From contig NZ_KB903368.1 in assembly GCF_000379665.1 (NCBI RefSeq), positions 186,001-250,000 of the forward strand: a stretch of 64,000 nucleotides of DNA, given 5' to 3'. Below the pieces are notes generated by a model. The model made no database searches, was not told the origin of the DNA, and saw nothing but the letters and a program-made list of their open reading frames with translations. Origin of the DNA: Butyricimonas synergistica DSM 23225. Its GTDB lineage: Bacteria; Bacteroidota; Bacteroidia; Bacteroidales; Marinifilaceae. The position numbers were made by a program, and so were the translations under genes. Positions 1 through 64,000 of the stretch are shown piece after piece. Every line of letters begins with the position of its first letter. The stretch's first letter is position 1.

Positions 1-954
1 CAGGGACGTGTCTGTTTTCGGGTCGTGTTCTATAATGTCGAGAATCTATTCGATACCCGAAAGGATTCGGTAAAAGCGGACGGGGATTTCACTCCGCGGG
101 GCAGGCTATATTGGACAAAGGAACGGTATAGTCGGAAATTATTGCATATCTCGAGAGCTTTAATTGAGGCGGGAGGCGCAGTGTTGCCGTCTGTTATCGG
201 GTTGGCAGAAGTTGAGAACAGGCACGTGTTGGCGGAGTTAGCCGGGAAGACCGGGCTGGCGGATGGTGATTACGGGATTGTACACGCGGATTCGCCGGAC
301 GTGAGAGGAATTGATGTTGCGTTATTGTACCGGAAAGCGGATTTTAAGGAATTGCGTAGTCGTTTCTTTCCGGTAGAGTTGGAAAAAGGGGAAAGGACAC
401 GGGATATCCTGTATTGCGAGGGGGTATTGGGTGGAAGTGATACTTTACATTTTTTTGTTTGCCATTTTCCTTCCATGCGAGGGGGTGAAGCCCGGAGCGA
501 GTGGAAAAGGATAAAGGCGGCTTCCGTGGTAAAAGCGAAGATCGATTCAATACGGTTGTGTCATCCCGAAGCGAAGATCGTGGTCATGGGCGATTTGAAC
601 GGCAAGGCAAATACTCGTGCCCAGCAAGTGCTGAATACGGAAAATGCCGAAAAACGGGCGATTGTTTCCAGTCAGCTTTATAATACGGGATATTATTTGT
701 TAGGGAAGCCCTGCGGGAGTTATCGTTACCGGGGGGAGTGGCAGACGTTGGATCACCTGATTGTTTCCGGAACCTTATTGGATGGCTCGCGTGGTCTGCA
801 ATCATCGGTACGAATGAAGGTCGTGGCATCCGATTTTTTGTTGGAGGAAGAGAAAGGGAGTTATGGCAAACGACCGAAACCGACCTATCGGGGACAAAGG
901 TATATCGGGGGATATAGCGATCATCTACCCGTGTTCATTGATCTGCAAAAATAA
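1..954 (+). CDS. Endonuclease/exonuclease/phosphatase family protein (5' partial)
   Basis: The frame is open from base 1 and reads FRVVFYNVENLFD across the first internal start-like codon (GTG at 25), so the true start lies outside the window. The FYNVENLFD opening is typical of Bacteroidetes members of the EEP (DNase I-like) superfamily of metal-dependent phosphodiesterases. Further family marks are the metal-binding Glu in GLAEVEN, the MGDLN segment (GDxN type) and the terminal YSDHLPVF with the catalytic Asp-His pair. The fold therefore looks complete apart from the N-terminus, which normally carries a signal peptide. Substrate unknown; nuclease, phosphatase and sphingomyelinase-like activities all occur in the superfamily. 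It ends 149 bp before corA and shows no operon link to it. Confidence 0.85.
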   Translation, partial: QGRVCFRVVFYNVENLFDTRKDSVKADGDFTPRGRLYWTKERYSRKLLHISRALIEAGGAVLPSVIGLAEVENRHVLAELAGKTGLADGDYGIVHADSPDVRGIDVALLYRKADFKELRSRFFPVELEKGERTRDILYCEGVLGGSDTLHFFVCHFPSMRGGEARSEWKRIKAASVVKAKIDSIRLCHPEAKIVVMGDLNGKANTRAQQVLNTENAEKRAIVSSQLYNTGYYLLGKPCGSYRYRGEWQTLDHLIVSGTLLDGSRGLQSSVRMKVVASDFLLEEEKGSYGKRPKPTYRGQRYIGGYSDHLPVFIDLQK

Positions 955-990
955 AATTCGACAAAAAAGATTTTCCTGAAAATAAAAGAC

Positions 991-998
991 TATTTTTG
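991..998 (+). promoter_or_regulatory. Possible -7 box upstream of corA
   Basis: TATTTTTG fits the Bacteroidetes TAnnTTTG -7 consensus and lies about 105 bp before the corA start. No good -33 TTTG was found at the usual 19-21 bp distance, so this is a weak call. Confidence 0.3.
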
Positions 999-1103
999 TG
1001 CAAAATTCATAGAAAAAGATATGGACGATTATCATCAACGGTATTAATCTGGATAGGGGTTCTCGATAACGACCTCTATTCATAAAATGAAGGAGGATTT
1101 ATT

Positions 1104-2030
1104 ATGAGAACTTTCCTAAGGGGTAAAGTGGGGTTTGTGGAGAAAAAAGTGTGGGAACCTAATTGCTGGATTAATGTTATTTCACCTACTCAAGAAGACA
1201 TTCGGTATTTGCTTGACGAGAAAGGTGTTCCGGAAGCTTTTATTGACGACATCGAGGACGTGGACGAGCGTTCCCGTCTGGAAGTGGAAGAGGGATGGAC
1301 CTTGATGATTATGCGTATTCCTTTTAAATCAATTGATAACAGTATCCCTTTTATCACGGTGCCGCTGGGTATTATCGTGAAGGGGGATGTGTTCGTGACC
1401 GTGTGTTTCCATCAGACGGAGATGGTGCCGGATTTTATCAATTACGTGATTCGGAAGAATCTGGAAATCGAGAATAATTGGGATCTGGTATTTCGCCTTT
1501 TCCTGTCTTCGTCAGTTTGGTATCTGAAATACCTGAAACAGATCAATGCCCAGATGCACATGGCGGAGGTGGAGTTGGAAAAATCTATCCGTAACGAGGA
1601 ACTGCAACGATTGTTGAAAATTGAAAAGTCTTTGGTGTTCTTCATTACTTCCTTGCGGGGGAATGACAATCTGTTGATCAAGATGAAGACGTTGAAGACG
1701 CAACGGCAATTCTTTGATGAGGATTTGGTGGAAGACGTGGAGATCGAGTTGCGCCAGGCACAGGATTCCGCTCGTATATACAGCGATATATTGAGCGGGA
1801 CTATGGATGCTTATGCTTCCGTGATTTCCAATAATTTGAATATCGTGATGAAGCGAATGACAAGCATTTCAATCATATTGATGTTGCCGACGTTGATTGC
1901 CAGCTTGTACGGGATGAACGTGCCGAATTCCCTAGAGGAGAATCCTTATGGATTTTTGATTGTAATTATAATATCTATCTTGTTTTCCTTGTTCGGGTAT
2001 GCCTTTTTCAAGTGGAAGCATTGGTTCTAA
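1104..2030 (+). CDS. corA: CorA family magnesium/divalent cation transporter
   Basis: Inner-membrane channel of the CorA/Mrs2 family, moving Mg2+ (or Co2+/Ni2+) into the cell. The 308 aa length is usual for the family. Residues 1-240 form the acidic and helical cytoplasmic funnel, followed by two C-terminal membrane helices. The YGMN signature that forms the pore mouth is at residues 269-272, and the second helix ends in a basic KWKHWF tail. The start is supported by a good AAGGAGG ribosome site about 8 bp upstream, unusual for this phylum. It appears to be monocistronic; the next operon begins 145 bp downstream. Confidence 0.93.
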   Translation: MRTFLRGKVGFVEKKVWEPNCWINVISPTQEDIRYLLDEKGVPEAFIDDIEDVDERSRLEVEEGWTLMIMRIPFKSIDNSIPFITVPLGIIVKGDVFVTVCFHQTEMVPDFINYVIRKNLEIENNWDLVFRLFLSSSVWYLKYLKQINAQMHMAEVELEKSIRNEELQRLLKIEKSLVFFITSLRGNDNLLIKMKTLKTQRQFFDEDLVEDVEIELRQAQDSARIYSDILSGTMDAYASVISNNLNIVMKRMTSISIILMLPTLIASLYGMNVPNSLEENPYGFLIVIIISILFSLFGYAFFKWKHWF

Positions 2031-2175
2031 AATTAATTATAAAATTGCCGTTATTTTAACAAACTCTTAACGGTTTGACAATAAACTTTTGAAGATATTT
2101 GGTGTCTTAACTTTAGTGTCGTGAACGCCTGTGTACAAACGACACAATGGATAATTGTATGTAATAATTTTTAAT

Positions 2176-3255
2176 ATGAACAAAGGGTTAAAAAGAGTTT
2201 TACAGATAGGAATACCCGTTGTGGTAGTGGGTGTTATCTTAATCCCTCGTTTAGATTTTTCTTCAAAAGACGATTCCGGTGATCTTCCCCCGGTGACGGC
2301 ATCGAAAGGGGCAGCATCAAGAGGTGCATTGCCGGTGACGGGCATCGTGGCTTCCTTGTCAACTTCTTCAAACGGTATTCCCGTGACGGGAACTTTGGTC
2401 GCCAACGAAGAAGTCGAACTGGTTTCGGAAACAGCGGGAAAGGTGGTCGAAATTGCCTTCGAGGAAGGGGCTTCGGTGAAAAAAGGCGCCTTGCTGGTGA
2501 AAGTGGATGATTCGGATTTAAAAGCCCAGCTGGAGCGGTTGGAGTATCAGCAAAAATTGTTGGAAGCGAAGTTGGAGCGTCTGCGGGTGTTATTGGAACG
2601 GGAGTCTGTTAGTGTGGAGGAATTTCAGCAGTTGGAAACGGAATACAATATGAATTTGGCGGATATTGAGCTTCTGAAAGTAAAGATCAACCGTACTGAA
2701 ATCCGTGCTCCTTTTGACGGGCGGATGGGATTCCGCTACGTGAGTGTGGGAAGTTACCTGCAACCCAGCACGAAAGTATCGACTATTGTGGATAATTCTT
2801 TTTTAAAGGTTGAATTCGTTATACCCGAGAAATATACTGTGGGAGTCCCGTTGATCGGCAGAAAGATTACCTTTGAGGTCGCTGGGTTGGAGCATAATAT
2901 TAACGCGGAAGTTTACGCTATTGACCCGCAGATAAATGATCGGCATGCGGCTACTTTGCGTGCCCGTTACCGTAACACGGACAATTTGATGGCGGGAATG
3001 TTTGTCAAGGGACAATGGAGTACGGCGGAAGGATTGAAATTTATTCTAATCCCGACAGAAGCCGTGGTGCCCGAGATGGATGGCAAGCGCTTGTGGGTGA
3101 TGAAAAACGGGAAGGCAACCAGCGTGGCAGTGCAAACCGAGAGCCGGGACAACAAATTTGTTGAGATAACGTCTGGTATCCAGATTGGGGATACCGTGCT
3201 GACCGGTGGTTTGATGCAGTTGAGAGAAGGAATGCCCGTGAAGCTAAACAATTGA
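2176..3255 (+). CDS. RND efflux periplasmic adaptor (membrane fusion protein)
   Basis: Adaptor of a tripartite RND pump (HlyD/AcrA family) that bridges the inner-membrane pump to the TolC channel. I chose the ATG at 2176; an ATG seven codons upstream would add an unlikely MYVIIFN. Residues about 8-26 are an N-terminal anchor or signal segment. The lipoyl-like half-motifs (GTLVANEEVELVSETAGKV and EIRAPFDGRMG) flank a coiled-coil hairpin at about residues 115-170, followed by beta-barrel and membrane-proximal domains. Residues about 35-75 are a low-complexity linker repeating PVT/PVTG three times, which is odd for the family. First gene of the three-gene efflux operon, 21 bp before the pump gene. 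Confidence 0.93.
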   Translation: MNKGLKRVLQIGIPVVVVGVILIPRLDFSSKDDSGDLPPVTASKGAASRGALPVTGIVASLSTSSNGIPVTGTLVANEEVELVSETAGKVVEIAFEEGASVKKGALLVKVDDSDLKAQLERLEYQQKLLEAKLERLRVLLERESVSVEEFQQLETEYNMNLADIELLKVKINRTEIRAPFDGRMGFRYVSVGSYLQPSTKVSTIVDNSFLKVEFVIPEKYTVGVPLIGRKITFEVAGLEHNINAEVYAIDPQINDRHAATLRARYRNTDNLMAGMFVKGQWSTAEGLKFILIPTEAVVPEMDGKRLWVMKNGKATSVAVQTESRDNKFVEITSGIQIGDTVLTGGLMQLREGMPVKLNN

Positions 3256-3276
3256 AAATTTAAAATCTAAAATTAG

Positions 3277-6200
3277 ATGAGTTTATCTTCGACTTGTATA
3301 AAACGTCCCGTGTTGGCTACCGTGTTAAACCTGCTTCTGGTGATTGTCGGTTCCATCGGGCTGTTGTATTTGGGAGTACGCGATTATCCGAGTGTCGACC
3401 CTCCGGTGATTTCGGTGTCCACGTCGTTCGTGGGTGCGAATGCCGACGTGATCGAAACGCAGATTACCGAGCCGTTGGAGTCGGCGATTAACGGTATCCA
3501 GGGAATCCGTTCGCTGAGTAGTACCAGTCGTGACGGGCAGAGTCGGATCACGATAGAATTCGAGTTGGACGTGGATTTGGAAACTGCCGCCAATGACGTG
3601 CGTGATAAGGTTTCCGGTACTTTACGTCGTTTGCCTAGTGATATAGATCCACCCACGGTGTACAAGGCTGACGCGGATGCCCAGCCTATTTTTGCCATTT
3701 CATTACGAAGCGGACAACGTTCTTTGATTGACTTGAGCCGTTATGCCGAACGTTATTATAAAGAACGGTTGCAGACGATACCCGGAGTCAGCAGCGTGGA
3801 AATCTGGGGAGAGAAACGCTATTCGGTGCGTTTGCGAATGGACCCGGCATTGTTGGCGGCTTACAAGTTGACTCCGATGGACGTGCAAAATGCCGTGGAG
3901 AAAGAGAATATCGAATTGCCTTCCGGGCGTATCGAGGGGGATAACACAGAATTGACCATTCGTACGCTGGGGCGTTTGATGTCGATAGAGGATTTCAATA
4001 ATCTGGTGATCGCCCGAAACGGGCAACAAATCATCCGATTCAGCGATATCGGAACGGCAGAGGTCGATGCCGAGAATACACGGACGATTGCCAAACGGAA
4101 TGGCGTGCCGATGGTGATGTGTGCCTTGATCCCGCAGCCGGGAGCGAACTATATTGATATTGCCGACAGGGCATACGTGGTGATGGAGGATTTGGAGAAG
4201 GATTTGCCGGATGATATCGATGCGGCGATCGCTTTTGATAACACGGTGTTTATCCGTAGTTCTATCAACGAGGTGCAGGATACGATTTTCGAGGCATTCA
4301 TCATGGTGGTGCTGATCATATTCCTGTTTCTGAGAAGTTGGCGCACGACGTTGATTCCCGTGCTGGCAATCCCGATTTCCTTGGTGGCGTCTTTCTTTAT
4401 CATGTATATAGCCGGTTTCACGATCAATATTCTGACATTGCTCGCGGTGGTGTTGTCCATCGGTCTGGTGGTGGACGATGCGATCGTGGTGATGGAGAAT
4501 ATATTTACCAAGATCGAACAAGGGATGAGTCCCTTGCAGGCAGGGTTTAAAGGAGCGAACGAGATATTCTTTGCCGTTATCGCTACTACCGTGGTGCTGG
4601 TGGCGGTGTTCTTCCCGATCGTGTTCCTGGAAGGTACTACCGGGCGCTTGTTCCGGGAGTTCAGTATGGTAATTGCCGGGGCAGTCTGCGTGTCTTCGTT
4701 TGTGGCATTGACGTTTACGCCTATGATTTCCACGAAGCTATTGACCCGGGATGCCGCGAATAATTGGTTTTACAGGAAAACCGAACCTTTCTTCGAGGGA
4801 ATGACGAACCTGTACAGGCGGTGGTTACAGCGGTTTTTGAAAATACGTTACGTGTCTATTATCATACTCGTTGCTTCCGGGGGTGGGATTTATTGCCTTT
4901 GGTTGTTGATCCCGTCGGAGATGGCGCCTTTGGAAGACCGTTCCAACATCCGTTTAAATTCCGTGGCACCGGAAGGGGCTACTTTCGAGTACATGAGCCG
5001 ATACGCGGATGAGATTTCGACTTTCGTGGAGGATTTTGTCCCGGAGCAGGAGAAAGTGATCGAGTTTATCGGGGGTGGACAGACCAATCGGGCGAGCTTG
5101 CAATTGTGGTTGGTGGATGCGGACGACCGGGATCGTACACAACAAGAGATTGCGGATGAACTAGCCCTGAGAGTAAGGCAGTTTACCGGTGCACGTACTT
5201 TGGTTTCTCAACAACAGACCTTCGGCGGACGCCGTGGCGGTCTGCCCGTCGAGTATGTAATACAAGCAAAGAATCTGGAAGATTTGAAAGAGATGTTGCC
5301 CGTGTTCATGGATGAGGTGAACAAAAGCCCGTTGTTCTCGGCTTCCGATTTGAACCTGAAGTTCACGAAGCCGGAGTTGACCGTGAATATAGACCGGGAT
5401 AAGGCGGCGGCAATGGGGGTTTCCGTGCAGGATATAGCACAGACCTTACAATTGACGATGAGCGAGCAACGCGTGGGATACTATATCATGGACGGGAAAC
5501 AGTACCAGATATTGAGCCAGTTGGAACGTAAGGATCGGAATAAACCGAGTGACCTGCAAGGTATATACGTGAGAAATGCCGATAAGGAGTTAGTACATCT
5601 GGATAACTTGATATCGATCAGCGAGAGTTCTACGCCTCCGCAGTTGTACCGTTATGACCGTTTCGTGTCGGCAACCGTGTCAGCGGGGTTGGCAAAGGGC
5701 GTGACGCTTTCCCAAGGGTTGGATGAGATGGACCGGATTGCGGATCAAGTGTTGAATGATGACTTTAAGACTACCTTGTCCGGAACGTCGAAGGACTTCG
5801 TGGAGAGTTCTTCCAGTTTGATGTTTACCTTCATGCTGGCGCTGGTGTTTATTTACCTGGTGTTGGCGGCACAGTTCGAGAGTTTCCGCGACCCGTTGAT
5901 TATCATGTTCACGGTGCCTTTGGCATTGATCGGGGCGATGGTTGCCCTGTGGTATTTCGGGCAGACAATGAATATTTTCAGTCAGATCGGTATTATCATG
6001 TTGGTCGGGTTAGTATCCAAAAATGGTATTCTGATCGTGGAATTTGCCAACCAGCGTAAAGCGGCAGGCTTGTCCATGCGGGAAGCTATCGAGGATTCGG
6101 CAGTGGCTCGTTTGCGCCCGATTCTGATGACGAGTTTGTCGACCGTGCTGGGTATATTGCCGATGGCAATGGCTACGGGTGCCGGGGCGGAAAGCCGTAT

Positions 6201-6330
6201 AGCCATGGGTATTGCGGTTGTAGGTGGTATGGTATGTTCCACGTTATTAACGCTTTTCGTGATTCCCGCTATTTACACGTACTTGTCTGCAAAGAAAGTC
6301 CGGATAATAGAAGAAGAAATTGAAAATTAA
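3277..6330 (+). CDS. RND multidrug efflux pump, inner-membrane transporter (AcrB/MexB-like, HAE1)
   Basis: Proton-driven trimeric pump of the hydrophobe/amphiphile efflux family. Its 1017 aa length is standard. The N-terminus (SSTCIKRPVLATVLNLLLV) is the first membrane helix, followed by the duplicated porter domains. The central helices contain GLVVDDAIVVMEN, carrying the proton-relay Asp pair of TM4, and the C-terminal half has the matching GLVSKNGILIVEFAN repeat. The last helices end at about residue 1000. It sits between its adaptor and its TolC-family channel, so the operon encodes a complete drug or envelope-stress efflux machine. Substrate cannot be read from sequence. Confidence 0.95.
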   Translation: MSLSSTCIKRPVLATVLNLLLVIVGSIGLLYLGVRDYPSVDPPVISVSTSFVGANADVIETQITEPLESAINGIQGIRSLSSTSRDGQSRITIEFELDVDLETAANDVRDKVSGTLRRLPSDIDPPTVYKADADAQPIFAISLRSGQRSLIDLSRYAERYYKERLQTIPGVSSVEIWGEKRYSVRLRMDPALLAAYKLTPMDVQNAVEKENIELPSGRIEGDNTELTIRTLGRLMSIEDFNNLVIARNGQQIIRFSDIGTAEVDAENTRTIAKRNGVPMVMCALIPQPGANYIDIADRAYVVMEDLEKDLPDDIDAAIAFDNTVFIRSSINEVQDTIFEAFIMVVLIIFLFLRSWRTTLIPVLAIPISLVASFFIMYIAGFTINILTLLAVVLSIGLVVDDAIVVMENIFTKIEQGMSPLQAGFKGANEIFFAVIATTVVLVAVFFPIVFLEGTTGRLFREFSMVIAGAVCVSSFVALTFTPMISTKLLTRDAANNWFYRKTEPFFEGMTNLYRRWLQRFLKIRYVSIIILVASGGGIYCLWLLIPSEMAPLEDRSNIRLNSVAPEGATFEYMSRYADEISTFVEDFVPEQEKVIEFIGGGQTNRASLQLWLVDADDRDRTQQEIADELALRVRQFTGARTLVSQQQTFGGRRGGLPVEYVIQAKNLEDLKEMLPVFMDEVNKSPLFSASDLNLKFTKPELTVNIDRDKAAAMGVSVQDIAQTLQLTMSEQRVGYYIMDGKQYQILSQLERKDRNKPSDLQGIYVRNADKELVHLDNLISISESSTPPQLYRYDRFVSATVSAGLAKGVTLSQGLDEMDRIADQVLNDDFKTTLSGTSKDFVESSSSLMFTFMLALVFIYLVLAAQFESFRDPLIIMFTVPLALIGAMVALWYFGQTMNIFSQIGIIMLVGLVSKNGILIVEFANQRKAAGLSMREAIEDSAVARLRPILMTSLSTVLGILPMAMATGAGAESRIAMGIAVVGGMVCSTLLTLFVIPAIYTYLSAKKVRIIEEEIEN

Positions 6331-6369
6331 TATATCAATGAGTTTTGGAAAGAAATAAAACGAGTGAAT

Positions 6370-7734
6370 ATGGTAAAGCAAGGATTACGATATAAAAAAA
6401 TGATGATGAGATTAGCACTTTTATTGCTCATTTTCAATTTTCAATTTTCAATTTTCAATTGTTCCGCCCAAGAGCGAAAGACTTTGCCGGAATGTATAGC
6501 GCAAGCGTTGGAATCGAATTATTCCATCAAAATTATTCGGAACGAGGCGCGTATGGCGAAGAATGATTTGAATTATTCTACTTTTCTGCCTACACTGGAT
6601 GCAACGGCAAAGCAAAATCAAACTCGGAATGACTCGAAGACAGAGGATAATACGGGTGTCGTGAATAAAATGTCCGACGTGAAGACGGATAATTATTCCG
6701 CCGGGGTAGCATTGAATTGGCGATTGTTCGACGGTTTGGAAATGTTTACCACGCACGAGAAACAAAAGGAATTGTTGGCAATGGGAGAACTCGCTGTGCA
6801 ACAAGCGGTCGAGAATTTGATCGTGAACGTGAGTGCTGCTTACTATAACGTGTTGGTACAACATCATAAGTTGCAGGCAACTTTACATTCATTGGAGGTA
6901 TCTACCGAACGCTACGAGGAGGCGCAGGCGCGTTACGAGATCGGTAATCGTTCCGGTTTGGAGGCTCAACAAGCAAAAATCGATTTGAATGCCGATAGTT
7001 CAACTTACATGAAACAGAGAGAGGCGTTGAAAAGTGCCTATATCTCGTTGAACAAGTTGATGAATACTGATTTGCAATCGGTGGAGTACGTGCGGGACAC
7101 GATATTGCTGGGACCTCTTTTGTCATTGGGTGTACTGGAGCAAAAGACTTTGCAGGGTAACACGATGTTATTAATGGCGAAAAAAGACCAGAGAATATCT
7201 GCCTTGGATTTGAAAAATTCTCGTGCCGTGTTGTTCCCGACATTGGATTTTAATTCCGGGTATAATTATAATAAAACGGAAGCCCCGTCCTCCAATATTA
7301 CTTTGAACCGAACGAACGGTTTTTATTGGGGATTTTCGTTAAATGTTTCCATATTTAGCCGTTTGCAGAATCGCACGAAGATCAAAAATGCAAAAATAGA
7401 GTTGGAGAATACCGAACTTTCTTATCTGGAGGCGGAGAAAGAGACCCTCGGTGATTTGGCGTTATTGTATAATACTTACGAGAATAACCTGTTGATGGTG
7501 AATTTCGAGAACGAAAGTGCCGATGTCGCTGCCGCCAATCTGGATGCAGCTTTGGTAAAATACAAGATCGGTTCTCTGTCCGGGATTGAATTTCGAGAAT
7601 TTCAACGTAGTTATATCGATGCGGTCGACCGGAAATTATCGGCTATATACCAGGCAAAGGTATCAGAATTGTCTTTATTGCTGCTGAGCGGGGAGATACG
7701 TGATTCTATGATCGTAGAATACGTGGAGGAATAA
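6370..7734 (+). CDS. TolC family outer-membrane efflux channel
   Basis: Outer-membrane factor of the RND pump. The ATG at 6370 is preferred over the GTG two codons upstream; an ATG at 6400 is also possible. A signal peptide ends near CSAQE, and the mature protein begins with the family-typical LPECIAQALESNYSI. Two long helical OEP repeats follow (about residues 30-230 and 245-440) with typical segments such as GVALNWRLFDG and ALVKYKIGSLSG. Last gene of the operon, 39 bp after the pump. The signal peptide codons overlap four exact 7-bp repeats, so the gene could be switched off by slippage. Confidence 0.92.
   Translation: MVKQGLRYKKMMMRLALLLLIFNFQFSIFNCSAQERKTLPECIAQALESNYSIKIIRNEARMAKNDLNYSTFLPTLDATAKQNQTRNDSKTEDNTGVVNKMSDVKTDNYSAGVALNWRLFDGLEMFTTHEKQKELLAMGELAVQQAVENLIVNVSAAYYNVLVQHHKLQATLHSLEVSTERYEEAQARYEIGNRSGLEAQQAKIDLNADSSTYMKQREALKSAYISLNKLMNTDLQSVEYVRDTILLGPLLSLGVLEQKTLQGNTMLLMAKKDQRISALDLKNSRAVLFPTLDFNSGYNYNKTEAPSSNITLNRTNGFYWGFSLNVSIFSRLQNRTKIKNAKIELENTELSYLEAEKETLGDLALLYNTYENNLLMVNFENESADVAAANLDAALVKYKIGSLSGIEFREFQRSYIDAVDRKLSAIYQAKVSELSLLLLSGEIRDSMIVEYVEE
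6430..6457 (+). repeat. Heptanucleotide tandem repeat (ATTTTCA x4) inside the TolC signal peptide
   Basis: Four perfect copies of ATTTTCA, followed by a partial ATT at 6458-6460, encode the hydrophobic part of the signal peptide. Seven is not a multiple of three, so gain or loss of one unit would shift the frame ahead of the whole mature channel. Confidence 0.9.
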
Positions 7735-7741
7735 GCGTTGT

Positions 7742-7817
7742 ATTCCGAAAAAGTTGAAGAATTTTTGGAATTGATTCCGAAAAAGTTGAAGAATTTTTGG
7801 AATTGATTCCGAAAAAG
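7742..7817 (+). repeat. 32-bp tandem direct repeat, two full copies plus a partial third
   Basis: Copies at 7742-7773 and 7774-7805 are identical over 32 bp. A third copy begins at 7806 with the same ATTCCGAAAAAG and then diverges into the putative promoter of the ATPase gene. The array occupies most of the gap between tolC and the ATPase gene. Confidence 0.9.
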
Positions 7818-7828
7818 CTGTATTTTTG
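7796..7828 (+). promoter_or_regulatory. Putative promoter of the AAA ATPase gene (TTTG-N21-TATTTTTG)
   Basis: TTTG at 7796-7799 and TATTTTTG at 7821-7828 match the Bacteroidetes -33/-7 consensus with 21 bp spacing, 20 bp before the ATG. The -33 box lies in repeat copy 2 and the -7 box in the diverged third copy. Confidence 0.55.
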
Positions 7829-7848
7829 AGGAATACATTGAAAATGAA

Positions 7849-8976
7849 ATGGTCATGATTAAGCGAAGATTAGAAAATATTATTAGTGAAAAATTGTATG
7901 ACGGTAAAGCAATTTTGTTGATGGGACCGCGCCAAGTTGGGAAAACTACCTTATTGAAGATGCTTTTTACCGGACGGGATGATGTTTTGTGGTTGAACGG
8001 GGATGAATTGGATGTTCAACGATTGTTCGATAATGTTTCGGCAACCCGTTTGAAAGCCATATTCGGAAACAAAAAAGTGATCGTTATTGATGAAGCCCAA
8101 CGTATCGCGGATATAGGCTTGCGAGTGAAGTTAGTAACCGATCAAATACCGGATGTACAGTTGGTCGCCACGGGAAGTTCTTCGTTTGATTTGGCAAATA
8201 AGATGAACGAACCTTTAACTGGACGGAAATGGGAATACAAAATGTATCCGTTATCTTTCGGTGAAATGGTGGATGAGCATGGTTTGTTGGAAGAAAAGCG
8301 TATGATTCCTCATCGTCTGGTGTATGGTTATTATCCGGAAGTGGTAATGCATCCCGGGGAGGAACAAGAGATATTGCGGTTGTTATCAGATAGTTATTTA
8401 TATAAGGACATTCTAGCTTTAGACCAGATTAGTAAACCCGATAGTCTGGTGAAGTTATTACAAGCGTTAGCTTTTCAAATCGGATCGCAAGTTTCTTATA
8501 ATGAATTGGCTCAATTATGTGGGTTGGATTCCAAAACGGTCGAGAAATATGTGATTTTACTGGAGCAATCTTATGTAATCTTTCGGTTAAATTCTTTTAG
8601 CCGGAATCTGAGAAATGAATTAAAGTCAAGTAAGAAGATATATTTTTATGATAACGGAATACGAAATGCCCTCGTGGCTAATTTCAGCCAGGTGGAGAAC
8701 CGGACAGATGTCGGTGCCCTGTGGGAGAATTTCTTGATTTCCGAGAGAAAAAAGTTTTTGCATTACACGAAACAGTGGAACAATAGTTGGTTTTGGAGAA
8801 CGAAAGAGAAGACGGAAATCGATTTGATTGAAGAACGGGATGGGCAGATTATGGGATATGAATTTAAATGGAATCCGGGAACAAAAGTAAAATTGCCCCG
8901 ATTGTTTTTGGATACTTATGCCGGGAGTGATTTTGAAGTGATTCATCGGGATAATTTTGAGGATTTTTTAATCTAA
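7849..8976 (+). CDS. AAA ATPase with C-terminal DUF4143 domain
   Basis: P-loop ATPase of the AAA_14/DUF4143 type, 375 aa, a common bacterial family of unknown function. Walker A is GPRQVGKTT at residues 26-34 and Walker B is VIVIDEAQR near residue 80, followed by a sensor-like VATGSSSFDL. A winged-helix-like middle leads into the C-terminal DUF4143 part. That part ends with TEIDLIEERDGQIMGYEFKW, whose spaced Asp and Glu-x-Lys resemble a PD-(D/E)xK nuclease core. The ATG at 7849 fits the promoter; ATG 7855 is an alternative. Its stop is only 5 bp before the orphan fecR-like gene, so the two are probably co-transcribed, an unusual pairing. Confidence 0.88.
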   Translation: MVMIKRRLENIISEKLYDGKAILLMGPRQVGKTTLLKMLFTGRDDVLWLNGDELDVQRLFDNVSATRLKAIFGNKKVIVIDEAQRIADIGLRVKLVTDQIPDVQLVATGSSSFDLANKMNEPLTGRKWEYKMYPLSFGEMVDEHGLLEEKRMIPHRLVYGYYPEVVMHPGEEQEILRLLSDSYLYKDILALDQISKPDSLVKLLQALAFQIGSQVSYNELAQLCGLDSKTVEKYVILLEQSYVIFRLNSFSRNLRNELKSSKKIYFYDNGIRNALVANFSQVENRTDVGALWENFLISERKKFLHYTKQWNNSWFWRTKEKTEIDLIEERDGQIMGYEFKWNPGTKVKLPRLFLDTYAGSDFEVIHRDNFEDFLI

Positions 8977-8981
8977 TTGTT

Positions 8982-9938
8982 ATGGAATATACAGATGAAG
9001 ATATAGAATTTGCCAGACAGATATTAACTCACAGGGAGGAGTTGGAAGATGCGCTTGTAGAAAAGTGGATGGAGGATGAGGAACACATGCGATTGTTGGA
9101 TGAGTTGGCGGCAGAGAGGAAAAATTTGTCAGAGGGTGATTTTGAGCGGCAGGAAACCGAAGAACTGGCAAGTTTGGAACAGGCGGAGGCAGACCGGAAG
9201 AGTCGTCGGATGACGTTGCGCTGGTCTGTGGCGTCATCTATTATTCTGATTGTGGCATTGTATGTCGGTCGGGGTGTGGATGAATGGAGAAATCTGAACG
9301 AAGAAAGATTAATGGCTCAAGCAGAAAGAACACTGCCGGGAGGGAGAAGAGCCGAATTGATTCTTGCCACAGGGGAGAAAGTTCAGTTGGGGCAAAAAAG
9401 TGAAATAATCTCCGGGAAAAAGGAAACGGGTATCCGGAATGATTCTTTGACCGGGTTGGATTATACTTTAGCTGGATTGCAGGAGAACACGAGAGAGGTG
9501 TACAACACGTTGGTGACTCCTATCGGGGGAGAATATTCCCTTGAATTATCCGATGGGACGAAAGTATTCTTGAATGCTGCTTCCGAATTGAGATTTTCGG
9601 TGGTATTTATTGGGGATAAACGGGTGGTAGACTTGAAAGGGGAAGCCTATTTTGAAGTTACTAAGGACACGATCAGACCTTTTGTCGTTAGAGTAAACGG
9701 GGCGGAAGTGACCGTTTTGGGTACGTCTTTTAATGTAAACACGTATGGCGACGACGGACAAATTTACACGACCGTGGTGAACGGGAAAGTACAAGTGTCT
9801 TCAAAGAGAAATGGTCAGAAAGAGATATTGAATCCGGGAATGCAGAGCGTGATGGACATGAAGACCGGGAAACTTGTGGTGCACGAGGTGGATGTGGAGC
9901 CATTCGTTGCATGGAGGGAGGGAAGGTTTGTCTTCTGA
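8982..9938 (+). CDS. FecR-family anti-sigma factor, C-terminally truncated and orphan
   Basis: FecR-like membrane anti-sigma regulator. Residues 1-79 are the cytoplasmic sigma-binding part, 80-97 the single membrane helix, and about 165-290 the periplasmic FecR domain (TPIGGEYSLELSDGTKVFLN, VDLKGEAYFEVTKD, VTVLGTSFNVN). The protein stops at VAWREGRFVF, exactly where the intact FecR proteins of this window continue for roughly 70 more residues (DUF4974-like, contacting the SusC signalling domain). No sigma gene lies directly upstream and no susC follows; the gene is instead tucked 5 bp behind the ATPase gene. The downstream DNA still contains fragments resembling the lost C-terminus, so it is probably a decaying gene whose protein could still bind sigma but not receive a SusC signal. 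Confidence 0.8.
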   Translation: MEYTDEDIEFARQILTHREELEDALVEKWMEDEEHMRLLDELAAERKNLSEGDFERQETEELASLEQAEADRKSRRMTLRWSVASSIILIVALYVGRGVDEWRNLNEERLMAQAERTLPGGRRAELILATGEKVQLGQKSEIISGKKETGIRNDSLTGLDYTLAGLQENTREVYNTLVTPIGGEYSLELSDGTKVFLNAASELRFSVVFIGDKRVVDLKGEAYFEVTKDTIRPFVVRVNGAEVTVLGTSFNVNTYGDDGQIYTTVVNGKVQVSSKRNGQKEILNPGMQSVMDMKTGKLVVHEVDVEPFVAWREGRFVF

Positions 9939-10031
9939 ACGATGACGTTGGATTTTATCCAGAATTTGAATATTCAGGCTAATATTGATGATGTGTCGTA
10001 TTATTTCACAGAATTGGAGAAGCAGTTGTAA
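9935..10031 (+). pseudogene. Remnant of the FecR C-terminal domain
   Basis: Just past the fecR stop, the -1 frame reads LNDDVGFYPEFEYSG, and the original frame then reads ANIDDVSYYFTELEKQL before a TAA. These resemble the order seen in intact FecR C-termini here (RNEDVKDVMFSGEV followed by a helix such as DFSYLLRLIERT). The pattern suggests one deletion of about 20 codons and one frameshift. The match is short and by eye only. Confidence 0.4.
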
Positions 10032-10112
10032 GATTATTTGTTTTGATCTGTTTTCCACCGCCTTGTTGCAAGGTGCTTTTGGGCACGTGTGTGTTAAAAA
10101 AATGAGTCAAGT

Positions 10113-10144
10113 ATTGAAACAGAATGTTTTTTTTGATACTTTTG
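10113..10144 (+). promoter_or_regulatory. Possible promoter upstream of sigma locus 1
   Basis: ATTG at 10113-10116 (3 of 4 matches to -33 TTTG), 20 bp, then TACTTTTG at 10137-10144, which fits TAnnTTTG. It would give a leader of about 200 nt containing the 46-bp palindrome. Confidence 0.4.
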
Positions 10145-10273
10145 AGAATTAATAAATGAACGTTTAATTATTCTCCCCCCGATGTATTTGTAAATATTAT
10201 TCTACAATTTTCTTTCCCTGCAATCTATTGTAGAACAAATTCTTATAGACGGTTGCTTTTTGAAAAACATTTT

Positions 10274-10319
10274 CTATCCAAACTATCAAAAAACGTTCGT
10301 TTTTTGATAGTTTGGATAG
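10274..10319. repeat. Perfect 46-bp palindrome upstream of ECF sigma gene 1
   Basis: Two 22-bp arms (left arm begins CTATCCAAACTATCAAAAAA) pair perfectly around a 2-nt TT centre. The right arm runs into a -7-like TAGGTTTG at 10317-10324, and the structure ends 25 bp before the sigma start. It could be a dimeric-regulator operator, a strong hairpin or terminator in the leader, or a relic of a mobile element; sequence alone does not decide. Confidence 0.9.
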
Positions 10320-10344
10320 GTTTGTATTTATGTAATGTAAAATA

Positions 10345-10935
10345 TTGAAATTGAACGATTTTTTAGATGAAGATGATATTCAGGGATTACGAAAGAGAGA
10401 TCCCAAAGTTTATGAGATCGTATTCAAGAAATACTATCCTAAACTTGTTGTATTTGTTTGTCGTCAGGTTGGAGATCAGGATGTTGCAAAAGATGTCGTT
10501 CAAGATATTTTCTTTAAGTTATTCGAGAATAGCTATTCTTTACCGGATGGATTTAATCTGAAATCTTGGTTGTATAAGGTTGCCCGTAATGCGACAGTGG
10601 ATTATTTACGGCATTTACAGGTAGTGGATCATCATAAATTCCTGATGGGGGAAGCGATGTTGGTTTCGGAGGAAATGGACGAAGAGATCGACGAGGACGT
10701 ATACAATAGAGTGAATCGGGCTATTGAAAGTTTGCCGGAACAATGTCGCCTGATTATTAAATTGAATGTGATTGAGGGAAAGAAATATCTGGAAATAGCG
10801 GAAGAATTGGATATATCCATCAATACAATCCGTACACAAGTTTCTCGCGGGTACAAGAAATTGAGGGAAATATTGTCGAGTGAAGTTAATACTCTTGTCC
10901 TTTGGTTAGCTTTTGGGAAAAGAAAAAGTAAATAA
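10345..10935 (+). CDS. ECF-type RNA polymerase sigma-70 factor (locus 1)
   Basis: Extracytoplasmic-function sigma factor of 196 aa. Region 2 (YYPKLVVFVCRQVGDQDVAKDVVQDIFFKLFE) spans about residues 30-65 and region 4 (LPEQCRLIIKLNVIEGKKYLEIAEEL plus SINTIRTQVSRGYKKLR) about 128-180. The only plausible start is TTG at 10345, because an in-frame stop lies just upstream and no early ATG exists. It is followed by its own fecR (128 bp gap) and susC, so it most likely drives this SusCD/ABC locus after release from FecR. The gap to fecR contains a T7-CG-A7 palindrome at 10983-10998. Confidence 0.92.
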   Translation: MKLNDFLDEDDIQGLRKRDPKVYEIVFKKYYPKLVVFVCRQVGDQDVAKDVVQDIFFKLFENSYSLPDGFNLKSWLYKVARNATVDYLRHLQVVDHHKFLMGEAMLVSEEMDEEIDEDVYNRVNRAIESLPEQCRLIIKLNVIEGKKYLEIAEELDISINTIRTQVSRGYKKLREILSSEVNTLVLWLAFGKRKSK

Positions 10936-11062
10936 TATCATTTGTAGCCTTGTATGTAATTAATTTCAAGTGTCGTATATTTTTTTTTTCGAAAAAAAGA
11001 AAAATTCTTGTCACACAAAAAAGAAGGTTCCCCGTTATAGTATTGTATTTGAAAGTTGAATT

Positions 11063-12238
11063 ATGGGAAATAAACAAATATCAACCCGTTTGATATATCG
11101 AAAAATAGAAGGAAACCTTTCTCCGGGTGAAGAGAGGATTTTCGACGAATGGTTGAATGAAGATGTAACACATCGTCGTTATTACGAGGATATGCGGGAA
11201 GAATTTTCACGAGAAGATAGATTGAGTTTGTCAGAACGGGAAGTTCAGAAGGCGTGGTCTACTTTTGATTTCTGGATGCAGAAACAAAAGAAGACTGCAA
11301 GAAAACGTAATGTTGTGTGGGGAACGGGAATAGCGGCTTCAATTATTGTTGTACTTTGTTGTTGCTTGTTCTTGTATATGACGAGGCGTGTAGATCGGGA
11401 AGTATTACCTGCTGCTCATGCTATTGTGCCCGGGCAGAATAATGCCGTACTGGAAATGGCTGATGGCTCCGTGTATTATTTAGGTGAAAAGAATTTTTCA
11501 ATTCGAGAGAAAACGGGACGTCGGGTTGTTGCCGATAGTGCGAAGCTGAGTTACGTGTCAGCTTCTGGAGAAGAACAAGTCACGGAAGAAATCGTGTACA
11601 ATAGATTGAGAGTTCCTAGAGGGGGCGAGTATAAAATAGAGTTGGAGGATGGGACTAGAATCTGGCTTAATTCTGCATCCTTGTTGCAATACCCGGTCAG
11701 TTTCGCGAAGGATAAAAGAGAGGTTTATTTGGAAGGAGAGGCTTATTTTGAAGTAAAGCGGGACACGGCAAGACCTTTTGTCGTTCATGCCGGAGCACAG
11801 GAAATCTCTGTTTTGGGTACGAGTTTCGGGGTTACGTGTTACGAGGGGACGACTGATGATTATACGACCTTGGTTTCCGGTAAAGTAAAAGTAAAATTTG
11901 AACGGGTAGATAAGAGTTGCGTATTACAACCGGGCATGCAGGTAGCTTATAACAAGGCAAGCGGCGTGGTGACCGAGCGTAATGTGGATGTTTCGGAATA
12001 TGTGGCGTGGAAAGATGGCATATATGTATTCAAGCAAAAGCGTTTGGAGGATATTCTTACCACTTTGTCGCGTTGGTATGATTTCCAAGTTTTCTATCGA
12101 AACGAGGACGTGAAGGATGTTATGTTTTCCGGGGAAGTGAAACGATTCGGGGATTTCAGTTACCTGTTGCGCTTGATAGAACGAACAAGTGACGTAAAGT
12201 TTATAATAGATAAAAAAGTAGTACAAGTTATGAGATAA
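11063..12238 (+). CDS. FecR-family anti-sigma factor (locus 1)
   Basis: Membrane anti-sigma protein of 391 aa, complete in contrast to the truncated paralogue upstream. Residues 1-85 are cytoplasmic, about 87-106 the membrane helix, about 175-290 the FecR domain (VPRGGEYKIELEDGTRIWLN, VYLEGEAYFEVKRD, ISVLGTSFGV), and about 320-391 the DUF4974-like C-terminal domain (LEDILTTLSRWYDFQVFY). By family knowledge it holds the neighbouring sigma factor inactive until the STN domain of SusC signals substrate. Two hairpins lie directly after the stop. Confidence 0.93.
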   Translation: MGNKQISTRLIYRKIEGNLSPGEERIFDEWLNEDVTHRRYYEDMREEFSREDRLSLSEREVQKAWSTFDFWMQKQKKTARKRNVVWGTGIAASIIVVLCCCLFLYMTRRVDREVLPAAHAIVPGQNNAVLEMADGSVYYLGEKNFSIREKTGRRVVADSAKLSYVSASGEEQVTEEIVYNRLRVPRGGEYKIELEDGTRIWLNSASLLQYPVSFAKDKREVYLEGEAYFEVKRDTARPFVVHAGAQEISVLGTSFGVTCYEGTTDDYTTLVSGKVKVKFERVDKSCVLQPGMQVAYNKASGVVTERNVDVSEYVAWKDGIYVFKQKRLEDILTTLSRWYDFQVFYRNEDVKDVMFSGEVKRFGDFSYLLRLIERTSDVKFIIDKKVVQVMR

Positions 12239-12246
12239 AAAATGAA

Positions 12247-12299
12247 ACAGGAGAATACGGCTATATTCCCCTGTCACACGATAAGCCGGCAAGCTTATC
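12247..12299 (+). promoter_or_regulatory. Tandem hairpins between fecR and susC (locus 1)
   Basis: Hairpin 1 at 12247-12274 has 11-bp arms with one mismatch and a CGGCTA loop. Hairpin 2 at 12280-12299 has perfect GATAAGC/GCTTATC arms and a CGGCAA loop. Neither is followed by a clean T-run. Equivalent pairs sit at the same place in loci 2 and 3. Confidence 0.7.
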
Positions 12300-12328
12300 C
12301 GATTGTTTAATTTTTACAACACAAATCT

Positions 12329-15300
12329 ATGAAAAAAAGAGGTAAAATGTGCACGCCTTTCAAAAAAAGGTGGTGCCGGAAAATTATTTTATCAATGAAA
12401 CAGCTTTGTATTTTTATGCTGGTATTTAATTTTGGATTAAATGCCGCCGTTCATTCTCAGAATCAACGGGTCACAGTTGATTTGAGAAATGCGGGAATCG
12501 AAGAGTTGATTACCGTTATTAAGAGTCAATGTGACATGGGTTTTTTGTATGATTACAACAAGATCAAAACCGTGAATAATATCACGGTAAAAATGCAGAA
12601 TGCCTTGTTGTCCGAAGTTCTTGTAAATGCTTTGAAAGGAACCGGGTTTGTTGCCGAGATTGAAAATAAGATGATTATTATCAAAGAGGCTCCCAAGGAT
12701 GAGAAAAAAGAAGCCAAAACGATTACAGGAAAAGTTACGGATCAGAAAAAGGAAGCACTTCCGGGTGTGACCGTTTTGATTAAGGGAACTACGGTGGGTG
12801 TCGTGACTGATACGGCAGGTATGTATAAAATTACTTTACCGGAACAGAAAGATATTATCCTGGTATTTTCGTTTATCGGTATGGTTTCCAAGGAAGTGAA
12901 ATTAACGAACCAGAAGGAGATTAACGTGGTGCTGGAGGAGGATGTGGAGAACTTGGAGGAAGTGGTCGTGACGGGGTATAATAATATTAGAAGTACCAGT
13001 TTTACGGGTAATTCAGTAACTGTGAAACGGGATGATTTGTTGAAAGTTTCCAAAACGAACGTTATTAAGGCTATTCAAGTATTTGATCCTTCTTTCAGAA
13101 TCAAAGAGAACAATCGTTGGGGATCAGATCCGAATGCTATTCCTGAAGTTTATATTCGGGGAGAATCGGGAATTACGGGGACGAAACAACTTGATCGGGA
13201 TCCGTTGGATAAGTCGAATTTGAAAGATAACCCGAATCTTCCCACGTTTATCATGGACGGGTTTGAAATTAGTGTCACTAAATTATATGACTATGATCCT
13301 AACCGCATCGAGTCGATTACTATATTGAAAGATGCCGCCGCAACGGCAATGTATGGTTCTCGTGCTGCTAACGGTGTAGTTATTATCACGACGGTGACTC
13401 CTAAAGCAGGGCAGATGAATGTGTCTTATAATTTGGTCGGGGATATTACTATGCCGGATTTGAGCGATTATGATTTATTGAATGCAGCTGAAAAATTGGA
13501 AGTAGAACGTTTAGCGGGATATTATGTGTATGATCCAGAATCAACTTATCAAAGAAATGAATTTGAATTAGAACAAGAATACAATGAAAAATTGGCGAAT
13601 ATACGAAAAGGTGTAGATACATATTGGTTAGGTAAACCGCTCCATACGGTATTTAATCATAAACATAGTTTGTATATTGATGGTGGAAATGAAAATTTTC
13701 GTTTTGGTTTGGATTTGCAGTACACGGGACAAGATGGCGTGATGAAAGGATCTGCACGCAATGTGATGGGGGCTGGTCTTTTTGTTCAATATATTTATAA
13801 AACGTTGTCTATAAAGAATAATATCTCGTTTATGAGTACAAAGTCCAAAGAATCTCCTTATGGTCTTTTTTCGGCGTTTGCAAAACAACTGCCATATAAT
13901 GAATACAAAGATGAAAATGGTAATTATTTGGAAGCCTTAAAGGATTGGGGAGGAGGAAGTTTTACGCATAATCTTGTAAATCCACTTTATGAACCTAGTT
14001 TAAATAATTTCGATAAATCTTCAACAGAAGAATGGACTAATAATTTAGCGATTAATTGGAATATTTACCCGAGTTTGTTATTAAAGGGACAAATTAGTAT
14101 CGCACGTGCGTATGGTAATACAAAGAAGTTTATAGATCCTTTGTCTAAAAATAATACAAATAAACTTTCTTTGACGAATTTGAAATCAGGAGAGTTGCAT
14201 TTATCAAGTAATGATCAGTTCACGTATAATATGTATTTTTCTCTTTCCTATAATGGATCGGTTGGAAATCATATGATTAATGCTTTGGCTGGATTTGAAT
14301 TACGCGAGTCGGAGTCTAATAATGAAAGTTCTTCTTATTATGGTTTCCCCTCGGGTGAATTGTCTTCACCTGAATACGCGGAAGATCAGCCGAATAAAAC
14401 AAATCATGGAGAATCTACGAGTCGTTCTATCGGCATGAATGGTTCTGTAAATTATTCTTATAAGGATATTTATTTATTGGATGCCTCTATCCGTGTTGAC
14501 GGTTCTTCTGCTTTCGGTAAAGATAAACGTTTTGCTCCTTTCTGGTCTGCTGGTGTCGGTATAAATCTTCATAAATTTGATTTTTTCGAAAGTGTCGGTT
14601 TTATTAATCAGTTGAAGCTTCGGGCTTCGTTCGGACAAACCGGTAAAGTAAATTTTCCTGCTTATGCGGCAAGAACGAGTTATCAGGTGTTTACCGACGA
14701 ATGGTATAAAACGGGTTACGGGGCAACTTTAAAAGCTTTGGGGAATAAAAACTTGACTTGGGAAACAACGAATACGTTGGATATCGGTGGGGAAATATCG
14801 TTGTTTAATGATTTTATTTATTTTAAAGGTAGTTATTATGACAAGAAGACGATTGATTTGGTGACGGATGTAACGGTACCGAGTTCGACTGGTTTTACTT
14901 CCTACCGGGATAATATCGGGGAGATATCTAATAGGGGATATGAATTGGATTTTCGAATTCATGCTATCAAAAATCGTGATATGAATTTGGTTGTTAACGC
15001 AAATTTAAGTCACAATGTAAATAAAATATTGAAGATTTCAGAAAGTTTGAAAGCCTATAACAGAAGAGTACTTGAAAAATTTGAGAAAGCCTCGAACTAC
15101 GATAATGAGGTGTCTATGCCGTTTTTGCAATATCAGGAAGGCGGATCCTTGAACTCTATTTGGGGTATTCGTTCCATGGGAATTAATCCGGCTGACGGAA
15201 AAGAGGTATATATTAAAAAGAACGGGCAATTGACAAATTCATGGATCGCTTCAGATCAAGTTGTATTAGGAAATGAAGATCCGAAGGCAAAAGGAGCAAT

Positions 15301-15745
15301 AGGTATAAATTTTGTTTATAAACAATTTTCTTTATTTACCAGTTTTATGTATGAATTTGGTGGAGACCGTTATAATCAAACGTTGGTCGATAAGGTTGAG
15401 AACGTGAATGTTTATACATCGAATGTTGATCGGCGGGTGTTGACAAGTCGTTGGAAACAACCGGGGGATAAGGCAAAATTTAAAGCTTTAACAGCGGATA
15501 GAGGCTCTGTTCAAGTAACACGTCCGACTTCTCGTTTTGTACAGAGGTATAATGCTCTGTCTTGGAGCTCTATTGAATTAGGGTACGATTTTGATTCGAT
15601 GCTAATAAGTAAGTGGGGTATCAGTATGCTTCGCTTAACTATGGGAATGAGTGATATAGCTCATTTTTCGAATGTAAAGCAAGAACGAGGGTTAGATTAC
15701 CCTTACGCTCGGAAGGTAGAATTTTCTGTGAAGATGTCGTTTTAA
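12329..15745 (+). CDS. SusC/RagA-family TonB-dependent outer-membrane transporter with STN domain (locus 1)
   Basis: Outer-membrane beta-barrel importer of 1138 aa that works with a SusD lipoprotein and is energised by TonB. In order: signal peptide (to about residue 44, ending VHSQ), STN secretin/TonB signalling domain (about 46-115), carboxypeptidase-regulatory-like beta domain (about 132-210, TITGKVTDQKKEALPGVTV), TonB-box-like region before the plug (LEEVVVTGY), plug (with DAAATAMYGSRAANGVVIITT), and a barrel ending KVEFSVKMSF with terminal Phe. The STN domain marks it as a signalling transporter controlled by the sigma/FecR pair upstream. It has the same ACAAATCT-ATG-AAAAAAA start context as the susC of locus 3. 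The ligand is not evident; no glycan-degrading enzyme is nearby. Confidence 0.95.
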   Translation: MKKRGKMCTPFKKRWCRKIILSMKQLCIFMLVFNFGLNAAVHSQNQRVTVDLRNAGIEELITVIKSQCDMGFLYDYNKIKTVNNITVKMQNALLSEVLVNALKGTGFVAEIENKMIIIKEAPKDEKKEAKTITGKVTDQKKEALPGVTVLIKGTTVGVVTDTAGMYKITLPEQKDIILVFSFIGMVSKEVKLTNQKEINVVLEEDVENLEEVVVTGYNNIRSTSFTGNSVTVKRDDLLKVSKTNVIKAIQVFDPSFRIKENNRWGSDPNAIPEVYIRGESGITGTKQLDRDPLDKSNLKDNPNLPTFIMDGFEISVTKLYDYDPNRIESITILKDAAATAMYGSRAANGVVIITTVTPKAGQMNVSYNLVGDITMPDLSDYDLLNAAEKLEVERLAGYYVYDPESTYQRNEFELEQEYNEKLANIRKGVDTYWLGKPLHTVFNHKHSLYIDGGNENFRFGLDLQYTGQDGVMKGSARNVMGAGLFVQYIYKTLSIKNNISFMSTKSKESPYGLFSAFAKQLPYNEYKDENGNYLEALKDWGGGSFTHNLVNPLYEPSLNNFDKSSTEEWTNNLAINWNIYPSLLLKGQISIARAYGNTKKFIDPLSKNNTNKLSLTNLKSGELHLSSNDQFTYNMYFSLSYNGSVGNHMINALAGFELRESESNNESSSYYGFPSGELSSPEYAEDQPNKTNHGESTSRSIGMNGSVNYSYKDIYLLDASIRVDGSSAFGKDKRFAPFWSAGVGINLHKFDFFESVGFINQLKLRASFGQTGKVNFPAYAARTSYQVFTDEWYKTGYGATLKALGNKNLTWETTNTLDIGGEISLFNDFIYFKGSYYDKKTIDLVTDVTVPSSTGFTSYRDNIGEISNRGYELDFRIHAIKNRDMNLVVNANLSHNVNKILKISESLKAYNRRVLEKFEKASNYDNEVSMPFLQYQEGGSLNSIWGIRSMGINPADGKEVYIKKNGQLTNSWIASDQVVLGNEDPKAKGAIGINFVYKQFSLFTSFMYEFGGDRYNQTLVDKVENVNVYTSNVDRRVLTSRWKQPGDKAKFKALTADRGSVQVTRPTSRFVQRYNALSWSSIELGYDFDSMLISKWGISMLRLTMGMSDIAHFSNVKQERGLDYPYARKVEFSVKMSF

Positions 15746-15779
15746 ATAAACTAATGTGAAATCTGTAATAAAGAATATC

Positions 15780-17240
15780 ATGAAAATAAGGAAATATTTA
15801 TTCCTATCGCTGATCGTGTTCATGTCTTCATGTTCGGATTGGTTGGATGTGAGCCCTAAGGATATTGTAGATGAGGATGATTTGTTTACATCTTATTTGG
15901 GATATCGGAATGCGCTTAATGGTGTTTATAAGCAAATGGGATCAACAGGGATGTACGGTAAGGAACTCTCTTGGGGCTTTATAGATGTACTAGCGCAATC
16001 TTATTACAGCGGAAGAGGTTATATCGGTCAAAATAATGATTATAATGATGTAATGGAACTTAAATATACAGGTGATAAAGTAAAAGCGTATATTGAAACG
16101 ATATGGACGGAAACGTATAATGCAATTGCAAATTGTAATAATATTATCGCAAGAATTCAAATGGAAGATTCTACTATGTTTCCGCTAGGGAAGTATGAAA
16201 AGAATTTGATCTTGGGTGAAGCGATAGGACTTCGGGCGTTTTTACATTTTGATATGTTGCGATTGTTTGCTCCGGCACCAATTGTGGATGACCATAAACT
16301 GTATATTCCATATTTTGATAAGTTTCCATCCTATGGAGAGAATAATTGCACGGTAAGCGAAATGCTTGATTATATTACGGCTGATTTGAAGATTGCGAAA
16401 GATCTAGTAGCATCTTATGACACGCTTAATTCGGAACATGTTCTTCGTTTGACGAAAGATGGTGGTAATTTTATATTGGGGAGTAATTATAACCCGGATG
16501 ATGTATTTTATGCTTTTCGTGGTTACCGCATGAACTATCCGGCCATTGTTTCTATTATGGCTCGGGTATATAACTATGCGGGGAAGCATGATGAAGCATA
16601 TGTGGCGGTAAAAGAGGTTTTAGATTTAAGAACGATGTATGATGCTGAATATTATAATTTTACTCCGGATGCCGATGTGAGTTCGGATAGAAAAATGAGA
16701 ATGGATTTGATTTTTGCGGTGGCTTCAAAGAATTTGTTGGAGAATTATCTTCCTTATTCAACACAATCAGGAGGAGGTTCGGGTGATGCGCGGCTTGTAT
16801 TGAAAGATTGGTACACGTTGTTTGATGATGCGGCGGATTATAGAAAGACGAAATTGTCAACCTCTGTGAATGGAAGCACGAGATATTTTATGTCTAACCG
16901 GAATATTCAGATTAGCACGGAAGAGAATGATGTTTGTCCTATTATCCGGCTGAGTGAATTGTATTATATTTTGGCGGAGTATTATATGTCAAAAGCGGAT
17001 TGGCAAGAGGCTACCAATCAGTTGGATATAGTACGTGCCGGACGGAATTGTACTAAAGGGCGTCTTTCTATAACCGATGAAGAAACATTTAAGGCTGAAT
17101 TATTGAAAGAGGTTAGAAGAGAGTTTGCTTCAGAGGGTCAAAAATTCTTTTATTATAAGAAATTCAACGAGAAATTTTTAAGTAAGATGACCCAGAGTGA
17201 TTTTATTTTGCCGTTGCCTGAAAGTGAAAGTATTAATTAA
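15780..17240 (+). CDS. SusD/RagB-family lipoprotein (locus 1)
   Basis: Substrate-binding lid of the SusC transporter, anchored on the cell surface. I chose ATG 15780 over an upstream GTG because it gives a clean lipoprotein signal (MKIRKYLFLSLIVFMSSC) with the lipobox Cys at residue 18, followed by SDWLDVSPKD, typical of SusD. TPR-like helices follow, and the C-terminal SusD part contains IIRLSELYYILAEYYMSKADW and EVRREFASEGQKFFYYKKFN. 486 aa, slightly short for the family. It lies 34 bp after susC with this start and 14 bp before the next lipoprotein gene, so one operon is likely. Confidence 0.93.
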   Translation: MKIRKYLFLSLIVFMSSCSDWLDVSPKDIVDEDDLFTSYLGYRNALNGVYKQMGSTGMYGKELSWGFIDVLAQSYYSGRGYIGQNNDYNDVMELKYTGDKVKAYIETIWTETYNAIANCNNIIARIQMEDSTMFPLGKYEKNLILGEAIGLRAFLHFDMLRLFAPAPIVDDHKLYIPYFDKFPSYGENNCTVSEMLDYITADLKIAKDLVASYDTLNSEHVLRLTKDGGNFILGSNYNPDDVFYAFRGYRMNYPAIVSIMARVYNYAGKHDEAYVAVKEVLDLRTMYDAEYYNFTPDADVSSDRKMRMDLIFAVASKNLLENYLPYSTQSGGGSGDARLVLKDWYTLFDDAADYRKTKLSTSVNGSTRYFMSNRNIQISTEENDVCPIIRLSELYYILAEYYMSKADWQEATNQLDIVRAGRNCTKGRLSITDEETFKAELLKEVRREFASEGQKFFYYKKFNEKFLSKMTQSDFILPLPESESIN

Positions 17241-17254
17241 TAACGTGTACGATA

Positions 17255-17983
17255 ATGAAAAAATATACCTTTTTGTTTGTATTATTTACTTGCTATGTAT
17301 GTAGCTTATGTATACAAAGTTGTAGTACTGAAGGTACAGAGGTCTACGGGCAAGAAAGATTTTTGTATATCGAGCGTCAAGTGAAGCGTGGAGAGGGAAT
17401 TAACTGGGAATGGGTAAGGGTAGATACTGCTGTCGTTTCGATAGCTCATCATCCTAATACAGAGCGGATAGAATACCCGTTTCGGATTTGCTTGATTGGG
17501 GATACATTGAGTGCAGATGCCGAATATAAGATGACTATAGTGGACACGTTGACTAGGGTGGGAGATGGAATGGTGACATTACCGGATAAATTTGTCTTTA
17601 AGAAAGGGGTTGTTTCCGATTCTTTATGGTTGACGATTCATACGGATAAGGTGCCGGAAGATGGAGAGTTTTATATTACACTTCGGATTGTCGAGAATGA
17701 AAATTTTGGGGTCGGGTATAAAGGTTATACGGATGTAAAGTTATGGTTTAATAATATGAACACGAAGCCTGATTGGTGGGATAGTCGTATTGTTGATGTG
17801 TATTTAGGAGAATGGTCTCCGGAGAAGTTTAATACACTGGTGCTTGCCACGAATGGAATTACGAGCTTCGAAGGGTTGGCTGCTAGTGAAATGAGGTTAT
17901 ATTCATTAATGCTGAAGAACTATATTGAAGAAAAAGGTGTGACTGAAGCGAATGGAGATCCTATGGTTGTTCCGATTTATTAA
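17255..17983 (+). CDS. DUF4843-like lipoprotein
   Basis: A 242-aa exported lipoprotein with signal peptide ending at CIQSC. The beta-rich body (VSIAHHPNTERIEYPFRICLIGDTLSADAEYKMTI-type strands) resembles DUF4843 proteins that accompany SusCD pairs in Bacteroidales. The C-terminal part (LGEWSPEKFNTL) also fits that family. Probably surface-exposed and part of the SusCD complex; no enzymatic motif was seen. Family assignment is from memory of the general pattern. Confidence 0.7.
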   Translation: MKKYTFLFVLFTCYVCSLCIQSCSTEGTEVYGQERFLYIERQVKRGEGINWEWVRVDTAVVSIAHHPNTERIEYPFRICLIGDTLSADAEYKMTIVDTLTRVGDGMVTLPDKFVFKKGVVSDSLWLTIHTDKVPEDGEFYITLRIVENENFGVGYKGYTDVKLWFNNMNTKPDWWDSRIVDVYLGEWSPEKFNTLVLATNGITSFEGLAASEMRLYSLMLKNYIEEKGVTEANGDPMVVPIY

Positions 17984-18003
17984 TTGATTAAAATGTACCA
18001 TGT

Positions 18004-19623
18004 ATGAAAAAAGTAAATTATTTCTTTATCTTTTTGTTTATATTCTTTATTAGTTGTTACGAGGATAAGGGAAATTATGATTATAAAGATATTCAGAGTA
18101 TTGAGATTGAGAAATTTCCTGATATTAATAAAACAATGGGAGATACGGTGCGGGTTGAGCCGAAGTTTAATATAGAAATACCAGAAGATGCTTCGTATCT
18201 TTCGTTTGAATGGAGTATTGGTGGGGAAACTCGTCCGGATGATCCTAATTGGAATAGTCGAAACTTTTTTTGGATCGCGGATAGATTGGTGGAAAATTTT
18301 GAGGGACTTGTTCTAAAGATTACGGATTCCCGTTATGGGGTAAAGTATATGAAAAAAGGTTATTGTACGATTGCTGGGGAGTTTGATGCGTGGTTTTCTT
18401 GGACAATTCTTGCAGAGAAAAATGGTGAAGCTTGTCTTTCATTTTTTAAGACGGAAGAAACAGAATGGTCTTCTGATTGGTCGGTGGCAACGATTACCAA
18501 GTGGAAAGAGTATGACGATTTGTATTCTTCTAGGAATGGGGGACAGAAATTAGGACGTGGGGCTTTATGTATGCGAGAGCATTATTGTACGGGGGAGGAT
18601 GCTGATGTAGGACAGTATTGGATATTTACAGAAGATGGGGCAAAGGATCTGGAAGGAATCGGTTTCACGAAAGATATTGATTTGAATCAGACGTTTATGG
18701 GAGGAAGTGTTCCTGCCGGAGCTGTCATTCAAGGAGGTGTATTTATGAAAATTGCGGATATCCTCTATGATCAAAACGGGTGTTTGTATTCACGTGTGAA
18801 ATCAGATCCGCAACTATTTAATTCAGATTATTTCTTGGATGATCCGATAAAATACGATGGCAAAGTATTGGAAAAATGTGAGCCTGTCTTTGGGAGATAT
18901 ACGCAATATTATGGGAATTATATTCCAATTATAGATAGAAAGAATAATAGGTTATTGGCATTTTTGGATGGAACGCCTACTTATGGATTTGATGATTTGA
19001 TAGGTGCGGCTCATGTTATGGAATTGCCGGAACCGACTCTTGAAAGTGGGGAAAAATTGCCGGATAATTATATTCCTTTGAATAATTTTGAAGGATATGA
19101 ATTGCTTCATATATGTTATAAAAAAGTAACGACTAGTGGATTTCCCGGTTACTATGCTTTGTTTAGGGATGCGACGGGGCATTTCTATCTGGAAGAGTTC
19201 GCTTTAAGATCTTATATAGATGTTGTTCAAGGACCTTATCTGAAACTTTCCAATATAAAAGTATTTGATTTTGGTGGTAAATTGACACAAACACCTTCCT
19301 TGATGTGTGTTCCCCCCAATACAGCGACGGATTACGTGTTCTTTGCCGTGGATAATATACTTTACATGTATGATAAGGATACGGAAATATGGAGTGAATA
19401 TCTCCGGTTCGACGCTCCGATTACTGCGATGGATGGGGATAATCATTTCAAAAATATGTTATTGGCGGTTGGTTTGGAAAATGGCGAATTTCATGTTGTG
19501 AATATTGTCAATGCGAAAAATAGACCTTTGGAAGAGAGGATTATGTGTACCGCTAAATCGCGATTTGGAAAAATTATTCAGATAAATTGGAAAATAGGTA
19601 ACGGTTTTAGCAGTTGGACTTGA
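18004..19623 (+). CDS. PKD-like family lipoprotein
   Basis: A 539-aa lipoprotein with signal peptide and lipobox FISC, followed by YEDKGNYDYKDI, the characteristic opening of PKD-like lipoproteins found next to SusCD/DUF4843 genes. An immunoglobulin/PKD-like N-terminal domain (about 35-120, with LSFEWSIGGE) is followed by a larger beta-rich region that may be a propeller. Likely a surface accessory binding protein of locus 1. It is followed by a strong hairpin/terminator and then the ABC genes. Confidence 0.78.
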   Translation: MKKVNYFFIFLFIFFISCYEDKGNYDYKDIQSIEIEKFPDINKTMGDTVRVEPKFNIEIPEDASYLSFEWSIGGETRPDDPNWNSRNFFWIADRLVENFEGLVLKITDSRYGVKYMKKGYCTIAGEFDAWFSWTILAEKNGEACLSFFKTEETEWSSDWSVATITKWKEYDDLYSSRNGGQKLGRGALCMREHYCTGEDADVGQYWIFTEDGAKDLEGIGFTKDIDLNQTFMGGSVPAGAVIQGGVFMKIADILYDQNGCLYSRVKSDPQLFNSDYFLDDPIKYDGKVLEKCEPVFGRYTQYYGNYIPIIDRKNNRLLAFLDGTPTYGFDDLIGAAHVMELPEPTLESGEKLPDNYIPLNNFEGYELLHICYKKVTTSGFPGYYALFRDATGHFYLEEFALRSYIDVVQGPYLKLSNIKVFDFGGKLTQTPSLMCVPPNTATDYVFFAVDNILYMYDKDTEIWSEYLRFDAPITAMDGDNHFKNMLLAVGLENGEFHVVNIVNAKNRPLEERIMCTAKSRFGKIIQINWKIGNGFSSWT

Positions 19624-19647
19624 CCGTAGCGTGTTGATTTCGGAAAG

Positions 19648-19680
19648 TAAGGCTCGACCTTTGTTGAGCCTTATTTCTTA
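19648..19680 (+). terminator. Intrinsic terminator or attenuator between the lipoprotein and ABC genes
   Basis: TAAGGCTCGAC / GTTGAGCCTTA form an 11-bp stem with one G-U pair and a CTTT loop, followed by TTTCTTA. It lies within the gap separating SusCD-lipoproteins from the ABC genes; partial read-through would tune their ratio. Confidence 0.75.
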
Positions 19681-19720
19681 AAATGCTTTTAATCAGACCT
19701 TGTTTTTAAGGATAAATTTT

Positions 19721-20653
19721 ATGGGAAATAGTATTGTAAAAGTATGTGATTTGTCCCATCGGTACAGTGTGCAGTGGGCTATACAAGAGATTAATTTTGA
19801 AATTACGGGAAACGGTGTTGTCGGGTTGTTAGGTTCTAATGGGGCAGGGAAGTCTACCACGATGAATATCATCTGTGGGGTATTGAATCAGACCCAGGGA
19901 GACGTGTATATTAATGGGATTAATTTAAGGGAGAATCCGGTTGAAGCTAAAAAGTATATCGGTTTTTTACCTCAACAGCCCCCGTTGTACACGGATTTGA
20001 CCGTGGGTGAATATTTAAAGCATTCGGCGTTTTTGCGGTTAATGCCGGCAGAGGAAGTGGAGAATGCTGTTGACCGGGCTTTGGAACGTTGTGCGATAAC
20101 TCATTTCAAGGATCGTCTGATCAAGAATTTGTCAGGAGGTTACCAGCAACGCGTGGGGATAGCACAAGCGATTGTGCATAACCCGAAATTCGTGGTATTG
20201 GATGAACCCACGAACGGGTTGGACCCGAACCAGATCGTGGATATCCGGAATTTGATCAGGGAAATAGCCAAGGATCATGCAGTTTTGTTATCCACTCATA
20301 TTTTGTCTGAAGTACAAGCTATTTGTGACGAGATCAAAATGATTGAAAATGGAGAATTGGTGTTTTCCGGGACTATGGAGGGTTTTGATAATTATATAGC
20401 TCCCGAGAGTTTCGTGATAGAATTGGGGCGATCTCCCGGTAAAGCTGTGTTGAGTTCTTTGTGTGAGAATAGTGGAATAGAGGAATTGGAAAAAGGGCGT
20501 TTCCGAATTTATTTCAAGGAAGATGCCGAGATTACAGAGAGATATATAGAGGCGAGCGTGGCGAACGATTGGGATTTAAAAGATTTGCTAGTAGAACGTT
20601 GCTCGTTGGATGAAATTTTTGCTCAATTATCAGGAAAAAAAACAAAAATGTAG
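19721..20653 (+). CDS. ABC transporter ATP-binding protein, GldA-like (locus 1, pair A)
   Basis: Cytoplasmic ATPase of 310 aa energising the adjacent permease fusion. Walker A GSNGAGKST is at residues 38-46, the ABC signature is LSGGYQQRVGIAQA, and Walker B FVVLDEPTNGLDP is followed by the H-loop in LSTHIL. A 90-residue C-terminal extension is typical of the CcmA/GldA group. ATG 19721 is the natural start; the upstream in-frame extension has only a TTG. The permease gene begins 6 bp after the stop, consistent with translational coupling. Confidence 0.92.
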   Translation: MGNSIVKVCDLSHRYSVQWAIQEINFEITGNGVVGLLGSNGAGKSTTMNIICGVLNQTQGDVYINGINLRENPVEAKKYIGFLPQQPPLYTDLTVGEYLKHSAFLRLMPAEEVENAVDRALERCAITHFKDRLIKNLSGGYQQRVGIAQAIVHNPKFVVLDEPTNGLDPNQIVDIRNLIREIAKDHAVLLSTHILSEVQAICDEIKMIENGELVFSGTMEGFDNYIAPESFVIELGRSPGKAVLSSLCENSGIEELEKGRFRIYFKEDAEITERYIEASVANDWDLKDLLVERCSLDEIFAQLSGKKTKM

Positions 20654-20659
20654 GATATA

Positions 20660-22975
20660 ATGAAATTAAACAATAATATAAAGACAGCCATTCGTGTTGC
20701 CAAGATAGAGCTTAATTCTATGTTTTATTCTCCCGTGGCTTGGCTCGTGTTGGTTATTTTCGGGTTCCAGATTGGGATGGCTTTTGCACAAGTATTTGGG
20801 GAGCAGTTACGTTATCAGGATATGGGGTACGAACTATGGCAGGTTACTTCAGCCGTGTACAATAGTCAAATGAAAGGAATACTTCCCCCGATTCTGAGGT
20901 ATATTTATCTTTATATTCCGTTGATTACAATGGGATTGATGAGTAGGGAATATCAAAGCGGTTCTATTAAGCTTCTATATTCTTCCCCGGTCAAAAATGC
21001 GTCTATTATCATGGGTAAGTTTATGTCCATGATGGTGTATGGAGCTGCGTTAATGGCTGTTTTGGGGGTATTCGTGTTGTTTTGTGCGATTACGGTAGTG
21101 AATTTTGATTATCCAATGGTGTTGACCGGAATGTTGGGATTGTATTTATTGATACTGGCATATTCTGCTATTGGGCTTTTTATGTCATCTGTAACTCGCT
21201 ATCAAGTAGTTGCGGCTATCGGAACGTTAGCAATTCTTGCTGCATTGAATTACATTGGACATGTGGGACAAGATTATGAATTTGTTCGTAATATCACTTA
21301 TTGGTTGTCTATCACGGGGCGTTCGTATCCTTTTATAGAGGGATTAATTGCCAGCGATGATGTGTTTTATTTCTTGATTGTTATAGGATTCTTTCTTGCT
21401 TTGTCAATATTGAAATTGAACACGGAGAAAAATATCATGTCTTTCAAAATGAAAGTGTTGAAATATGGTACGATTGTGGTAGTGACGATGTTGTTAGGGT
21501 ATATATCTTCCACCCCGTACACGAAATATTATTATGATGCTACTTACACGAAATCCAATACGTTGACTAGAGAGAGTCAGGATATTATGAAGAAAATGGA
21601 TGGAGGTTTAAAGATTGTCACTTATGTCAATTTGTTAGATGAAACTTTTTATTCCGGGTTACCGCGAAATAGAAATCGAGATTTTGAACGTTACGAAAAG
21701 TATTACCGTTTTAAACCGGACATGAAAATGGAATATGTCTATTATTACGATAAGACCCATAATTCTAGTCTTGAGTGGAGGTATCCTGACAAAACGGATG
21801 AAGAACGGGTTGACCTACTTTGTAAGGCAAATAAACTTGATCCGAATATGTTTATGAAACCGGAGGAGATCAGGAAAGTTATCGATTTAAAACCGGAAGC
21901 GAACAGATTCCTTCGTATTGTGGAGAGAGAGAACGGGCAAAAAGTATATTTGCGCACGTATAATGATAATTCGAAACACCCGGAAGAGGCTGAAATTTCG
22001 GCAGCATTGAAACGTCTTGTATCGCCATCGCCCCTTGTTGCTTTTTCAACAGGATACGGGTCACGTGAGATTGATAATTACGGGGGGCGCGGTTTTTATC
22101 TATTCGCGGAAGATAAGTGGTTTCGTCAGTCTTTGTTAAACAATGGGTTTGATACCAGAACAATCGATCTGGACCGGGAGGATATCGATGAATCGATAAA
22201 GATTCTAGTAATATCTGATTTGCGTACCCCTCTCTCGGATGTTGCCATGACTCGAGTACAGAATTATATTGATAAAGGAGGAAATTTATTTATCCTTGGA
22301 GATTACGGGAGAGAGGATAATATGAACCAGCTTATGGCTTCTTTAGGTGTCAAGTGTATGAGCGGAGTTTTGGTGAATGAAAATGAATATACCTCACCAA
22401 CGGTGCTTGTTGCCTATTTTACACCAGAAGCGGCAAAGAGATATCCTATGTACGAGAAATTGCAGAGATACGGGTATGTTGTGGCATTGCCTACCGCTCA
22501 GGCTTTGGATTATTCGGGGGTTAAGGATTTCGAGATTACTCCCGTGCTCGTGTCGGATAAAGATGCTTGGATAGAGAAAGAAACAACAGATTTCGTGGAT
22601 GGAGAATTTGTGTTTAATCCGGAGGCTGGGGAGATGAAAGGAGAGTATTCGCCATTGATTACTTTGAGCCGAAAAGTGGGAGATAAGGATCAGCGTATCG
22701 TGATTTCCGGAGACGCGGATGTCATTGCTAATGAAGCGTTGACTTCGCAATTCACGGGTATTAATGCCTCGAATTACAGTATTATTAATGGTTCGTTCCG
22801 CTGGCTATCTTATGATCAATTTCCCATTGATACCAGGAGGGCTAGTTATATTGATTCAAGGATACGGCTTCCAAAAGGTTGTCGCTCATGGGTGAACACC
22901 TTCTGTATGGGAATATTCCCGCTCAGTATCGCCTTTTTAGGTATAATGACAATACTTCGTAGAAAACGGAAATAA
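20660..22975 (+). CDS. GldF/GldG-like fused ABC permease and periplasmic domain protein (pair A)
   Basis: A 771-aa fusion. Residues about 10-250 are an ABC-2-type permease with six membrane helices (FYSPVAWLVLVIFGFQIG, MGLMSREYQSGSIKLLYSSPV, AYSAIGLFMSSVTRYQVVAA). A seventh helix lies at about 268-286, followed by a large periplasmic GldG-like domain (about 290-735; entry YTKSNTLTRESQDIMKKMDG, Rossmann-like core with IKILVISDLRTPLS and GGNLFILGDYG). A C-terminal helix is capped by RRKRK. In gliding Flavobacteria, GldF and GldG are separate partners of GldA; here they are one chain. The organism group is non-gliding, so the role is probably an envelope or secretion function tied to SusCD. Confidence 0.85.
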   Translation: MKLNNNIKTAIRVAKIELNSMFYSPVAWLVLVIFGFQIGMAFAQVFGEQLRYQDMGYELWQVTSAVYNSQMKGILPPILRYIYLYIPLITMGLMSREYQSGSIKLLYSSPVKNASIIMGKFMSMMVYGAALMAVLGVFVLFCAITVVNFDYPMVLTGMLGLYLLILAYSAIGLFMSSVTRYQVVAAIGTLAILAALNYIGHVGQDYEFVRNITYWLSITGRSYPFIEGLIASDDVFYFLIVIGFFLALSILKLNTEKNIMSFKMKVLKYGTIVVVTMLLGYISSTPYTKYYYDATYTKSNTLTRESQDIMKKMDGGLKIVTYVNLLDETFYSGLPRNRNRDFERYEKYYRFKPDMKMEYVYYYDKTHNSSLEWRYPDKTDEERVDLLCKANKLDPNMFMKPEEIRKVIDLKPEANRFLRIVERENGQKVYLRTYNDNSKHPEEAEISAALKRLVSPSPLVAFSTGYGSREIDNYGGRGFYLFAEDKWFRQSLLNNGFDTRTIDLDREDIDESIKILVISDLRTPLSDVAMTRVQNYIDKGGNLFILGDYGREDNMNQLMASLGVKCMSGVLVNENEYTSPTVLVAYFTPEAAKRYPMYEKLQRYGYVVALPTAQALDYSGVKDFEITPVLVSDKDAWIEKETTDFVDGEFVFNPEAGEMKGEYSPLITLSRKVGDKDQRIVISGDADVIANEALTSQFTGINASNYSIINGSFRWLSYDQFPIDTRRASYIDSRIRLPKGCRSWVNTFCMGIFPLSIAFLGIMTILRRKRK

Positions 22976-22985
22976 GAAGAGGATT

Positions 22986-23915
22986 ATGGCAAATAAGATA
23001 GTTGAAGTGAAAGCTCTTTCACATCGTTATAGCGTGGAGTGGGCTATTAGAAATATAAATTTTGAGATCAATTCGAAAGGCGTTTTCGGTTTGTTGGGTT
23101 CCAATGGTGCCGGTAAGTCTACGACAATGAATATTATATGTAACGTGTTGACTCAAACAGAGGGACGTGTTCTTATTAATGGAATTGATTTACGGAAAGA
23201 TCCGATAAAAGCTAAAATGTATATCGGTTTTCTCCCCCAAAAAGCTCCCTTGCACACGGATATGACAGTTGATGAATATTTATATCATTGTGCGGATATA
23301 CGATTAATTCCTAAAGCCGATATCCCTGCAGCAGTAGAGAGAGCCAAGGAAAAATGCGGAATATCTCTTTTCAGTAAGCGGGTTATTGCCCATCTTTCCG
23401 GAGGCTACCAACAACGTGTGGGCATAGCCCAGGCTATTATTCATGATCCGTTGTTTGTCATTTTGGATGAACCCACGAATGGCTTGGATCCGAATCAGAT
23501 CGTGGAGATTCGTCATTTGATACGGGAGATTGCCGAGGAGCGTGCCGTGTTGATTTCTACACATATACTTCCGGAGGTTCAGGCTGCTTGTGATTATATC
23601 ATGATGATCGAGCACGGGAATATGGTGTTTGAAGGTACAATCGAAGAATTTAATCATTATATGGAGCCTAGTGTATTGTTGGTAATTATGCATAATGCCC
23701 CCGAGGATGATACGGAACTTTTAAATATTGAGGGGGTGAAACGGGTTGAACGATTGACCCGTACCCGTTTCCGTTTGCATTTTGAAGGAGATAGTTCCAT
23801 CGTGGATAGAGTTGTAAACAAGTCAGTTCGCGATAATTGGCATCTTCGGGAAATATCGATGGAGAAAGAAGCGTTGGATAAAGTGTTTGCTAAATTATCA
23901 GGAAAATCATTCTAA
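22986..23915 (+). CDS. ABC transporter ATP-binding protein, GldA-like (locus 1, pair B)
   Basis: A 309-aa ATPase closely similar to that of pair A (same SHRYSVEWAIRNINFEI opening). Walker A is GSNGAGKST, the signature LSGGYQQRVGIAQA and Walker B FVILDEPTNGLDP. All catalytic motifs are intact, so this is not a decayed copy. It lies 10 bp after the permease of pair A and 12 bp before its own permease. The C-terminal 90 residues differ most from pair A, perhaps reflecting distinct partners. Confidence 0.92.
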   Translation: MANKIVEVKALSHRYSVEWAIRNINFEINSKGVFGLLGSNGAGKSTTMNIICNVLTQTEGRVLINGIDLRKDPIKAKMYIGFLPQKAPLHTDMTVDEYLYHCADIRLIPKADIPAAVERAKEKCGISLFSKRVIAHLSGGYQQRVGIAQAIIHDPLFVILDEPTNGLDPNQIVEIRHLIREIAEERAVLISTHILPEVQAACDYIMMIEHGNMVFEGTIEEFNHYMEPSVLLVIMHNAPEDDTELLNIEGVKRVERLTRTRFRLHFEGDSSIVDRVVNKSVRDNWHLREISMEKEALDKVFAKLSGKSF

Positions 23916-23927
23916 AAGAAAATATTG

Positions 23928-26225
23928 ATGAGAACAATAATGAGAATAATGAAGACAGAACTTAGAGTGATGTTCTTCTCCCCTATAGCTTGGATGGTTT
24001 TAATTGTTTTTGCGTTTCAGGCGGGCTTGACTTATTGCGATGAAATGAGCGATCAATTGCGGCATTTAGCCATGGGGTATCGTCCCTATAATGTTACGGT
24101 AGCTTTATTCGGTTATCGCGGAGTACTGGCAGAGATGTTGAATAATCTTTACTTGTATATTCCTCTTTTAACCATGGGGTTGATGAGTCGGGAATTGAGC
24201 AGCGGATCGATAAAATTACTTTATTCATCCCCTGTTTCTAATTTTCAGATTGTTATGGGAAAATACTTTTCTGTCGTGGTGTACGGGGTAATGTTGATTT
24301 TTATCTTGTTGATACCAGTGGTTTTCACGATATTTACAATTAAAGATCCGGATATCCCTCTTATGTTCACGGCGTTGTTGGGTGTTTTTATCACGATATG
24401 TGCTTATGCCGCTATTGGATTATTTATGTCCACGATCACGAAATACCAAGTGGTTGCGGCGATAGGGACATTGGCGATATTGGCTGTGTTGAATTTTATC
24501 GGAGGAGTGGGACAGGATATTGATTTTGTTCGTGATATCACTTACTGGTTGTCTATTTCCGGGCGTTCCAGAATCTTTTTAGAAGGAATGATTTGTAGTC
24601 GTGATATCTTGTATTTTATACTTGTGATCTTTATGTTCTTGGCTTTCACATTTATAAAATTGCAGGGAGAACGATTGAAAAGATCTGTCGTGACAACGAG
24701 TATAAGTTATCTTTTGGTTCTTGCATTTGTATTATTGGCTGGATATGGTTCTTCCCGTCCGGCAATGATCGCTTATTATGATGTTACTGCCACGAAAGTG
24801 AATACGTTGACACCCAATAGCCAGGAGATTATGAAAAAGTTGGATGGAGGTTTAACCTTGACCACTTATGTCAATCTTTTGGACGACACGTGGTATAATG
24901 GTTCGCCGGGATCCAAGAATTATGATATGAAGCGCTTTGAACGTTACGTGCGCTTCAAGCCCGAGATGAAGATTGAATACGTGTATTATTATGGAAAGGG
25001 AACAAGTCCGCATTACGATAAGGTTTATAAAGATTTGTCCACCGAAGAACGTTTTCTGAAAGTTTGTGAAGGAAGCGACTATAATCCGAAGATGTTTATC
25101 TCGGCGGAAGAGGTGAACAAGACCGAGGATATTTCTGCCGAGAACGGGCGATTCGTTCGGGTCTTTAAACGAGATAACGGACAGAAAGCATATTTGCGAA
25201 TTTATAATGACCAATATGTTCATCCTTTCGAGAGCGAGATTACAGCAGCTCTTAAAACATTAGTGGGTAAATCGCCTAGAATTGCTTTCGTTACCGGTCA
25301 CGGGGAGCGTGGTTGTGGTGACTATGGGGATAGGGGATATGCTGCTTTTGCTAAAAATCCTGCTTTCCGTAATGCGTTAATCAATCAAGGATATCAGGTG
25401 CAGGAATTAACCTTGGATAAACCCGTACCTGAGAACGTGGATGTCGTGGTTATATCGGATATGAAATCTTCTTTTACTTCAGAAGAATTCGAGAATTATC
25501 GTTCTTTTGTTGATCGGGGTGGGAATCTGATTATTTTAGGGGAATCTAGACGTCAGGCTTTCATGAATCCTCTTGTGGAAGAGTTAGGTTTACGTTTTTC
25601 TGATGGAATATTAGTGGCTCCTTCCAAGCAGTATTTAGCTGATATTATAGCGGCGAATATCATGGAAGGTGCGTTAAACGTTTCACCCTATTTTGCCAAT
25701 ATGATAAAGCGCAATAATACAGTGATAACACCTTCCGCATGTGCCGTGCAAGTGATCGATTCCATGAAAGGGTTTACAATATCGGAGGTTTTGGCAACTC
25801 GCCCCCAGGGATCTTGGATTGAATATGAAACCACTGATTTCCTGAACGAAACCGTGACAATAAATCCGAATAAAGGAGAGGTGGAACAATCTAATTCCGT
25901 GATGTTGTATCTGACACGGGATATTGCGGATAAACAGCAACAGCGGATTTTTGTAATCGGGGATTCAGATTGTTTGTCCACGAAAGAGTTGTCGACAAGT
26001 AGAGCCGGGCTTAACGGGGCGAATTTTGAATTGATAACAGAAATGTTCCGTTGCTTGTCTTACGGTGAATACCCGATAGAAACCAGTCGGGTTCGTCCTC
26101 CGGATGACAATGTTTATCTTTCCCAAAATTCACTGATCTGGCTGCAACTCCTGTTTATCTGCTTGATCCCGTTAGGTATTATGGTTTGGGGAATTACATT
26201 TTTGATAAGAAGAAAAAGAAATTAG
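23928..26225 (+). CDS. GldF/GldG-like fused ABC permease and periplasmic domain protein (pair B)
   Basis: A 765-aa paralogue of the pair A fusion with the same plan: ABC-2 permease (FFSPIAWMVLIVFAFQAG, MGLMSRELSSGSIKLLYSSPV), extra helix, GldG-like periplasmic domain (TKVNTLTPNSQEIMKKLDG; PRIAFVTGHGERGCGDYGDRG), and C-terminal helix with RRKRN. ATG 23928 is preferred over the TTG directly before it. The cytoplasmic and membrane parts resemble pair A more than the periplasmic loops, as expected from duplication and divergence. Last gene of the locus 1 string; a terminator follows. Confidence 0.85.
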   Translation: MRTIMRIMKTELRVMFFSPIAWMVLIVFAFQAGLTYCDEMSDQLRHLAMGYRPYNVTVALFGYRGVLAEMLNNLYLYIPLLTMGLMSRELSSGSIKLLYSSPVSNFQIVMGKYFSVVVYGVMLIFILLIPVVFTIFTIKDPDIPLMFTALLGVFITICAYAAIGLFMSTITKYQVVAAIGTLAILAVLNFIGGVGQDIDFVRDITYWLSISGRSRIFLEGMICSRDILYFILVIFMFLAFTFIKLQGERLKRSVVTTSISYLLVLAFVLLAGYGSSRPAMIAYYDVTATKVNTLTPNSQEIMKKLDGGLTLTTYVNLLDDTWYNGSPGSKNYDMKRFERYVRFKPEMKIEYVYYYGKGTSPHYDKVYKDLSTEERFLKVCEGSDYNPKMFISAEEVNKTEDISAENGRFVRVFKRDNGQKAYLRIYNDQYVHPFESEITAALKTLVGKSPRIAFVTGHGERGCGDYGDRGYAAFAKNPAFRNALINQGYQVQELTLDKPVPENVDVVVISDMKSSFTSEEFENYRSFVDRGGNLIILGESRRQAFMNPLVEELGLRFSDGILVAPSKQYLADIIAANIMEGALNVSPYFANMIKRNNTVITPSACAVQVIDSMKGFTISEVLATRPQGSWIEYETTDFLNETVTINPNKGEVEQSNSVMLYLTRDIADKQQQRIFVIGDSDCLSTKELSTSRAGLNGANFELITEMFRCLSYGEYPIETSRVRPPDDNVYLSQNSLIWLQLLFICLIPLGIMVWGITFLIRRKRN

Positions 26226-26250
26226 TATAAAATTGTAGATGTGTTTTTGA

Positions 26251-26287
26251 AAAAGGAATCCTGTTCTTTTCGGATTCCTTTTTTTAT
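26251..26287. terminator. Intrinsic terminator after locus 1
   Basis: AAGGAATCC (26253-26261) pairs with GGATTCCTT (26272-26280), followed by a run of T. It lies between convergent genes and could serve both strands, being preceded by A-rich sequence. Confidence 0.85.
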
Positions 26288-26372
26288 TTCAAATAATATC
26301 CTATTTAGTCTCGGACATATGAAGGGAGATTTATTTTATTTACGTTATCTGCTGTAAGTTGTATCCTAAATA

Positions 26373-26404
26373 TGCCGCTGTTAGGCGGCACAGGTACCTG
26401 TTAT
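26373..26404 (-). repeat. Cassette-type intergenic element at the distal end of the immunity array
   Basis: TGCCGC-TGTTAG-GCGGCA is a perfect hairpin at 26373-26390, directly followed by the palindrome CAGGTACCTG and then TTAT at the stop codon of the last immunity gene. It shares GTTAGGCGG and the terminal TGTTAT with the element at 28330-28378. Confidence 0.7.
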
Positions 26405-26910
26405 TGTTGCATTTGGTTAATGCAATCGGTTAATATACTGCTAATCTCCTTGCAATCATTAACTAGCTCCTCTAATTCGCTTTCATCCATAAAGTTTGCC
26501 AATTCATATTCCTCTGGCGTATGTATAAATTTGTTCAAAGCGTTTAGAAGCAGCATTGCATCGTCTTTCGATGTGGAAATAGAGAATTTATTAGAATATT
26601 CGCTACTCGGATCTAATTTTTTTATATCCACCTCTCCATTTTTGATACTTTCCAATAAAATGGCTGATAAATCTATTACCACATCAATAGCCATATCAAA
26701 ATGCGGTTCTTTCGATTCATCTATACTGAAATAGACATCTCCTCCATTTACCGCATCTTCTTTTAGCGGAGTATTCAAATGGATATCAGATAAAATTTCG
26801 CTTAACTTGAAATTGCTTTGCTCTTGAGTTCCGAAATAATCCAGCAATAGAAGGGAATCATCACATCCACCTACATAATTGCCCCACCATTTTTTAATGT
26901 AGAGTTCCAT
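26401..26910 (-). CDS. Putative immunity protein (Imm68-like)
   Basis: A 169-aa soluble acidic protein without signal peptide. The opening MELYIKKWWGNYVGGCDDSL resembles the WWGNYxGGxDDSL start that I associate with the Imm68 immunity family of polymorphic toxin systems; this is from memory and unverified. The rest is helical and Asp/Glu-rich, common for toxin-neutralising proteins. Last member of the minus-strand array; a cassette-like hairpin element overlaps its stop. No toxin gene is nearby. Confidence 0.6.
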   Translation of the reverse strand: MELYIKKWWGNYVGGCDDSLLLLDYFGTQEQSNFKLSEILSDIHLNTPLKEDAVNGGDVYFSIDESKEPHFDMAIDVVIDLSAILLESIKNGEVDIKKLDPSSEYSNKFSISTSKDDAMLLLNALNKFIHTPEEYELANFMDESELEELVNDCKEISSILTDCINQMQQ

Positions 26911-26940
26911 ATTCTTTAGTTTGTAATTTATTTATTTGAC

Positions 26941-26989
26941 GATAATGGTTGTTTTGCCCACGTAACCTGCGAGTTAACAATTATAACGT
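26941..26989 (-). repeat. Diverged intergenic element (array)
   Basis: It begins GATAATG like the better-conserved elements and contains a weak GTAAC/GTTAAC inverted repeat, but lacks the GC-rich hairpin. Membership in the repeat family is uncertain. Confidence 0.35.
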
Positions 26990-27475
26990 AATTTTGTATG
27001 TTTCAATTGTTTTCGTAGCATTGAACATTTTTACGGATGTATCCATCATCTCTTGTATATAATCTCCGGAATTCATTGTTGAAAAGAATAGAATATCCTC
27101 TCTTTTGAAACCGTTTTTCAAGAATATTTCATCGGGAATTTGTCTGATACTTCTTTCCAATACAGAAAGTAAAACTTGCGCAAACGCCCACTTTTCATCA
27201 GACGGATTTAAAAAATCAATATCCTTGCAATCTTCAACAATGTCGACAAGAGGCTGATAAAGGAAATTCGGTTCAAGTCCGTTTTCCCAATCGTAATACT
27301 GATCAATGTTATTACTGCAATCCCATGTCAGATAAAAGCCATAAAAATCATCTGTTGTTATAAAGCCAATGGCACATGTGTTTTTACCTTTGGCAGTATT
27401 CAGAATCTTGTCGATTTCATGAGGTAACTCCAGGGAACACCTTTTGCTAAATTCCTCCAATTTTGCTATATCCAT
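26981..27475 (-). CDS. DUF4303-like putative immunity protein
   Basis: A 164-aa soluble protein. The central CAIGFITTDDFYGFYLTWD segment, with aromatic residues and the following WENGLEPNFLYQPL, looks like DUF4303, a domain seen mainly in poly-immunity loci and contact-toxin gene clusters. The assignment is by eye. It lies 29 bp after the next upstream gene of the array without an intervening hairpin element, so these two may travel as one unit. Confidence 0.6.
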   Translation of the reverse strand: MDIAKLEEFSKRCSLELPHEIDKILNTAKGKNTCAIGFITTDDFYGFYLTWDCSNNIDQYYDWENGLEPNFLYQPLVDIVEDCKDIDFLNPSDEKWAFAQVLLSVLERSIRQIPDEIFLKNGFKREDILFFSTMNSGDYIQEMMDTSVKMFNATKTIETYKITL

Positions 27476-27504
27476 CTTTTATTATAAATTTTCTTGGTTA
27501 TTAA

Positions 27505-27936
27505 TTAATCAGATACTTTTTTATTTTTCCTCACATCAATATGAAGTAAATCATCGTGGTCTGTAATACTGTATAATTCCATAAAATCCAACGTCATCAG
27601 ATAAAATTCATCCAGACCTTCACAATCACCTATGAATACATGTATGTCGGACATCCTTGCTTTATAAATAACAAAATCTTTGTTCCAATAGTTAATGATG
27701 AAATAAAGAACCGTATTCTTGTCTATGACATCCAGTAAATGCCAATAGGGATCTTCCCTATTGCAATCAATGCTATATGGTACATATTTAAAGTTTAACC
27801 ATAATGCACGGGGATTACCAACCACAAAAGTATCATATAGTCTTTGTATTAACCACTCTTTATCAGCATTTTCTATTTTCTGAAATAAAAGATTATTATC
27901 CTTGATTGTTCTTTCTATTTCTTTATAATCAAACAT
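27505..27936 (-). CDS. Small acidic protein of the immunity array, family unknown
   Basis: A 143-aa soluble protein (MFDYKEIERTIKDNN...) rich in aromatic and acidic residues, with a distinctive FIGDCEGLDEFYLM segment near residue 105. I do not recognise the family with confidence. Size, composition and position between immunity-like genes suggest an immunity role (inference only). The start at 27936 is the only good ATG. Confidence 0.5.
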   Translation of the reverse strand: MFDYKEIERTIKDNNLLFQKIENADKEWLIQRLYDTFVVGNPRALWLNFKYVPYSIDCNREDPYWHLLDVIDKNTVLYFIINYWNKDFVIYKARMSDIHVFIGDCEGLDEFYLMTLDFMELYSITDHDDLLHIDVRKNKKVSD

Positions 27937-27965
27937 GGCATTTTGTTTCGTCGTTTATGGAATTA

Positions 27966-28001
27966 AGCTAACTGCATTTAGTCGTTGAGTTGATTGTTAT
28001 C
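27966..28001 (-). repeat. Diverged intergenic element (array)
   Basis: It contains CTAAC...GTTGAGT and ends in ATTGTTATC, matching the TTGTTAT end of the other elements. The hairpin is poorly conserved. Confidence 0.4.
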
Positions 28002-28036
28002 AATGTTTTTATATTATTGTCTTATGACATCAGGTA

Positions 28037-28321
28037 CTAATATGCTGCCTTCCCAATATGTTTTACCTCTTTATTATCAATCTTACAACACCATTTTACA
28101 TGTGTGAAGTTTTGTATATTACATACAGTTACACATCCGCTTGCCAATAAATCATCTCTGTTGCCTGTTTCATCGTAATCGATTTCGCAAATTTCAATTC
28201 TTAAGCCTTCTGCCAGAAAATGTTCATTTCCACAAACATCTTTCCTTACATCAGATTGAGATAATAAGACCAGATCATCTTCTAGCCATTCATTAAAATC
28301 AACTTTAAACCTTGGTGTCAT
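28037..28321 (-). CDS. Small protein of the immunity array, family unknown
   Basis: A 94-aa soluble protein with a short beta-rich pattern (LRIEICEIDYDETGNRDDLLASGCVTV...VKWCCKID). No signal peptide and no known motif. It is bounded by cassette-like elements on both sides, consistent with one gene per unit. It could be an immunity protein or a small accessory domain; I would not name it further. Confidence 0.5.
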   Translation of the reverse strand: MTPRFKVDFNEWLEDDLVLLSQSDVRKDVCGNEHFLAEGLRIEICEIDYDETGNRDDLLASGCVTVCNIQNFTHVKWCCKIDNKEVKHIGKAAY

Positions 28322-28329
28322 ATTTCATT

Positions 28330-28378
28330 GATAATGGGATGCAGCTTGCCGCCGTTAGGCGGTACAGGTGCTTGTTAT
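28330..28378 (-). repeat. Cassette-type intergenic element (array)
   Basis: GATAATG at the left, then TGCCGCC-GTTA-GGCGGTA hairpin (one G-T pair), near-palindromic ACAGGTGCTTGT and TTGTTAT next to the stop codon of the upstream gene. Very similar to the element at 26373-26404. Confidence 0.7.
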
Positions 28379-28382
28379 CCAA

Positions 28383-28931
28383 CTACGCAATTTGTTCTAT
28401 TCGGCATTTCTGACATAAGGGATAAGAAGCAATGAATGGTTCTATTTTTTGTTTCATTTCAGCAAATGAAATCCCATAAAAATACAAAGCTGTCCATTCA
28501 TTCCCTTCCCAATAACTATAAAAGCGACCTATGCTCTCCATAGCTGATTCCATCTGCTCAATGACATGATTAATGTCACAACTCTCATAAACTTCATCCG
28601 GCAATTCCGTTCCATTGCCGTAATAAGCCAATCCCTCCAAAGTTCCTACTTCTATCTTAAATTCAGGTGTCATACATAATAATGCTGAACCTTTGGGAAT
28701 ACCTATTTTATTAACAAGTTCTACCAAACGGTTTATGCTATCTTGCTTATCATCATTTAGGTGAATCTCTATATCACAGGAGATAATCTCTCCGGTTTGT
28801 GGATTTTGTAGCGTTCCTCCACCCATTACTTCTCCCAATTTTTCCTTTTCAAGAATTTCTTGAAGTGCATCTTCCAAATCATGTCTGTGCATGGGTTGCA
28901 AACGTGAGTTCAAATTCAATGTTAGTTCCAT
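28383..28931 (-). CDS. Immunity-like protein of the array, family unknown
   Basis: A 182-aa soluble protein in two lobes. The first 75 residues (MELTLNLNSRLQPMHRHDLEDALQE, EVMGGGT, ISCDIEIHL) look like a ferredoxin-like alpha/beta unit. The rest (VGTLEGLAYYGNGTELPDEVYE; FYSYWEGNEWTALYFYGISF) is aromatic-rich and helical. No catalytic motif or export signal. It stands between two well-formed intergenic elements, so it looks like one complete cassette. The immunity role is inferred from context. Confidence 0.55.
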   Translation of the reverse strand: MELTLNLNSRLQPMHRHDLEDALQEILEKEKLGEVMGGGTLQNPQTGEIISCDIEIHLNDDKQDSINRLVELVNKIGIPKGSALLCMTPEFKIEVGTLEGLAYYGNGTELPDEVYESCDINHVIEQMESAMESIGRFYSYWEGNEWTALYFYGISFAEMKQKIEPFIASYPLCQKCRIEQIA

Positions 28932-28954
28932 ATTTTTTATTATTTTATTTGTTG

Positions 28955-29006
28955 GATAATGTCCGGCAGATAATCAACCGTTAGGGGAGATTCATCCGTT
29001 TGTTAT
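28955..29006 (-). repeat. Cassette-type intergenic element (array)
   Basis: GATAATG at the left, AACCGTTAGGGG in the middle and TTTGTTAT at the right. The same layout as 28330-28378, with a less perfect stem. Confidence 0.6.
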
Positions 29007-29018
29007 GTGCCTTATTTA

Positions 29019-29552
29019 TCATTCTTCTTCGTATTCTTCAGCACTTTTAAGGCCTCGTATGAAGTCCTCAAAATTTTCTGCTAAAGGAGTTATTTTGAAA
29101 TCAGATTCTTGGTCGATATGCACAACTTTTGGTTCTCCGAGTGGACCACATTCTCGATAATCTAAGAAAACCATATCATGCCCTGCACTCGGACAATCAC
29201 AAATAGCGACTCCAATAGCAGGATAGCCCCATTCATCAATCATAAACTGACTGCCAATTTCACCACATAGTGAATAGTCCTTTTCCCTACCTATACCGTA
29301 AATGCCAGTTATAGCAATATGATCTTTAGCCCAATTTGTGGGTGAATCAGTAGGGAAGCATGTATTGAAAGGGATGCCTCCATTATGCTGCTTCATCAGC
29401 CATATATAGGAAGCTGGCAACTTGTATCCTAATTCTTTCTCTACATCAGCTATCAGTTCATCAGTTGGGACATCACTGATATACGATTTACGAGCATAGT
29501 AATTATCATCCCAGAAGTTTGTAAAATCAAAACCTTCAAATTCTTTTTCCAT
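29019..29552 (-). CDS. SMI1/KNR4 (SUKH) family immunity protein
   Basis: A 177-aa soluble protein of the SUKH superfamily, widely used as immunity proteins against polymorphic nuclease and other toxins. Marks are ADVEKELGYKLPASYIWLMKQHNGG (the classic LPxxYxxFLxxxNGG start), followed by the GIYGIG strand, EWGYPAIGVAICDCPSAGHDMVFLDY and a closing helix NFEDFIRGL. First gene of the minus-strand array, preceded by a -7-like box at 29635-29642. No cognate toxin is present, so it probably protects against toxins of neighbours. Confidence 0.85.
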   Translation of the reverse strand: MEKEFEGFDFTNFWDDNYYARKSYISDVPTDELIADVEKELGYKLPASYIWLMKQHNGGIPFNTCFPTDSPTNWAKDHIAITGIYGIGREKDYSLCGEIGSQFMIDEWGYPAIGVAICDCPSAGHDMVFLDYRECGPLGEPKVVHIDQESDFKITPLAENFEDFIRGLKSAEEYEEE

Positions 29553-29575
29553 ATCTCATTTTTTATTTTGTGGCA

Positions 29576-29610
29576 CATAATGTAACGCTATCAGCGGATT
29601 CCGCTGTTAT
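29576..29610 (-). repeat. Cassette-type element ahead of the first immunity gene
   Basis: CATAATG, then a perfect hairpin CAGCGGA-T-TCCGCTG at 29592-29606, followed by TTAT. Same order of parts as the other elements but shorter. Confidence 0.55.
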
Positions 29611-29634
29611 TTTTTCTAAGTATATTACTTTGCA

Positions 29635-29642
29635 CAAATATA
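29635..29642 (-). promoter_or_regulatory. Possible -7 box for the immunity array
   Basis: On the minus strand this reads TATATTTG (TAnnTTTG), 83 bp before the SUKH start. No clear -33 box was found. Confidence 0.35.
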
Positions 29643-29647
29643 ATAGA

Positions 29648-29684
29648 AGTGCAGTACACGACGAACGGTGTACTGCACTTTTTC
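29648..29684. terminator. Strong hairpin between the CMD gene and the immunity array
   Basis: Perfect 12-bp arms AGTGCAGTACAC / GTGTACTGCACT with an 8-nt loop, followed by TTTTT on the plus strand. It separates the array from the upstream minus-strand gene and may stop transcription from either side. Confidence 0.75.
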
Positions 29685-29763
29685 CGTATATCGGGTAGGT
29701 TTTAATATTTACTGCTTGAATCCCTTGCTTTTCCTTTGTGGTCGGTTGGCGGTGAAGTTTTCT

Positions 29764-30597
29764 TTACTCTATATCTTTAATAATATGTATTGCGTTCAAT
29801 GTCTGCGGAAATCCGATATAGGGTAGGCATTGTATCATGGCGGCGACGAGGGTAGCTTTGTCGTTGCCGGCTTTGATATTGCCTCGGGTGTGCGATTCGA
29901 TTTGCCGGTCGGCACCGAGAGCTGCCAGTACACAGAGGGACAACAATTCACGGGTTTTGACGTCCAGTCCGTTGCGGGTGTAGAAGTCGCCGAAACACAT
30001 TTCCGTGAGAAGGCGGGGAAGGTCTTCATTCATCCCGTCGGGGAGAGCTTTCAAGCTTTCTTTCATTTTTTCGCCGTAGAGCGGAAATTGGATTTCTTTC
30101 CCTTTCTCGAATCGTTCGTCTTCTTTCACGGTTTCTTGGGATTCTAGCGGTAAGGCAATTCCTTTTTCTTTAAATACCTCGTTGATCGTGCTAACTGCAT
30201 TTAGCGTCTTCGGGAAGCCGATAAACGGGGCGCATTGATAGATGGCTTCACGCAGTTCAACGGGAGTGACTCCCACGTTTAATGCGGCGGCAGCGTGTGC
30301 TTTCAGTTGGGGTAAGGTCTGCATGGTAGCCAGCGTCACGCAGGTAATCATCTCGCGGGTCTTCACGTCGAGTTCCCCGATGTGGAATACTTCCCCGAAG
30401 ATAAATTTTTGAAGAATATTCATTAATTCGGGATCCGAGCCTTGTCCGGTTAGTGCTTCTCCGCCGAACAGGGTGGTGTAATTCTTTTTACATAACTCGA
30501 TTCTATTCATATCTTTTTCGTTTTTAGGCTTTTCTTGTGCAAAAACCGGTGCCGCGACCGACAGGGCAAATACAAGCATTAGTAACTGTTTTTTCAT
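29764..30597 (-). CDS. Exported carboxymuconolactone decarboxylase-like protein, two CMD domains
   Basis: A 277-aa protein with a signal peptide (MKKQLLMLVFALSVAAPVFAQ) and two CMD/AhpD-fold domains, about residues 55-135 (VKTREMITCVTLATM...QCAPFIGFPKTLNA) and 190-275 (VKTRELLSLCVLAAL...QCLPYIGFPQTLNA). Tandem CMD proteins can be decarboxylases or redox proteins; the AhpD CxxC pair is not visible, so peroxiredoxin-reductase activity is unlikely. A periplasmic location is unusual for the family. The cupin lipoprotein gene is 33 bp upstream on the same strand, so the two likely form an operon handling an oxidised or aromatic compound (inference). Confidence 0.85.
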   Translation of the reverse strand: MKKQLLMLVFALSVAAPVFAQEKPKNEKDMNRIELCKKNYTTLFGGEALTGQGSDPELMNILQKFIFGEVFHIGELDVKTREMITCVTLATMQTLPQLKAHAAAALNVGVTPVELREAIYQCAPFIGFPKTLNAVSTINEVFKEKGIALPLESQETVKEDERFEKGKEIQFPLYGEKMKESLKALPDGMNEDLPRLLTEMCFGDFYTRNGLDVKTRELLSLCVLAALGADRQIESHTRGNIKAGNDKATLVAAMIQCLPYIGFPQTLNAIHIIKDIE

Positions 30598-30630
30598 AAA
30601 GTTTTTTATTTCTGAAGATTGTGTGTTGCC

Positions 30631-31146
30631 CTATCTCACGGCTTCCGAGTATTCTTCGTCTGTCACTTCGCCTATCCATTCCGTCTTATTCTCGCTGACC
30701 CTGGGGGTGATCCCGATATGCGTGAAGCGGCTGTCTGGTGCGGCTCCGTGCCAGTGAACTGTGTTGGCTGGGATATTCACCACATCGCCAGGTTGTAAAC
30801 GTTGTGCCGGTTTACCTTTTTCTTGGTAGTAACCGGTACCTTCCGTGCAAAGTAAAATCTGACCGATCGTGTGCGAGTGCCAGTAATTCCGGGTTCCCGG
30901 GGCAAAAGTGACATTGTATACGTTACACTCGTACTCCGGTTGACCGGATAGGTTTTGCAACCAAGCTTTCCCGGTGAAATTTGCTGTGATTGGGGTTCCC
31001 AAACCTAATATTGGTTCTGTTTTTTTTTTGGATACTTTCATTGTTAATTTGTTTTGATTATTGTTTTCACTGTTATTACCATCCTTGCATGAATTTGTAA
31101 ATATCATAATCATGCAAACCATTATTAGAACGCAATTTTTCCTCAT
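30631..31146 (-). CDS. Cupin domain lipoprotein
   Basis: A 171-aa protein with lipoprotein signal (MRKNCVLIMVCMIMIFTNSC, Cys at residue 20). A single conserved-barrel cupin follows: TRNYWHSHTIGQILLCTEG supplies the HxH metal ligands and PGDVVNIPANTVHWHGA the second motif. Such cupins bind a metal and a small ligand. First gene of the two-gene operon with the CMD-like protein; the same gene pair is common in Bacteroidales. A TATCTTTG box on the minus strand at 31202-31209 could be its promoter. Confidence 0.85.
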   Translation of the reverse strand: MRKNCVLIMVCMIMIFTNSCKDGNNSENNNQNKLTMKVSKKKTEPILGLGTPITANFTGKAWLQNLSGQPEYECNVYNVTFAPGTRNYWHSHTIGQILLCTEGTGYYQEKGKPAQRLQPGDVVNIPANTVHWHGAAPDSRFTHIGITPRVSENKTEWIGEVTDEEYSEAVR

Positions 31147-31328
31147 ATGCTTTCTTATTTTAGGTTAAAATTTTGTTTAATTCTATTCGGTTTCTTTATT
31201 ACAAAGATATTGTGGTTTGTTTGACGGGATGGAATACGTATTACAGATGTTTGTACCAATTTTACAGGTTGGGAATAAATACACGTAACATTGCGTGCGT
31301 GTTTTCAAAAAGAGGGTAGGGGGGAGCC

Positions 31329-34300
31329 TTATTTTTTAACCCATTTCACGGCATCGGCTACGATAAAGTGTTTCGGGCTGTTTCCCCGGTCGTCCAGGAT
31401 CACTCTCGCTTTGCCTCGCGGGAAATAGAATTTCCCTATCGAGAACCATCCCCGGTGTTCCCTGGAGATGTCAATCTTGATTTCTTCGCTCTTGCCCTCG
31501 CTGTCTTCTATCGTGTAATGGTAGCACGTCCCTTCTGCGTGAGTGTCTATGTCCGTACGCTCCTCCCAGTGTTGTATCACGTAAACCTGCACCTCGCGCA
31601 TCCCGGCTTCCGGCAATTCCGCTTCCCAGACCGCCTTGAACTTCCCTCGCCCGCGTTGCCTGTAATACGCGCTTCGCACCACGTCCCCGTGTAAATGTGG
31701 AGAGATCCATTTCGTCCATCCCTCGCGTCGTTGGACAAAATTGTCTTCCGGGATAACCTCTTCCCTGCCGAGGACCCGTTGCAGCCAACCGGTGGAATTT
31801 CCTTCCAGGTGGAACCCGGGATCCTCGTTGTCCACGATAATCTCCCCGGGGGAGACGAGAAACTCTCCCGGGGAAATATCATGAACCCCCACCGTCGTGT
31901 CGGAAGTGTGTAAAGATGGCGGTTGCAACGTTGAAGAGTAAGAGGGGGGGGTGTATCCCCCCGGTTTATTCTGGGACAGGCCGAAATACACGTCAGCGCC
32001 ATTTCCCAGCACGCTGATCTCTTTACATTCCCCGGGCTGGATGTAAAAAATATCAGTAAAATAAATGTCAGCCAGTAACAAAAATCCTCCCTGCCCGGAC
32101 GGGTTATACACCTTTAACGAGGTTTTGGTCCGGCGGGGGAAAGGTTCTCTCACCACCTCGTACTTGATGTCTTTTATCAAGAAACAGGGTAACTCCCGGG
32201 ACGTGTACCATCCCGGTAAAAACGGCATCAGATCCACCCCGAGATCCGACTTGATATCCGCCACCAGTTCTTCCAGTGGGATCTCCCGGGGACGTTCCCG
32301 GTAATAATCCCTCAAGTAACGATAAAAGTCATCGAACTTCATCCCGTGCCAGCAGACGTAATTTCCCAGTACCACGCCTTTCTGCTCGATGATGGAGTTC
32401 AATAAATGGGGATCCATGCCCGGTTCGTTTAATGCGTCTTCTAGGCTCTTGTCTTTCAAGTAATCTCGCACCCCGTTCGGGATGTTGAAATTCATTCCCC
32501 CCTTTCGTCTGAGAATTTGCTGCATGGTTCGTTTCAATGCGAGGTCTAGCACGGGGTAATCCGTGGAAATCACCCTCCCTGCCGGGACCTTCATCAAGGG
32601 ATAACAAGACACCTCGTTGCCCCGGGACGAGGGGATGGAGGAACAGAACAAGTCGTTAACGAACGTGTCGTTATCCCGGCAATAAATATCTAGATCCAGC
32701 AAATTACCCACCGCAATTTGTACTGTATTACCCTCGAACCTTTTCACCGATATCTGTTCAGGTCTTCTCGTGGCCGCAAACCGGTTTACGCTGTATCGAA
32801 AATCGTACAACCATGCCAGGCTAGCCCCGAGCTCCGGGTAGAACACCATCCCCGGTTGCGATAGCTCGCTCTTTCCCTTGACCGCCCGGAAATAGGAGGT
32901 GAAAGCCAGGGGGGTTTCTATCAATCTTAACTTGCCAGACGGGTATTCGAAGTCACCCCTGTCCCCGATCTCTTCCTCTATCAAGTACTCGATCTCGTCA
33001 TGGCGCAACCTGGTGAAGGCTCCCGAGAAGAAGTCATGCCCCTTGAAGTGATACACCTCTATCGTGAAAGGATTTGACACGTGTTTCTTTTTTCCTCTAT
33101 TATACGGGTCTATACTCACGTTAAAATCCTTCACCCGTGCGCTTTTCCGCGCGTAATACCCCGCGCACAAGCTGATCCCTTCCAACGGAGTTCCCGTGTC
33201 GAAACACCAGTCGCCGCCTTCCCGTCTTGAAACGCCTTGCGAGAGTACGGCGCGATCGCCCGCGTCTTTCACTCGCAAGTGAAAGCGGGTGAAATTCACT
33301 CCCGGTACCGGTTTCGATAAAGCCACGGGAGGGATGGTTACCGGGTACCAGATACATTCCGGCAACAACAAGGTGAACTCCTTCCCGGTGTAAGCGTAAC
33401 GGCGTCCCCAGTGGAACGCGGCGTCAAAACGGCTCGTGTTGTAATAATCCTTGTCGGGGATATCCAAGTAACAAACCCGCTCGTCTATTTTCCCAGAGTA
33501 ATCCATCTCGAGCACCACGCTGTCCCCCTCCGGCAGGGGAATATCCACGACCAGGGCTTGTCCTTCTCGTTTGAAGGTCACTGCCTTATTCCCGGATTCC
33601 ACCCGGTTTACCTTCAAAAAGGGATTCAGGTACAGCACCACCCGCGATAAATTCTTCCCCGTCGGGTTCCATACCTCCAGTCGGCTGGAAAGGTTTAACT
33701 CGTCCCCGGAGTTGGAGAAAACGATATCGTGTTCCTTCACCCGGGGCGTGTGTTCTCCCTCGTGCTCGAGGTAAACCGCCCGGTATCTCTCCCTTGCCCG
33801 CTGTTCTTCCCGGAAAGATTTGTCCCGCGCCCACCCGAAACAAAACCCGACCAGCAACAAGATGCCCCCGAGCCGCGACAAGAAACGGGGACTTGAGACC
33901 CGGTTGAACAAACGTCGCGAGAAACAAACGGTCAGCATGAATAACCCGGCACCGCCAAACAGGAAACATGCCCGGTGCAACAGGTAAGCCTTCAAATCCA
34001 CGTGTCCCATCACGGGAGAGAACAGGTTAGACTGGTGTGTCGCCAGGAAATTGAAGGCGTCCCAGCGCTTTCCCGGCAACACGGTTACCGTCAGGAAAAA
34101 GAGGATCATCAACGACAATAGCGACAGCCAGCGGTTGCTTAACGAGAAAACTATAAAGAAGGAGAGCGCCAGCATGAATACCGTGGAAGGTAGAGTCAAG
34201 GTGAACCAGTAAAACATGTAAACGGGAAAACTGAACGGGGCGTTGCTGGCAATGCCGTTCACCGCCATGCCCGCTGCCATCACCACGAGGCTCAATAGCG

Positions 34301-34652
34301 CGAATCCCGAGCCCATGCCGGCAAACTTCCCGGCGATATACTCGAGGTTGCTTTCCGGGTGTACCCGGATCGCGTCAAGCGTGGCAGTACCCCGCTCCCT
34401 CGTCCAGAGGTCTAGCACGGCAAAGGGTATAAAAAAGGACTGGAACAGACAAAGAAGAAAAGCGTTCACGTAAGGGATGGAAGAAGGCAAAGCCACCATG
34501 CTCCAGCTGTAAACACCGTAAGTACTTTGACAAGCGACGTGGAACGAGAATATTCCCGCCACGAGCAGTAAAGCGTAAACCCGAAACGCCCAATTACGTC
34601 CCAGCAACAATAACTCGCTTTTTGCGACTTGATACACGAACGCCCTGTTCAT
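31329..34652 (-). CDS. ABC-2-type permease / M1-like / golvesin-like fusion protein (copy 1)
   Basis: An 1107-aa membrane protein. Residues about 15-260 hold six membrane helices of ABC-2 permease type (SELLLLGRNWAFRVYALLL; RVHPESNLEYIAGKFAG). Residues about 300-880 are a periplasmic region like the M1-aminopeptidase part of known permease/M1 fusions (beta start LVVDIPLPEGDSVVLEMDYSG), but without an HExxH zinc motif, so peptidase activity is doubtful. Residues about 975-1107 form a golvesin/Xly-like beta-sandwich (CYHYTIEDSEGK; EHRGWFSIGKFYF; HFIVADAVKW). No ATPase gene is adjacent. It follows a small secreted protein gene by 22 bp, an arrangement repeated at 52561-56402. Confidence 0.75.
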   Translation of the reverse strand: MNRAFVYQVAKSELLLLGRNWAFRVYALLLVAGIFSFHVACQSTYGVYSWSMVALPSSIPYVNAFLLCLFQSFFIPFAVLDLWTRERGTATLDAIRVHPESNLEYIAGKFAGMGSGFALLSLVVMAAGMAVNGIASNAPFSFPVYMFYWFTLTLPSTVFMLALSFFIVFSLSNRWLSLLSLMILFFLTVTVLPGKRWDAFNFLATHQSNLFSPVMGHVDLKAYLLHRACFLFGGAGLFMLTVCFSRRLFNRVSSPRFLSRLGGILLLVGFCFGWARDKSFREEQRARERYRAVYLEHEGEHTPRVKEHDIVFSNSGDELNLSSRLEVWNPTGKNLSRVVLYLNPFLKVNRVESGNKAVTFKREGQALVVDIPLPEGDSVVLEMDYSGKIDERVCYLDIPDKDYYNTSRFDAAFHWGRRYAYTGKEFTLLLPECIWYPVTIPPVALSKPVPGVNFTRFHLRVKDAGDRAVLSQGVSRREGGDWCFDTGTPLEGISLCAGYYARKSARVKDFNVSIDPYNRGKKKHVSNPFTIEVYHFKGHDFFSGAFTRLRHDEIEYLIEEEIGDRGDFEYPSGKLRLIETPLAFTSYFRAVKGKSELSQPGMVFYPELGASLAWLYDFRYSVNRFAATRRPEQISVKRFEGNTVQIAVGNLLDLDIYCRDNDTFVNDLFCSSIPSSRGNEVSCYPLMKVPAGRVISTDYPVLDLALKRTMQQILRRKGGMNFNIPNGVRDYLKDKSLEDALNEPGMDPHLLNSIIEQKGVVLGNYVCWHGMKFDDFYRYLRDYYRERPREIPLEELVADIKSDLGVDLMPFLPGWYTSRELPCFLIKDIKYEVVREPFPRRTKTSLKVYNPSGQGGFLLLADIYFTDIFYIQPGECKEISVLGNGADVYFGLSQNKPGGYTPPSYSSTLQPPSLHTSDTTVGVHDISPGEFLVSPGEIIVDNEDPGFHLEGNSTGWLQRVLGREEVIPEDNFVQRREGWTKWISPHLHGDVVRSAYYRQRGRGKFKAVWEAELPEAGMREVQVYVIQHWEERTDIDTHAEGTCYHYTIEDSEGKSEEIKIDISREHRGWFSIGKFYFPRGKARVILDDRGNSPKHFIVADAVKWVKK

Positions 34653-34674
34653 TTTCCCTTGGTATTAAATGTAA

Positions 34675-35013
34675 TTAGTCATCTAGCGGAATCTCATTAA
34701 GCCTGATGTCTCCATAAATAATAAGAGCAGGATCATCTTCCTGTATAGTAAAGGTACGTTCAAATGGTTCATAACCTGTCTTTTGGAATGTTACTTTATA
34801 TGCTCCAGGCGATTTACACGTGAACGAAAATCGATTGCCTGATAATTCATATTCAAAATTTCCATTATCTGGTTGAGTTATTTTACTAACTTCAACGCCT
34901 TCCGGGTACACGTCACAAGCACCATAATAAATGCCTTTACTTGGGGCACTTATCATTGCACTCCCCATAAAAAATACTAGAGCCAAAAAAGATTTTAAAA
35001 CAAGTGATTTCAT
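34675..35013 (-). CDS. Small secreted beta-sandwich protein (partner of permease fusion, copy 1)
   Basis: A 112-aa protein with a signal peptide (MKSLVLKSFLALVFFMGSAMISA). The mature part looks like a short PEGA or carboxypeptidase-regulatory-type beta-sandwich: FSFTCKSPGAYKVTFQKTGYEPFERTFTI. The equivalent gene of copy 2 has FEMECDQPGLYTVTFYGIGYVSKHIDFYA at the same place, so both share a fold and probably a role. The family name is unknown to me. It is transcribed just ahead of the permease fusion. Confidence 0.65.
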   Translation of the reverse strand: MKSLVLKSFLALVFFMGSAMISAPSKGIYYGACDVYPEGVEVSKITQPDNGNFEYELSGNRFSFTCKSPGAYKVTFQKTGYEPFERTFTIQEDDPALIIYGDIRLNEIPLDD

Positions 35014-35213
35014 AGTTTTTCATGTTTAAAGTTTTTGTAATAAAAGTAATCTCATGCACATTTTAAAACTAAAATGACACGTGAAGCACAGCACATTTCG
35101 GGTTTTAGACTAATATTGTACAAAATTAAGGAAAAATGTATTTCGTGTATTTTGGAAAAACAAGAAATTATAATTATTTAATATTTTGACTACTAGAAAC
35201 AACTTTTGCGAAA

Positions 35214-35936
35214 TTAGCTTATCCAAAGGCGAAGGGAAGTTAGCAGGTTCCATAACACGTGTAGAGCGATAACATAACCGAAGCCCAACCGGATTCTTGT
35301 GTATCCGAAGATCAAGGCCCCGGCGAAGATGGATAAGAAGAACGTTATTGGCATGTTATAGATATGATATATCGTGAAAAGAATTGCCGATAGGTAAAAA
35401 ATAACGGTCGGGTGGGTATTCCATGTATTTTCAAGCCTCGTGAGCTGTTTGTTAAATAAACTCGTGATCAGAAAGAGTATTGCCGCGATGAAAAAGATCG
35501 TCCCATATAAAAAGAGAATATGAAAGACAAGGTCCGTTCCACAAAATAGCCGAAATTTGTAAACGTATAAAAGGTAAGAGATGTGAAACGATAGAATGAG
35601 GCTGAATGAAATTTTAATCTTCGTGGTGTTGAATGAACAGAGTGCATAGCGGTAACTAAATTCTTCAAGAACGGGGGATAATAGAATGACATGAAATATG
35701 TTCCATGCTTTCCATTCGTTAGTTAGATGTGTTAATCGGTTTATCGGGTTGGGCATGATTGGTTTGCTGGCAATAATGGTTTGCAATATCATTGATAATA
35801 TGTTGCACCCCATTACAATCAAGAGCAGCCACATAAATATAGTGAAGAATTTCTTTATCTTGTTGCCGGGATAATCTTTAAAAGATTCGAATTTCGGCTT
35901 TGCCAGAAATTGAAAGATGTCTGTTATGGTATTCAT
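35214..35936 (-). CDS. CPBP family intramembrane metalloprotease (CAAX/ABI type)
   Basis: A 240-aa integral membrane protein with about six helices. It carries the three CPBP motifs: EExxxR in SPVLEEFSYRYAL (about residue 95), FTIYHIYN with the conserved His, and ALHVLWN near the C-terminus. These residues form the glutamic/metal catalytic site of Rce1-like proteases, which in bacteria often deal with peptides or immunity. It lies 200 bp upstream of the secreted-protein/permease module on the same strand; a functional link is not shown. Confidence 0.88.
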   Translation of the reverse strand: MNTITDIFQFLAKPKFESFKDYPGNKIKKFFTIFMWLLLIVMGCNILSMILQTIIASKPIMPNPINRLTHLTNEWKAWNIFHVILLSPVLEEFSYRYALCSFNTTKIKISFSLILSFHISYLLYVYKFRLFCGTDLVFHILFLYGTIFFIAAILFLITSLFNKQLTRLENTWNTHPTVIFYLSAILFTIYHIYNMPITFFLSIFAGALIFGYTRIRLGFGYVIALHVLWNLLTSLRLWIS

Positions 35937-36315
35937 GGCTTATAAAGTATATACGATTTCCCAAATATAGAAATAAATTTGAAAATAATCGTGAAAGAAA
36001 AATATTTATTACCGGGAGTAGTTCTCCTGTTATTATGGTTTATTGTATAAAATAATATAAAAGACATATCTCAATAAGTTATATTTTAGGGATATTACAG
36101 GTATTTTCTAGGTAGCTGCTCCCATTCAAGTCCTATTCTGCTCCTATTTAAAGCCTGTTTTAATAAAACATTTATTGTATTTTATTTGTATTTGAATGAA
36201 TTTTGTTATATATTTGCTCTATCAGATATTTGTTAAAGATATAGGGGGAAGATAAGATTTCACCCTGACTTCTTTAGGATAACGGTCGGTGTTACACGAG
36301 TAAAACAGAGAAGGT
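35937..36315. other. 379-bp divergent intergenic region
   Basis: It separates the minus-strand protease gene from the plus-strand DUF6266 genes. It contains a TATATTTG box on the minus strand (35962-35969) and a good plus-strand promoter (36185-36216). No gene was seen. Confidence 0.7.
36185..36216 (+). promoter_or_regulatory. Putative promoter of the DUF6266/locus 2 string
   Basis: TTTG at 36185-36188, 20 bp, TATATTTG at 36209-36216: full match to the Bacteroidetes consensus. The first start codon is 100 bp downstream. Confidence 0.55.
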
Positions 36316-36957
36316 ATGGCTACATTAAATGATTCTTTATTGAGAGGGGCGTCTGGGAAGCTTGATGGTTACGTGATTTACCAGGTAGGTAAGAAGACGT
36401 ATATTCGGAAATTGGCGGAGAAGGTGTCTAACCCTCGGACGGACGGGCAGACGATGCAACGTGCGAAGTTGCCGGGAGCGCAGACGATGTATCGTGCCAT
36501 GCGGGATGGCGTGTTGAAAGACGTGCTTGATGTTGCGGCTCGCGAGGAAGAGCGGCGTTCCGGTTACCATTGGTTCTTGCACGCGAATATGAACGTGTTC
36601 GGGAAAGACCACTATATTGATTATTCGAGATTGGAATTGACGGCAGGGAGTTTGCAATTGCCTTTTGAGATGAAAATGGTCGAGGGGAACGAAACGTATG
36701 TGTTGTTTAGCTGGATAGACAATTCCGGTTCGGTGACGGCACAGGCGACAGACCGGTTGCTGGTGGCAGCGATATTTGACGATGAACCGTATAGTCCCGT
36801 TGTTTTGGAAATGGATACGGCTTGTAGGGCTGACGGGGCGGGAGTCGTGAATTTGCCGGAGGGCACGTGGAAAACGGTGCATTTGTATTGTTTTTTCGCT
36901 TCGGAAACGGAGAGGCGTTATTCCCCGTGCCGGTATTTTTGTATTAGTAAATCTTAA
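36316..36957 (+). CDS. DUF6266-like protein, first of tandem pair
   Basis: A 213-aa soluble protein without signal peptide. The N-terminus (LRGASGKLDGYVIYQVGKKTYIRKLAEKVSNPRTDGQTMQRAK) has the SGKxGxxVxY...NPRTxxQxxQR layout I associate with DUF6266, a Bacteroidetes family of unknown function. The C-terminal half is beta-rich (NETYVLFSWIDNSG; LVAAIFDDEPYSPVV). It lies 12 bp before a related gene, which lies 33 bp before the sigma gene of locus 2, so the pair may be co-transcribed with the regulator. Function unknown. Confidence 0.7.
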   Translation: MATLNDSLLRGASGKLDGYVIYQVGKKTYIRKLAEKVSNPRTDGQTMQRAKLPGAQTMYRAMRDGVLKDVLDVAAREEERRSGYHWFLHANMNVFGKDHYIDYSRLELTAGSLQLPFEMKMVEGNETYVLFSWIDNSGSVTAQATDRLLVAAIFDDEPYSPVVLEMDTACRADGAGVVNLPEGTWKTVHLYCFFASETERRYSPCRYFCISKS

Positions 36958-36969
36958 AAAGGAACGGTT

Positions 36970-37599
36970 ATGGCTATATTCGATTCGACTATTTTTCGGG
37001 ATTTGTCGGGGTCCGTGGGAAACGTGACTGCGTATAAATTGGGTGACAAGCAGGTGGTGCGGGCAAAGACTTTTATCGTGCGGGACCCGAAGTCTTTGGC
37101 ACAATTGAAGCAGCGTTTGCGGATGAAGGTGGTAGTTAAACTCAGGTGGGGATTTGTCGGGGTATTGCCCTTGGGGTTTTGTACTTCGTCGAATAAGGCA
37201 TGTTTGAATGGTTTCTTGAGAGAGAATATCAAAAAAGTGGAGGTGGATGATGATTTGAACGTGACGTGCGATTTGTTGTCCCTTTCGCTTTCAGCCGGGG
37301 AGTTGGCGTTGCCATCGATACGGGCGGAGGTGCGTGTGGAGGAGCGGCAGGTGGTGTTTCGTTGGGAACGGCAGCCGTTGATGCCTTATATGTTCAAGGA
37401 TGACCGTTTGTACGGGGTGGTGTACGAGAGCGATTTGCGGAAGTGTAGGGGGGTGGAGTTGGGGACGAGGGGAATAAGCGGGGAACTGGCGTGGAAGTTG
37501 CCGGAGAAGTGGGATGCGGGAAAGTTGGTGGTGTATGGCTTTGCCGTGAGTGCCGACGGGAAGAAGGCATCGGGGACGTTGGGCGTGTGCAGGAGTTGA
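36970..37599 (+). CDS. DUF6266-like protein, second of tandem pair
   Basis: A 209-aa soluble paralogue of the preceding gene: FRDLSGSVGNVTAYKLGDKQVVRAKTFIVRDPKSLAQLKQRLRMK follows the same pattern (the first copy has NPRT where this has DPKS). The C-terminal half again shows VVFRWERQ and LYGVVYESDLRKC strands like the first copy. Divergence between the two is high, so the duplication is old. Tight spacing to ECF sigma gene 2 (33 bp) suggests joint expression. Confidence 0.7.
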   Translation: MAIFDSTIFRDLSGSVGNVTAYKLGDKQVVRAKTFIVRDPKSLAQLKQRLRMKVVVKLRWGFVGVLPLGFCTSSNKACLNGFLRENIKKVEVDDDLNVTCDLLSLSLSAGELALPSIRAEVRVEERQVVFRWERQPLMPYMFKDDRLYGVVYESDLRKCRGVELGTRGISGELAWKLPEKWDAGKLVVYGFAVSADGKKASGTLGVCRS

Positions 37600-37632
37600 A
37601 CGAGAGGTGGTGGTTTGTAAAGATGTTGTAAG

Positions 37633-38217
37633 ATGGATGATTTTCAGGATAGTGATATGTTGGTGAAGTCCTTGCGGAGCGGTGAGGAAAGGGCATTCGT
37701 GTATCTTTTTGATAATTATTATGACGGTTTGGTGAATTATGCCGGGCGTATCGTGAGGGAGGCGGAGTTGGCAAACGATTTGGTGCAGAGCACGTTTTGC
37801 AAGCTTTACGAGGAGAGAAAAGGGTTGGATGTACGGCTGTCGATCAAGTCGTATTTGTATAAGTCGGTGTATAATAGTTGCCTGAACGCGATCAAGCATC
37901 AAAAGGTGGTGCGTAATTATATCGACCGGGAGATGCTGGATTTTTATTTCGAGGAGGTGGTGCAGCGGCCGGAGGTGGAGGTGGAATTGCTGGAGCAGGA
38001 TCTGAGAAAGGCGCTTGACGAGGCGGTGGATCGGTTGCCGGAGCGTTGCCGGGAGGTGTTCGTCTTGAGTAAAATGGAGGAGTTGTCGAACAAGGAGATT
38101 GCGGATAGGTTGAATATTTCCGTGAAAACGGTTGAAGCACAAATGACTAAGGCTTTATCCCGTTTGCGGAAGGATTTGGAATGGTTACTTTGTGTTATTT
38201 TTATTACAAATTTTTGA
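37633..38217 (+). CDS. ECF-type RNA polymerase sigma-70 factor (locus 2)
   Basis: A 194-aa sigma factor. Region 2 is FDNYYDGLVNYAGRIVREAELANDLVQSTFCKLYE (about residues 28-62). Region 4 is LPERCREVFVLSKMEELSNKEIADRLNISVKTVEAQMTKALSRLRKDL (about 136-184). It lies 57 bp before its fecR and should activate the susC2 promoter. Unlike sigma genes 1 and 3, no palindrome was found directly upstream; it follows the DUF6266-like genes instead. Confidence 0.93.
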   Translation: MDDFQDSDMLVKSLRSGEERAFVYLFDNYYDGLVNYAGRIVREAELANDLVQSTFCKLYEERKGLDVRLSIKSYLYKSVYNSCLNAIKHQKVVRNYIDREMLDFYFEEVVQRPEVEVELLEQDLRKALDEAVDRLPERCREVFVLSKMEELSNKEIADRLNISVKTVEAQMTKALSRLRKDLEWLLCVIFITNF

Positions 38218-38274
38218 TTCGGGCGTAGGGGTTATCCTTTTCTGGGTTGTCATATAGGTATAAAGGAAAGTACT

Positions 38275-39447
38275 ATGGCAAACGAAATGGATAAATTGAT
38301 ATGGCGAGTGCTTGACGGGAAGGCTTCTCCCGGGGAAGTTCGCCGTGTGGTAGAGTGGGTGAGGGAGCCGGGCAACAGGAAGTATTTTCGGCAGTTGCGG
38401 AAGGTGTGGAATCTGGTGAACGGTCCGCGTGTCACCCCGGAGCGGAAACGGGAGGAGTTGGAACGGTTCCGGAATTTCATGCGGCAACAGCCCGGGGGAA
38501 AAGAAAGGCGTTTCGTCCGGAGGATGGGATGGTACAAGTACGCTGCCGTGGTGTTTATTCCTGTTTTGATTGTTGTTTATTTGTCGTGGCACGAGTTTGC
38601 CCGTGAGGATACGCGGGTGCTTTTGAGCGAGGAACCGGTGTACCCGGGTACCCGTCAGGTGATATTGACTATCGCGGGCGGGGATACGATTGCCTTGCAA
38701 CCGAATCGGGATGTGGATATACAACTGGCAGGGCAGTTGCGTGTTGTTGGTTCGGGAGAGAGCATCGCTTACGAGTTGGGCGAGGGTGAGAACGAGGGCG
38801 AGGAGCGGTATAACACGTTGGCGACGCCGGTCGGGGGCGAGTATCAGGTGGTGTTGTCCGACGGATCCCGGGTGTGGTTGAATGCCTTGACGGAGTTGCG
38901 TTACCCGGAGATATTCAAGGAGGATTGCCGGGAGGTGTATTTGAGTGGGGAGGCTTATTTCGAGGTGGAGCACGATCCGGGACGTCCGTTCGTGGTGGTG
39001 GCGAACGGGGTGGAAGTGACGGTTTACGGTACGCGGTTTAACGTGAATAATTACGGGGCGGATGTGGTGCGGACCGTGCTTGTCGACGGTAAGGTGGGAA
39101 TACGGGTTGCGGGCTCGGGCAAGGAGGTTGTGTTGAGCCCGAGTGATATGGCGGAGTGTTTCGAGGGTACGCGGGAGGTGAAGGTGAGGAAGGTGGACCC
39201 CTATGTGTACACGGCGTGGAAGGAGGGTAAGTTCGTGTTCGAGGATGAACCTATCGAGGAGATTATGTTGCGGTTGAGTAACTGGTATGGTATAAAAGTT
39301 TTTTATACTGACGAACGGGTGAAGAAACAAACTTTCACGGGTGTGATTACCCGTTACACGGAGGTGGGTAACGTGTTGCATTTGATAGGGGAAACGGCTG
39401 TCGTGCGATTCCAGTTGAACGGGAATGTCGTGACCGTGGGCACGTGA
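38275..39447 (+). CDS. FecR-family anti-sigma factor (locus 2)
   Basis: A 390-aa membrane anti-sigma protein: cytoplasmic residues 1-85, membrane helix about 88-105, FecR domain about 180-295 (TPVGGEYQVVLSDGSRVWLN, VYLSGEAYFEVEHD, VTVYGTRFNVNNYG), and intact C-terminal DUF4974-like domain (IEEIMLRLSNWYGIKVFY to the end). Pairs with the upstream sigma factor and the downstream SusC. Two hairpins directly follow the gene. Confidence 0.93.
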   Translation: MANEMDKLIWRVLDGKASPGEVRRVVEWVREPGNRKYFRQLRKVWNLVNGPRVTPERKREELERFRNFMRQQPGGKERRFVRRMGWYKYAAVVFIPVLIVVYLSWHEFAREDTRVLLSEEPVYPGTRQVILTIAGGDTIALQPNRDVDIQLAGQLRVVGSGESIAYELGEGENEGEERYNTLATPVGGEYQVVLSDGSRVWLNALTELRYPEIFKEDCREVYLSGEAYFEVEHDPGRPFVVVANGVEVTVYGTRFNVNNYGADVVRTVLVDGKVGIRVAGSGKEVVLSPSDMAECFEGTREVKVRKVDPYVYTAWKEGKFVFEDEPIEEIMLRLSNWYGIKVFYTDERVKKQTFTGVITRYTEVGNVLHLIGETAVVRFQLNGNVVTVGT

Positions 39448-39456
39448 TAAAGATAA

Positions 39457-39509
39457 AACCGGCAGTTATTGGGCTAACTACCGGTTGTAAATTGATGCGT
39501 TTGCATCAA
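39457..39509 (+). promoter_or_regulatory. Tandem hairpins between fecR and susC (locus 2)
   Basis: Hairpin 1 at 39457-39486 has 12-bp arms (AACCGG-c-AGTTA / TAACT-a-CCGGTT, one mismatch) and a TTGGGC loop. Hairpin 2 at 39492-39509 has perfect TTGATGC/GCATCAA arms with a GTTT loop. The position matches loci 1 and 3, and the TTGGGC loop recurs in locus 3. Confidence 0.75.
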
Positions 39510-39532
39510 AATGTCAAACAAATTACAAAGTT

Positions 39533-42500
39533 ATGAAAAAATTTGAAGAATCGGGAATTTATGTCGCGAGAGGGTGTGTTTTGCTGTTGTTTTTGTTGTT
39601 TTCGACGGGAATTATGGCGCAACACCAGAAGGTGACGATCGACGTGAAAGATGTCGGTGTTCAGGACGTGTTTAAATCTATTAACAGGCAGACGGGGTTG
39701 GATTTCGTGTATGGGGCGTTGCAGTTGAAGGAGCTTGGTACGGTGACGCTTCAGATGAGGGATGTGGCGGTGGAGGAGGTGATGGCGAAGTTGTTTGCCG
39801 GAACGCGGTTCGAGTACAAGTTTGAGATGAAGTCTATTATTATCAAGGAGAAGGGAAAGAGGAATGAACCGGGGAACTTGAGTTTGAGCGGGAGCGTGAG
39901 GGACGAGCGTGGGAACCCGTTGCCGGGGGTGACGGTGGCAGTGAAGGGTATTCGTTTGGGTACTGCCACGGATAAGGACGGGAAGTATAAGTTGGTTTTC
40001 CCTCGGGTGGAGAAGCCGGTTATCGTGTTTTCTTTTATCGGGATGGAAACGGTGGAGGTGAAGTACGCGGGCAAGGACACGATCGACGTGGTGATGCGGG
40101 AGAATGTCGCTGAACTGGAGGAGGTGTTGGTGCAAACGGGTTACCAGTCGATAGACCCGAGAAAGAATACCAGCGCTGTCACCACGATCAAGGCAGCGGA
40201 TATTATGGCTCCGGGGTTGCAGACGATAGACCAGATGCTGGAGGGGTACGTGCCGGGGATGGTTTTCATGCAGAACACGGGACAGATTGGTGCCGCGCCG
40301 CGTTTGCGGGTGAGGGGGACTTCCACCGTGTTGGGGTCGCAGGAGCCATTGTGGGTGATTGACGGGATCGTGCAGGAGAATCCGGTGAACGTGGATCCCT
40401 CGCAAATTAATGATTTGGATTTCGTGAATTTGCTGGGGAATGCCATATCCGGCTTGAACCCGGAGGATATCGAGCAGATCGATGTGTTGAAAGATGCCTC
40501 GGCAACGGCTATATACGGTGCCCGGGCGGGGAATGGCGTGATCGTGATCACGACGAAGAAGGGAAAGGCGGGGCCGCCCTCGGTGTCGTATTCGTTTTCC
40601 GGCACGTATACCCGTCGCCCTTATTACACGGACCGCGCGGTGAACGTGATGAATAGCGAGGAGCGGATTGATTTCTCGCGGGAGTTGATTGCCAAGCAGA
40701 CGGTTTACCCGACAATTAAGACTTGGATCGGGTACGAGGAAGCGATCAGGAAGTATTACCGGGGAGAGATTTCTTTCGAGAAGTTCCAGCAGGACGTGGG
40801 GTATTACGAGCGGGTGAACACGGATTGGTTCGATTTGTTGATGCAAAATTCATTCTCGCATAAGCACACGCTGAGTTTGTCGGGCGGAACGGACAAGACG
40901 AAGTATTACGCTTCCGTGGGGTATAGCGATATGAAGGGTGCCGAGCGAAGGGAGAAAAATAAGTTGTATTCGGTCAGCCTGAAGGTGGATGTGAATTACA
41001 ACCGTTTCGATTTGCATTTTGATATGAAGGGAAACGTGGGCGAGAAGAGGTACACGCCTTCGGACGTGGGCGTGACGGAGTACGCTTACAACACGACGCG
41101 GGCTCTTCCCGCTTACACGGAGTCGGGCGATTACTGGTATTACGCGCGGGAAGGAAACGATAATACGGGTTACGAGCAGTTGTTTAATATCCTGAAGGAG
41201 GTGGAGAACAGCACGCAGGATATTGATTCTCACGGGATGACTTTTACCGGGACGCTGGGTTACCGTATCATGGACCCGTTGAAGCTTGCCTTGACGCTTT
41301 CTTATTCGGTGAATAACACGGAGCAGGATATCTGGCACGGGGAGGATACTTATTATTGCAGGAGGTTGAGGTCGAATATGCCGGACGGTTCGGAGAATCT
41401 TAATTATAATAGATTGCCCGTGGGTGGGGAATTGCAGGAGAAAAACACGAGAAGGAACGCCTATACTTTGAGGGGACAGTTGAATTTCAACAAGTATTTG
41501 GATGGTGCACAGGATCACATGATCGTGGCGGCTTTGGGAGGGGAGATGTCTTCTAACAAGTACAAGGGGCTGGAGCAGACTTACCGCGGTTTTTTGAAGG
41601 AGCGCGGGTTGCAGATGGCGGAAGTTGATTTGAAGAAGTACGTGAAGTACGCGGAGTGGTTGCAGACGCCGGAAGCGAAGGGGATTCGCTCGGATCAATT
41701 GACGAATATGATTTCGGGGTATTTCACGTTGTCGTACAGTTACAAGGATTATTACACGTTGAATTTTAATACCCGCGTGGATGCCTCGAACAAGTTCGGT
41801 TCCCGGGCGAATGACAAGTTTTTGCCGATCTGGTCGGTTTCCGGGAGGCTTAATTTGAAGGAGGCGTTCATGGAGCGAGCCAATTGGGTGAACACGTTGG
41901 CTTTGCGGGCTTCATTCGGTTACCAGGGGAATATGCTGGATTCGGAAACGGTGGAAACCGTGATAAAGCGGGGAACGCATGATAAGTATTTTGAAGAGTA
42001 TGCTTCCAGTATTTACAAATATCCTAATCCTTTGTTGAAGTGGGAGAAAATTTCCAGCGTGAACACGACTTTGGATTTCTCGTTTTTAAAGAATAAGATC
42101 CGGGGATCTGTTTCTTACTATTACAAGAAGACGAGGGATGCATTCTTGAGCAAGAAGGTTTCGGAGGTGAACGGGATAAACGCTTACGTGGTGAACAAGG
42201 GTACGCTGACGAACCGTGGCGTGGAACTCGCGTTGAATTTCATCCCGGTGAACACGTTTGGCGGCGGTTCGAAAAATGGTTTTCGCTGGAGTTTTGATCC
42301 CCAGTTCGGGCAGGTGATCAACAAGTTGCTTAACAAAGCTATAAATAACGGCAAGAAGCAGAGTTTGCGCGACGAGGATAATATTACTTACACGGATTAT
42401 TTGAATGGAAGGGTGGAGGTTGCCGGTCGGCCGTTGAACAGTTTCTTCTCTTACCGTTTCGCGGGTTTGGATCCGGCGGACGGGCGCCCGATGTTCAGCG

Positions 42501-43216
42501 GCACAGAGGTTAATTACACGGTGAATGGCGAGGAAGTGCTGGGAGAAGATGGTGAGGTGATCACGAACAAGAGCCGTTACGAGGAGATGACGAAGGAGCA
42601 GGTGTTCCTGGAAGTGATGGATTATTCCGGTTGCCGCGTGCCGAAGTTGCAAGGAGGTGTCCGCAATACATTCTCTTATAGAGGATTCACGTTTGCCGTG
42701 AATTTGAGTTACAGTATCGGTTCCAAGGTGCGATTGTTGAGGATGTACCCGAATATTGCCAAGGAGAACGGAACGTTGGCACCCCAGCCGATGGAGAATG
42801 TCCGCCGGGAGTTTTTAAGGCGTTGGAAGAGCCCGGGGGACGAGGCGTACACGAATGTGCCGGGGATTATATCGGATGATGAGTTCGTGAAGTCTTTGAC
42901 GAACAATTGGTGGCGTAACGCGACCTATTCGTTCGGGTCGAATATCTGGCAAATGTATGATTACTCGGATATCCGTGTCGTGAGCGGGAATTACCTGAAA
43001 ATACAATCGATGTCGTTGCGCTATAATGTGCCGGCGAAGTTGTGTAACCGGTTGTTCATGAAAAGTGCTTACGTGAGTTTGTCGGGGACAAATTTGTACA
43101 CCTGGGGGGCGAAGGCGTTGAAGGGGCAGGATCCTTCCACGCAAACGGGTAGTTCGACGAAAATCGCGCAGTCCGTGCGTCCCACGTATTCGTTTAGTTT
43201 GAATGTAACTTTTTAA
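39533..43216 (+). CDS. SusC/RagA-family TonB-dependent transporter with STN domain (locus 2)
   Basis: A 1227-aa outer-membrane importer. Signal peptide to about residue 30 (ending IMAQ), STN signalling domain about 31-100, carboxypeptidase-regulatory-like domain about 120-200 (SGSVRDERGNPLPGVTV), LEEVLVQTGYQ ahead of the plug, plug segment DASATAIYGARAGNGVIVITTKKG, and barrel ending SFSLNVTF with terminal Phe. It is more like the SusC of locus 3 than that of locus 1: both have GYQS..., an AADIM/ASDIIMP segment and IDQML after the signalling part. Ligand unknown. susD follows by 12 bp. Confidence 0.95.
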   Translation: MKKFEESGIYVARGCVLLLFLLFSTGIMAQHQKVTIDVKDVGVQDVFKSINRQTGLDFVYGALQLKELGTVTLQMRDVAVEEVMAKLFAGTRFEYKFEMKSIIIKEKGKRNEPGNLSLSGSVRDERGNPLPGVTVAVKGIRLGTATDKDGKYKLVFPRVEKPVIVFSFIGMETVEVKYAGKDTIDVVMRENVAELEEVLVQTGYQSIDPRKNTSAVTTIKAADIMAPGLQTIDQMLEGYVPGMVFMQNTGQIGAAPRLRVRGTSTVLGSQEPLWVIDGIVQENPVNVDPSQINDLDFVNLLGNAISGLNPEDIEQIDVLKDASATAIYGARAGNGVIVITTKKGKAGPPSVSYSFSGTYTRRPYYTDRAVNVMNSEERIDFSRELIAKQTVYPTIKTWIGYEEAIRKYYRGEISFEKFQQDVGYYERVNTDWFDLLMQNSFSHKHTLSLSGGTDKTKYYASVGYSDMKGAERREKNKLYSVSLKVDVNYNRFDLHFDMKGNVGEKRYTPSDVGVTEYAYNTTRALPAYTESGDYWYYAREGNDNTGYEQLFNILKEVENSTQDIDSHGMTFTGTLGYRIMDPLKLALTLSYSVNNTEQDIWHGEDTYYCRRLRSNMPDGSENLNYNRLPVGGELQEKNTRRNAYTLRGQLNFNKYLDGAQDHMIVAALGGEMSSNKYKGLEQTYRGFLKERGLQMAEVDLKKYVKYAEWLQTPEAKGIRSDQLTNMISGYFTLSYSYKDYYTLNFNTRVDASNKFGSRANDKFLPIWSVSGRLNLKEAFMERANWVNTLALRASFGYQGNMLDSETVETVIKRGTHDKYFEEYASSIYKYPNPLLKWEKISSVNTTLDFSFLKNKIRGSVSYYYKKTRDAFLSKKVSEVNGINAYVVNKGTLTNRGVELALNFIPVNTFGGGSKNGFRWSFDPQFGQVINKLLNKAINNGKKQSLRDEDNITYTDYLNGRVEVAGRPLNSFFSYRFAGLDPADGRPMFSGTEVNYTVNGEEVLGEDGEVITNKSRYEEMTKEQVFLEVMDYSGCRVPKLQGGVRNTFSYRGFTFAVNLSYSIGSKVRLLRMYPNIAKENGTLAPQPMENVRREFLRRWKSPGDEAYTNVPGIISDDEFVKSLTNNWWRNATYSFGSNIWQMYDYSDIRVVSGNYLKIQSMSLRYNVPAKLCNRLFMKSAYVSLSGTNLYTWGAKALKGQDPSTQTGSSTKIAQSVRPTYSFSLNVTF

Positions 43217-43228
43217 TCGTGTAAGGTT

Positions 43229-44698
43229 ATGAGAAAGATGATTTATGTTTTGTGGTGGTGTTTCTTGGGTAGCTTCTTCCCCGCTTGCAGCGGTTTTTTG
43301 GAGGAGTACTCGCAGGATTTGACTTATATACAGACCGTGGATGATTTGAACGAGCTTTTGGTGGGAAGTTGTTATTTTTCAAACACGTCGGATTTGTTGC
43401 CCATGTTGCACGTGATGGATGACGACACGGAGTACGTGAGAAAGTCCACGACGCCGGGGTATTGGGGGTTCCATTACTGGTTGGCTAATCCTTTCGTGTC
43501 GGGCGCGGGGGTGGAGCAGAAGGACGGGGTATGGTCGACGTTTTATAAAAATTTAGCGGCGATTAATGTGGTGATGACGAAGGCGGAGGATTTCGCATCG
43601 GAAGGCGAAGCATATAGAAAAGCGAGAGGAGAGGCTTATTTCTTGCGGGGGATGGATTATTTTTATCTGGTGAATTTGTACGCGAAACCGTATGACATCA
43701 AGACGGCGGCGAGTGAGCCAGGTGTGCCGTTGAAGTTGACGGAGTACGTGGAGGACAAGCATTATGAGCGGACTCCCGTGGCAGAAGTGTACGCTTCGAT
43801 TATTTCCGATTTGAAGATTGCGGCTACTTATCTGGATGGGACGACGCAAACGACGAAGAGAAGGGCGAATGTGGATGCGGCACGTGCCATGTTGAGCCGG
43901 GTGTACTTGTACATGGCGGGTGAGGAGAACTGGAAGAATTGTGTCGCGATGTGCGATTCTGTCTTAAAGAGTAGACGTTACAGTTTGTTGGATATTAATG
44001 ACCATGAGCCTAAAAAAGATTTTATTTTTCTGGATTCCCCGGAAACGATATTCACGCAGGGAAAGTGTAGTGCACGAAACCCGATATTCATGGGACAAAC
44101 CATGGTGGCTACTTATATGCTGACACAGGATTTGCTGGGGAAATATGACGCGGATGTCGATTTGAGGTATTCCCATTGGTTTAATAACGTGAGGAATGTC
44201 GGGTGGATTTGGTTGAAATATTCGTCTTTGACGCCGGTTGTTTCGACAATGGTTTCGAGCGAGTTTTTGCTTCGGTTGCCGGAGGTGTACTTGAATAAGG
44301 CGGAGGCTTTGGTGATGTTGGGACGCACGGAGGAGGCGGTAGAGGTGTTGAGGGCGTTGAGGGAAAAGCGTTTGGTGGAGGGAACGACGGATGTGATTCC
44401 CACGAGCCAGCAGGAGTTGGTTGATTTTGTCCGTCTGGAACGCCGTTTGGAGTTGTGCGGTGAGGGGCATCGTTGGTTTGATTTGCGGCGTTACGCTGTT
44501 CACCCGACTTTCCCGGAAGAGAAAGAGATTATACACGAGTACGTGAATAACTCGACACGGGTCGGTTATTACAGGTTGGCTCCTTATTCTGAAAATAGCG
44601 GGAATTGGGTATGGCCGATACCGGAGTACGCGATTACTTTTAATGACGGTACGTTGGTCGCAAACGAGAGGGAGGGTGCGCCTTTGGTTGAATATTAA
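43229..44698 (+). CDS. SusD/RagB-family lipoprotein (locus 2)
   Basis: A 489-aa surface lipoprotein partner of SusC2. Lipoprotein signal ends FPAC (Cys at about residue 20). The early segment (QTVDDLNELLVGSCYF) and FLRGMDYFYLVNLYAKPYD are typical of the SusD helical core, and the C-terminal SusD domain contains LRLPEVYLNKAEALVMLGRTEEAVEVLRALRE and LCGEGHRWFDLRRYAV. It is followed at 11 bp by a third lipoprotein gene, so the string is one operon. Confidence 0.94.
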   Translation: MRKMIYVLWWCFLGSFFPACSGFLEEYSQDLTYIQTVDDLNELLVGSCYFSNTSDLLPMLHVMDDDTEYVRKSTTPGYWGFHYWLANPFVSGAGVEQKDGVWSTFYKNLAAINVVMTKAEDFASEGEAYRKARGEAYFLRGMDYFYLVNLYAKPYDIKTAASEPGVPLKLTEYVEDKHYERTPVAEVYASIISDLKIAATYLDGTTQTTKRRANVDAARAMLSRVYLYMAGEENWKNCVAMCDSVLKSRRYSLLDINDHEPKKDFIFLDSPETIFTQGKCSARNPIFMGQTMVATYMLTQDLLGKYDADVDLRYSHWFNNVRNVGWIWLKYSSLTPVVSTMVSSEFLLRLPEVYLNKAEALVMLGRTEEAVEVLRALREKRLVEGTTDVIPTSQQELVDFVRLERRLELCGEGHRWFDLRRYAVHPTFPEEKEIIHEYVNNSTRVGYYRLAPYSENSGNWVWPIPEYAITFNDGTLVANEREGAPLVEY

Positions 44699-44709
44699 AA
44701 AAGAGAGAG

Positions 44710-45621
44710 ATGAAAAAGATTTTATTTGTATGGATGCTGTGTTGCGGGCTGGCGGCTTGTAACCGGGATGATCAGGATACTCATGTTTCTTACAAGGATA
44801 TGGAGTGGTACGTGGTGGAGGATAGCGATGACGAGTTGGACCATTTGATTTATGAGGTTTATAAGTCCACGGGGATTCCTCTTTTTTACAAGGATACGAT
44901 TCGGAGCCGTACGGAGGTGAATGAATGGGGTGGGGAGTACACGCTTTACTCGATATTGAACCCGAATTACATGATAGAGAGTATGTCTAAGTTGTGGACA
45001 TTCACGAAGTCGACGGACCGGGAAAAATTGAAGAAGGGGGTAGAGTTGTTCCGGGATAAGGTGTATCCCAAGCTCCCGAAGGGGTATCGCTCGGCGTGTT
45101 ATCTTTTGGTGGACCAGTTGCGTCAAAAGGAGTTTTATACGGATGTCGTGGGAGCTCGCAAAGGGATGAATACGACGGTTATCGGCCGGGTGGCAGAAAT
45201 GGATGCGATGTCCGAGGAGGAGCAGGAGCGTTTGGCTTGGGAGGTGGTTGCCGAGGAGGTGTATGATAGTATCCAAGCGTATTATCCCAAGGATTTGGAT
45301 GCATTTTTCAACGTGAGTTTCGTGTTGTGTAAAAAGAAAGACGTGTATTCGGATCTTATCACGAAATTTAAGACGAATATCCCGAATTATAATGCCGGAT
45401 CAAATGGTGCGGCTACGGACCCGAGGGAAGCCGGTTTCTTGCGCTGGTGGCAGAGTAAGAGGTATACCCCGGAGTACAAGGATGACGTGTGCGGTTACCT
45501 GATAGAGGTGTTGCTGGGCGATGACGAGGGATTCGCGGAGCGGAACGCGGGTTTCAACGGATGCCTCGAAAAATATGATATGATCAAGGCGATCGCCGTG
45601 GATATGGGGCTTAGGAGGTAA
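44710..45621 (+). CDS. Lipoprotein of locus 2, possibly related to SusCD-linked metallopeptidase-like proteins
   Basis: A 303-aa lipoprotein with signal peptide ending LAAC. The early LDHLIYEVYKSTGIPLFYKDTI resembles the start of the putative zinc metallopeptidase lipoproteins that often follow SusD genes (they start with a similar xWLYxxxxxPYNIxVxYR pattern). No HExxH motif is present, so it is either a non-catalytic relative or an unrelated surface protein. It occupies the same slot as the DUF4843 and PKD lipoproteins of locus 1 and precedes the ABC genes by 108 bp. Confidence 0.6.
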   Translation: MKKILFVWMLCCGLAACNRDDQDTHVSYKDMEWYVVEDSDDELDHLIYEVYKSTGIPLFYKDTIRSRTEVNEWGGEYTLYSILNPNYMIESMSKLWTFTKSTDREKLKKGVELFRDKVYPKLPKGYRSACYLLVDQLRQKEFYTDVVGARKGMNTTVIGRVAEMDAMSEEEQERLAWEVVAEEVYDSIQAYYPKDLDAFFNVSFVLCKKKDVYSDLITKFKTNIPNYNAGSNGAATDPREAGFLRWWQSKRYTPEYKDDVCGYLIEVLLGDDEGFAERNAGFNGCLEKYDMIKAIAVDMGLRR

Positions 45622-45626
45622 GTTTA

Positions 45627-45697
45627 GTCTATAAAGTTTGTAAGGTCCATAAGGTCGAAGGTCCATGGACTCCTGTGGCTTTATGGATCTTATAGAC
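45627..45697 (+). promoter_or_regulatory. Long imperfect stem-loop between the lipoprotein and ABC genes (locus 2)
   Basis: GTCTAT (45627-45632) and AAGGTCCATAA (45642-45652) pair with TTATGGATCTT and ATAGAC (45681-45697), with a 9-nt bulge on the left. A perfect GTCCATGGAC palindrome (45661-45670) sits in the loop. It occupies the same position as the terminator in locus 1 (19648-19680). Confidence 0.65.
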
Positions 45698-45729
45698 TTC
45701 CTGTATAAGAAATAATATGTTGTATGTAA

Positions 45730-46674
45730 ATGAATTGTATGAAAAATCCAATTGTAAGAGTGGAACATTTATCTCATCGTTACGCGGTGCAGTGGGCGAT
45801 AGAAGATATTAATTTTGAGATTGAAGCAGGGGGTATCGTGGGGTTGTTGGGATCGAACGGCGCGGGTAAGTCAACCACGATGAATATTATTTGCGGGGTA
45901 TTGAATCAGACTCGCGGAGAGGTGTTCATCGACGGGGTTAATTTGAGGGAACATCCCGTGGAGGCGAAGAGGAATATCGGTTTTTTGCCTCAAAAACCGC
46001 CTCTTTACCCGGATTTGAATGTAGAGGAGTATTTGCGGTTTTGTGCGGATTTGCGGTTTGTCGCTAAAAAAGATATTCAATCGGCGGTGAACCGGGCGAT
46101 GGCACGTTGCGGCATCACGCATTTCAAGGACCGTCTGATACGGAATTTATCCGGGGGTTACCAGCAAAGGGTGGGGATCGCGCAAGCTATCGTGCATGAT
46201 CCTAAGTTTGTGATATTGGATGAGCCGACCAATGGTTTGGACCCGAACCAGATCGTGGAGGTCCGTAATTTGATTCGAGAGATCGCTTCGGACCGTACGG
46301 TTTTGCTTTCCACTCATATTTTGTCGGAGGTGCAGGCTACTTGCCGGGATATAAAGATGATCGAGTGCGGGCGTGTTGTTTTCTCCGGCACGGTGGATGA
46401 TTTTGATAATTATATCAAGCCGAACACGCTTTTGGCGTGTTTCGGGCGTCCGCCTCTGGAGGAGGAGTTACTGGCAGTGGAGGGAATCACCCGGGTGAAG
46501 AAGGTGAACGAGAGGAGTTATCGCTTGTGGTTTGATGGCGGGCGGGATGCGTCCAAAGAGGTGGTGAAGAGCAGCGTGAAGCATGGCTGGGAGTTGGAAG
46601 AGATTCATTTCGAGAAGAGTTCTTTGGATGCGGTGTTCGCCAAATTGTCAAATAAAGAGATTCGTGAATTATAA
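45730..46674 (+). CDS. ABC transporter ATP-binding protein, GldA-like (locus 2)
   Basis: A 314-aa ATPase, clearly a paralogue of the two in locus 1 (HLSHRYAVQWAIEDINFEIEAGG). Walker A is GSNGAGKST, signature LSGGYQQRVGIAQA, Walker B FVILDEPTNGLDP, H-loop LSTHIL, plus the C-terminal extension. ATG 45730 or ATG 45739 could both start it. It powers the adjacent fusion permease (11 bp downstream). Confidence 0.92.
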   Translation: MNCMKNPIVRVEHLSHRYAVQWAIEDINFEIEAGGIVGLLGSNGAGKSTTMNIICGVLNQTRGEVFIDGVNLREHPVEAKRNIGFLPQKPPLYPDLNVEEYLRFCADLRFVAKKDIQSAVNRAMARCGITHFKDRLIRNLSGGYQQRVGIAQAIVHDPKFVILDEPTNGLDPNQIVEVRNLIREIASDRTVLLSTHILSEVQATCRDIKMIECGRVVFSGTVDDFDNYIKPNTLLACFGRPPLEEELLAVEGITRVKKVNERSYRLWFDGGRDASKEVVKSSVKHGWELEEIHFEKSSLDAVFAKLSNKEIREL

Positions 46675-46685
46675 AAAGTGGAAGG

Positions 46686-48980
46686 ATGAAAACAATATAT
46701 AAGATAGCGAAATTAGAGTTAGCTAACCTTTTCTATTCCCCGATAGCGTGGTTTATACTGATTATTTTTATGTTGCAGATGGGGATAAATTTCGGGGAGA
46801 TGATGGGGTCGTTGGGACGCTTCCAGGAGTTGGGGCGGCATTTAACGAATTTGACGGCGAGGGTATATTACGGGGGAATGGGTGGTCTGTTGCGTGGGGT
46901 ATCCAGTTCTTTGTATCTTTATATTCCTTTGTTGACGATGGGGTTGTTGAGCCAGGAGTTTAGCCGGGGTTCCGTGAAATTGCTTTTCTCTGCCCCGATC
47001 AGCAGTTGGCATATTGCGCTTGGGAAGTATGTCGGTATTATGATTTACGGGTTTATTTTGATACTTGTTCTCGGGGTGTATGTCAGTATCGGTTGGGTGA
47101 CGATTGAAAATTTTGACTGGCGACCGGTGTTGATCGGGTTGTTGGGGTTGTATTTGTTGCTGGGCGCTTATGCGGCTATCGGGCTTTTTATGTCCTCGTT
47201 GACTTCGTACCAGATTGTTGCCGCTTTGGGTACTTTTGTCGTGTTCACCTTGTTGAATCTGGTCGGGAAGGTAGGACAGGATATCGAGTTCGTGCGGGAT
47301 ATCACGTATTGGCTTTCTCTTGGAGGCCGGGTGAGCACGTTCTTGCGAGGCATGGTTTGTAGCGAGGATGTGTTGTATTTCGTTATCGTGATCACGATGT
47401 TTCTTTCGTTTTGTTTTTTGAAAATCCAGTTGGGGCGAGCCCGTTATTCCGGTTTGTCCAAGATGGCGCGTTACGGGGGAGTGTTCGTGGTGGCGATGCT
47501 TGCCGGATACGTGACTTCCCGCCCGGTGTTGAAGGGGTATTATGACGGGACTTACACGAAGGCGAACACGATTTCCGAGGAGAGCCAGGATATCGTGAAA
47601 CGGCTGGATGGAGGAATGACGATCACGACTTACGTGAATCTTTTGGATAATATTTATTCTTTTTCGAAGAAGGGTGTTTTGGGGGATATGGCTTTGTTCG
47701 AGAAGTATATCCGGTTTAAGCCGGATATCGAGATGAAGTATGTTTTTTATTATGACGAGGTGGATAACCCGAAACTGGAGCAGATGTATCCCGGTATGAG
47801 CGCCGAGGAGAAGGCGAAAAAGGTGGTGAAGGCGGCTAACCTGAATCTGGATGATTATTTGACCCCGGAGCAGATACGGGAACTCGTGGATCTCTCGGGG
47901 GAGGGCAATCATTTTGTCCGTATACTGGAAAGGGATAACGGTCAAACCGCTCGTTTAAGGATATTTAATGATATGCAGAAGCATCCTTCGGAGACGGAGG
48001 TTTCCGCAACGTTGAAGCGTATGGTGATGAAGTTGCCTAAAGTGGGTTTCTTGAAGGGGCACGGGGAGCGTTCTATCACGAAAAACAGGAATCGGGATTA
48101 TTCTTTGTTCGCATACGGGCGATATTTCAGGTATGCGTTGTTGAACCAGGGGTTTGATGTGGTAGAGTCCGAGTTGCAGCCGGAAAAGGATAATTTGCGG
48201 GATATTGATATTCTCGTGATCGCCGACCCGTTGGAAGCGTTTGAGGAGTGGGAGCTGGAGCAGTTGTCGGATTATATTGACCGGGGGAATAATTTGATTG
48301 TAGCCGGGGAACCGAAGCACGATGAGCATTTGGCTCCGGTATTGGAGAAGTTCGGGCTTCGGTATGTTCCGGGTACTTTGGTGCAACCGATGGAGGAGTA
48401 TCCTGCCGATTTGCTGGTGGTTCGCTCGACGTTGGCAGGAGCGAGGTTAAGCAGGGTGAATGCCGGTTGGCGGCGTATGATCTTTACCATGCCGGGAGCT
48501 ATGGGGATTGATTCGGTGGCGGATAAGGGATTCCGGATGGTACCTTTGTTGGTATCCCGGGATTCCGGTTGCTGGAACGAATTGGAAACAAGTGATTTCG
48601 TGAATGAAACCGTGAGGTTGAATCCCGCGGCAGGGGAGAGGGAAGCCCAAATGGTGACGGCGATGGCCCTTGAAAGAGAGTGTAACGGGCGAAACCAACG
48701 GGTGTTGGTACTGGGTGATGCCGATTGTATTAGCATGGGTGAGCTTTCTGCAGCCCGGCGAGGTATTCGGGCTTCTAATTTTTCGTTGATTCAAGGGGCA
48801 TTTTGTTGGTTGTCCGACGAGGAGTTGCCGGTAGATATACGGCACCCGAATCCGATAGACAATAAAGTGTATTTGGGAATCACTTCGGGGACGTGGGTGA
48901 AGGTGTCCGTGAAGTGGATTCTTCCCGCTGTTTTGTTGTTGTTCGGGATGATTTTGCTTTTGCGCAGGCAAAGGAAATAG
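46686..48980 (+). CDS. GldF/GldG-like fused ABC permease and periplasmic domain protein (locus 2)
   Basis: A 764-aa fusion with the same plan as the two in locus 1: ABC-2 permease (FYSPIAWFILIIFMLQMG; MGLLSQEFSRGSVKLLFSAPI), extra helix, GldG-like periplasmic domain (TKANTISEESQDIVKRLDGGMTITTYVNLLD; KVGFLKGHGERSITKNRNRDYSLF; RGNNLIVAGEP), and C-terminal helix followed by RRQRK. Only one ATPase/fusion pair is present here versus two in locus 1. Last gene of locus 2; a terminator follows. Confidence 0.85.
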   Translation: MKTIYKIAKLELANLFYSPIAWFILIIFMLQMGINFGEMMGSLGRFQELGRHLTNLTARVYYGGMGGLLRGVSSSLYLYIPLLTMGLLSQEFSRGSVKLLFSAPISSWHIALGKYVGIMIYGFILILVLGVYVSIGWVTIENFDWRPVLIGLLGLYLLLGAYAAIGLFMSSLTSYQIVAALGTFVVFTLLNLVGKVGQDIEFVRDITYWLSLGGRVSTFLRGMVCSEDVLYFVIVITMFLSFCFLKIQLGRARYSGLSKMARYGGVFVVAMLAGYVTSRPVLKGYYDGTYTKANTISEESQDIVKRLDGGMTITTYVNLLDNIYSFSKKGVLGDMALFEKYIRFKPDIEMKYVFYYDEVDNPKLEQMYPGMSAEEKAKKVVKAANLNLDDYLTPEQIRELVDLSGEGNHFVRILERDNGQTARLRIFNDMQKHPSETEVSATLKRMVMKLPKVGFLKGHGERSITKNRNRDYSLFAYGRYFRYALLNQGFDVVESELQPEKDNLRDIDILVIADPLEAFEEWELEQLSDYIDRGNNLIVAGEPKHDEHLAPVLEKFGLRYVPGTLVQPMEEYPADLLVVRSTLAGARLSRVNAGWRRMIFTMPGAMGIDSVADKGFRMVPLLVSRDSGCWNELETSDFVNETVRLNPAAGEREAQMVTAMALERECNGRNQRVLVLGDADCISMGELSAARRGIRASNFSLIQGAFCWLSDEELPVDIRHPNPIDNKVYLGITSGTWVKVSVKWILPAVLLLFGMILLLRRQRK

Positions 48981-49034
48981 AATTATTTTTTGAATTCCTT
49001 TCATGTTTTTTTGAAAAACGGGATTGAAAATAGA

Positions 49035-49079
49035 AGAGGTGATCTGATAGGTAAGACTTTTTCAGATCGCCTCTTTTTC
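49035..49079. terminator. Terminator between locus 2 and the AsmA-like gene
   Basis: AGAGGTGATCTGA pairs with TCAGATCGCCTCT (13 bp, one G-T pair), followed by TTTTTC. It lies between convergent genes and is likely bidirectional. Confidence 0.85.
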
Positions 49080-49100
49080 TGTTTTACCCGGGAATCGGGG

Positions 49101-51371
49101 TTATTTTTTTGCCGTTACGGGTGTAGTTGCCGCTTCTTCTTGGGCTTGCTCATCTTCTGCCAGAACAAGGTTGATTTTGTACTGGTTTTTCCCGTTGTAA
49201 ACGTTCAGGGCTTCCGGTTTCATCGTTTCTACCCGGAGGTTTGCCGCGGGTATTCCTTGGCTGATGAGGTATGCGGTGGCTTTTTGGTTTCTCAGGCTGA
49301 TAAAGCGGTCGATTTGATCCTGTAAGGTTTGTGTCGGGACGAGAGTCAATGCTTTGTCGGTTACGGAATTGTTTTGATGTTCGGGGGCGACGATCCCGGA
49401 AAGATAGGTGTTCAGTCCCGGGTCTTTGGTTTCGATCTCCATGATCTTGGCGTAGTCGATTGCCACGAGGGTCGAGTCGCTTTTTTCCGGGTGCTGGGAC
49501 AGGTAATATTTCTTTTTGGCGTTGAACAGAGCCAGTTCTTCCCGTGCTTGCGGGAGGTTGATCTGTTGCTCTAACACGAGGGTCATGGCGGGTTTGCTTT
49601 GGATGATTTTTGCCAGGTCGTTGAGCGTGGAGAATTGTTCGGAGGTAAATTCCCATTGGCAAGCTTCGAGCGGGATGGATTGCAATTTATCCGGGGATAA
49701 TCCTAATGAATTTGCCATGAAGGTGACCGGGGAAACGGCTATTTTCACAAGCAGGTTGGTCAATGTCTTGAAGATCAGTTTCCGGTAGGAAAATTCCGGG
49801 GAGGTAATGTTACCTTTCACCGGGAGTTCCATGTTGATTTTGTCGTCCTTGTCCTTGATCAGGTAAAGGGCGGTTTTCATCGGGAGGTTATATTCCGGTT
49901 GCAATTCCTTGCGTTTGTTTTCCAATTCGAAACGGAAGGCGTCCGCCGTGTTGCGTCCTTCAAGCATATTGTTGTTGATGACGTTCACGCTGGTGAAGGC
50001 AAGTATCCCCTTGCGTATCGGGTAGGCGAAGTAGTCGAGGCAATACGGGTCGAAACCACGCAGGTCGACGTTCTTGATACTTAGCGTCAGCATCAGGTTG
50101 CTGATGTCGTCGAGTTTCCCTTTCCAGTTGAGGAATGCGTTTCCGCCTTGCCCCATGTCCATCTTCATCACGATGTGGTTCGTTCCGGATAATGTGACGG
50201 AATCCGCTTGCACGGAGATGTGTGTCATCGGGAAAGTGAACGGTTTCGTCAGGGTGTGGTCGTTGAACGTGAACGAGCAATCGGCGATGTCGAGTTTGCC
50301 CAATTTCAAGTGCATGGGTGTTTCCGGCACGGTGTCGGTAGCTGTCGTGTTTTGGGTGGTGTCGGCGGGAGATGCTTTCATGAGGTCGGTCAGGTTGTTG
50401 TGATCCTTGTACAGGTCGAACGAGGTCGATAGTCCTCGCAGAAGGAGGGTGTTGAAGTAGAAGATACTTGTCGACGGGTTGATCTCCTGTATATCGATCC
50501 CAATGGTATCGAGGGTGAGCACGTTCTTTTGGTATGTATCCGTAAGGGATAGGTTTTTCAGTCCGGTTTGTCCTTTGACGGAAAGGTCGAGAAGGTGGTT
50601 CACGTTGCCCGTGATATCCATGTCTGCGGATAGTAGCCCGTCGAGTTTGCTGATATTCAGATAATCGGTCAGGTAGGCTTGCAGGTTGTCAATGGCAAGG
50701 TCTTGGAGATTCAAGTGAACGAGGTAATCTCCGTCCGTCAGGTTGTACTCGGTTTGAGTTTGCAGGCTTCCGCCGTTGCTGAAATTCAAGTTGATACCCA
50801 CGTTGGTGTTTTCCCCGCTGAAGTAAATGCCGGGAATATGGAGGTTCATGTCTTCCATGTCCCAAACGGATTGGCGTACCCGGTCTTCATAGTATACCCG
50901 CCCTTCCCGCAAGTTTATATTGTTGATGGCTATTGCCATCGGGGAGAAGGTGGTGGTGTCTTTCGGGACGGCGACTTCCGTGGTGTCGGATGAGGCTAGT
51001 GCCAGCAAGTCGTTGAAATTGAACGTGTCGCCCTTTTGCCATACCATGATTTGTGGGTGCACGAGGGTGATTTCATTTACCCGCAATTCATTGGCGAGCA
51101 GGCGATACAGGGATAAGTCGACCACAAGGGTGTCAAATGACACGAACGCCGTGCTGTCATCCGGTTCGTAGAGGGTAAAGTCCGTCATCCGGTTGTAGCC
51201 CGTGAAAAGGTTCGAGTAAAGCCCGTTGATCTGGATTTTCCTGCCAACGAGTTCTTTCCCGTGTTTGTTAATATAGTTTTTAGCGATAGGCGGTGCGATA
51301 ATTGCACAAATTATAACTAAAAATGCAATAATTATCAACGTGATGCCTAGTATTTTAATAAACTTCTTCAT
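49101..51371 (-). CDS. AsmA-like DUF748 domain protein
   Basis: A 756-aa envelope protein with an N-terminal membrane anchor (KILGITLIIIAFLVIICAIIAPPIAKNYINKHG) and a long repetitive beta periplasmic body. DUF748 hallmarks are the early YSNLFTGYNRMTDFTLYEPDD region and the late LRGFDPYCLDYFAYPIRKGILAF, LPMKTALYLIKDKDDKINMELPVKGNITSPEFSYRKLI segment. The C-terminus (RFISLRNQKATAYLISQGIPAANLRVETMKP) resembles OmpA-like endings. AsmA/DUF748 proteins are thought to act in lipid transfer across the periplasm. It appears monocistronic; the minus-strand TAGTTTTG at 51410-51417 may be its -7 box. Confidence 0.85.
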   Translation of the reverse strand: MKKFIKILGITLIIIAFLVIICAIIAPPIAKNYINKHGKELVGRKIQINGLYSNLFTGYNRMTDFTLYEPDDSTAFVSFDTLVVDLSLYRLLANELRVNEITLVHPQIMVWQKGDTFNFNDLLALASSDTTEVAVPKDTTTFSPMAIAINNINLREGRVYYEDRVRQSVWDMEDMNLHIPGIYFSGENTNVGINLNFSNGGSLQTQTEYNLTDGDYLVHLNLQDLAIDNLQAYLTDYLNISKLDGLLSADMDITGNVNHLLDLSVKGQTGLKNLSLTDTYQKNVLTLDTIGIDIQEINPSTSIFYFNTLLLRGLSTSFDLYKDHNNLTDLMKASPADTTQNTTATDTVPETPMHLKLGKLDIADCSFTFNDHTLTKPFTFPMTHISVQADSVTLSGTNHIVMKMDMGQGGNAFLNWKGKLDDISNLMLTLSIKNVDLRGFDPYCLDYFAYPIRKGILAFTSVNVINNNMLEGRNTADAFRFELENKRKELQPEYNLPMKTALYLIKDKDDKINMELPVKGNITSPEFSYRKLIFKTLTNLLVKIAVSPVTFMANSLGLSPDKLQSIPLEACQWEFTSEQFSTLNDLAKIIQSKPAMTLVLEQQINLPQAREELALFNAKKKYYLSQHPEKSDSTLVAIDYAKIMEIETKDPGLNTYLSGIVAPEHQNNSVTDKALTLVPTQTLQDQIDRFISLRNQKATAYLISQGIPAANLRVETMKPEALNVYNGKNQYKINLVLAEDEQAQEEAATTPVTAKK

Positions 51372-51664
51372 GATTTTTTCTAAAATAAAATGTTCAATAT
51401 ATATAAGAGCAAAACTAGAGTAAAAAGGTGAAACCTTATCGGTTTTATATACGTATTTAACAGTGTTTACGTTACCATTTTCTCTGAATAAATGAAAAGA
51501 GGTCTAAAGGTTATAGATTTTTATTTAAGCGGGGTGTTTGGTTTCGTTTTGTAAGTAAAATAATTAATTCATGTTAAATATTAAGTTAAAATGCCGTTTA
51601 GAGTCACCCTTTTTGCCCTTTTGGGTGTTATAAGGATGTAGTTCAAATTAATGTATCAAGTAGT

Positions 51665-52495
51665 ATGTTGAAAATTGTATTAATCGTAGGAGTTTTATTA
51701 TTCAATCTTGTTGGAGTGCAAGCTCACGAGAAGGAGATGGATTCATTGGATAATTTAGTGAAGAGGTTCGAAGCGAATCCTGCGGACCCACAGACCACCA
51801 TCAAGTTGTTGAAGGAGTTGAAGAGTCAGGGCAAACCGAGTGGTGACGTTGTGAACAAGTATTTTCAGACACAACAGGAAGCTGATTATCTGAAAGATTA
51901 TAATTGGTCGATTATCCGTGACTTTGTGGATGACGTGAATGCGCCACAAATTAAATATGTGTTTAACAATCAATCAAAGTTTATACAGCGTTTTTCCAAA
52001 GACGATGTGTTCCAGAAACTGGATAACGTGTTCGTGGGGCACTTGGAACGGTATTATAACAGTAACCGGACGGAGTATAACAAGTACCTGGATTTCCTGA
52101 AGAACACGGGTTACGAGCATTATGACGTGGTTTCGGATTATTTTTACATCAAGCAGTTGCGTGCGGAACGGAAGTCTGAAGATTATTTCTACAAGGCTCG
52201 TAAGTTGTTTCGTTATTTCCCGGAAAACCGGAAAATGATTAAAGAGATCACCGATGGTGCTCTGGAGATCATGAATGACGTTTCCCGTTTGAAGGTTATC
52301 CAATTGTGGGCAGGCAAGACGGTGGAGTCTAAAAAGGATTTCGATGCCATTTATAACTATGTCTTGATTTCAAGCAAATGCGGGTTCGGCGATGTGGCAA
52401 AGAAATACGCTCAAATCGCAACTTCCGTGGCAGAGCAGTCTTCTAACCAGGTGTTGTTGGAGAAAGCAAAGAAGTTGTCGCAGATGATTAATTAG
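51665..52495 (+). CDS. Exported helical protein, family unknown
   Basis: A 276-aa protein with a signal peptide (MLKIVLIVGVLLFNLVGVQA, then HEKEMDSLDN). The mature part is almost entirely helical with TPR-like spacing (FEANPADPQTTIKLLKELK; FGDVAKKYAQIATSVAEQSSNQVLLEKAKKL) and no cysteine pair or catalytic motif. Similar helical N-terminal regions occur in some Bacteroidetes thioredoxin-like proteins, but no thioredoxin domain is attached here. It stands alone between a divergent AsmA-like gene and a terminator. The gap upstream (51372-51664) shows no clear plus-strand promoter. Confidence 0.7.
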   Translation: MLKIVLIVGVLLFNLVGVQAHEKEMDSLDNLVKRFEANPADPQTTIKLLKELKSQGKPSGDVVNKYFQTQQEADYLKDYNWSIIRDFVDDVNAPQIKYVFNNQSKFIQRFSKDDVFQKLDNVFVGHLERYYNSNRTEYNKYLDFLKNTGYEHYDVVSDYFYIKQLRAERKSEDYFYKARKLFRYFPENRKMIKEITDGALEIMNDVSRLKVIQLWAGKTVESKKDFDAIYNYVLISSKCGFGDVAKKYAQIATSVAEQSSNQVLLEKAKKLSQMIN

Positions 52496-52518
52496 GATAA
52501 ATCAAAATGAATTTGAAG

Positions 52519-52549
52519 GGCTGTCCGAAACTAACGGACAGCCTTTTTT
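52519..52549. terminator. Terminator between convergent genes
   Basis: GGCTGTCCG / CGGACAGCC stem with a 7-nt loop, followed by TTTTTT. It serves the plus-strand helical protein gene and possibly the minus-strand permease gene. Confidence 0.88.
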
Positions 52550-52560
52550 CGTGTAAGTGA

Positions 52561-55500
52561 TTATATTTTTCCTTTTAATATCTGTTTTAATAATTGCTCT
52601 TTACTTGTTTTTTCTTGTTTGTTCCCCTTTTCCCGTTTGTTTATTTTTTCCCACTTGATGGCGTCTGCGACGACTAAATGTTCCGGGTTGGACCCTTTGT
52701 CGTTCAGGATGACTTTTACTTCCCCTTTAAGTAAATTGAATTCTCCAATGGAAAACCAACCTCTAGGTTGGTTTTCCATATCGATTTCGATGTTTTCTTT
52801 CTGATGCCCGTGAATAACGGTGTAATGATAACGTGTATCTTTGGCATGGGTATTTATTTGTCCTATGGTCTTTTCTACTACATAGGCTTGTAGAAGATAA
52901 AGCCCCGAATCCGGGATATTTACACGCCATTCGGCTTCATAATTGCCTCTGTCACAGAATTTGTAAAAAGCACTTTTAATGGTATCCCCGTAGAGTATGT
53001 CGGAAATTAGTTTGCCCCAACCTGTTATTCCCGGTTGAATGTAGTTACTTGCTTGCCTGGTTTCCGTTCGTCCCCATAATTGTTGAAGCCAACCTATCGT
53101 TGCCCCTTTCAAATGAAAATTCGAGTTTTCGTTATCTACTATGATTATCTCTTTTTCGGAATTGAATTCGTCCGGCGAAATATCGAAAACACCACAAATA
53201 CTGTCTTGCGTAATCTCGTGTGCGGTTCTCATGGAAGAGCTCCAACGGGCAGGAGTGATTATTCTAGGACGGTTGAGCGAGAGTCCCATGTGTATTTGAC
53301 ATTCGCTGTCCAGAAGTAATTTGATTTTTTTACTTGTCTTGGGAGGAATGTAATACGTGTATAGGTTGTAAAAGTCGCCAAGAGAGATGAAACCTCCGCA
53401 AGCTGACGGGTTGTATATTTTCACTGAACTTTTTATTCTTGGTTTTCCTTGAATTTTAATGAGTTTATTCTTGATATCTTTTACTAGAAATACAGGTAAT
53501 TGTTTGGAGGTGTACCATTCTTCCAAGTAACCGGATAAATCGGCATGGAGGGTTGATTTTAGGTCTTGGTTGAATTCTTCAAAAGAAACTTCATGTGGGA
53601 AACGAAGGTAAAAATCTTCCATGTAGTTGGAAAAATTAGTCCACGTGATCCCTTGTGCCATAATGTAATTTCCTAATTCGAATCCTTTTTGCTTGATAAT
53701 CTCGTTTAATAACCACGGGTCTAACCGGGAGTCCTTTACCGCATCCTCCAAGCTTCGTGTCGAGAGGTATTCGCATACTTCTTCGTGTTCGTGGCTGTTC
53801 ATGGAAGCGGAACCTTCCTTCAGTAATCTTTTTAAGGCAATATTTAACACGGGATAGTGCGGGGAGTAGATACAACCCGTGGGTTCTCTGAAAATGGGAT
53901 TGGAAGAAAGTAAGTTCCCTTCGCTTTTTCGGTTATGTGTTCGAAATAATGTTTGAATGAAGGGATTGCTTCGTGGAAATTCCCACACGTCATCCAAGTC
54001 GTCCACGAGTGATGCTAAATATCGTGCTTCTAAATCGGTAATACCTTGTTGGCTTTTGTTGTGTTTTTTTAAAAAGATGAAGTCAGATAGCCAGGGTAAA
54101 TAACAACCGTATTCGGGATAAAACAATATTTCGGGTTGCACGTATTCGCTTTTCCCGCGAGCGACTCTGAAGTAAGAAGCGAAGGTTAGGGGTGTTTCTA
54201 CAATGAGTAGTTTGTTTGCGGGGTAAAAGAAACTACCGCCAATACCAACTTGCTTTTCTATGGTTTCCCGAACAAGTGATGTGTCGAGATGCGAGAATGA
54301 CGTCGTGAAAAAATCATGTCCTTTAAAATAGTATAACTCGATTTGGAAAGGAGATGTGATTTGTGTCTGGTCGTTGCTATACGTGTTTATTTGTCTATTT
54401 TTGAAAATGGTAAAATCACTTACCCGGATAGATTTTTTTTCGTAATGACCTATGCATACCGAGAGCCCTTCCATGTTTTTATTGCTGGAGAACGACCATT
54501 TGTTTCCCATGTGTGAACAGTCGCCTCGCGAAAGGACAATTTGTTCGTTTTGTGTTTCTACTTCCAGGTGAAACCGGGTGTAATCTCGATGAGGCATGAT
54601 TGTTTCCGCTAGATTCACGGGAGGGATGAGAACCGGGTACCATAGGCATTCGGGGAGTAATAAGGTGAATTTTTCATCGGTAAAGATGTAACGGCGTCCG
54701 TAGCGATAGACGTCATCTCCTCTGGTCATATTGTAGTACTCGTCGTCGGTGATGTCTAGGTAACAAATGCGTTCGTCTATGCTGCCGGAATAGTCGATAT
54801 TCAAGACGAGGGAGTCACCGGGAAGGATTTGTCGGTCGATCACGATGGCTTGGTGATCCCTGGTAAATGGGGCGGGGGTGTTGTTCACGGTTAACCGGGT
54901 GACCTGCAAGTCGGGGTTCAGGTATAGCGTATAGCGTGGGATGGCGTGGCTTTTTTCGTTTAGCAGTACTAGGCGATTGGAAAATTTTAGCGTGTTTTTT
55001 TCCCGAGTGAAGGTGATGTCGTGGGTCGGTATTTTTAATTCGTGTGTTTGTGTATGGTATTTTTGGTAAATAGAACGATAGGTTGCACGAACGGACTGCT
55101 CATGTCTGAAAGGAATTGCCCGTGTATTAAGAATACCTATTGCCGCAACAATGAATAAGAGTCCGGTAAGGTTGTATGAACGGTGGTCGGATAATGCATT
55201 GGAAAGACGCTTGTGAACTCGTGTCGCGAGGAATAAGCAACCTCCTGCTAATAGAATGTAAGCTAACCGATGTAAAAGATAAGTGTACAAATCCGCATGT
55301 CCATACATGGGTGAAAAAATATTGGCTTGATTTATAGCTAGATAATCGAAAGCATCCCAACGTATCCCGGGTAAATATTTGATTGTGCCGAAAAGAAAAA
55401 TTAGTAAAAGAACAAGAGCCGGGAAACGGTGGCGGAAAAGGTGTAGAATTAAAATGGAAAAAGCCGTGATAAAAGCTATAGAAGGGATGATCCATGTAAA

Positions 55501-55944
55501 GTAGTAAAATATATAGAGGAAGAAGTTGAACGGGGCATTACTTGAAAATAGATTGATACATCCTCCCACGATGATACCTAACAAACTGAGCCCGAAGAAT
55601 CCAAGGCATATTCCCAGATATTTGCCGAGCAGGTATTCCAGGTTACTTTCTGGACGCACGAGCATAACCTCCGTGGTATCATGTATTTTTCTCTGCACAC
55701 GTTCAGTCATCGTGAATATTACGGTAAAAGATAGAACCAGACAGAGGAGAAAGGCGTTTACCCAGGGAATGGATGAAGCGAGGGCAACCATGCTCCAGCT
55801 GTAAACTCCATATGTGCTCTGTGTTGTTATGTGGAATAAAAATATGCTGCATATTGCAATGAACGCTAATACCCGAAACGTCCAACTTCGGTTCAATAAT
55901 TTGAGTTCGTAATTCGCAATGTGAAATATGTAATGCCAGTTCAT
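52561..55944 (-). CDS. ABC-2-type permease / M1-like / golvesin-like fusion protein (copy 2)
   Basis: An 1127-aa paralogue of the protein at 31329-34652 with the same domain order. Six helices (NYELKLLNRSWTFRVLAFIA; VRPESNLEYLLGKYLG), M1-like periplasmic beta and helical region without HExxH (DSLVLNIDYSGSIDERICYLDITDDEYYN), and golvesin-like C-terminus (RYHYTVIHGHQ; QPRGWFSIGEFNL; HLVVADAIKWEK). It ends with an extra Lys-rich tail of about 25 residues that copy 1 lacks. The local DNA is more AT-rich than copy 1, so the duplication is not recent. No ATPase gene is adjacent. Third gene of a minus-strand trio with the secreted and TonB-C proteins. Confidence 0.75.
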   Translation of the reverse strand: MNWHYIFHIANYELKLLNRSWTFRVLAFIAICSIFLFHITTQSTYGVYSWSMVALASSIPWVNAFLLCLVLSFTVIFTMTERVQRKIHDTTEVMLVRPESNLEYLLGKYLGICLGFFGLSLLGIIVGGCINLFSSNAPFNFFLYIFYYFTWIIPSIAFITAFSILILHLFRHRFPALVLLLIFLFGTIKYLPGIRWDAFDYLAINQANIFSPMYGHADLYTYLLHRLAYILLAGGCLFLATRVHKRLSNALSDHRSYNLTGLLFIVAAIGILNTRAIPFRHEQSVRATYRSIYQKYHTQTHELKIPTHDITFTREKNTLKFSNRLVLLNEKSHAIPRYTLYLNPDLQVTRLTVNNTPAPFTRDHQAIVIDRQILPGDSLVLNIDYSGSIDERICYLDITDDEYYNMTRGDDVYRYGRRYIFTDEKFTLLLPECLWYPVLIPPVNLAETIMPHRDYTRFHLEVETQNEQIVLSRGDCSHMGNKWSFSSNKNMEGLSVCIGHYEKKSIRVSDFTIFKNRQINTYSNDQTQITSPFQIELYYFKGHDFFTTSFSHLDTSLVRETIEKQVGIGGSFFYPANKLLIVETPLTFASYFRVARGKSEYVQPEILFYPEYGCYLPWLSDFIFLKKHNKSQQGITDLEARYLASLVDDLDDVWEFPRSNPFIQTLFRTHNRKSEGNLLSSNPIFREPTGCIYSPHYPVLNIALKRLLKEGSASMNSHEHEEVCEYLSTRSLEDAVKDSRLDPWLLNEIIKQKGFELGNYIMAQGITWTNFSNYMEDFYLRFPHEVSFEEFNQDLKSTLHADLSGYLEEWYTSKQLPVFLVKDIKNKLIKIQGKPRIKSSVKIYNPSACGGFISLGDFYNLYTYYIPPKTSKKIKLLLDSECQIHMGLSLNRPRIITPARWSSSMRTAHEITQDSICGVFDISPDEFNSEKEIIIVDNENSNFHLKGATIGWLQQLWGRTETRQASNYIQPGITGWGKLISDILYGDTIKSAFYKFCDRGNYEAEWRVNIPDSGLYLLQAYVVEKTIGQINTHAKDTRYHYTVIHGHQKENIEIDMENQPRGWFSIGEFNLLKGEVKVILNDKGSNPEHLVVADAIKWEKINKREKGNKQEKTSKEQLLKQILKGKI

Positions 55945-55961
55945 CTTCTTCCTGCTTTAGG

Positions 55962-56402
55962 TTAAGTGAGGGTTATTGAAGAGGGTTTTAGTGCGTCTCC
56001 GATATTTAAGCAAAGTAAATGATTGTATTGTGTGGAGGATGCGGGAGCTTCCCATGCATCCCAAGATATCATATCTATTTGGATCGGTTCGCATGGTATG
56101 ATTTTTCCATTTTTATCTAATGGTGCATAGAAGTCAATGTGTTTTGATACATAACCAATACCATAGAACGTGACCGTGTATAATCCCGGTTGATCACATT
56201 CCATTTCAAAAGTTCCATTTCCGAAAATGATAGTGGCGTTCGCTCCCGGGGGAATATTCATGAATATTGTAGCTTGAATACCGGAAGGTGGTGTGATGGA
56301 TGCTGTAAATTTGACCCAGTATCCAGTAGCCGCAAAACATAAATTTGTTGTTCCGATAAAAAATACCAAAAGTAATAATGATTTTATTCGAATTCGTTTC
56401 AT
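55962..56402 (-). CDS. Small secreted beta-sandwich protein (partner of permease fusion, copy 2)
   Basis: A 146-aa protein starting at the ATG at 56402, which gives a clean signal peptide (MKRIRIKSLLLLVFFIGTTNLCFA); longer starts add a non-signal extension. The mature domain shows GNGTFEMECDQPGLYTVTFYGIGYVSKHIDFYA, parallel to the copy 1 partner. It is longer than copy 1 by a C-terminal tail (WDAWEAPASSTQYNHLLCLN). It lies 17 bp ahead of the permease fusion. No known family recognised. Confidence 0.65.
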   Translation of the reverse strand: MKRIRIKSLLLLVFFIGTTNLCFAATGYWVKFTASITPPSGIQATIFMNIPPGANATIIFGNGTFEMECDQPGLYTVTFYGIGYVSKHIDFYAPLDKNGKIIPCEPIQIDMISWDAWEAPASSTQYNHLLCLNIGDALKPSSITLT

Positions 56403-56492
56403 AAATGTAAATTTAAAATGATAAATAAAATAAACCTGATGCCACTCACGCTTATTGTTGTTTGAGGGCATGATAGAGATTGCTTTCGGGTA

Positions 56493-57413
56493 TTATTCTT
56501 TTAAGACGACGTATTCGAAATATCGCCTGAATTCGTCATCTAATAATTTTTTGATAGCGAGTATTTTGTCCAGTTCCAATTGGCGGAATTGTAATTCGGC
56601 TGCAACGAATTTGGTGATGAATTGCTCTTGCCCGAGATTTTCGATTAGCCGTAGTTTGCCGTCAAGTTCTTGGTTATAAATTTCTCTTAATTGATTTGTT
56701 CCCTGGGCATCTAATTTTAGAAGAATGGCTTGTGCTTTGACAATACTGTCTAGGTTCGCCTTGTTTTTCTTGATGTTTGTCAGCATCATTTCTCGTACGG
56801 TGGCATCATCTCCCAGTTGTTCTTTTAGGTTATTGACTTTTTTTAGTTGTTCTTCCGCGGGTATCTCTTTTTTAGATGCCATGGCTTCTTTCTCTTTGTT
56901 TAGTCCCTGGAGGTATCTCGTAAAAGATTCCGCTATTATTGGATCCAGAGGAAGATTTACCGCGTCAAGTTTACCGGCATACCAAACTCCCTGAGTTTTC
57001 CTGAAACGGACAGGTTTTCCGTTTATCATAGCAGGTTCCCACTTGGGATAATTTTTGACGGCGTTGAATAACAACGAATCTAGTGCCGGGTAAAAAGATT
57101 CAAGAAATGTGACGTTTGAGACAGAGCCATCTTTTTCTATAATAAAGGAAACAGTTACATTGCCTTTGAGGTTTTTTCCTGCCAAGTGACTAGGATACAT
57201 CGTGCGTTTACTGATCCAACTTCGGTCGCCCGTGAAGCGAGGTTCCCGGTCTGCTTTTTCGTACACCGTGGTGTCCTCTTCCGGGAGGAGGTGACAAGAG
57301 TTTTTTGTCGTAAAGCAAAATGACGGACTTGTTAGAAATAGGTAACAAAGTATTATTCCAATTTTCATGAATATTGTTTGTCTTTTTCCGGAATGGTTAA
57401 TTGTAGGTTTCAT
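56493..57413 (-). CDS. Exported TonB C-terminal domain protein
   Basis: A 306-aa exported protein. The TonB-C-like domain lies at about residues 60-150 (YPSHLAGKNLKGNVTVSFIIEKDGSVSNVTFLESFYPALDSLLFNAVKNYPKWEPAMINGKPV). The remaining 150 residues are highly charged and helical (EEQLKKVNNLKEQLG; ELQFRQLELDKILAIKKLLDDEF), probably coiled coil. It lacks the Pro-rich spacer of true TonB. ATG at 57413 or 57368 is possible; the latter gives a shorter signal. It is followed by the secreted/permease module (90 bp), suggesting a shared envelope function. Confidence 0.75.
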   Translation of the reverse strand: MKPTINHSGKRQTIFMKIGIILCYLFLTSPSFCFTTKNSCHLLPEEDTTVYEKADREPRFTGDRSWISKRTMYPSHLAGKNLKGNVTVSFIIEKDGSVSNVTFLESFYPALDSLLFNAVKNYPKWEPAMINGKPVRFRKTQGVWYAGKLDAVNLPLDPIIAESFTRYLQGLNKEKEAMASKKEIPAEEQLKKVNNLKEQLGDDATVREMMLTNIKKNKANLDSIVKAQAILLKLDAQGTNQLREIYNQELDGKLRLIENLGQEQFITKFVAAELQFRQLELDKILAIKKLLDDEFRRYFEYVVLKE

Positions 57414-57645
57414 GATATCTTAAATTTATAGTATATAGCTTTTATTTTGCAATTCTAATTTAGAAATATGTCTTTAAGAGCAACTTGATAATAACAAAAT
57501 TAAACAAAAATGAAATATACGTATCTTTTAAAATTTAATTGTTATATAATTTTAACACTTTATACTGGGATTGATTGTGTATTTTACTGTATGTTTAGTT
57601 GGTTGCTCTCTTTTTCTTTCTGCTTTATTCTTTCGTTTTTATTCT

Positions 57646-57653
57646 TATCTTTG
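57646..57653 (+). promoter_or_regulatory. -7 box that fixes the start of the thioredoxin-like gene
   Basis: TATCTTTG (TAnnTTTG) lies 25-32 bp before the ATG at 57678. Transcription from it would start downstream of the longer in-frame ATG at 57510, supporting the shorter protein. Confidence 0.5.
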
Positions 57654-57677
57654 TATGAAATCAATAAAGGGATGAAT

Positions 57678-58190
57678 ATGAAAAAAATTCTACTATTAGC
57701 AGTTTACTTGCTGACGTTGGGGAGTTTGACGGGTTTGAAAGCACAGGCAAAAGAGACGTTGGTGAAAGTAGGGGACGATGTTCCGGAGTTCGTGGTTGAT
57801 ATGTTCGACGGGAAGAAAATCAATATTAAGGATTTGAAAGGGAAGATCGTGTTGATTAATTTTTGGGCAACGTGGTGTCCGCCTTGCCAGGAAGAGTTGA
57901 AAAGGGTACAAAAAGAGATTATAGATAAGTTTAAGGGAAAAGATTTCGTTTTTTTGGCTATTTCCCGAGAGGAAACAAAAGAACAAGTGGCTAAATTCCG
58001 GGAGAAGAACGGGTATACTTTTCCCATGGGATTGGATCCGGAACGCAAGATATTCGAGAAATTTGCGACAGCTACTATTCCTCGCAGTTTTATTATCGAT
58101 AAGAAGGGAATGATTGTGGCTATCGAAGTCGGATACACGAAAAAATCTTTTGATGAATTAATCAAGAAGATTGAGAAGTTGTTGGAATAG
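57678..58190 (+). CDS. TlpA/ResA-like periplasmic thioredoxin
   Basis: A 170-aa exported thioredoxin-fold protein. Signal peptide MKKILLLAVYLLTLGSLTGLKAQA, then AhpC/TSA-Redoxin-like start (VKVGDDVPEFVVDMFDGKKINIKDLKGKIVLINFWATWCPPC) with the WCPPC redox site, and the conserved cis-Pro in TATIPRSFIIDKKG. It reduces or isomerises disulfides in envelope proteins. The ATG at 57678 has an AAAGGGATG ribosome-site-like sequence; a start at 57510 would add 56 hydrophobic residues and is rejected. Not obviously linked to sigma locus 3, which begins 392 bp later. Confidence 0.9.
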   Translation: MKKILLLAVYLLTLGSLTGLKAQAKETLVKVGDDVPEFVVDMFDGKKINIKDLKGKIVLINFWATWCPPCQEELKRVQKEIIDKFKGKDFVFLAISREETKEQVAKFREKNGYTFPMGLDPERKIFEKFATATIPRSFIIDKKGMIVAIEVGYTKKSFDELIKKIEKLLE

Positions 58191-58582
58191 GAATTAGGTA
58201 GGGATTCGTCTACCTTGCGTATTGGATTCCCTAGACCATGAACGTTTTATAGACATAGTATCAACGGAGCATCAATAGTAATACTGTTTGTGTTCCGTTG
58301 TTATTTTGTAGACATTATAATTAAGGTGTAGGGTATCTATCGTGAAGCTTGAAGTCAGATGCTAAAAATTGATAATTAAGAATGTAGCAGATATTCGGAA
58401 AATGTAATATCTTTGTCTTGCAAGATATGAATAAAGGATCGTTTAAAAACACTCATAAAAATGGAAAATTATGAATGATTTCGTATGTTTTGAAAAAAGT
58501 AATTACTTAGATATAAGAATTATACACGATCTTCTCTTTTTCGAGGTAACACTATCACTAAACGATCGTTTATTTATATATA
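58191..58582 (+). other. 392-bp non-coding region before sigma locus 3
   Basis: It contains a TATCTTTG -7-like box (58408-58415, no clear -33), a perfect 12-bp palindrome AAGTAATTACTT (58497-58508) and another, AAACGATCGTTT (58560-58571). No gene was seen. Confidence 0.65.
58560..58571. promoter_or_regulatory. AAACGATCGTTT palindrome upstream of ECF sigma gene 3
   Basis: A perfect 12-bp palindrome ending 11 bp before the sigma start. It differs at one base from AAACGTTCGTTT at the apex of the 46-bp palindrome upstream of sigma gene 1. Confidence 0.5.
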
Positions 58583-59137
58583 ATGGCTAGTAATACAAAA
58601 ATAGATATACGGCAAAAAGGTGTGTTTGATAAATGCTTTCGAGTTTATTATCAGACTCTTTGTTATTTCGCATATAATTATTTAAAGGAACAGGAGGGGG
58701 CGGAAGATGTTGTACAGGAAGTTTTTATAAAATTACTTGATACGACAGAAGAGTTTGAAAATGAGGAACATTTGAAGCATTATCTTTATAAGTCGGTTCG
58801 GAACGCTTGCTTGAATCAAGTAAAACTTTTGGGAATCCGGTCTGAAATTCTGAATAACATACAAAAAAATGTATCACAAGATGAGAATGATTTTTTTGTT
58901 AACGTAGTCCGGGCTGAGGTGTACGGGGAAATTATGGAAGCCGTGCGAGAGTTGCCAAACGAGTGTGGGCGTGTTTTTAAACTGGCATATATTGACGGGT
59001 ATAATAACGAGGAGATTGCCGATCAATTGTCTATCAGCGTGAACACGGTAAAATCTCAAAAAAATAAAGCGAAGATCCAGTTACGGGAAAGATTAAAAGG
59101 ATTATATCCCGTGTTATTGTTTTTCTTCAATATATAG
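58583..59137 (+). CDS. ECF-type RNA polymerase sigma-70 factor (locus 3)
   Basis: A 184-aa sigma factor. Region 2 is YYQTLCYFAYNYLKEQEGAEDVVQEVFIKLLD (about residues 22-54), with the conserved LYKSVRNACLNQ after it. Region 4 is LPNECGRVFKLAYIDGYNNEEIADQLSISVNTVKSQKNKAKIQLRERL (about 127-175). fecR follows on the same strand and then susC, the same order as loci 1 and 2. Confidence 0.93.
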   Translation: MASNTKIDIRQKGVFDKCFRVYYQTLCYFAYNYLKEQEGAEDVVQEVFIKLLDTTEEFENEEHLKHYLYKSVRNACLNQVKLLGIRSEILNNIQKNVSQDENDFFVNVVRAEVYGEIMEAVRELPNECGRVFKLAYIDGYNNEEIADQLSISVNTVKSQKNKAKIQLRERLKGLYPVLLFFFNI

Positions 59138-59272
59138 ATGATTTTTTCTTTCTTTTTATTTCGTTGAAAAATAGGTGTTTATAAAAAAGTGATGATTTTT
59201 TTTGAAAAAAATCCGATTTTGCGTAATCCTTTTTTTGAAGTTATTTGTAATAGGGCAAATTTAAAGAAAGAG

Positions 59273-60442
59273 ATGAAGAATCCATTTGAGTTTGCAAAGA
59301 AACTATTACGGTATAGTCGGGAAGAACTTTCGGGTCAGGAAGGGGACGAGGTGGAGAATGTGCTGAAGGAAAATGAAGAGTTGGAGGTGTTAGCCCAAGG
59401 ATTGAAAGATAGAGAGCGTATAAGTGAAGAATTGAAAACGCTCGGTATTTTTGATGTGGAGAAGGCATTGCAAAGGGTTAACCGGAAGCGAGGAAATGGT
59501 CGACGCTTATTTATACCTTGGGTGGCTGCCGCATCAGTTGTGTTCGTGGCAGGGATGATGGCTTTATTTTTATTGAATCGTACACCCCGGAACGTGATGG
59601 AGGGAATTTCTGTTGCGATAGTGGAACCAGGGAAAGCACAGGTTACTTTAGAGATGGCTTCCGGAGCCAGATTCGTGCTGGACACGTTGACCTCGACAAT
59701 TCGTAATGATAAAGCTAACGTGGCATTTGAAAATAGCGAAGGAATGCTTCGGGTGGAAGAACAAACCGATACGTTGAAAGATAATATCACCGAGGAAGGG
59801 AATAATAAGATTATCGTACCTTATGGCGGCACGTATTCTTTAGCATTGGCAGACGGCACGAAGGTGTATTTGAATTCGGGTACGGAACTGGAGTTCCCTT
59901 CCCGCTTCAGTAAGGAAAAACGTCAGGTGGTTTTGAAGGGAGAGGCTTATTTTGAAGTGGTTCGGAATGAACATCAACCTTTCGTGGTACAAGTTGGCGA
60001 GATGGCGGTAAAGGTGTTGGGCACATCTTTTAACGTGAAGTCTTATGTCGACGAGCCGGGTGTGTACACGACATTGGTAGAAGGTAGTGTTGCTATTGTT
60101 CGCAAAGGGCAACCGGAGCAAAAAATTGTTCCGGGCGAGCAGGCTTACTATAACAAAGGTGTCGGGACATTGAGTGTTACTCCCGTGAACGTGGCGGAAT
60201 TTATCGCGTGGAAGGATGGTTTCTTTTTCTTTAAGGATTTACCCTTGGAAGAAATATTACGTATCGTTTCCAGATGGTATGACCTGGAGGTGTTTTACGT
60301 GAATCAAGGTGCCAGAAGTGTTGTTTATAGCGGTAAGTTGCCAATGTATTCTTCGGTGGAAGATGTGTTGCGCAAGTTTGAAATCTCGGGAGAGGTTCGA
60401 TTTGAATTGAAAGGTAGAACGTTGATGGTTTACGATAAATAA
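59273..60442 (+). CDS. FecR-family anti-sigma factor (locus 3)
   Basis: A 389-aa membrane anti-sigma factor. I chose ATG 59273 (preceded by AAAGAG) rather than the ATG 84 bp upstream, because MKNPFEFAKKLLRYSREELSGQE is the usual FecR opening. Cytoplasmic residues 1-80, membrane helix about 82-101, FecR domain about 180-290 (VPYGGTYSLALADGTKVYLN, VVLKGEAYFEVVRN, VKVLGTSFNVKSY), C-terminal DUF4974-like domain intact (LEEILRIVSRWYDLEVFY). Two hairpins begin 1 bp after the stop. Confidence 0.92.
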   Translation: MKNPFEFAKKLLRYSREELSGQEGDEVENVLKENEELEVLAQGLKDRERISEELKTLGIFDVEKALQRVNRKRGNGRRLFIPWVAAASVVFVAGMMALFLLNRTPRNVMEGISVAIVEPGKAQVTLEMASGARFVLDTLTSTIRNDKANVAFENSEGMLRVEEQTDTLKDNITEEGNNKIIVPYGGTYSLALADGTKVYLNSGTELEFPSRFSKEKRQVVLKGEAYFEVVRNEHQPFVVQVGEMAVKVLGTSFNVKSYVDEPGVYTTLVEGSVAIVRKGQPEQKIVPGEQAYYNKGVGTLSVTPVNVAEFIAWKDGFFFFKDLPLEEILRIVSRWYDLEVFYVNQGARSVVYSGKLPMYSSVEDVLRKFEISGEVRFELKGRTLMVYDK

Positions 60443-60443
60443 A

Positions 60444-60493
60444 AAACGGGATTGGGCAATCCCGTTTGGTTACTCACTCGTTGGGCAACGAGT
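60444..60493 (+). promoter_or_regulatory. Tandem hairpins between fecR and susC (locus 3)
   Basis: Hairpin 1 (60444-60467) has perfect 11-bp arms AAACGGGATTG / CAATCCCGTTT. Hairpin 2 (60476-60493) has perfect 8-bp arms ACTCGTTG / CAACGAGT. Both have a GG centre, so both apices read TTGGGCAA. No strong T-run follows. Confidence 0.8.
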
Positions 60494-60528
60494 AGAATAA
60501 ATGTTTAATTTAAATATGATACAAATCT

Positions 60529-63500
60529 ATGAAAAAAAATTGGGACTTGTTGCCAATAATATGGCAATATAGGAAATCTAAATTCTTTTTGTGTATGAGA
60601 ATCTCGATGATTTTATTGCTGATCGGGTCATTGCACCTCTCGGCAAGCAGTTTTTCGCAAACAAGAGTGTCTTTAAACATGAAAGACGTTACTGTGCAGG
60701 AAGTTTTTTCCAATTTGGAAAAGATGACGGATTACACGTTCCTGTACAAGTTGGATCTGGTGGGCAAATGTGGAAAAGTGAACGTGGAAGCCACGAACAA
60801 GGACTTTAGCCTGTTGTTGGAGGATTTATTGAAACCGCTCGGGTTGTCTTTCAAGATAGATGACAAGGTGGTTGTGATCACGGTTGCACAGGCTAAAGAT
60901 GAAAAAAAGATGATCACGATCAAAGGGCGTGTGTTTACGGCTGATAGTTCCGGTGTTGCCGGGGCAACGGTCATATTGAAGGGAACGACTACTGGCGTGA
61001 TCACGAATATGGCGGGAGAATTTACACTAACCATTCCGGAAATGAAGGAGCCCGTGCTGATTTTTTCTTTTATGGGAATGAAAACACGAGAAGTGAAGTA
61101 CACCGGTCAAAAGATGATGATGGTATTAATGGAAGAGGATACAAAGGCGATGGACGAGGTCGTTGTTACCGGGTATCAGAGCGTGAATCGGCGGGATATG
61201 GTTGGTGCGTACACAACAGTAAAGGCATCGGATATTATTATGCCAGCTTATAATTCTATTGACCAGATGTTACAAGGACGTGTTGCAGGAATGGTTGTAA
61301 TGAATACTAGTTCTCGGGTAGGTACGAGTCCTAAAATTAAAATTCGGGGAACTACGACATTGGTTGGTAATCAATCTCCGCTGTGGGTTGTGGATGGAAT
61401 TATTCAGGAAGATCCATTAGATTTGAATACAACAGACTTGTTTACCCAGGATTTTAAGGATATTATAGGTAATCAGGTTTCTTGGCTGAATCCCATGGAT
61501 ATAGAAACAATTACTGTATTGAAAGATGCTTCGGCTACCGCTGTTTATGGTTCTAAAGCTTCTAATGGTGTTATTGTTATTACGACCAAAAAAGGTAAAG
61601 TTGACCGCATGACGATTAACTACACGGGGAATATGTCTATAAACACGAAGCCGAACTACGGGATGTTTAATTACATGAATTCCAAAGAACGTATTATTTT
61701 TGCCCAAGAGGTGTTTAATGCAGGAGCTTCATACGTGAAAGAACCTATAAAGCAACCTTATACTTACGAAGGTGTAATGAGGATGTATTTAGATGGTGAT
61801 ATTAGTTATGATGATTTCATGAAAAAGAAACATTATTTTGAAACGATAAATACGGATTGGTTCGATTTGCTGACGCAGACAGCCGTGAGTCACAATCATA
61901 ATTTGAGCGTTTCCGGTGGAACAGAAAAAATGACTTATAATGTTTCTTTAGGATATAATAATTCGGAAGGGCAAGAAATTGGTAATTCAAGTGAAAGAAT
62001 GACAGGACGTGTTGGTGTTGGTATAAATTTACGCAAAAATGTGCGTGTGGATGCGAGTATCAGCGGAAGTACAACCACGAATAAGGGATTTGGGAAAGGC
62101 GTTAATCCGATGTCGTATGCGACCACTATGAATCGGGCTGTGCCTGCGTATGATGAAAATGGAGAGCCTGTTTTTTATCAAATTGCTGGTGGATATAAAC
62201 ACTCTAATGTAAGTTCGTTGGCTTATAATTTTATAAATGAACGGGATAATAGTGGTGCACGAGTTGAGGATACGCATTTGTCTGCTAATTTGAATTTTAG
62301 CTGGGATATTCTTGATTGGTTGAAATACGAATTTACAGGAGGATACACCCGCGTGCAAAATAATAATGAAACATGGAGTTTGGAGAAAACTTACTACATT
62401 GCATCGGAATATAGGGGATATGATTATGGAACAGTAGAACCGGGCAGTGCAGCATTTAAGTCTGCTATGTTGCCTTTTGGCGGAGTATTGGTAACTATGG
62501 ATGGTTTGTCATCCTCGTATAATATACAAAATAAATTATTGATCTCTAAAAGTTTCAATGAAGAACATCGGCTGAATGTGATGTTGGGAATGGAACTTCG
62601 TTCGTCTTCAGTGAAAAATAATGAGAATCGAGTATTTGGGTATGTGCCGGATCGTGGAGAGAGTTTGGTAAAACCGACACCACCTAGTGATTTTGATCCG
62701 ATAGATGGATCATTTGAGGATTGGGGAATTTTAAGTGGTTTATATTCGGGAGATTGGAGAAGGACAAAAAATACAGATAATTTTCTTTCGTATTTTGCGA
62801 CGATTGCTTATTCCTTGAAAAATAGATATGTTTTTAATTTTTCTATTCGTAATGATGAGTCTAATCGGTTTGGACAAGATGCGAACAATCGTTTTGACCC
62901 GACTTATTCGTTTGGAGCTTCTTGGAGAGTTGTGGATGAACCGTGGATGGAAAGTATTGCGGGGTTAGTGAACTCACTGAATTTACGAGTTACTTATGGG
63001 ATACAGGGAAATGCAGCAACCAAGTTAGGACCCGATTTGATTCTTAAACAACAAGGGGTTGCAAATGTATATAATCAATACTATTCTAATATAAGTAGAT
63101 TGCCGAACCCTAATTTGTCATGGGAAAGGACAAAATCTTGGAATTTCGGTTTGGATATGCAGTTGATCGATATGTTTAATGTAGCATTGGATTATTACAC
63201 GAGAAGTTCTAATGCAATTGTTTCGCAGGATATTCCATTTGAGTATGGTAGAACTTCAATGGATATAAATGGAGGAAAAATTCGTAATAGTGGAGTGGAG
63301 TTTACGGTTAGTTTTAGTCCGATACAAACAAAAGATTGGGCGTTGAGCGTTTCTTTAAATTCATCTAAAAACTGGAATAAGGCGGGAAATCAGCAATATA
63401 CGGCTACTAGAGGAGAGTTGTTGGCTGGAGCTTCCGGGAAGATTTTGAAGAAAGGATATTCTGTTACTGGTTTTTGGTCTTATTCTTTTGCTGGTCTAAG

Positions 63501-64000
63501 TGCTGAAGACGGACATCCATTATTTAATTATCTTGATGTTCCGGAAGAGGAACGAGATTCGAAAGTGGATCCGACGACATTTTTGGTGTATTCCGGAGAT
63601 AAAGAACCTTCATTTACCGGAGGATTGAGTTTGGGGCTGCGTTGGAAAGACTTTTCTCTGTCAACGAACTTTTCTTTGTTGCTTGGAGCTAAAAAACGTT
63701 TGACTTCACCTTATACAGGTTTTCCCAATGGAGGATTAAGTGTACCAGGAGAATTGGATAATTTGAGCAAGGATTTGAATAAACGATGGAAAAAGCCGGG
63801 CGATGAGAAAAAAACAAATATTCCGGGAGTTGTGGTTGCCGGACAAAATTATTCGCAAATTTTGCCGGATAATGGGTCTGATTATTGGATTTCCATGTGG
63901 GAAAATTCGGATGCGATGGTGGTTGATGCTTCGTTCTTGCGTTGTAATCAATTGTCCTTATCTTGGAATGTAAATCGGGAATGGTGTAAAAAAGTGGGAT
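60529..64000 (+). CDS. SusC/RagA-family TonB-dependent transporter with STN domain (locus 3, 3' partial)
   Basis: Open to the end of the window (about 1157 codons seen), so the last part of the barrel and any susD lie outside. Order: signal region to about residue 50 (RISMILLLIGSLHLSASSFSQ), STN domain (TRVSLNMKDVTVQEVFSNLEKMTDYTFLYK), carboxypeptidase-regulatory-like domain (IKGRVFTADSSGVAGATVILKG), DEVVVTGYQS ahead of the plug, plug with DASATAVYGSKASNGVIVITTKKG, then barrel strands. It is a closer relative of SusC2 than of SusC1 (shared IDQML and INTDWFDLL segments). It has the same ACAAATCT-ATG-AAAAAAA start context as susC1. Controlled by the sigma/FecR pair just upstream. Confidence 0.95.
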   Translation, partial: MKKNWDLLPIIWQYRKSKFFLCMRISMILLLIGSLHLSASSFSQTRVSLNMKDVTVQEVFSNLEKMTDYTFLYKLDLVGKCGKVNVEATNKDFSLLLEDLLKPLGLSFKIDDKVVVITVAQAKDEKKMITIKGRVFTADSSGVAGATVILKGTTTGVITNMAGEFTLTIPEMKEPVLIFSFMGMKTREVKYTGQKMMMVLMEEDTKAMDEVVVTGYQSVNRRDMVGAYTTVKASDIIMPAYNSIDQMLQGRVAGMVVMNTSSRVGTSPKIKIRGTTTLVGNQSPLWVVDGIIQEDPLDLNTTDLFTQDFKDIIGNQVSWLNPMDIETITVLKDASATAVYGSKASNGVIVITTKKGKVDRMTINYTGNMSINTKPNYGMFNYMNSKERIIFAQEVFNAGASYVKEPIKQPYTYEGVMRMYLDGDISYDDFMKKKHYFETINTDWFDLLTQTAVSHNHNLSVSGGTEKMTYNVSLGYNNSEGQEIGNSSERMTGRVGVGINLRKNVRVDASISGSTTTNKGFGKGVNPMSYATTMNRAVPAYDENGEPVFYQIAGGYKHSNVSSLAYNFINERDNSGARVEDTHLSANLNFSWDILDWLKYEFTGGYTRVQNNNETWSLEKTYYIASEYRGYDYGTVEPGSAAFKSAMLPFGGVLVTMDGLSSSYNIQNKLLISKSFNEEHRLNVMLGMELRSSSVKNNENRVFGYVPDRGESLVKPTPPSDFDPIDGSFEDWGILSGLYSGDWRRTKNTDNFLSYFATIAYSLKNRYVFNFSIRNDESNRFGQDANNRFDPTYSFGASWRVVDEPWMESIAGLVNSLNLRVTYGIQGNAATKLGPDLILKQQGVANVYNQYYSNISRLPNPNLSWERTKSWNFGLDMQLIDMFNVALDYYTRSSNAIVSQDIPFEYGRTSMDINGGKIRNSGVEFTVSFSPIQTKDWALSVSLNSSKNWNKAGNQQYTATRGELLAGASGKILKKGYSVTGFWSYSFAGLSAEDGHPLFNYLDVPEEERDSKVDPTTFLVYSGDKEPSFTGGLSLGLRWKDFSLSTNFSLLLGAKKRLTSPYTGFPNGGLSVPGELDNLSKDLNKRWKKPGDEKKTNIPGVVVAGQNYSQILPDNGSDYWISMWENSDAMVVDASFLRCNQLSLSWNVNREWCKKVG

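Follow-up and report, generated by a model that had tools for sequence, protein, structure and literature searches.

Among described systems, the active ABC permease/M1 fusions, which we take to be the proteins named "ABC transporter permease / M1-family aminopeptidase fusion" in NCBI annotation of Bacteroidota, share with the proteins treated here an ABC-2 permease N terminus and a periplasmic M1 fold; a homologous ATPase is encoded directly upstream of them (loci L157-L164). An ABC-2 permease with a periplasmic extension is likewise found in GldA/GldFG-type systems, which are abundant in the same genome and window, and an ABC permease with a large periplasmic part in MacAB-TolC. Golvesin_C (PF25275) is also the C-terminal domain of a Paenibacillus xanthan lyase (6f2p). 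Judged by titles and abstracts, the golvesin literature searched mostly concerns the Dictyostelium marker protein and has nothing on such fusions; no paper was recognised on M1/ABC-2 fusions or on the fusion gene family described below.

The window, i.e., the whole stretch of 64,000 nt analysed here, comes from Butyricimonas synergistica DSM 23225; the genus belongs to the Odoribacteraceae, Bacteroidales. A first-pass annotation, made from the letters and their open reading frames, had noticed the same gene pair twice, and both pairs were recovered at the coordinates given, with intact fusion ORFs. Copy A consists of a fusion (P0001; 31329..34652, minus strand, 1107 aa) and a small secreted beta protein of putative carboxypeptidase-regulatory/transthyretin-like type (P0002; 34675..35013, minus strand, 112 aa); copy B consists of a second fusion (P0003; 52561..55944, minus strand, 1127 aa) and a second small secreted beta protein (P0004; 55962..56402, minus strand, 146 aa, or 169 aa from an alternative upstream start at 56471). 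The two fusions are 43% identical across their full length. Both small genes lie upstream of their fusions on the same strand, and the short gaps of 22 nt (34653..34674, minus strand) and 17 nt (55945..55961, minus strand) make an operon probable in both copies. Elsewhere in the window, an immunity-type gene array is located at 26401-29552 (Imm68, DUF4303, DUF6756 just under the cut-off, SUKH_6/SMI1), with no toxin gene recognised near it; genes for a GldA-type ATPase and GldFG-like permeases come after each of two ECF/FecR/SusCD operons (10345-26225 and 37633-48980); two neighbouring ORFs of similar size occupy 36316-37599, the first matching DUF6266.

Both fusions combine an ABC-2 permease, an inactive M1 fold and Golvesin_C. 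In P0001, transmembrane segments occupy residues 21-278, the M1 saddle approximately 300-520, the M1 catalytic-like region approximately 521-830, and the golvesin domain approximately 976-1107. Seven membrane helices (21-42, 58-87, 102-135, 142-171, 174-190, 220-244, 255-278), read from the secondary structure of the predicted model (pLDDT 85.8, pTM 0.82) and from hydropathy, put the C-terminal 800 residues in the predicted periplasmic part. The golvesin-like domain proposed earlier on the permease fusion holds: Golvesin_C scores 46.9 and 46.5 bits in the two window copies (Pfam cut-off 31.6), is matched at the C terminus of all 19 fusion copies scanned, and gives a profile match to 6f2p. ABC2_membrane matches are weak in the fusions and below the cut-off in the window copies, and the GldG-like ABC_transp_aux domain has no match in either of these. 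For the region first called M1-like, the fold is upheld by profile search (PepN and glutamyl aminopeptidase, E=7e-5) and by the P0001 model, for which the Foldseek matches listed are all M1 peptidases (E about 1e-13); the zinc motif is lost, HExxH being found at the active site in none of 127 family sequences (two chance matches occur elsewhere in the chain). An active aminopeptidase was rejected on this ground. At four loci (L147, L151, L154, L024) the permease and the M1/golvesin part of the fusion occupy separate ORFs.

P0002 and P0004 have signal peptide-like N termini and share a PGxYxVTF...GY core, both as first described; the core match is weak but significant (26/84 identities, E=4e-11). 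P0002 scores 22.2 bits against CarboxypepD_reg (PF13620), under the Pfam gathering score of 32.3, and the top Foldseek match of its model (pLDDT 69) is a carboxypeptidase D transthyretin-like domain (probability 0.90, E=0.25, non-significant). The finding named at the outset as refuting the pairing, a small protein not conserved beside the fusion in any other genome, was not obtained: both window pairs are kept in Butyricimonas sp. Marseille-P3923 (loci L086 and L087), with fusions 88% and 94% identical and small proteins 75% and 88% identical. In the other four congeners searched, the small protein has no match, and none of the fusion copies fetched belongs to the window's clade. In single comparisons, dN/dS is 0.19 and 0.12 for the window fusions and 0.33 and 0.38 for the window small genes, so that all four genes are maintained; the corresponding single comparisons give 0.05 for the ATPase-linked fusion and 0.01 for its ATPase. 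Between the two genomes dS is 0.17-0.45 for the window's genes (against L086/L087) and 1.5 for the linked fusion; given the low dS, a recent exchange of the window cassettes between these genomes is possible.

The word "duplicated", used of the two pairs at the outset, understates their number: the pairs are real, and the genome carries 21 scattered fusion copies, two of them in the window, so that a simple two-copy duplication was rejected. Five Butyricimonas congeners have 6-17 copies and a 3.4-Mb genome of another genus of the same family (G010) has about 41, these counts being approximate as they come from merged matches; some expanded copies are broken or split. The remaining genera of the family mostly have one copy, a few of them several. 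A full-length fusion was found in 5 of about 395 genomes sampled across the phylum (this genome excluded), and a contig scan with P0001 returned one close relative only. The family has multiplied in one clade, without its ATPase, and genomes of Butyricimonas and of a related genus now hold 6-41 copies each.

Where a genome has one copy or one main copy, the gene of an ABC ATPase of about 300 aa immediately precedes the fusion, and TolC and HlyD genes come after it (20/20 loci); this ATPase/fusion/TolC/HlyD operon is the ancestral setting of the fusion family, which is not restricted to the present genome. At the linked copy of the present genome (L026) an RND gene additionally follows the TolC/HlyD genes. 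The cognate ATPase is not adjacent to the window copies, the expanded copies lack it, and most of these have no ATPase or TolC gene linked. In a FastTree tree of 127 sequences, for which no root was inferred, the ATPase-linked copies form one side of a single branch, and linkage changes once on the tree, vs. 24 times in shuffles. The distant relatives at L157-L164 are permease/M1 fusions of approximately 1,050-1,230 aa with the HExxH motif intact, the same type of ATPase upstream and no golvesin match. Together, the ATPase/TolC/HlyD loci and these HExxH-bearing, golvesin-less relatives make a descent in three stages likely: from an active ABC/M1 fusion to a zinc-less golvesin form in the ATPase/TolC/HlyD operon, and from this to the multiplied, ATPase-less copies. 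The three genomes tested each hold a single intact golvesin-type ATPase. That of G010 has been relocated and now stands last in a SusC-SusD-DUF4843-PKD operon, a decayed ATPase remnant being all that adjoins the linked fusion. A fusion copy in Marseille-P3923 (L085, C4:279426-283562) lies beside a second golvesin-type ATPase copy bearing a stop codon.

Of 101 expanded copies, 42 are immediately preceded on their own strand by a small gene encoding a signal peptide, vs. 14 of 334 control genes (p=5e-19; as signal peptides were called by a coarse rule on hydropathy, a few of them may be wrong); for over half of the expanded copies no small neighbour was recognised. Pfam domains in 39 upstream small proteins were I-set (7), fn3 (5), carboxypeptidase-regulatory-like (4), and ML (1); many copies other than the window's two have partners of unrelated folds. 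In the reverse test, Ig, fn3, and ML genes within 1 kb of a fusion were counted from seven whole genomes. All 14 I-set genes above the cut-off are stand-alone ORFs at most 1 kb from a fusion (0.5 expected; clustering of some of them limits their independence), as are 11 of 16 small fn3 ORFs (0.6 expected; of the others, two lie at 1.3 kb and three are orphans) and the single ML gene, vs. none of four fn3 domains in large ORFs. Some partners are convergent with the fusion. Partner type tracks the fusion tree (30 changes, vs. 66 in shuffles), and partner and fusion divergence are correlated in Mantel tests with ten pairs per partner type (Ig, r=0.56; fn3, r=0.86; carboxypeptidase-like, r=0.96, inflated by close orthologue pairs in the set; all p <=0.0004). 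Pairing and co-inheritance of fusion and partner are strongly supported, and the original interpretation is supported in part: that the two genes belong together is borne out by this correlation and by the pairs kept in Marseille-P3923. The position of many copies beside small secreted genes and the joint evolution of each pair point to an undescribed family of paired envelope proteins. Four stand-alone Ig genes are clustered among fusion copies in G010 (C7:889176-895111; L042, L043), and four related fusions (L076, L089, L097, L107) share a conserved secreted protein of approximately 548 aa, encoded 125-192 nt upstream.

Linked and expanded copies were compared by region in sequence pairs at matched overall identity (0.27-0.33). 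Identity in the predicted ATPase-coupling loop, taken as the loop after TM2 (residues 84-107), falls from 0.62 in linked to 0.28 in expanded copies, a larger loss of conservation than in any other region; the N terminus falls from 0.46 to 0.36, and the M1 saddle and golvesin domain change by +0.05 and +0.04. Residues K85, K89, and K110 (numbering of linked copy P0005) are invariant in linked copies and conserved in at most 41% of expanded copies. This loss in the loop and at the three lysines argues that the expanded copies no longer use the golvesin-type ATPase, though they may use another. R19 and N102, in cytoplasmic segments, are nearly invariant still in expanded copies, so that some coupling may be retained.

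The reading we tentatively prefer, at somewhat less than an even chance, is that an ABC/aminopeptidase has been turned, in the expanded fusions, into a periplasmic receptor that is anchored in the membrane and serves the co-inherited partner. The window holds two members of a lineage-expanded family of gene pairs. Their large protein goes back, in the likely descent given above, to an ABC permease driven by ATP and joined to an M1 aminopeptidase; it has lost the zinc motif and acquired the golvesin domain, and in one clade it has multiplied without its ATPase. A small secreted protein with a beta-sandwich fold (Ig, FnIII, ML, or carboxypeptidase-regulatory-like) is inherited together with many of the copies. 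On the preferred reading, pumping would have been lost in the expanded copies, which would serve as periplasmic receptors or docking platforms anchored in the inner membrane; the M1 saddle, the inactive peptide groove, and the golvesin domain may be the binding site of the cognate partner, alone or along with a ligand (peptide or glycan), and each pair may have its own recognition specificity. A glycan or envelope polymer had been named in the first-pass annotation as what the golvesin domain may bind. Binding between partner and fusion, absence of transport by the expanded copies, and the objects recognised by the pairs are what we infer. Counted against the receptor reading are the copies that adjoin ABC genes of GldA/GldFG type or come last in SusCD operons, the near invariance of R19 and N102, the expanded copies for which no small neighbour was recognised, and the three orphan FnIII genes; furthermore, a loss specific to the coupling region could reflect a switch to other ATPases.

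Such a switch leads to the main rival, a MacAB-like exporter driven by another ATPase, in which the small protein would reach the periplasm by Sec and be driven through TolC by its dedicated fusion, with the shared ATPase of golvesin type, or one of the numerous GldA-type ATPases, as energy source. The TolC and HlyD genes of the ancestral operon, the intact ATPase that all three genomes tested retain (G010 included, despite its relocation), the GldA/GldFG genes adjoining some copies, and the near invariance of R19 and N102 are consistent with export, but most copies are without a linked ATPase or TolC gene and the coupling loop is the region that loses most conservation in ATPase-less copies, which weakens this explanation; we regard it as rather unlikely. 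A part in the uptake of peptides or glycopeptides by TonB/SusCD, with the fusion as an accessory at the inner membrane and the small proteins as accessory binding modules, is suggested by a fusion directly after SusC-SusD-lipoprotein genes (L033), by another after SusD and TlpA genes (L147), by the place of the G010 ATPase, and by the two SusCD and ABC operons in the window; as most copies, the window's two included, lie outside SusCD operons, and single-copy fusions keep company with TolC/HlyD genes instead, this is considered improbable.

Two further explanations were weighed. The linkage could be by-catch of a mobile or amplifying segment whose proteins do not interact, a view in keeping with the many paralogues, some broken or split, and with partners in convergent orientation; it is made very improbable by the co-divergence of scattered paralogous pairs across genera and by purifying selection on the genes. 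Alternatively, the small Ig/FnIII/ML proteins might work outside the cell (e.g., as host-like adhesins or modulators), with the fusion as a processing or release factor. In 14 control genomes there is indeed no I-set or ML match, and the I-set domains of other members of the phylum belong to large multidomain ORFs (at least 335 aa among the matches listed); the exit of the partners from the periplasm is only putative, however, and their folds are generic beta-sandwiches, so that this view is given the least credence of all.

Returning to the receptor reading, a wider form of it, held with more reserve, would see in gut Bacteroidota an undescribed diversified recognition system of 20-40 paired cassettes per genome, each with a non-transporting ABC-permease/inactive-peptidase/golvesin receptor and an exchangeable single-domain secreted ligand of Ig, FnIII, ML, or transthyretin-like fold. 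If the pairs interact, an ABC transporter and a peptidase would both have lost their activity and given rise to a large set of paralogous receptors, as is rarely seen, and the partners of these receptors would come from folds usually tied to eukaryotic recognition. The cassettes offer a ready list of candidate receptor/ligand pairs from common gut bacteria, and the loss of the ATPase by an ABC permease can be followed in them as a natural experiment.

Compared with known systems, the window copies differ from the active ABC permease/M1 fusions, which keep the zinc motif (HEVAH, HEMAH, or similar), have no golvesin match, and are ATPase-linked, in being zinc-less and golvesin-bearing, with the ATPase not adjacent and with small secreted partners. 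GldFG-like proteins carry ABC_transp_aux and a directly linked ATPase, without an M1 or golvesin domain. MacAB-TolC is approached by the fusion's ancestral operon with its TolC and HlyD genes; the fusion system differs in its separate ATPase, in another periplasmic fold, and in the lack of an adjacent ATPase or TolC gene for most expanded copies. Unlike that of the xanthan lyase, the Golvesin_C domain of the window copies shares its chain with a permease and an inactive M1 fold.
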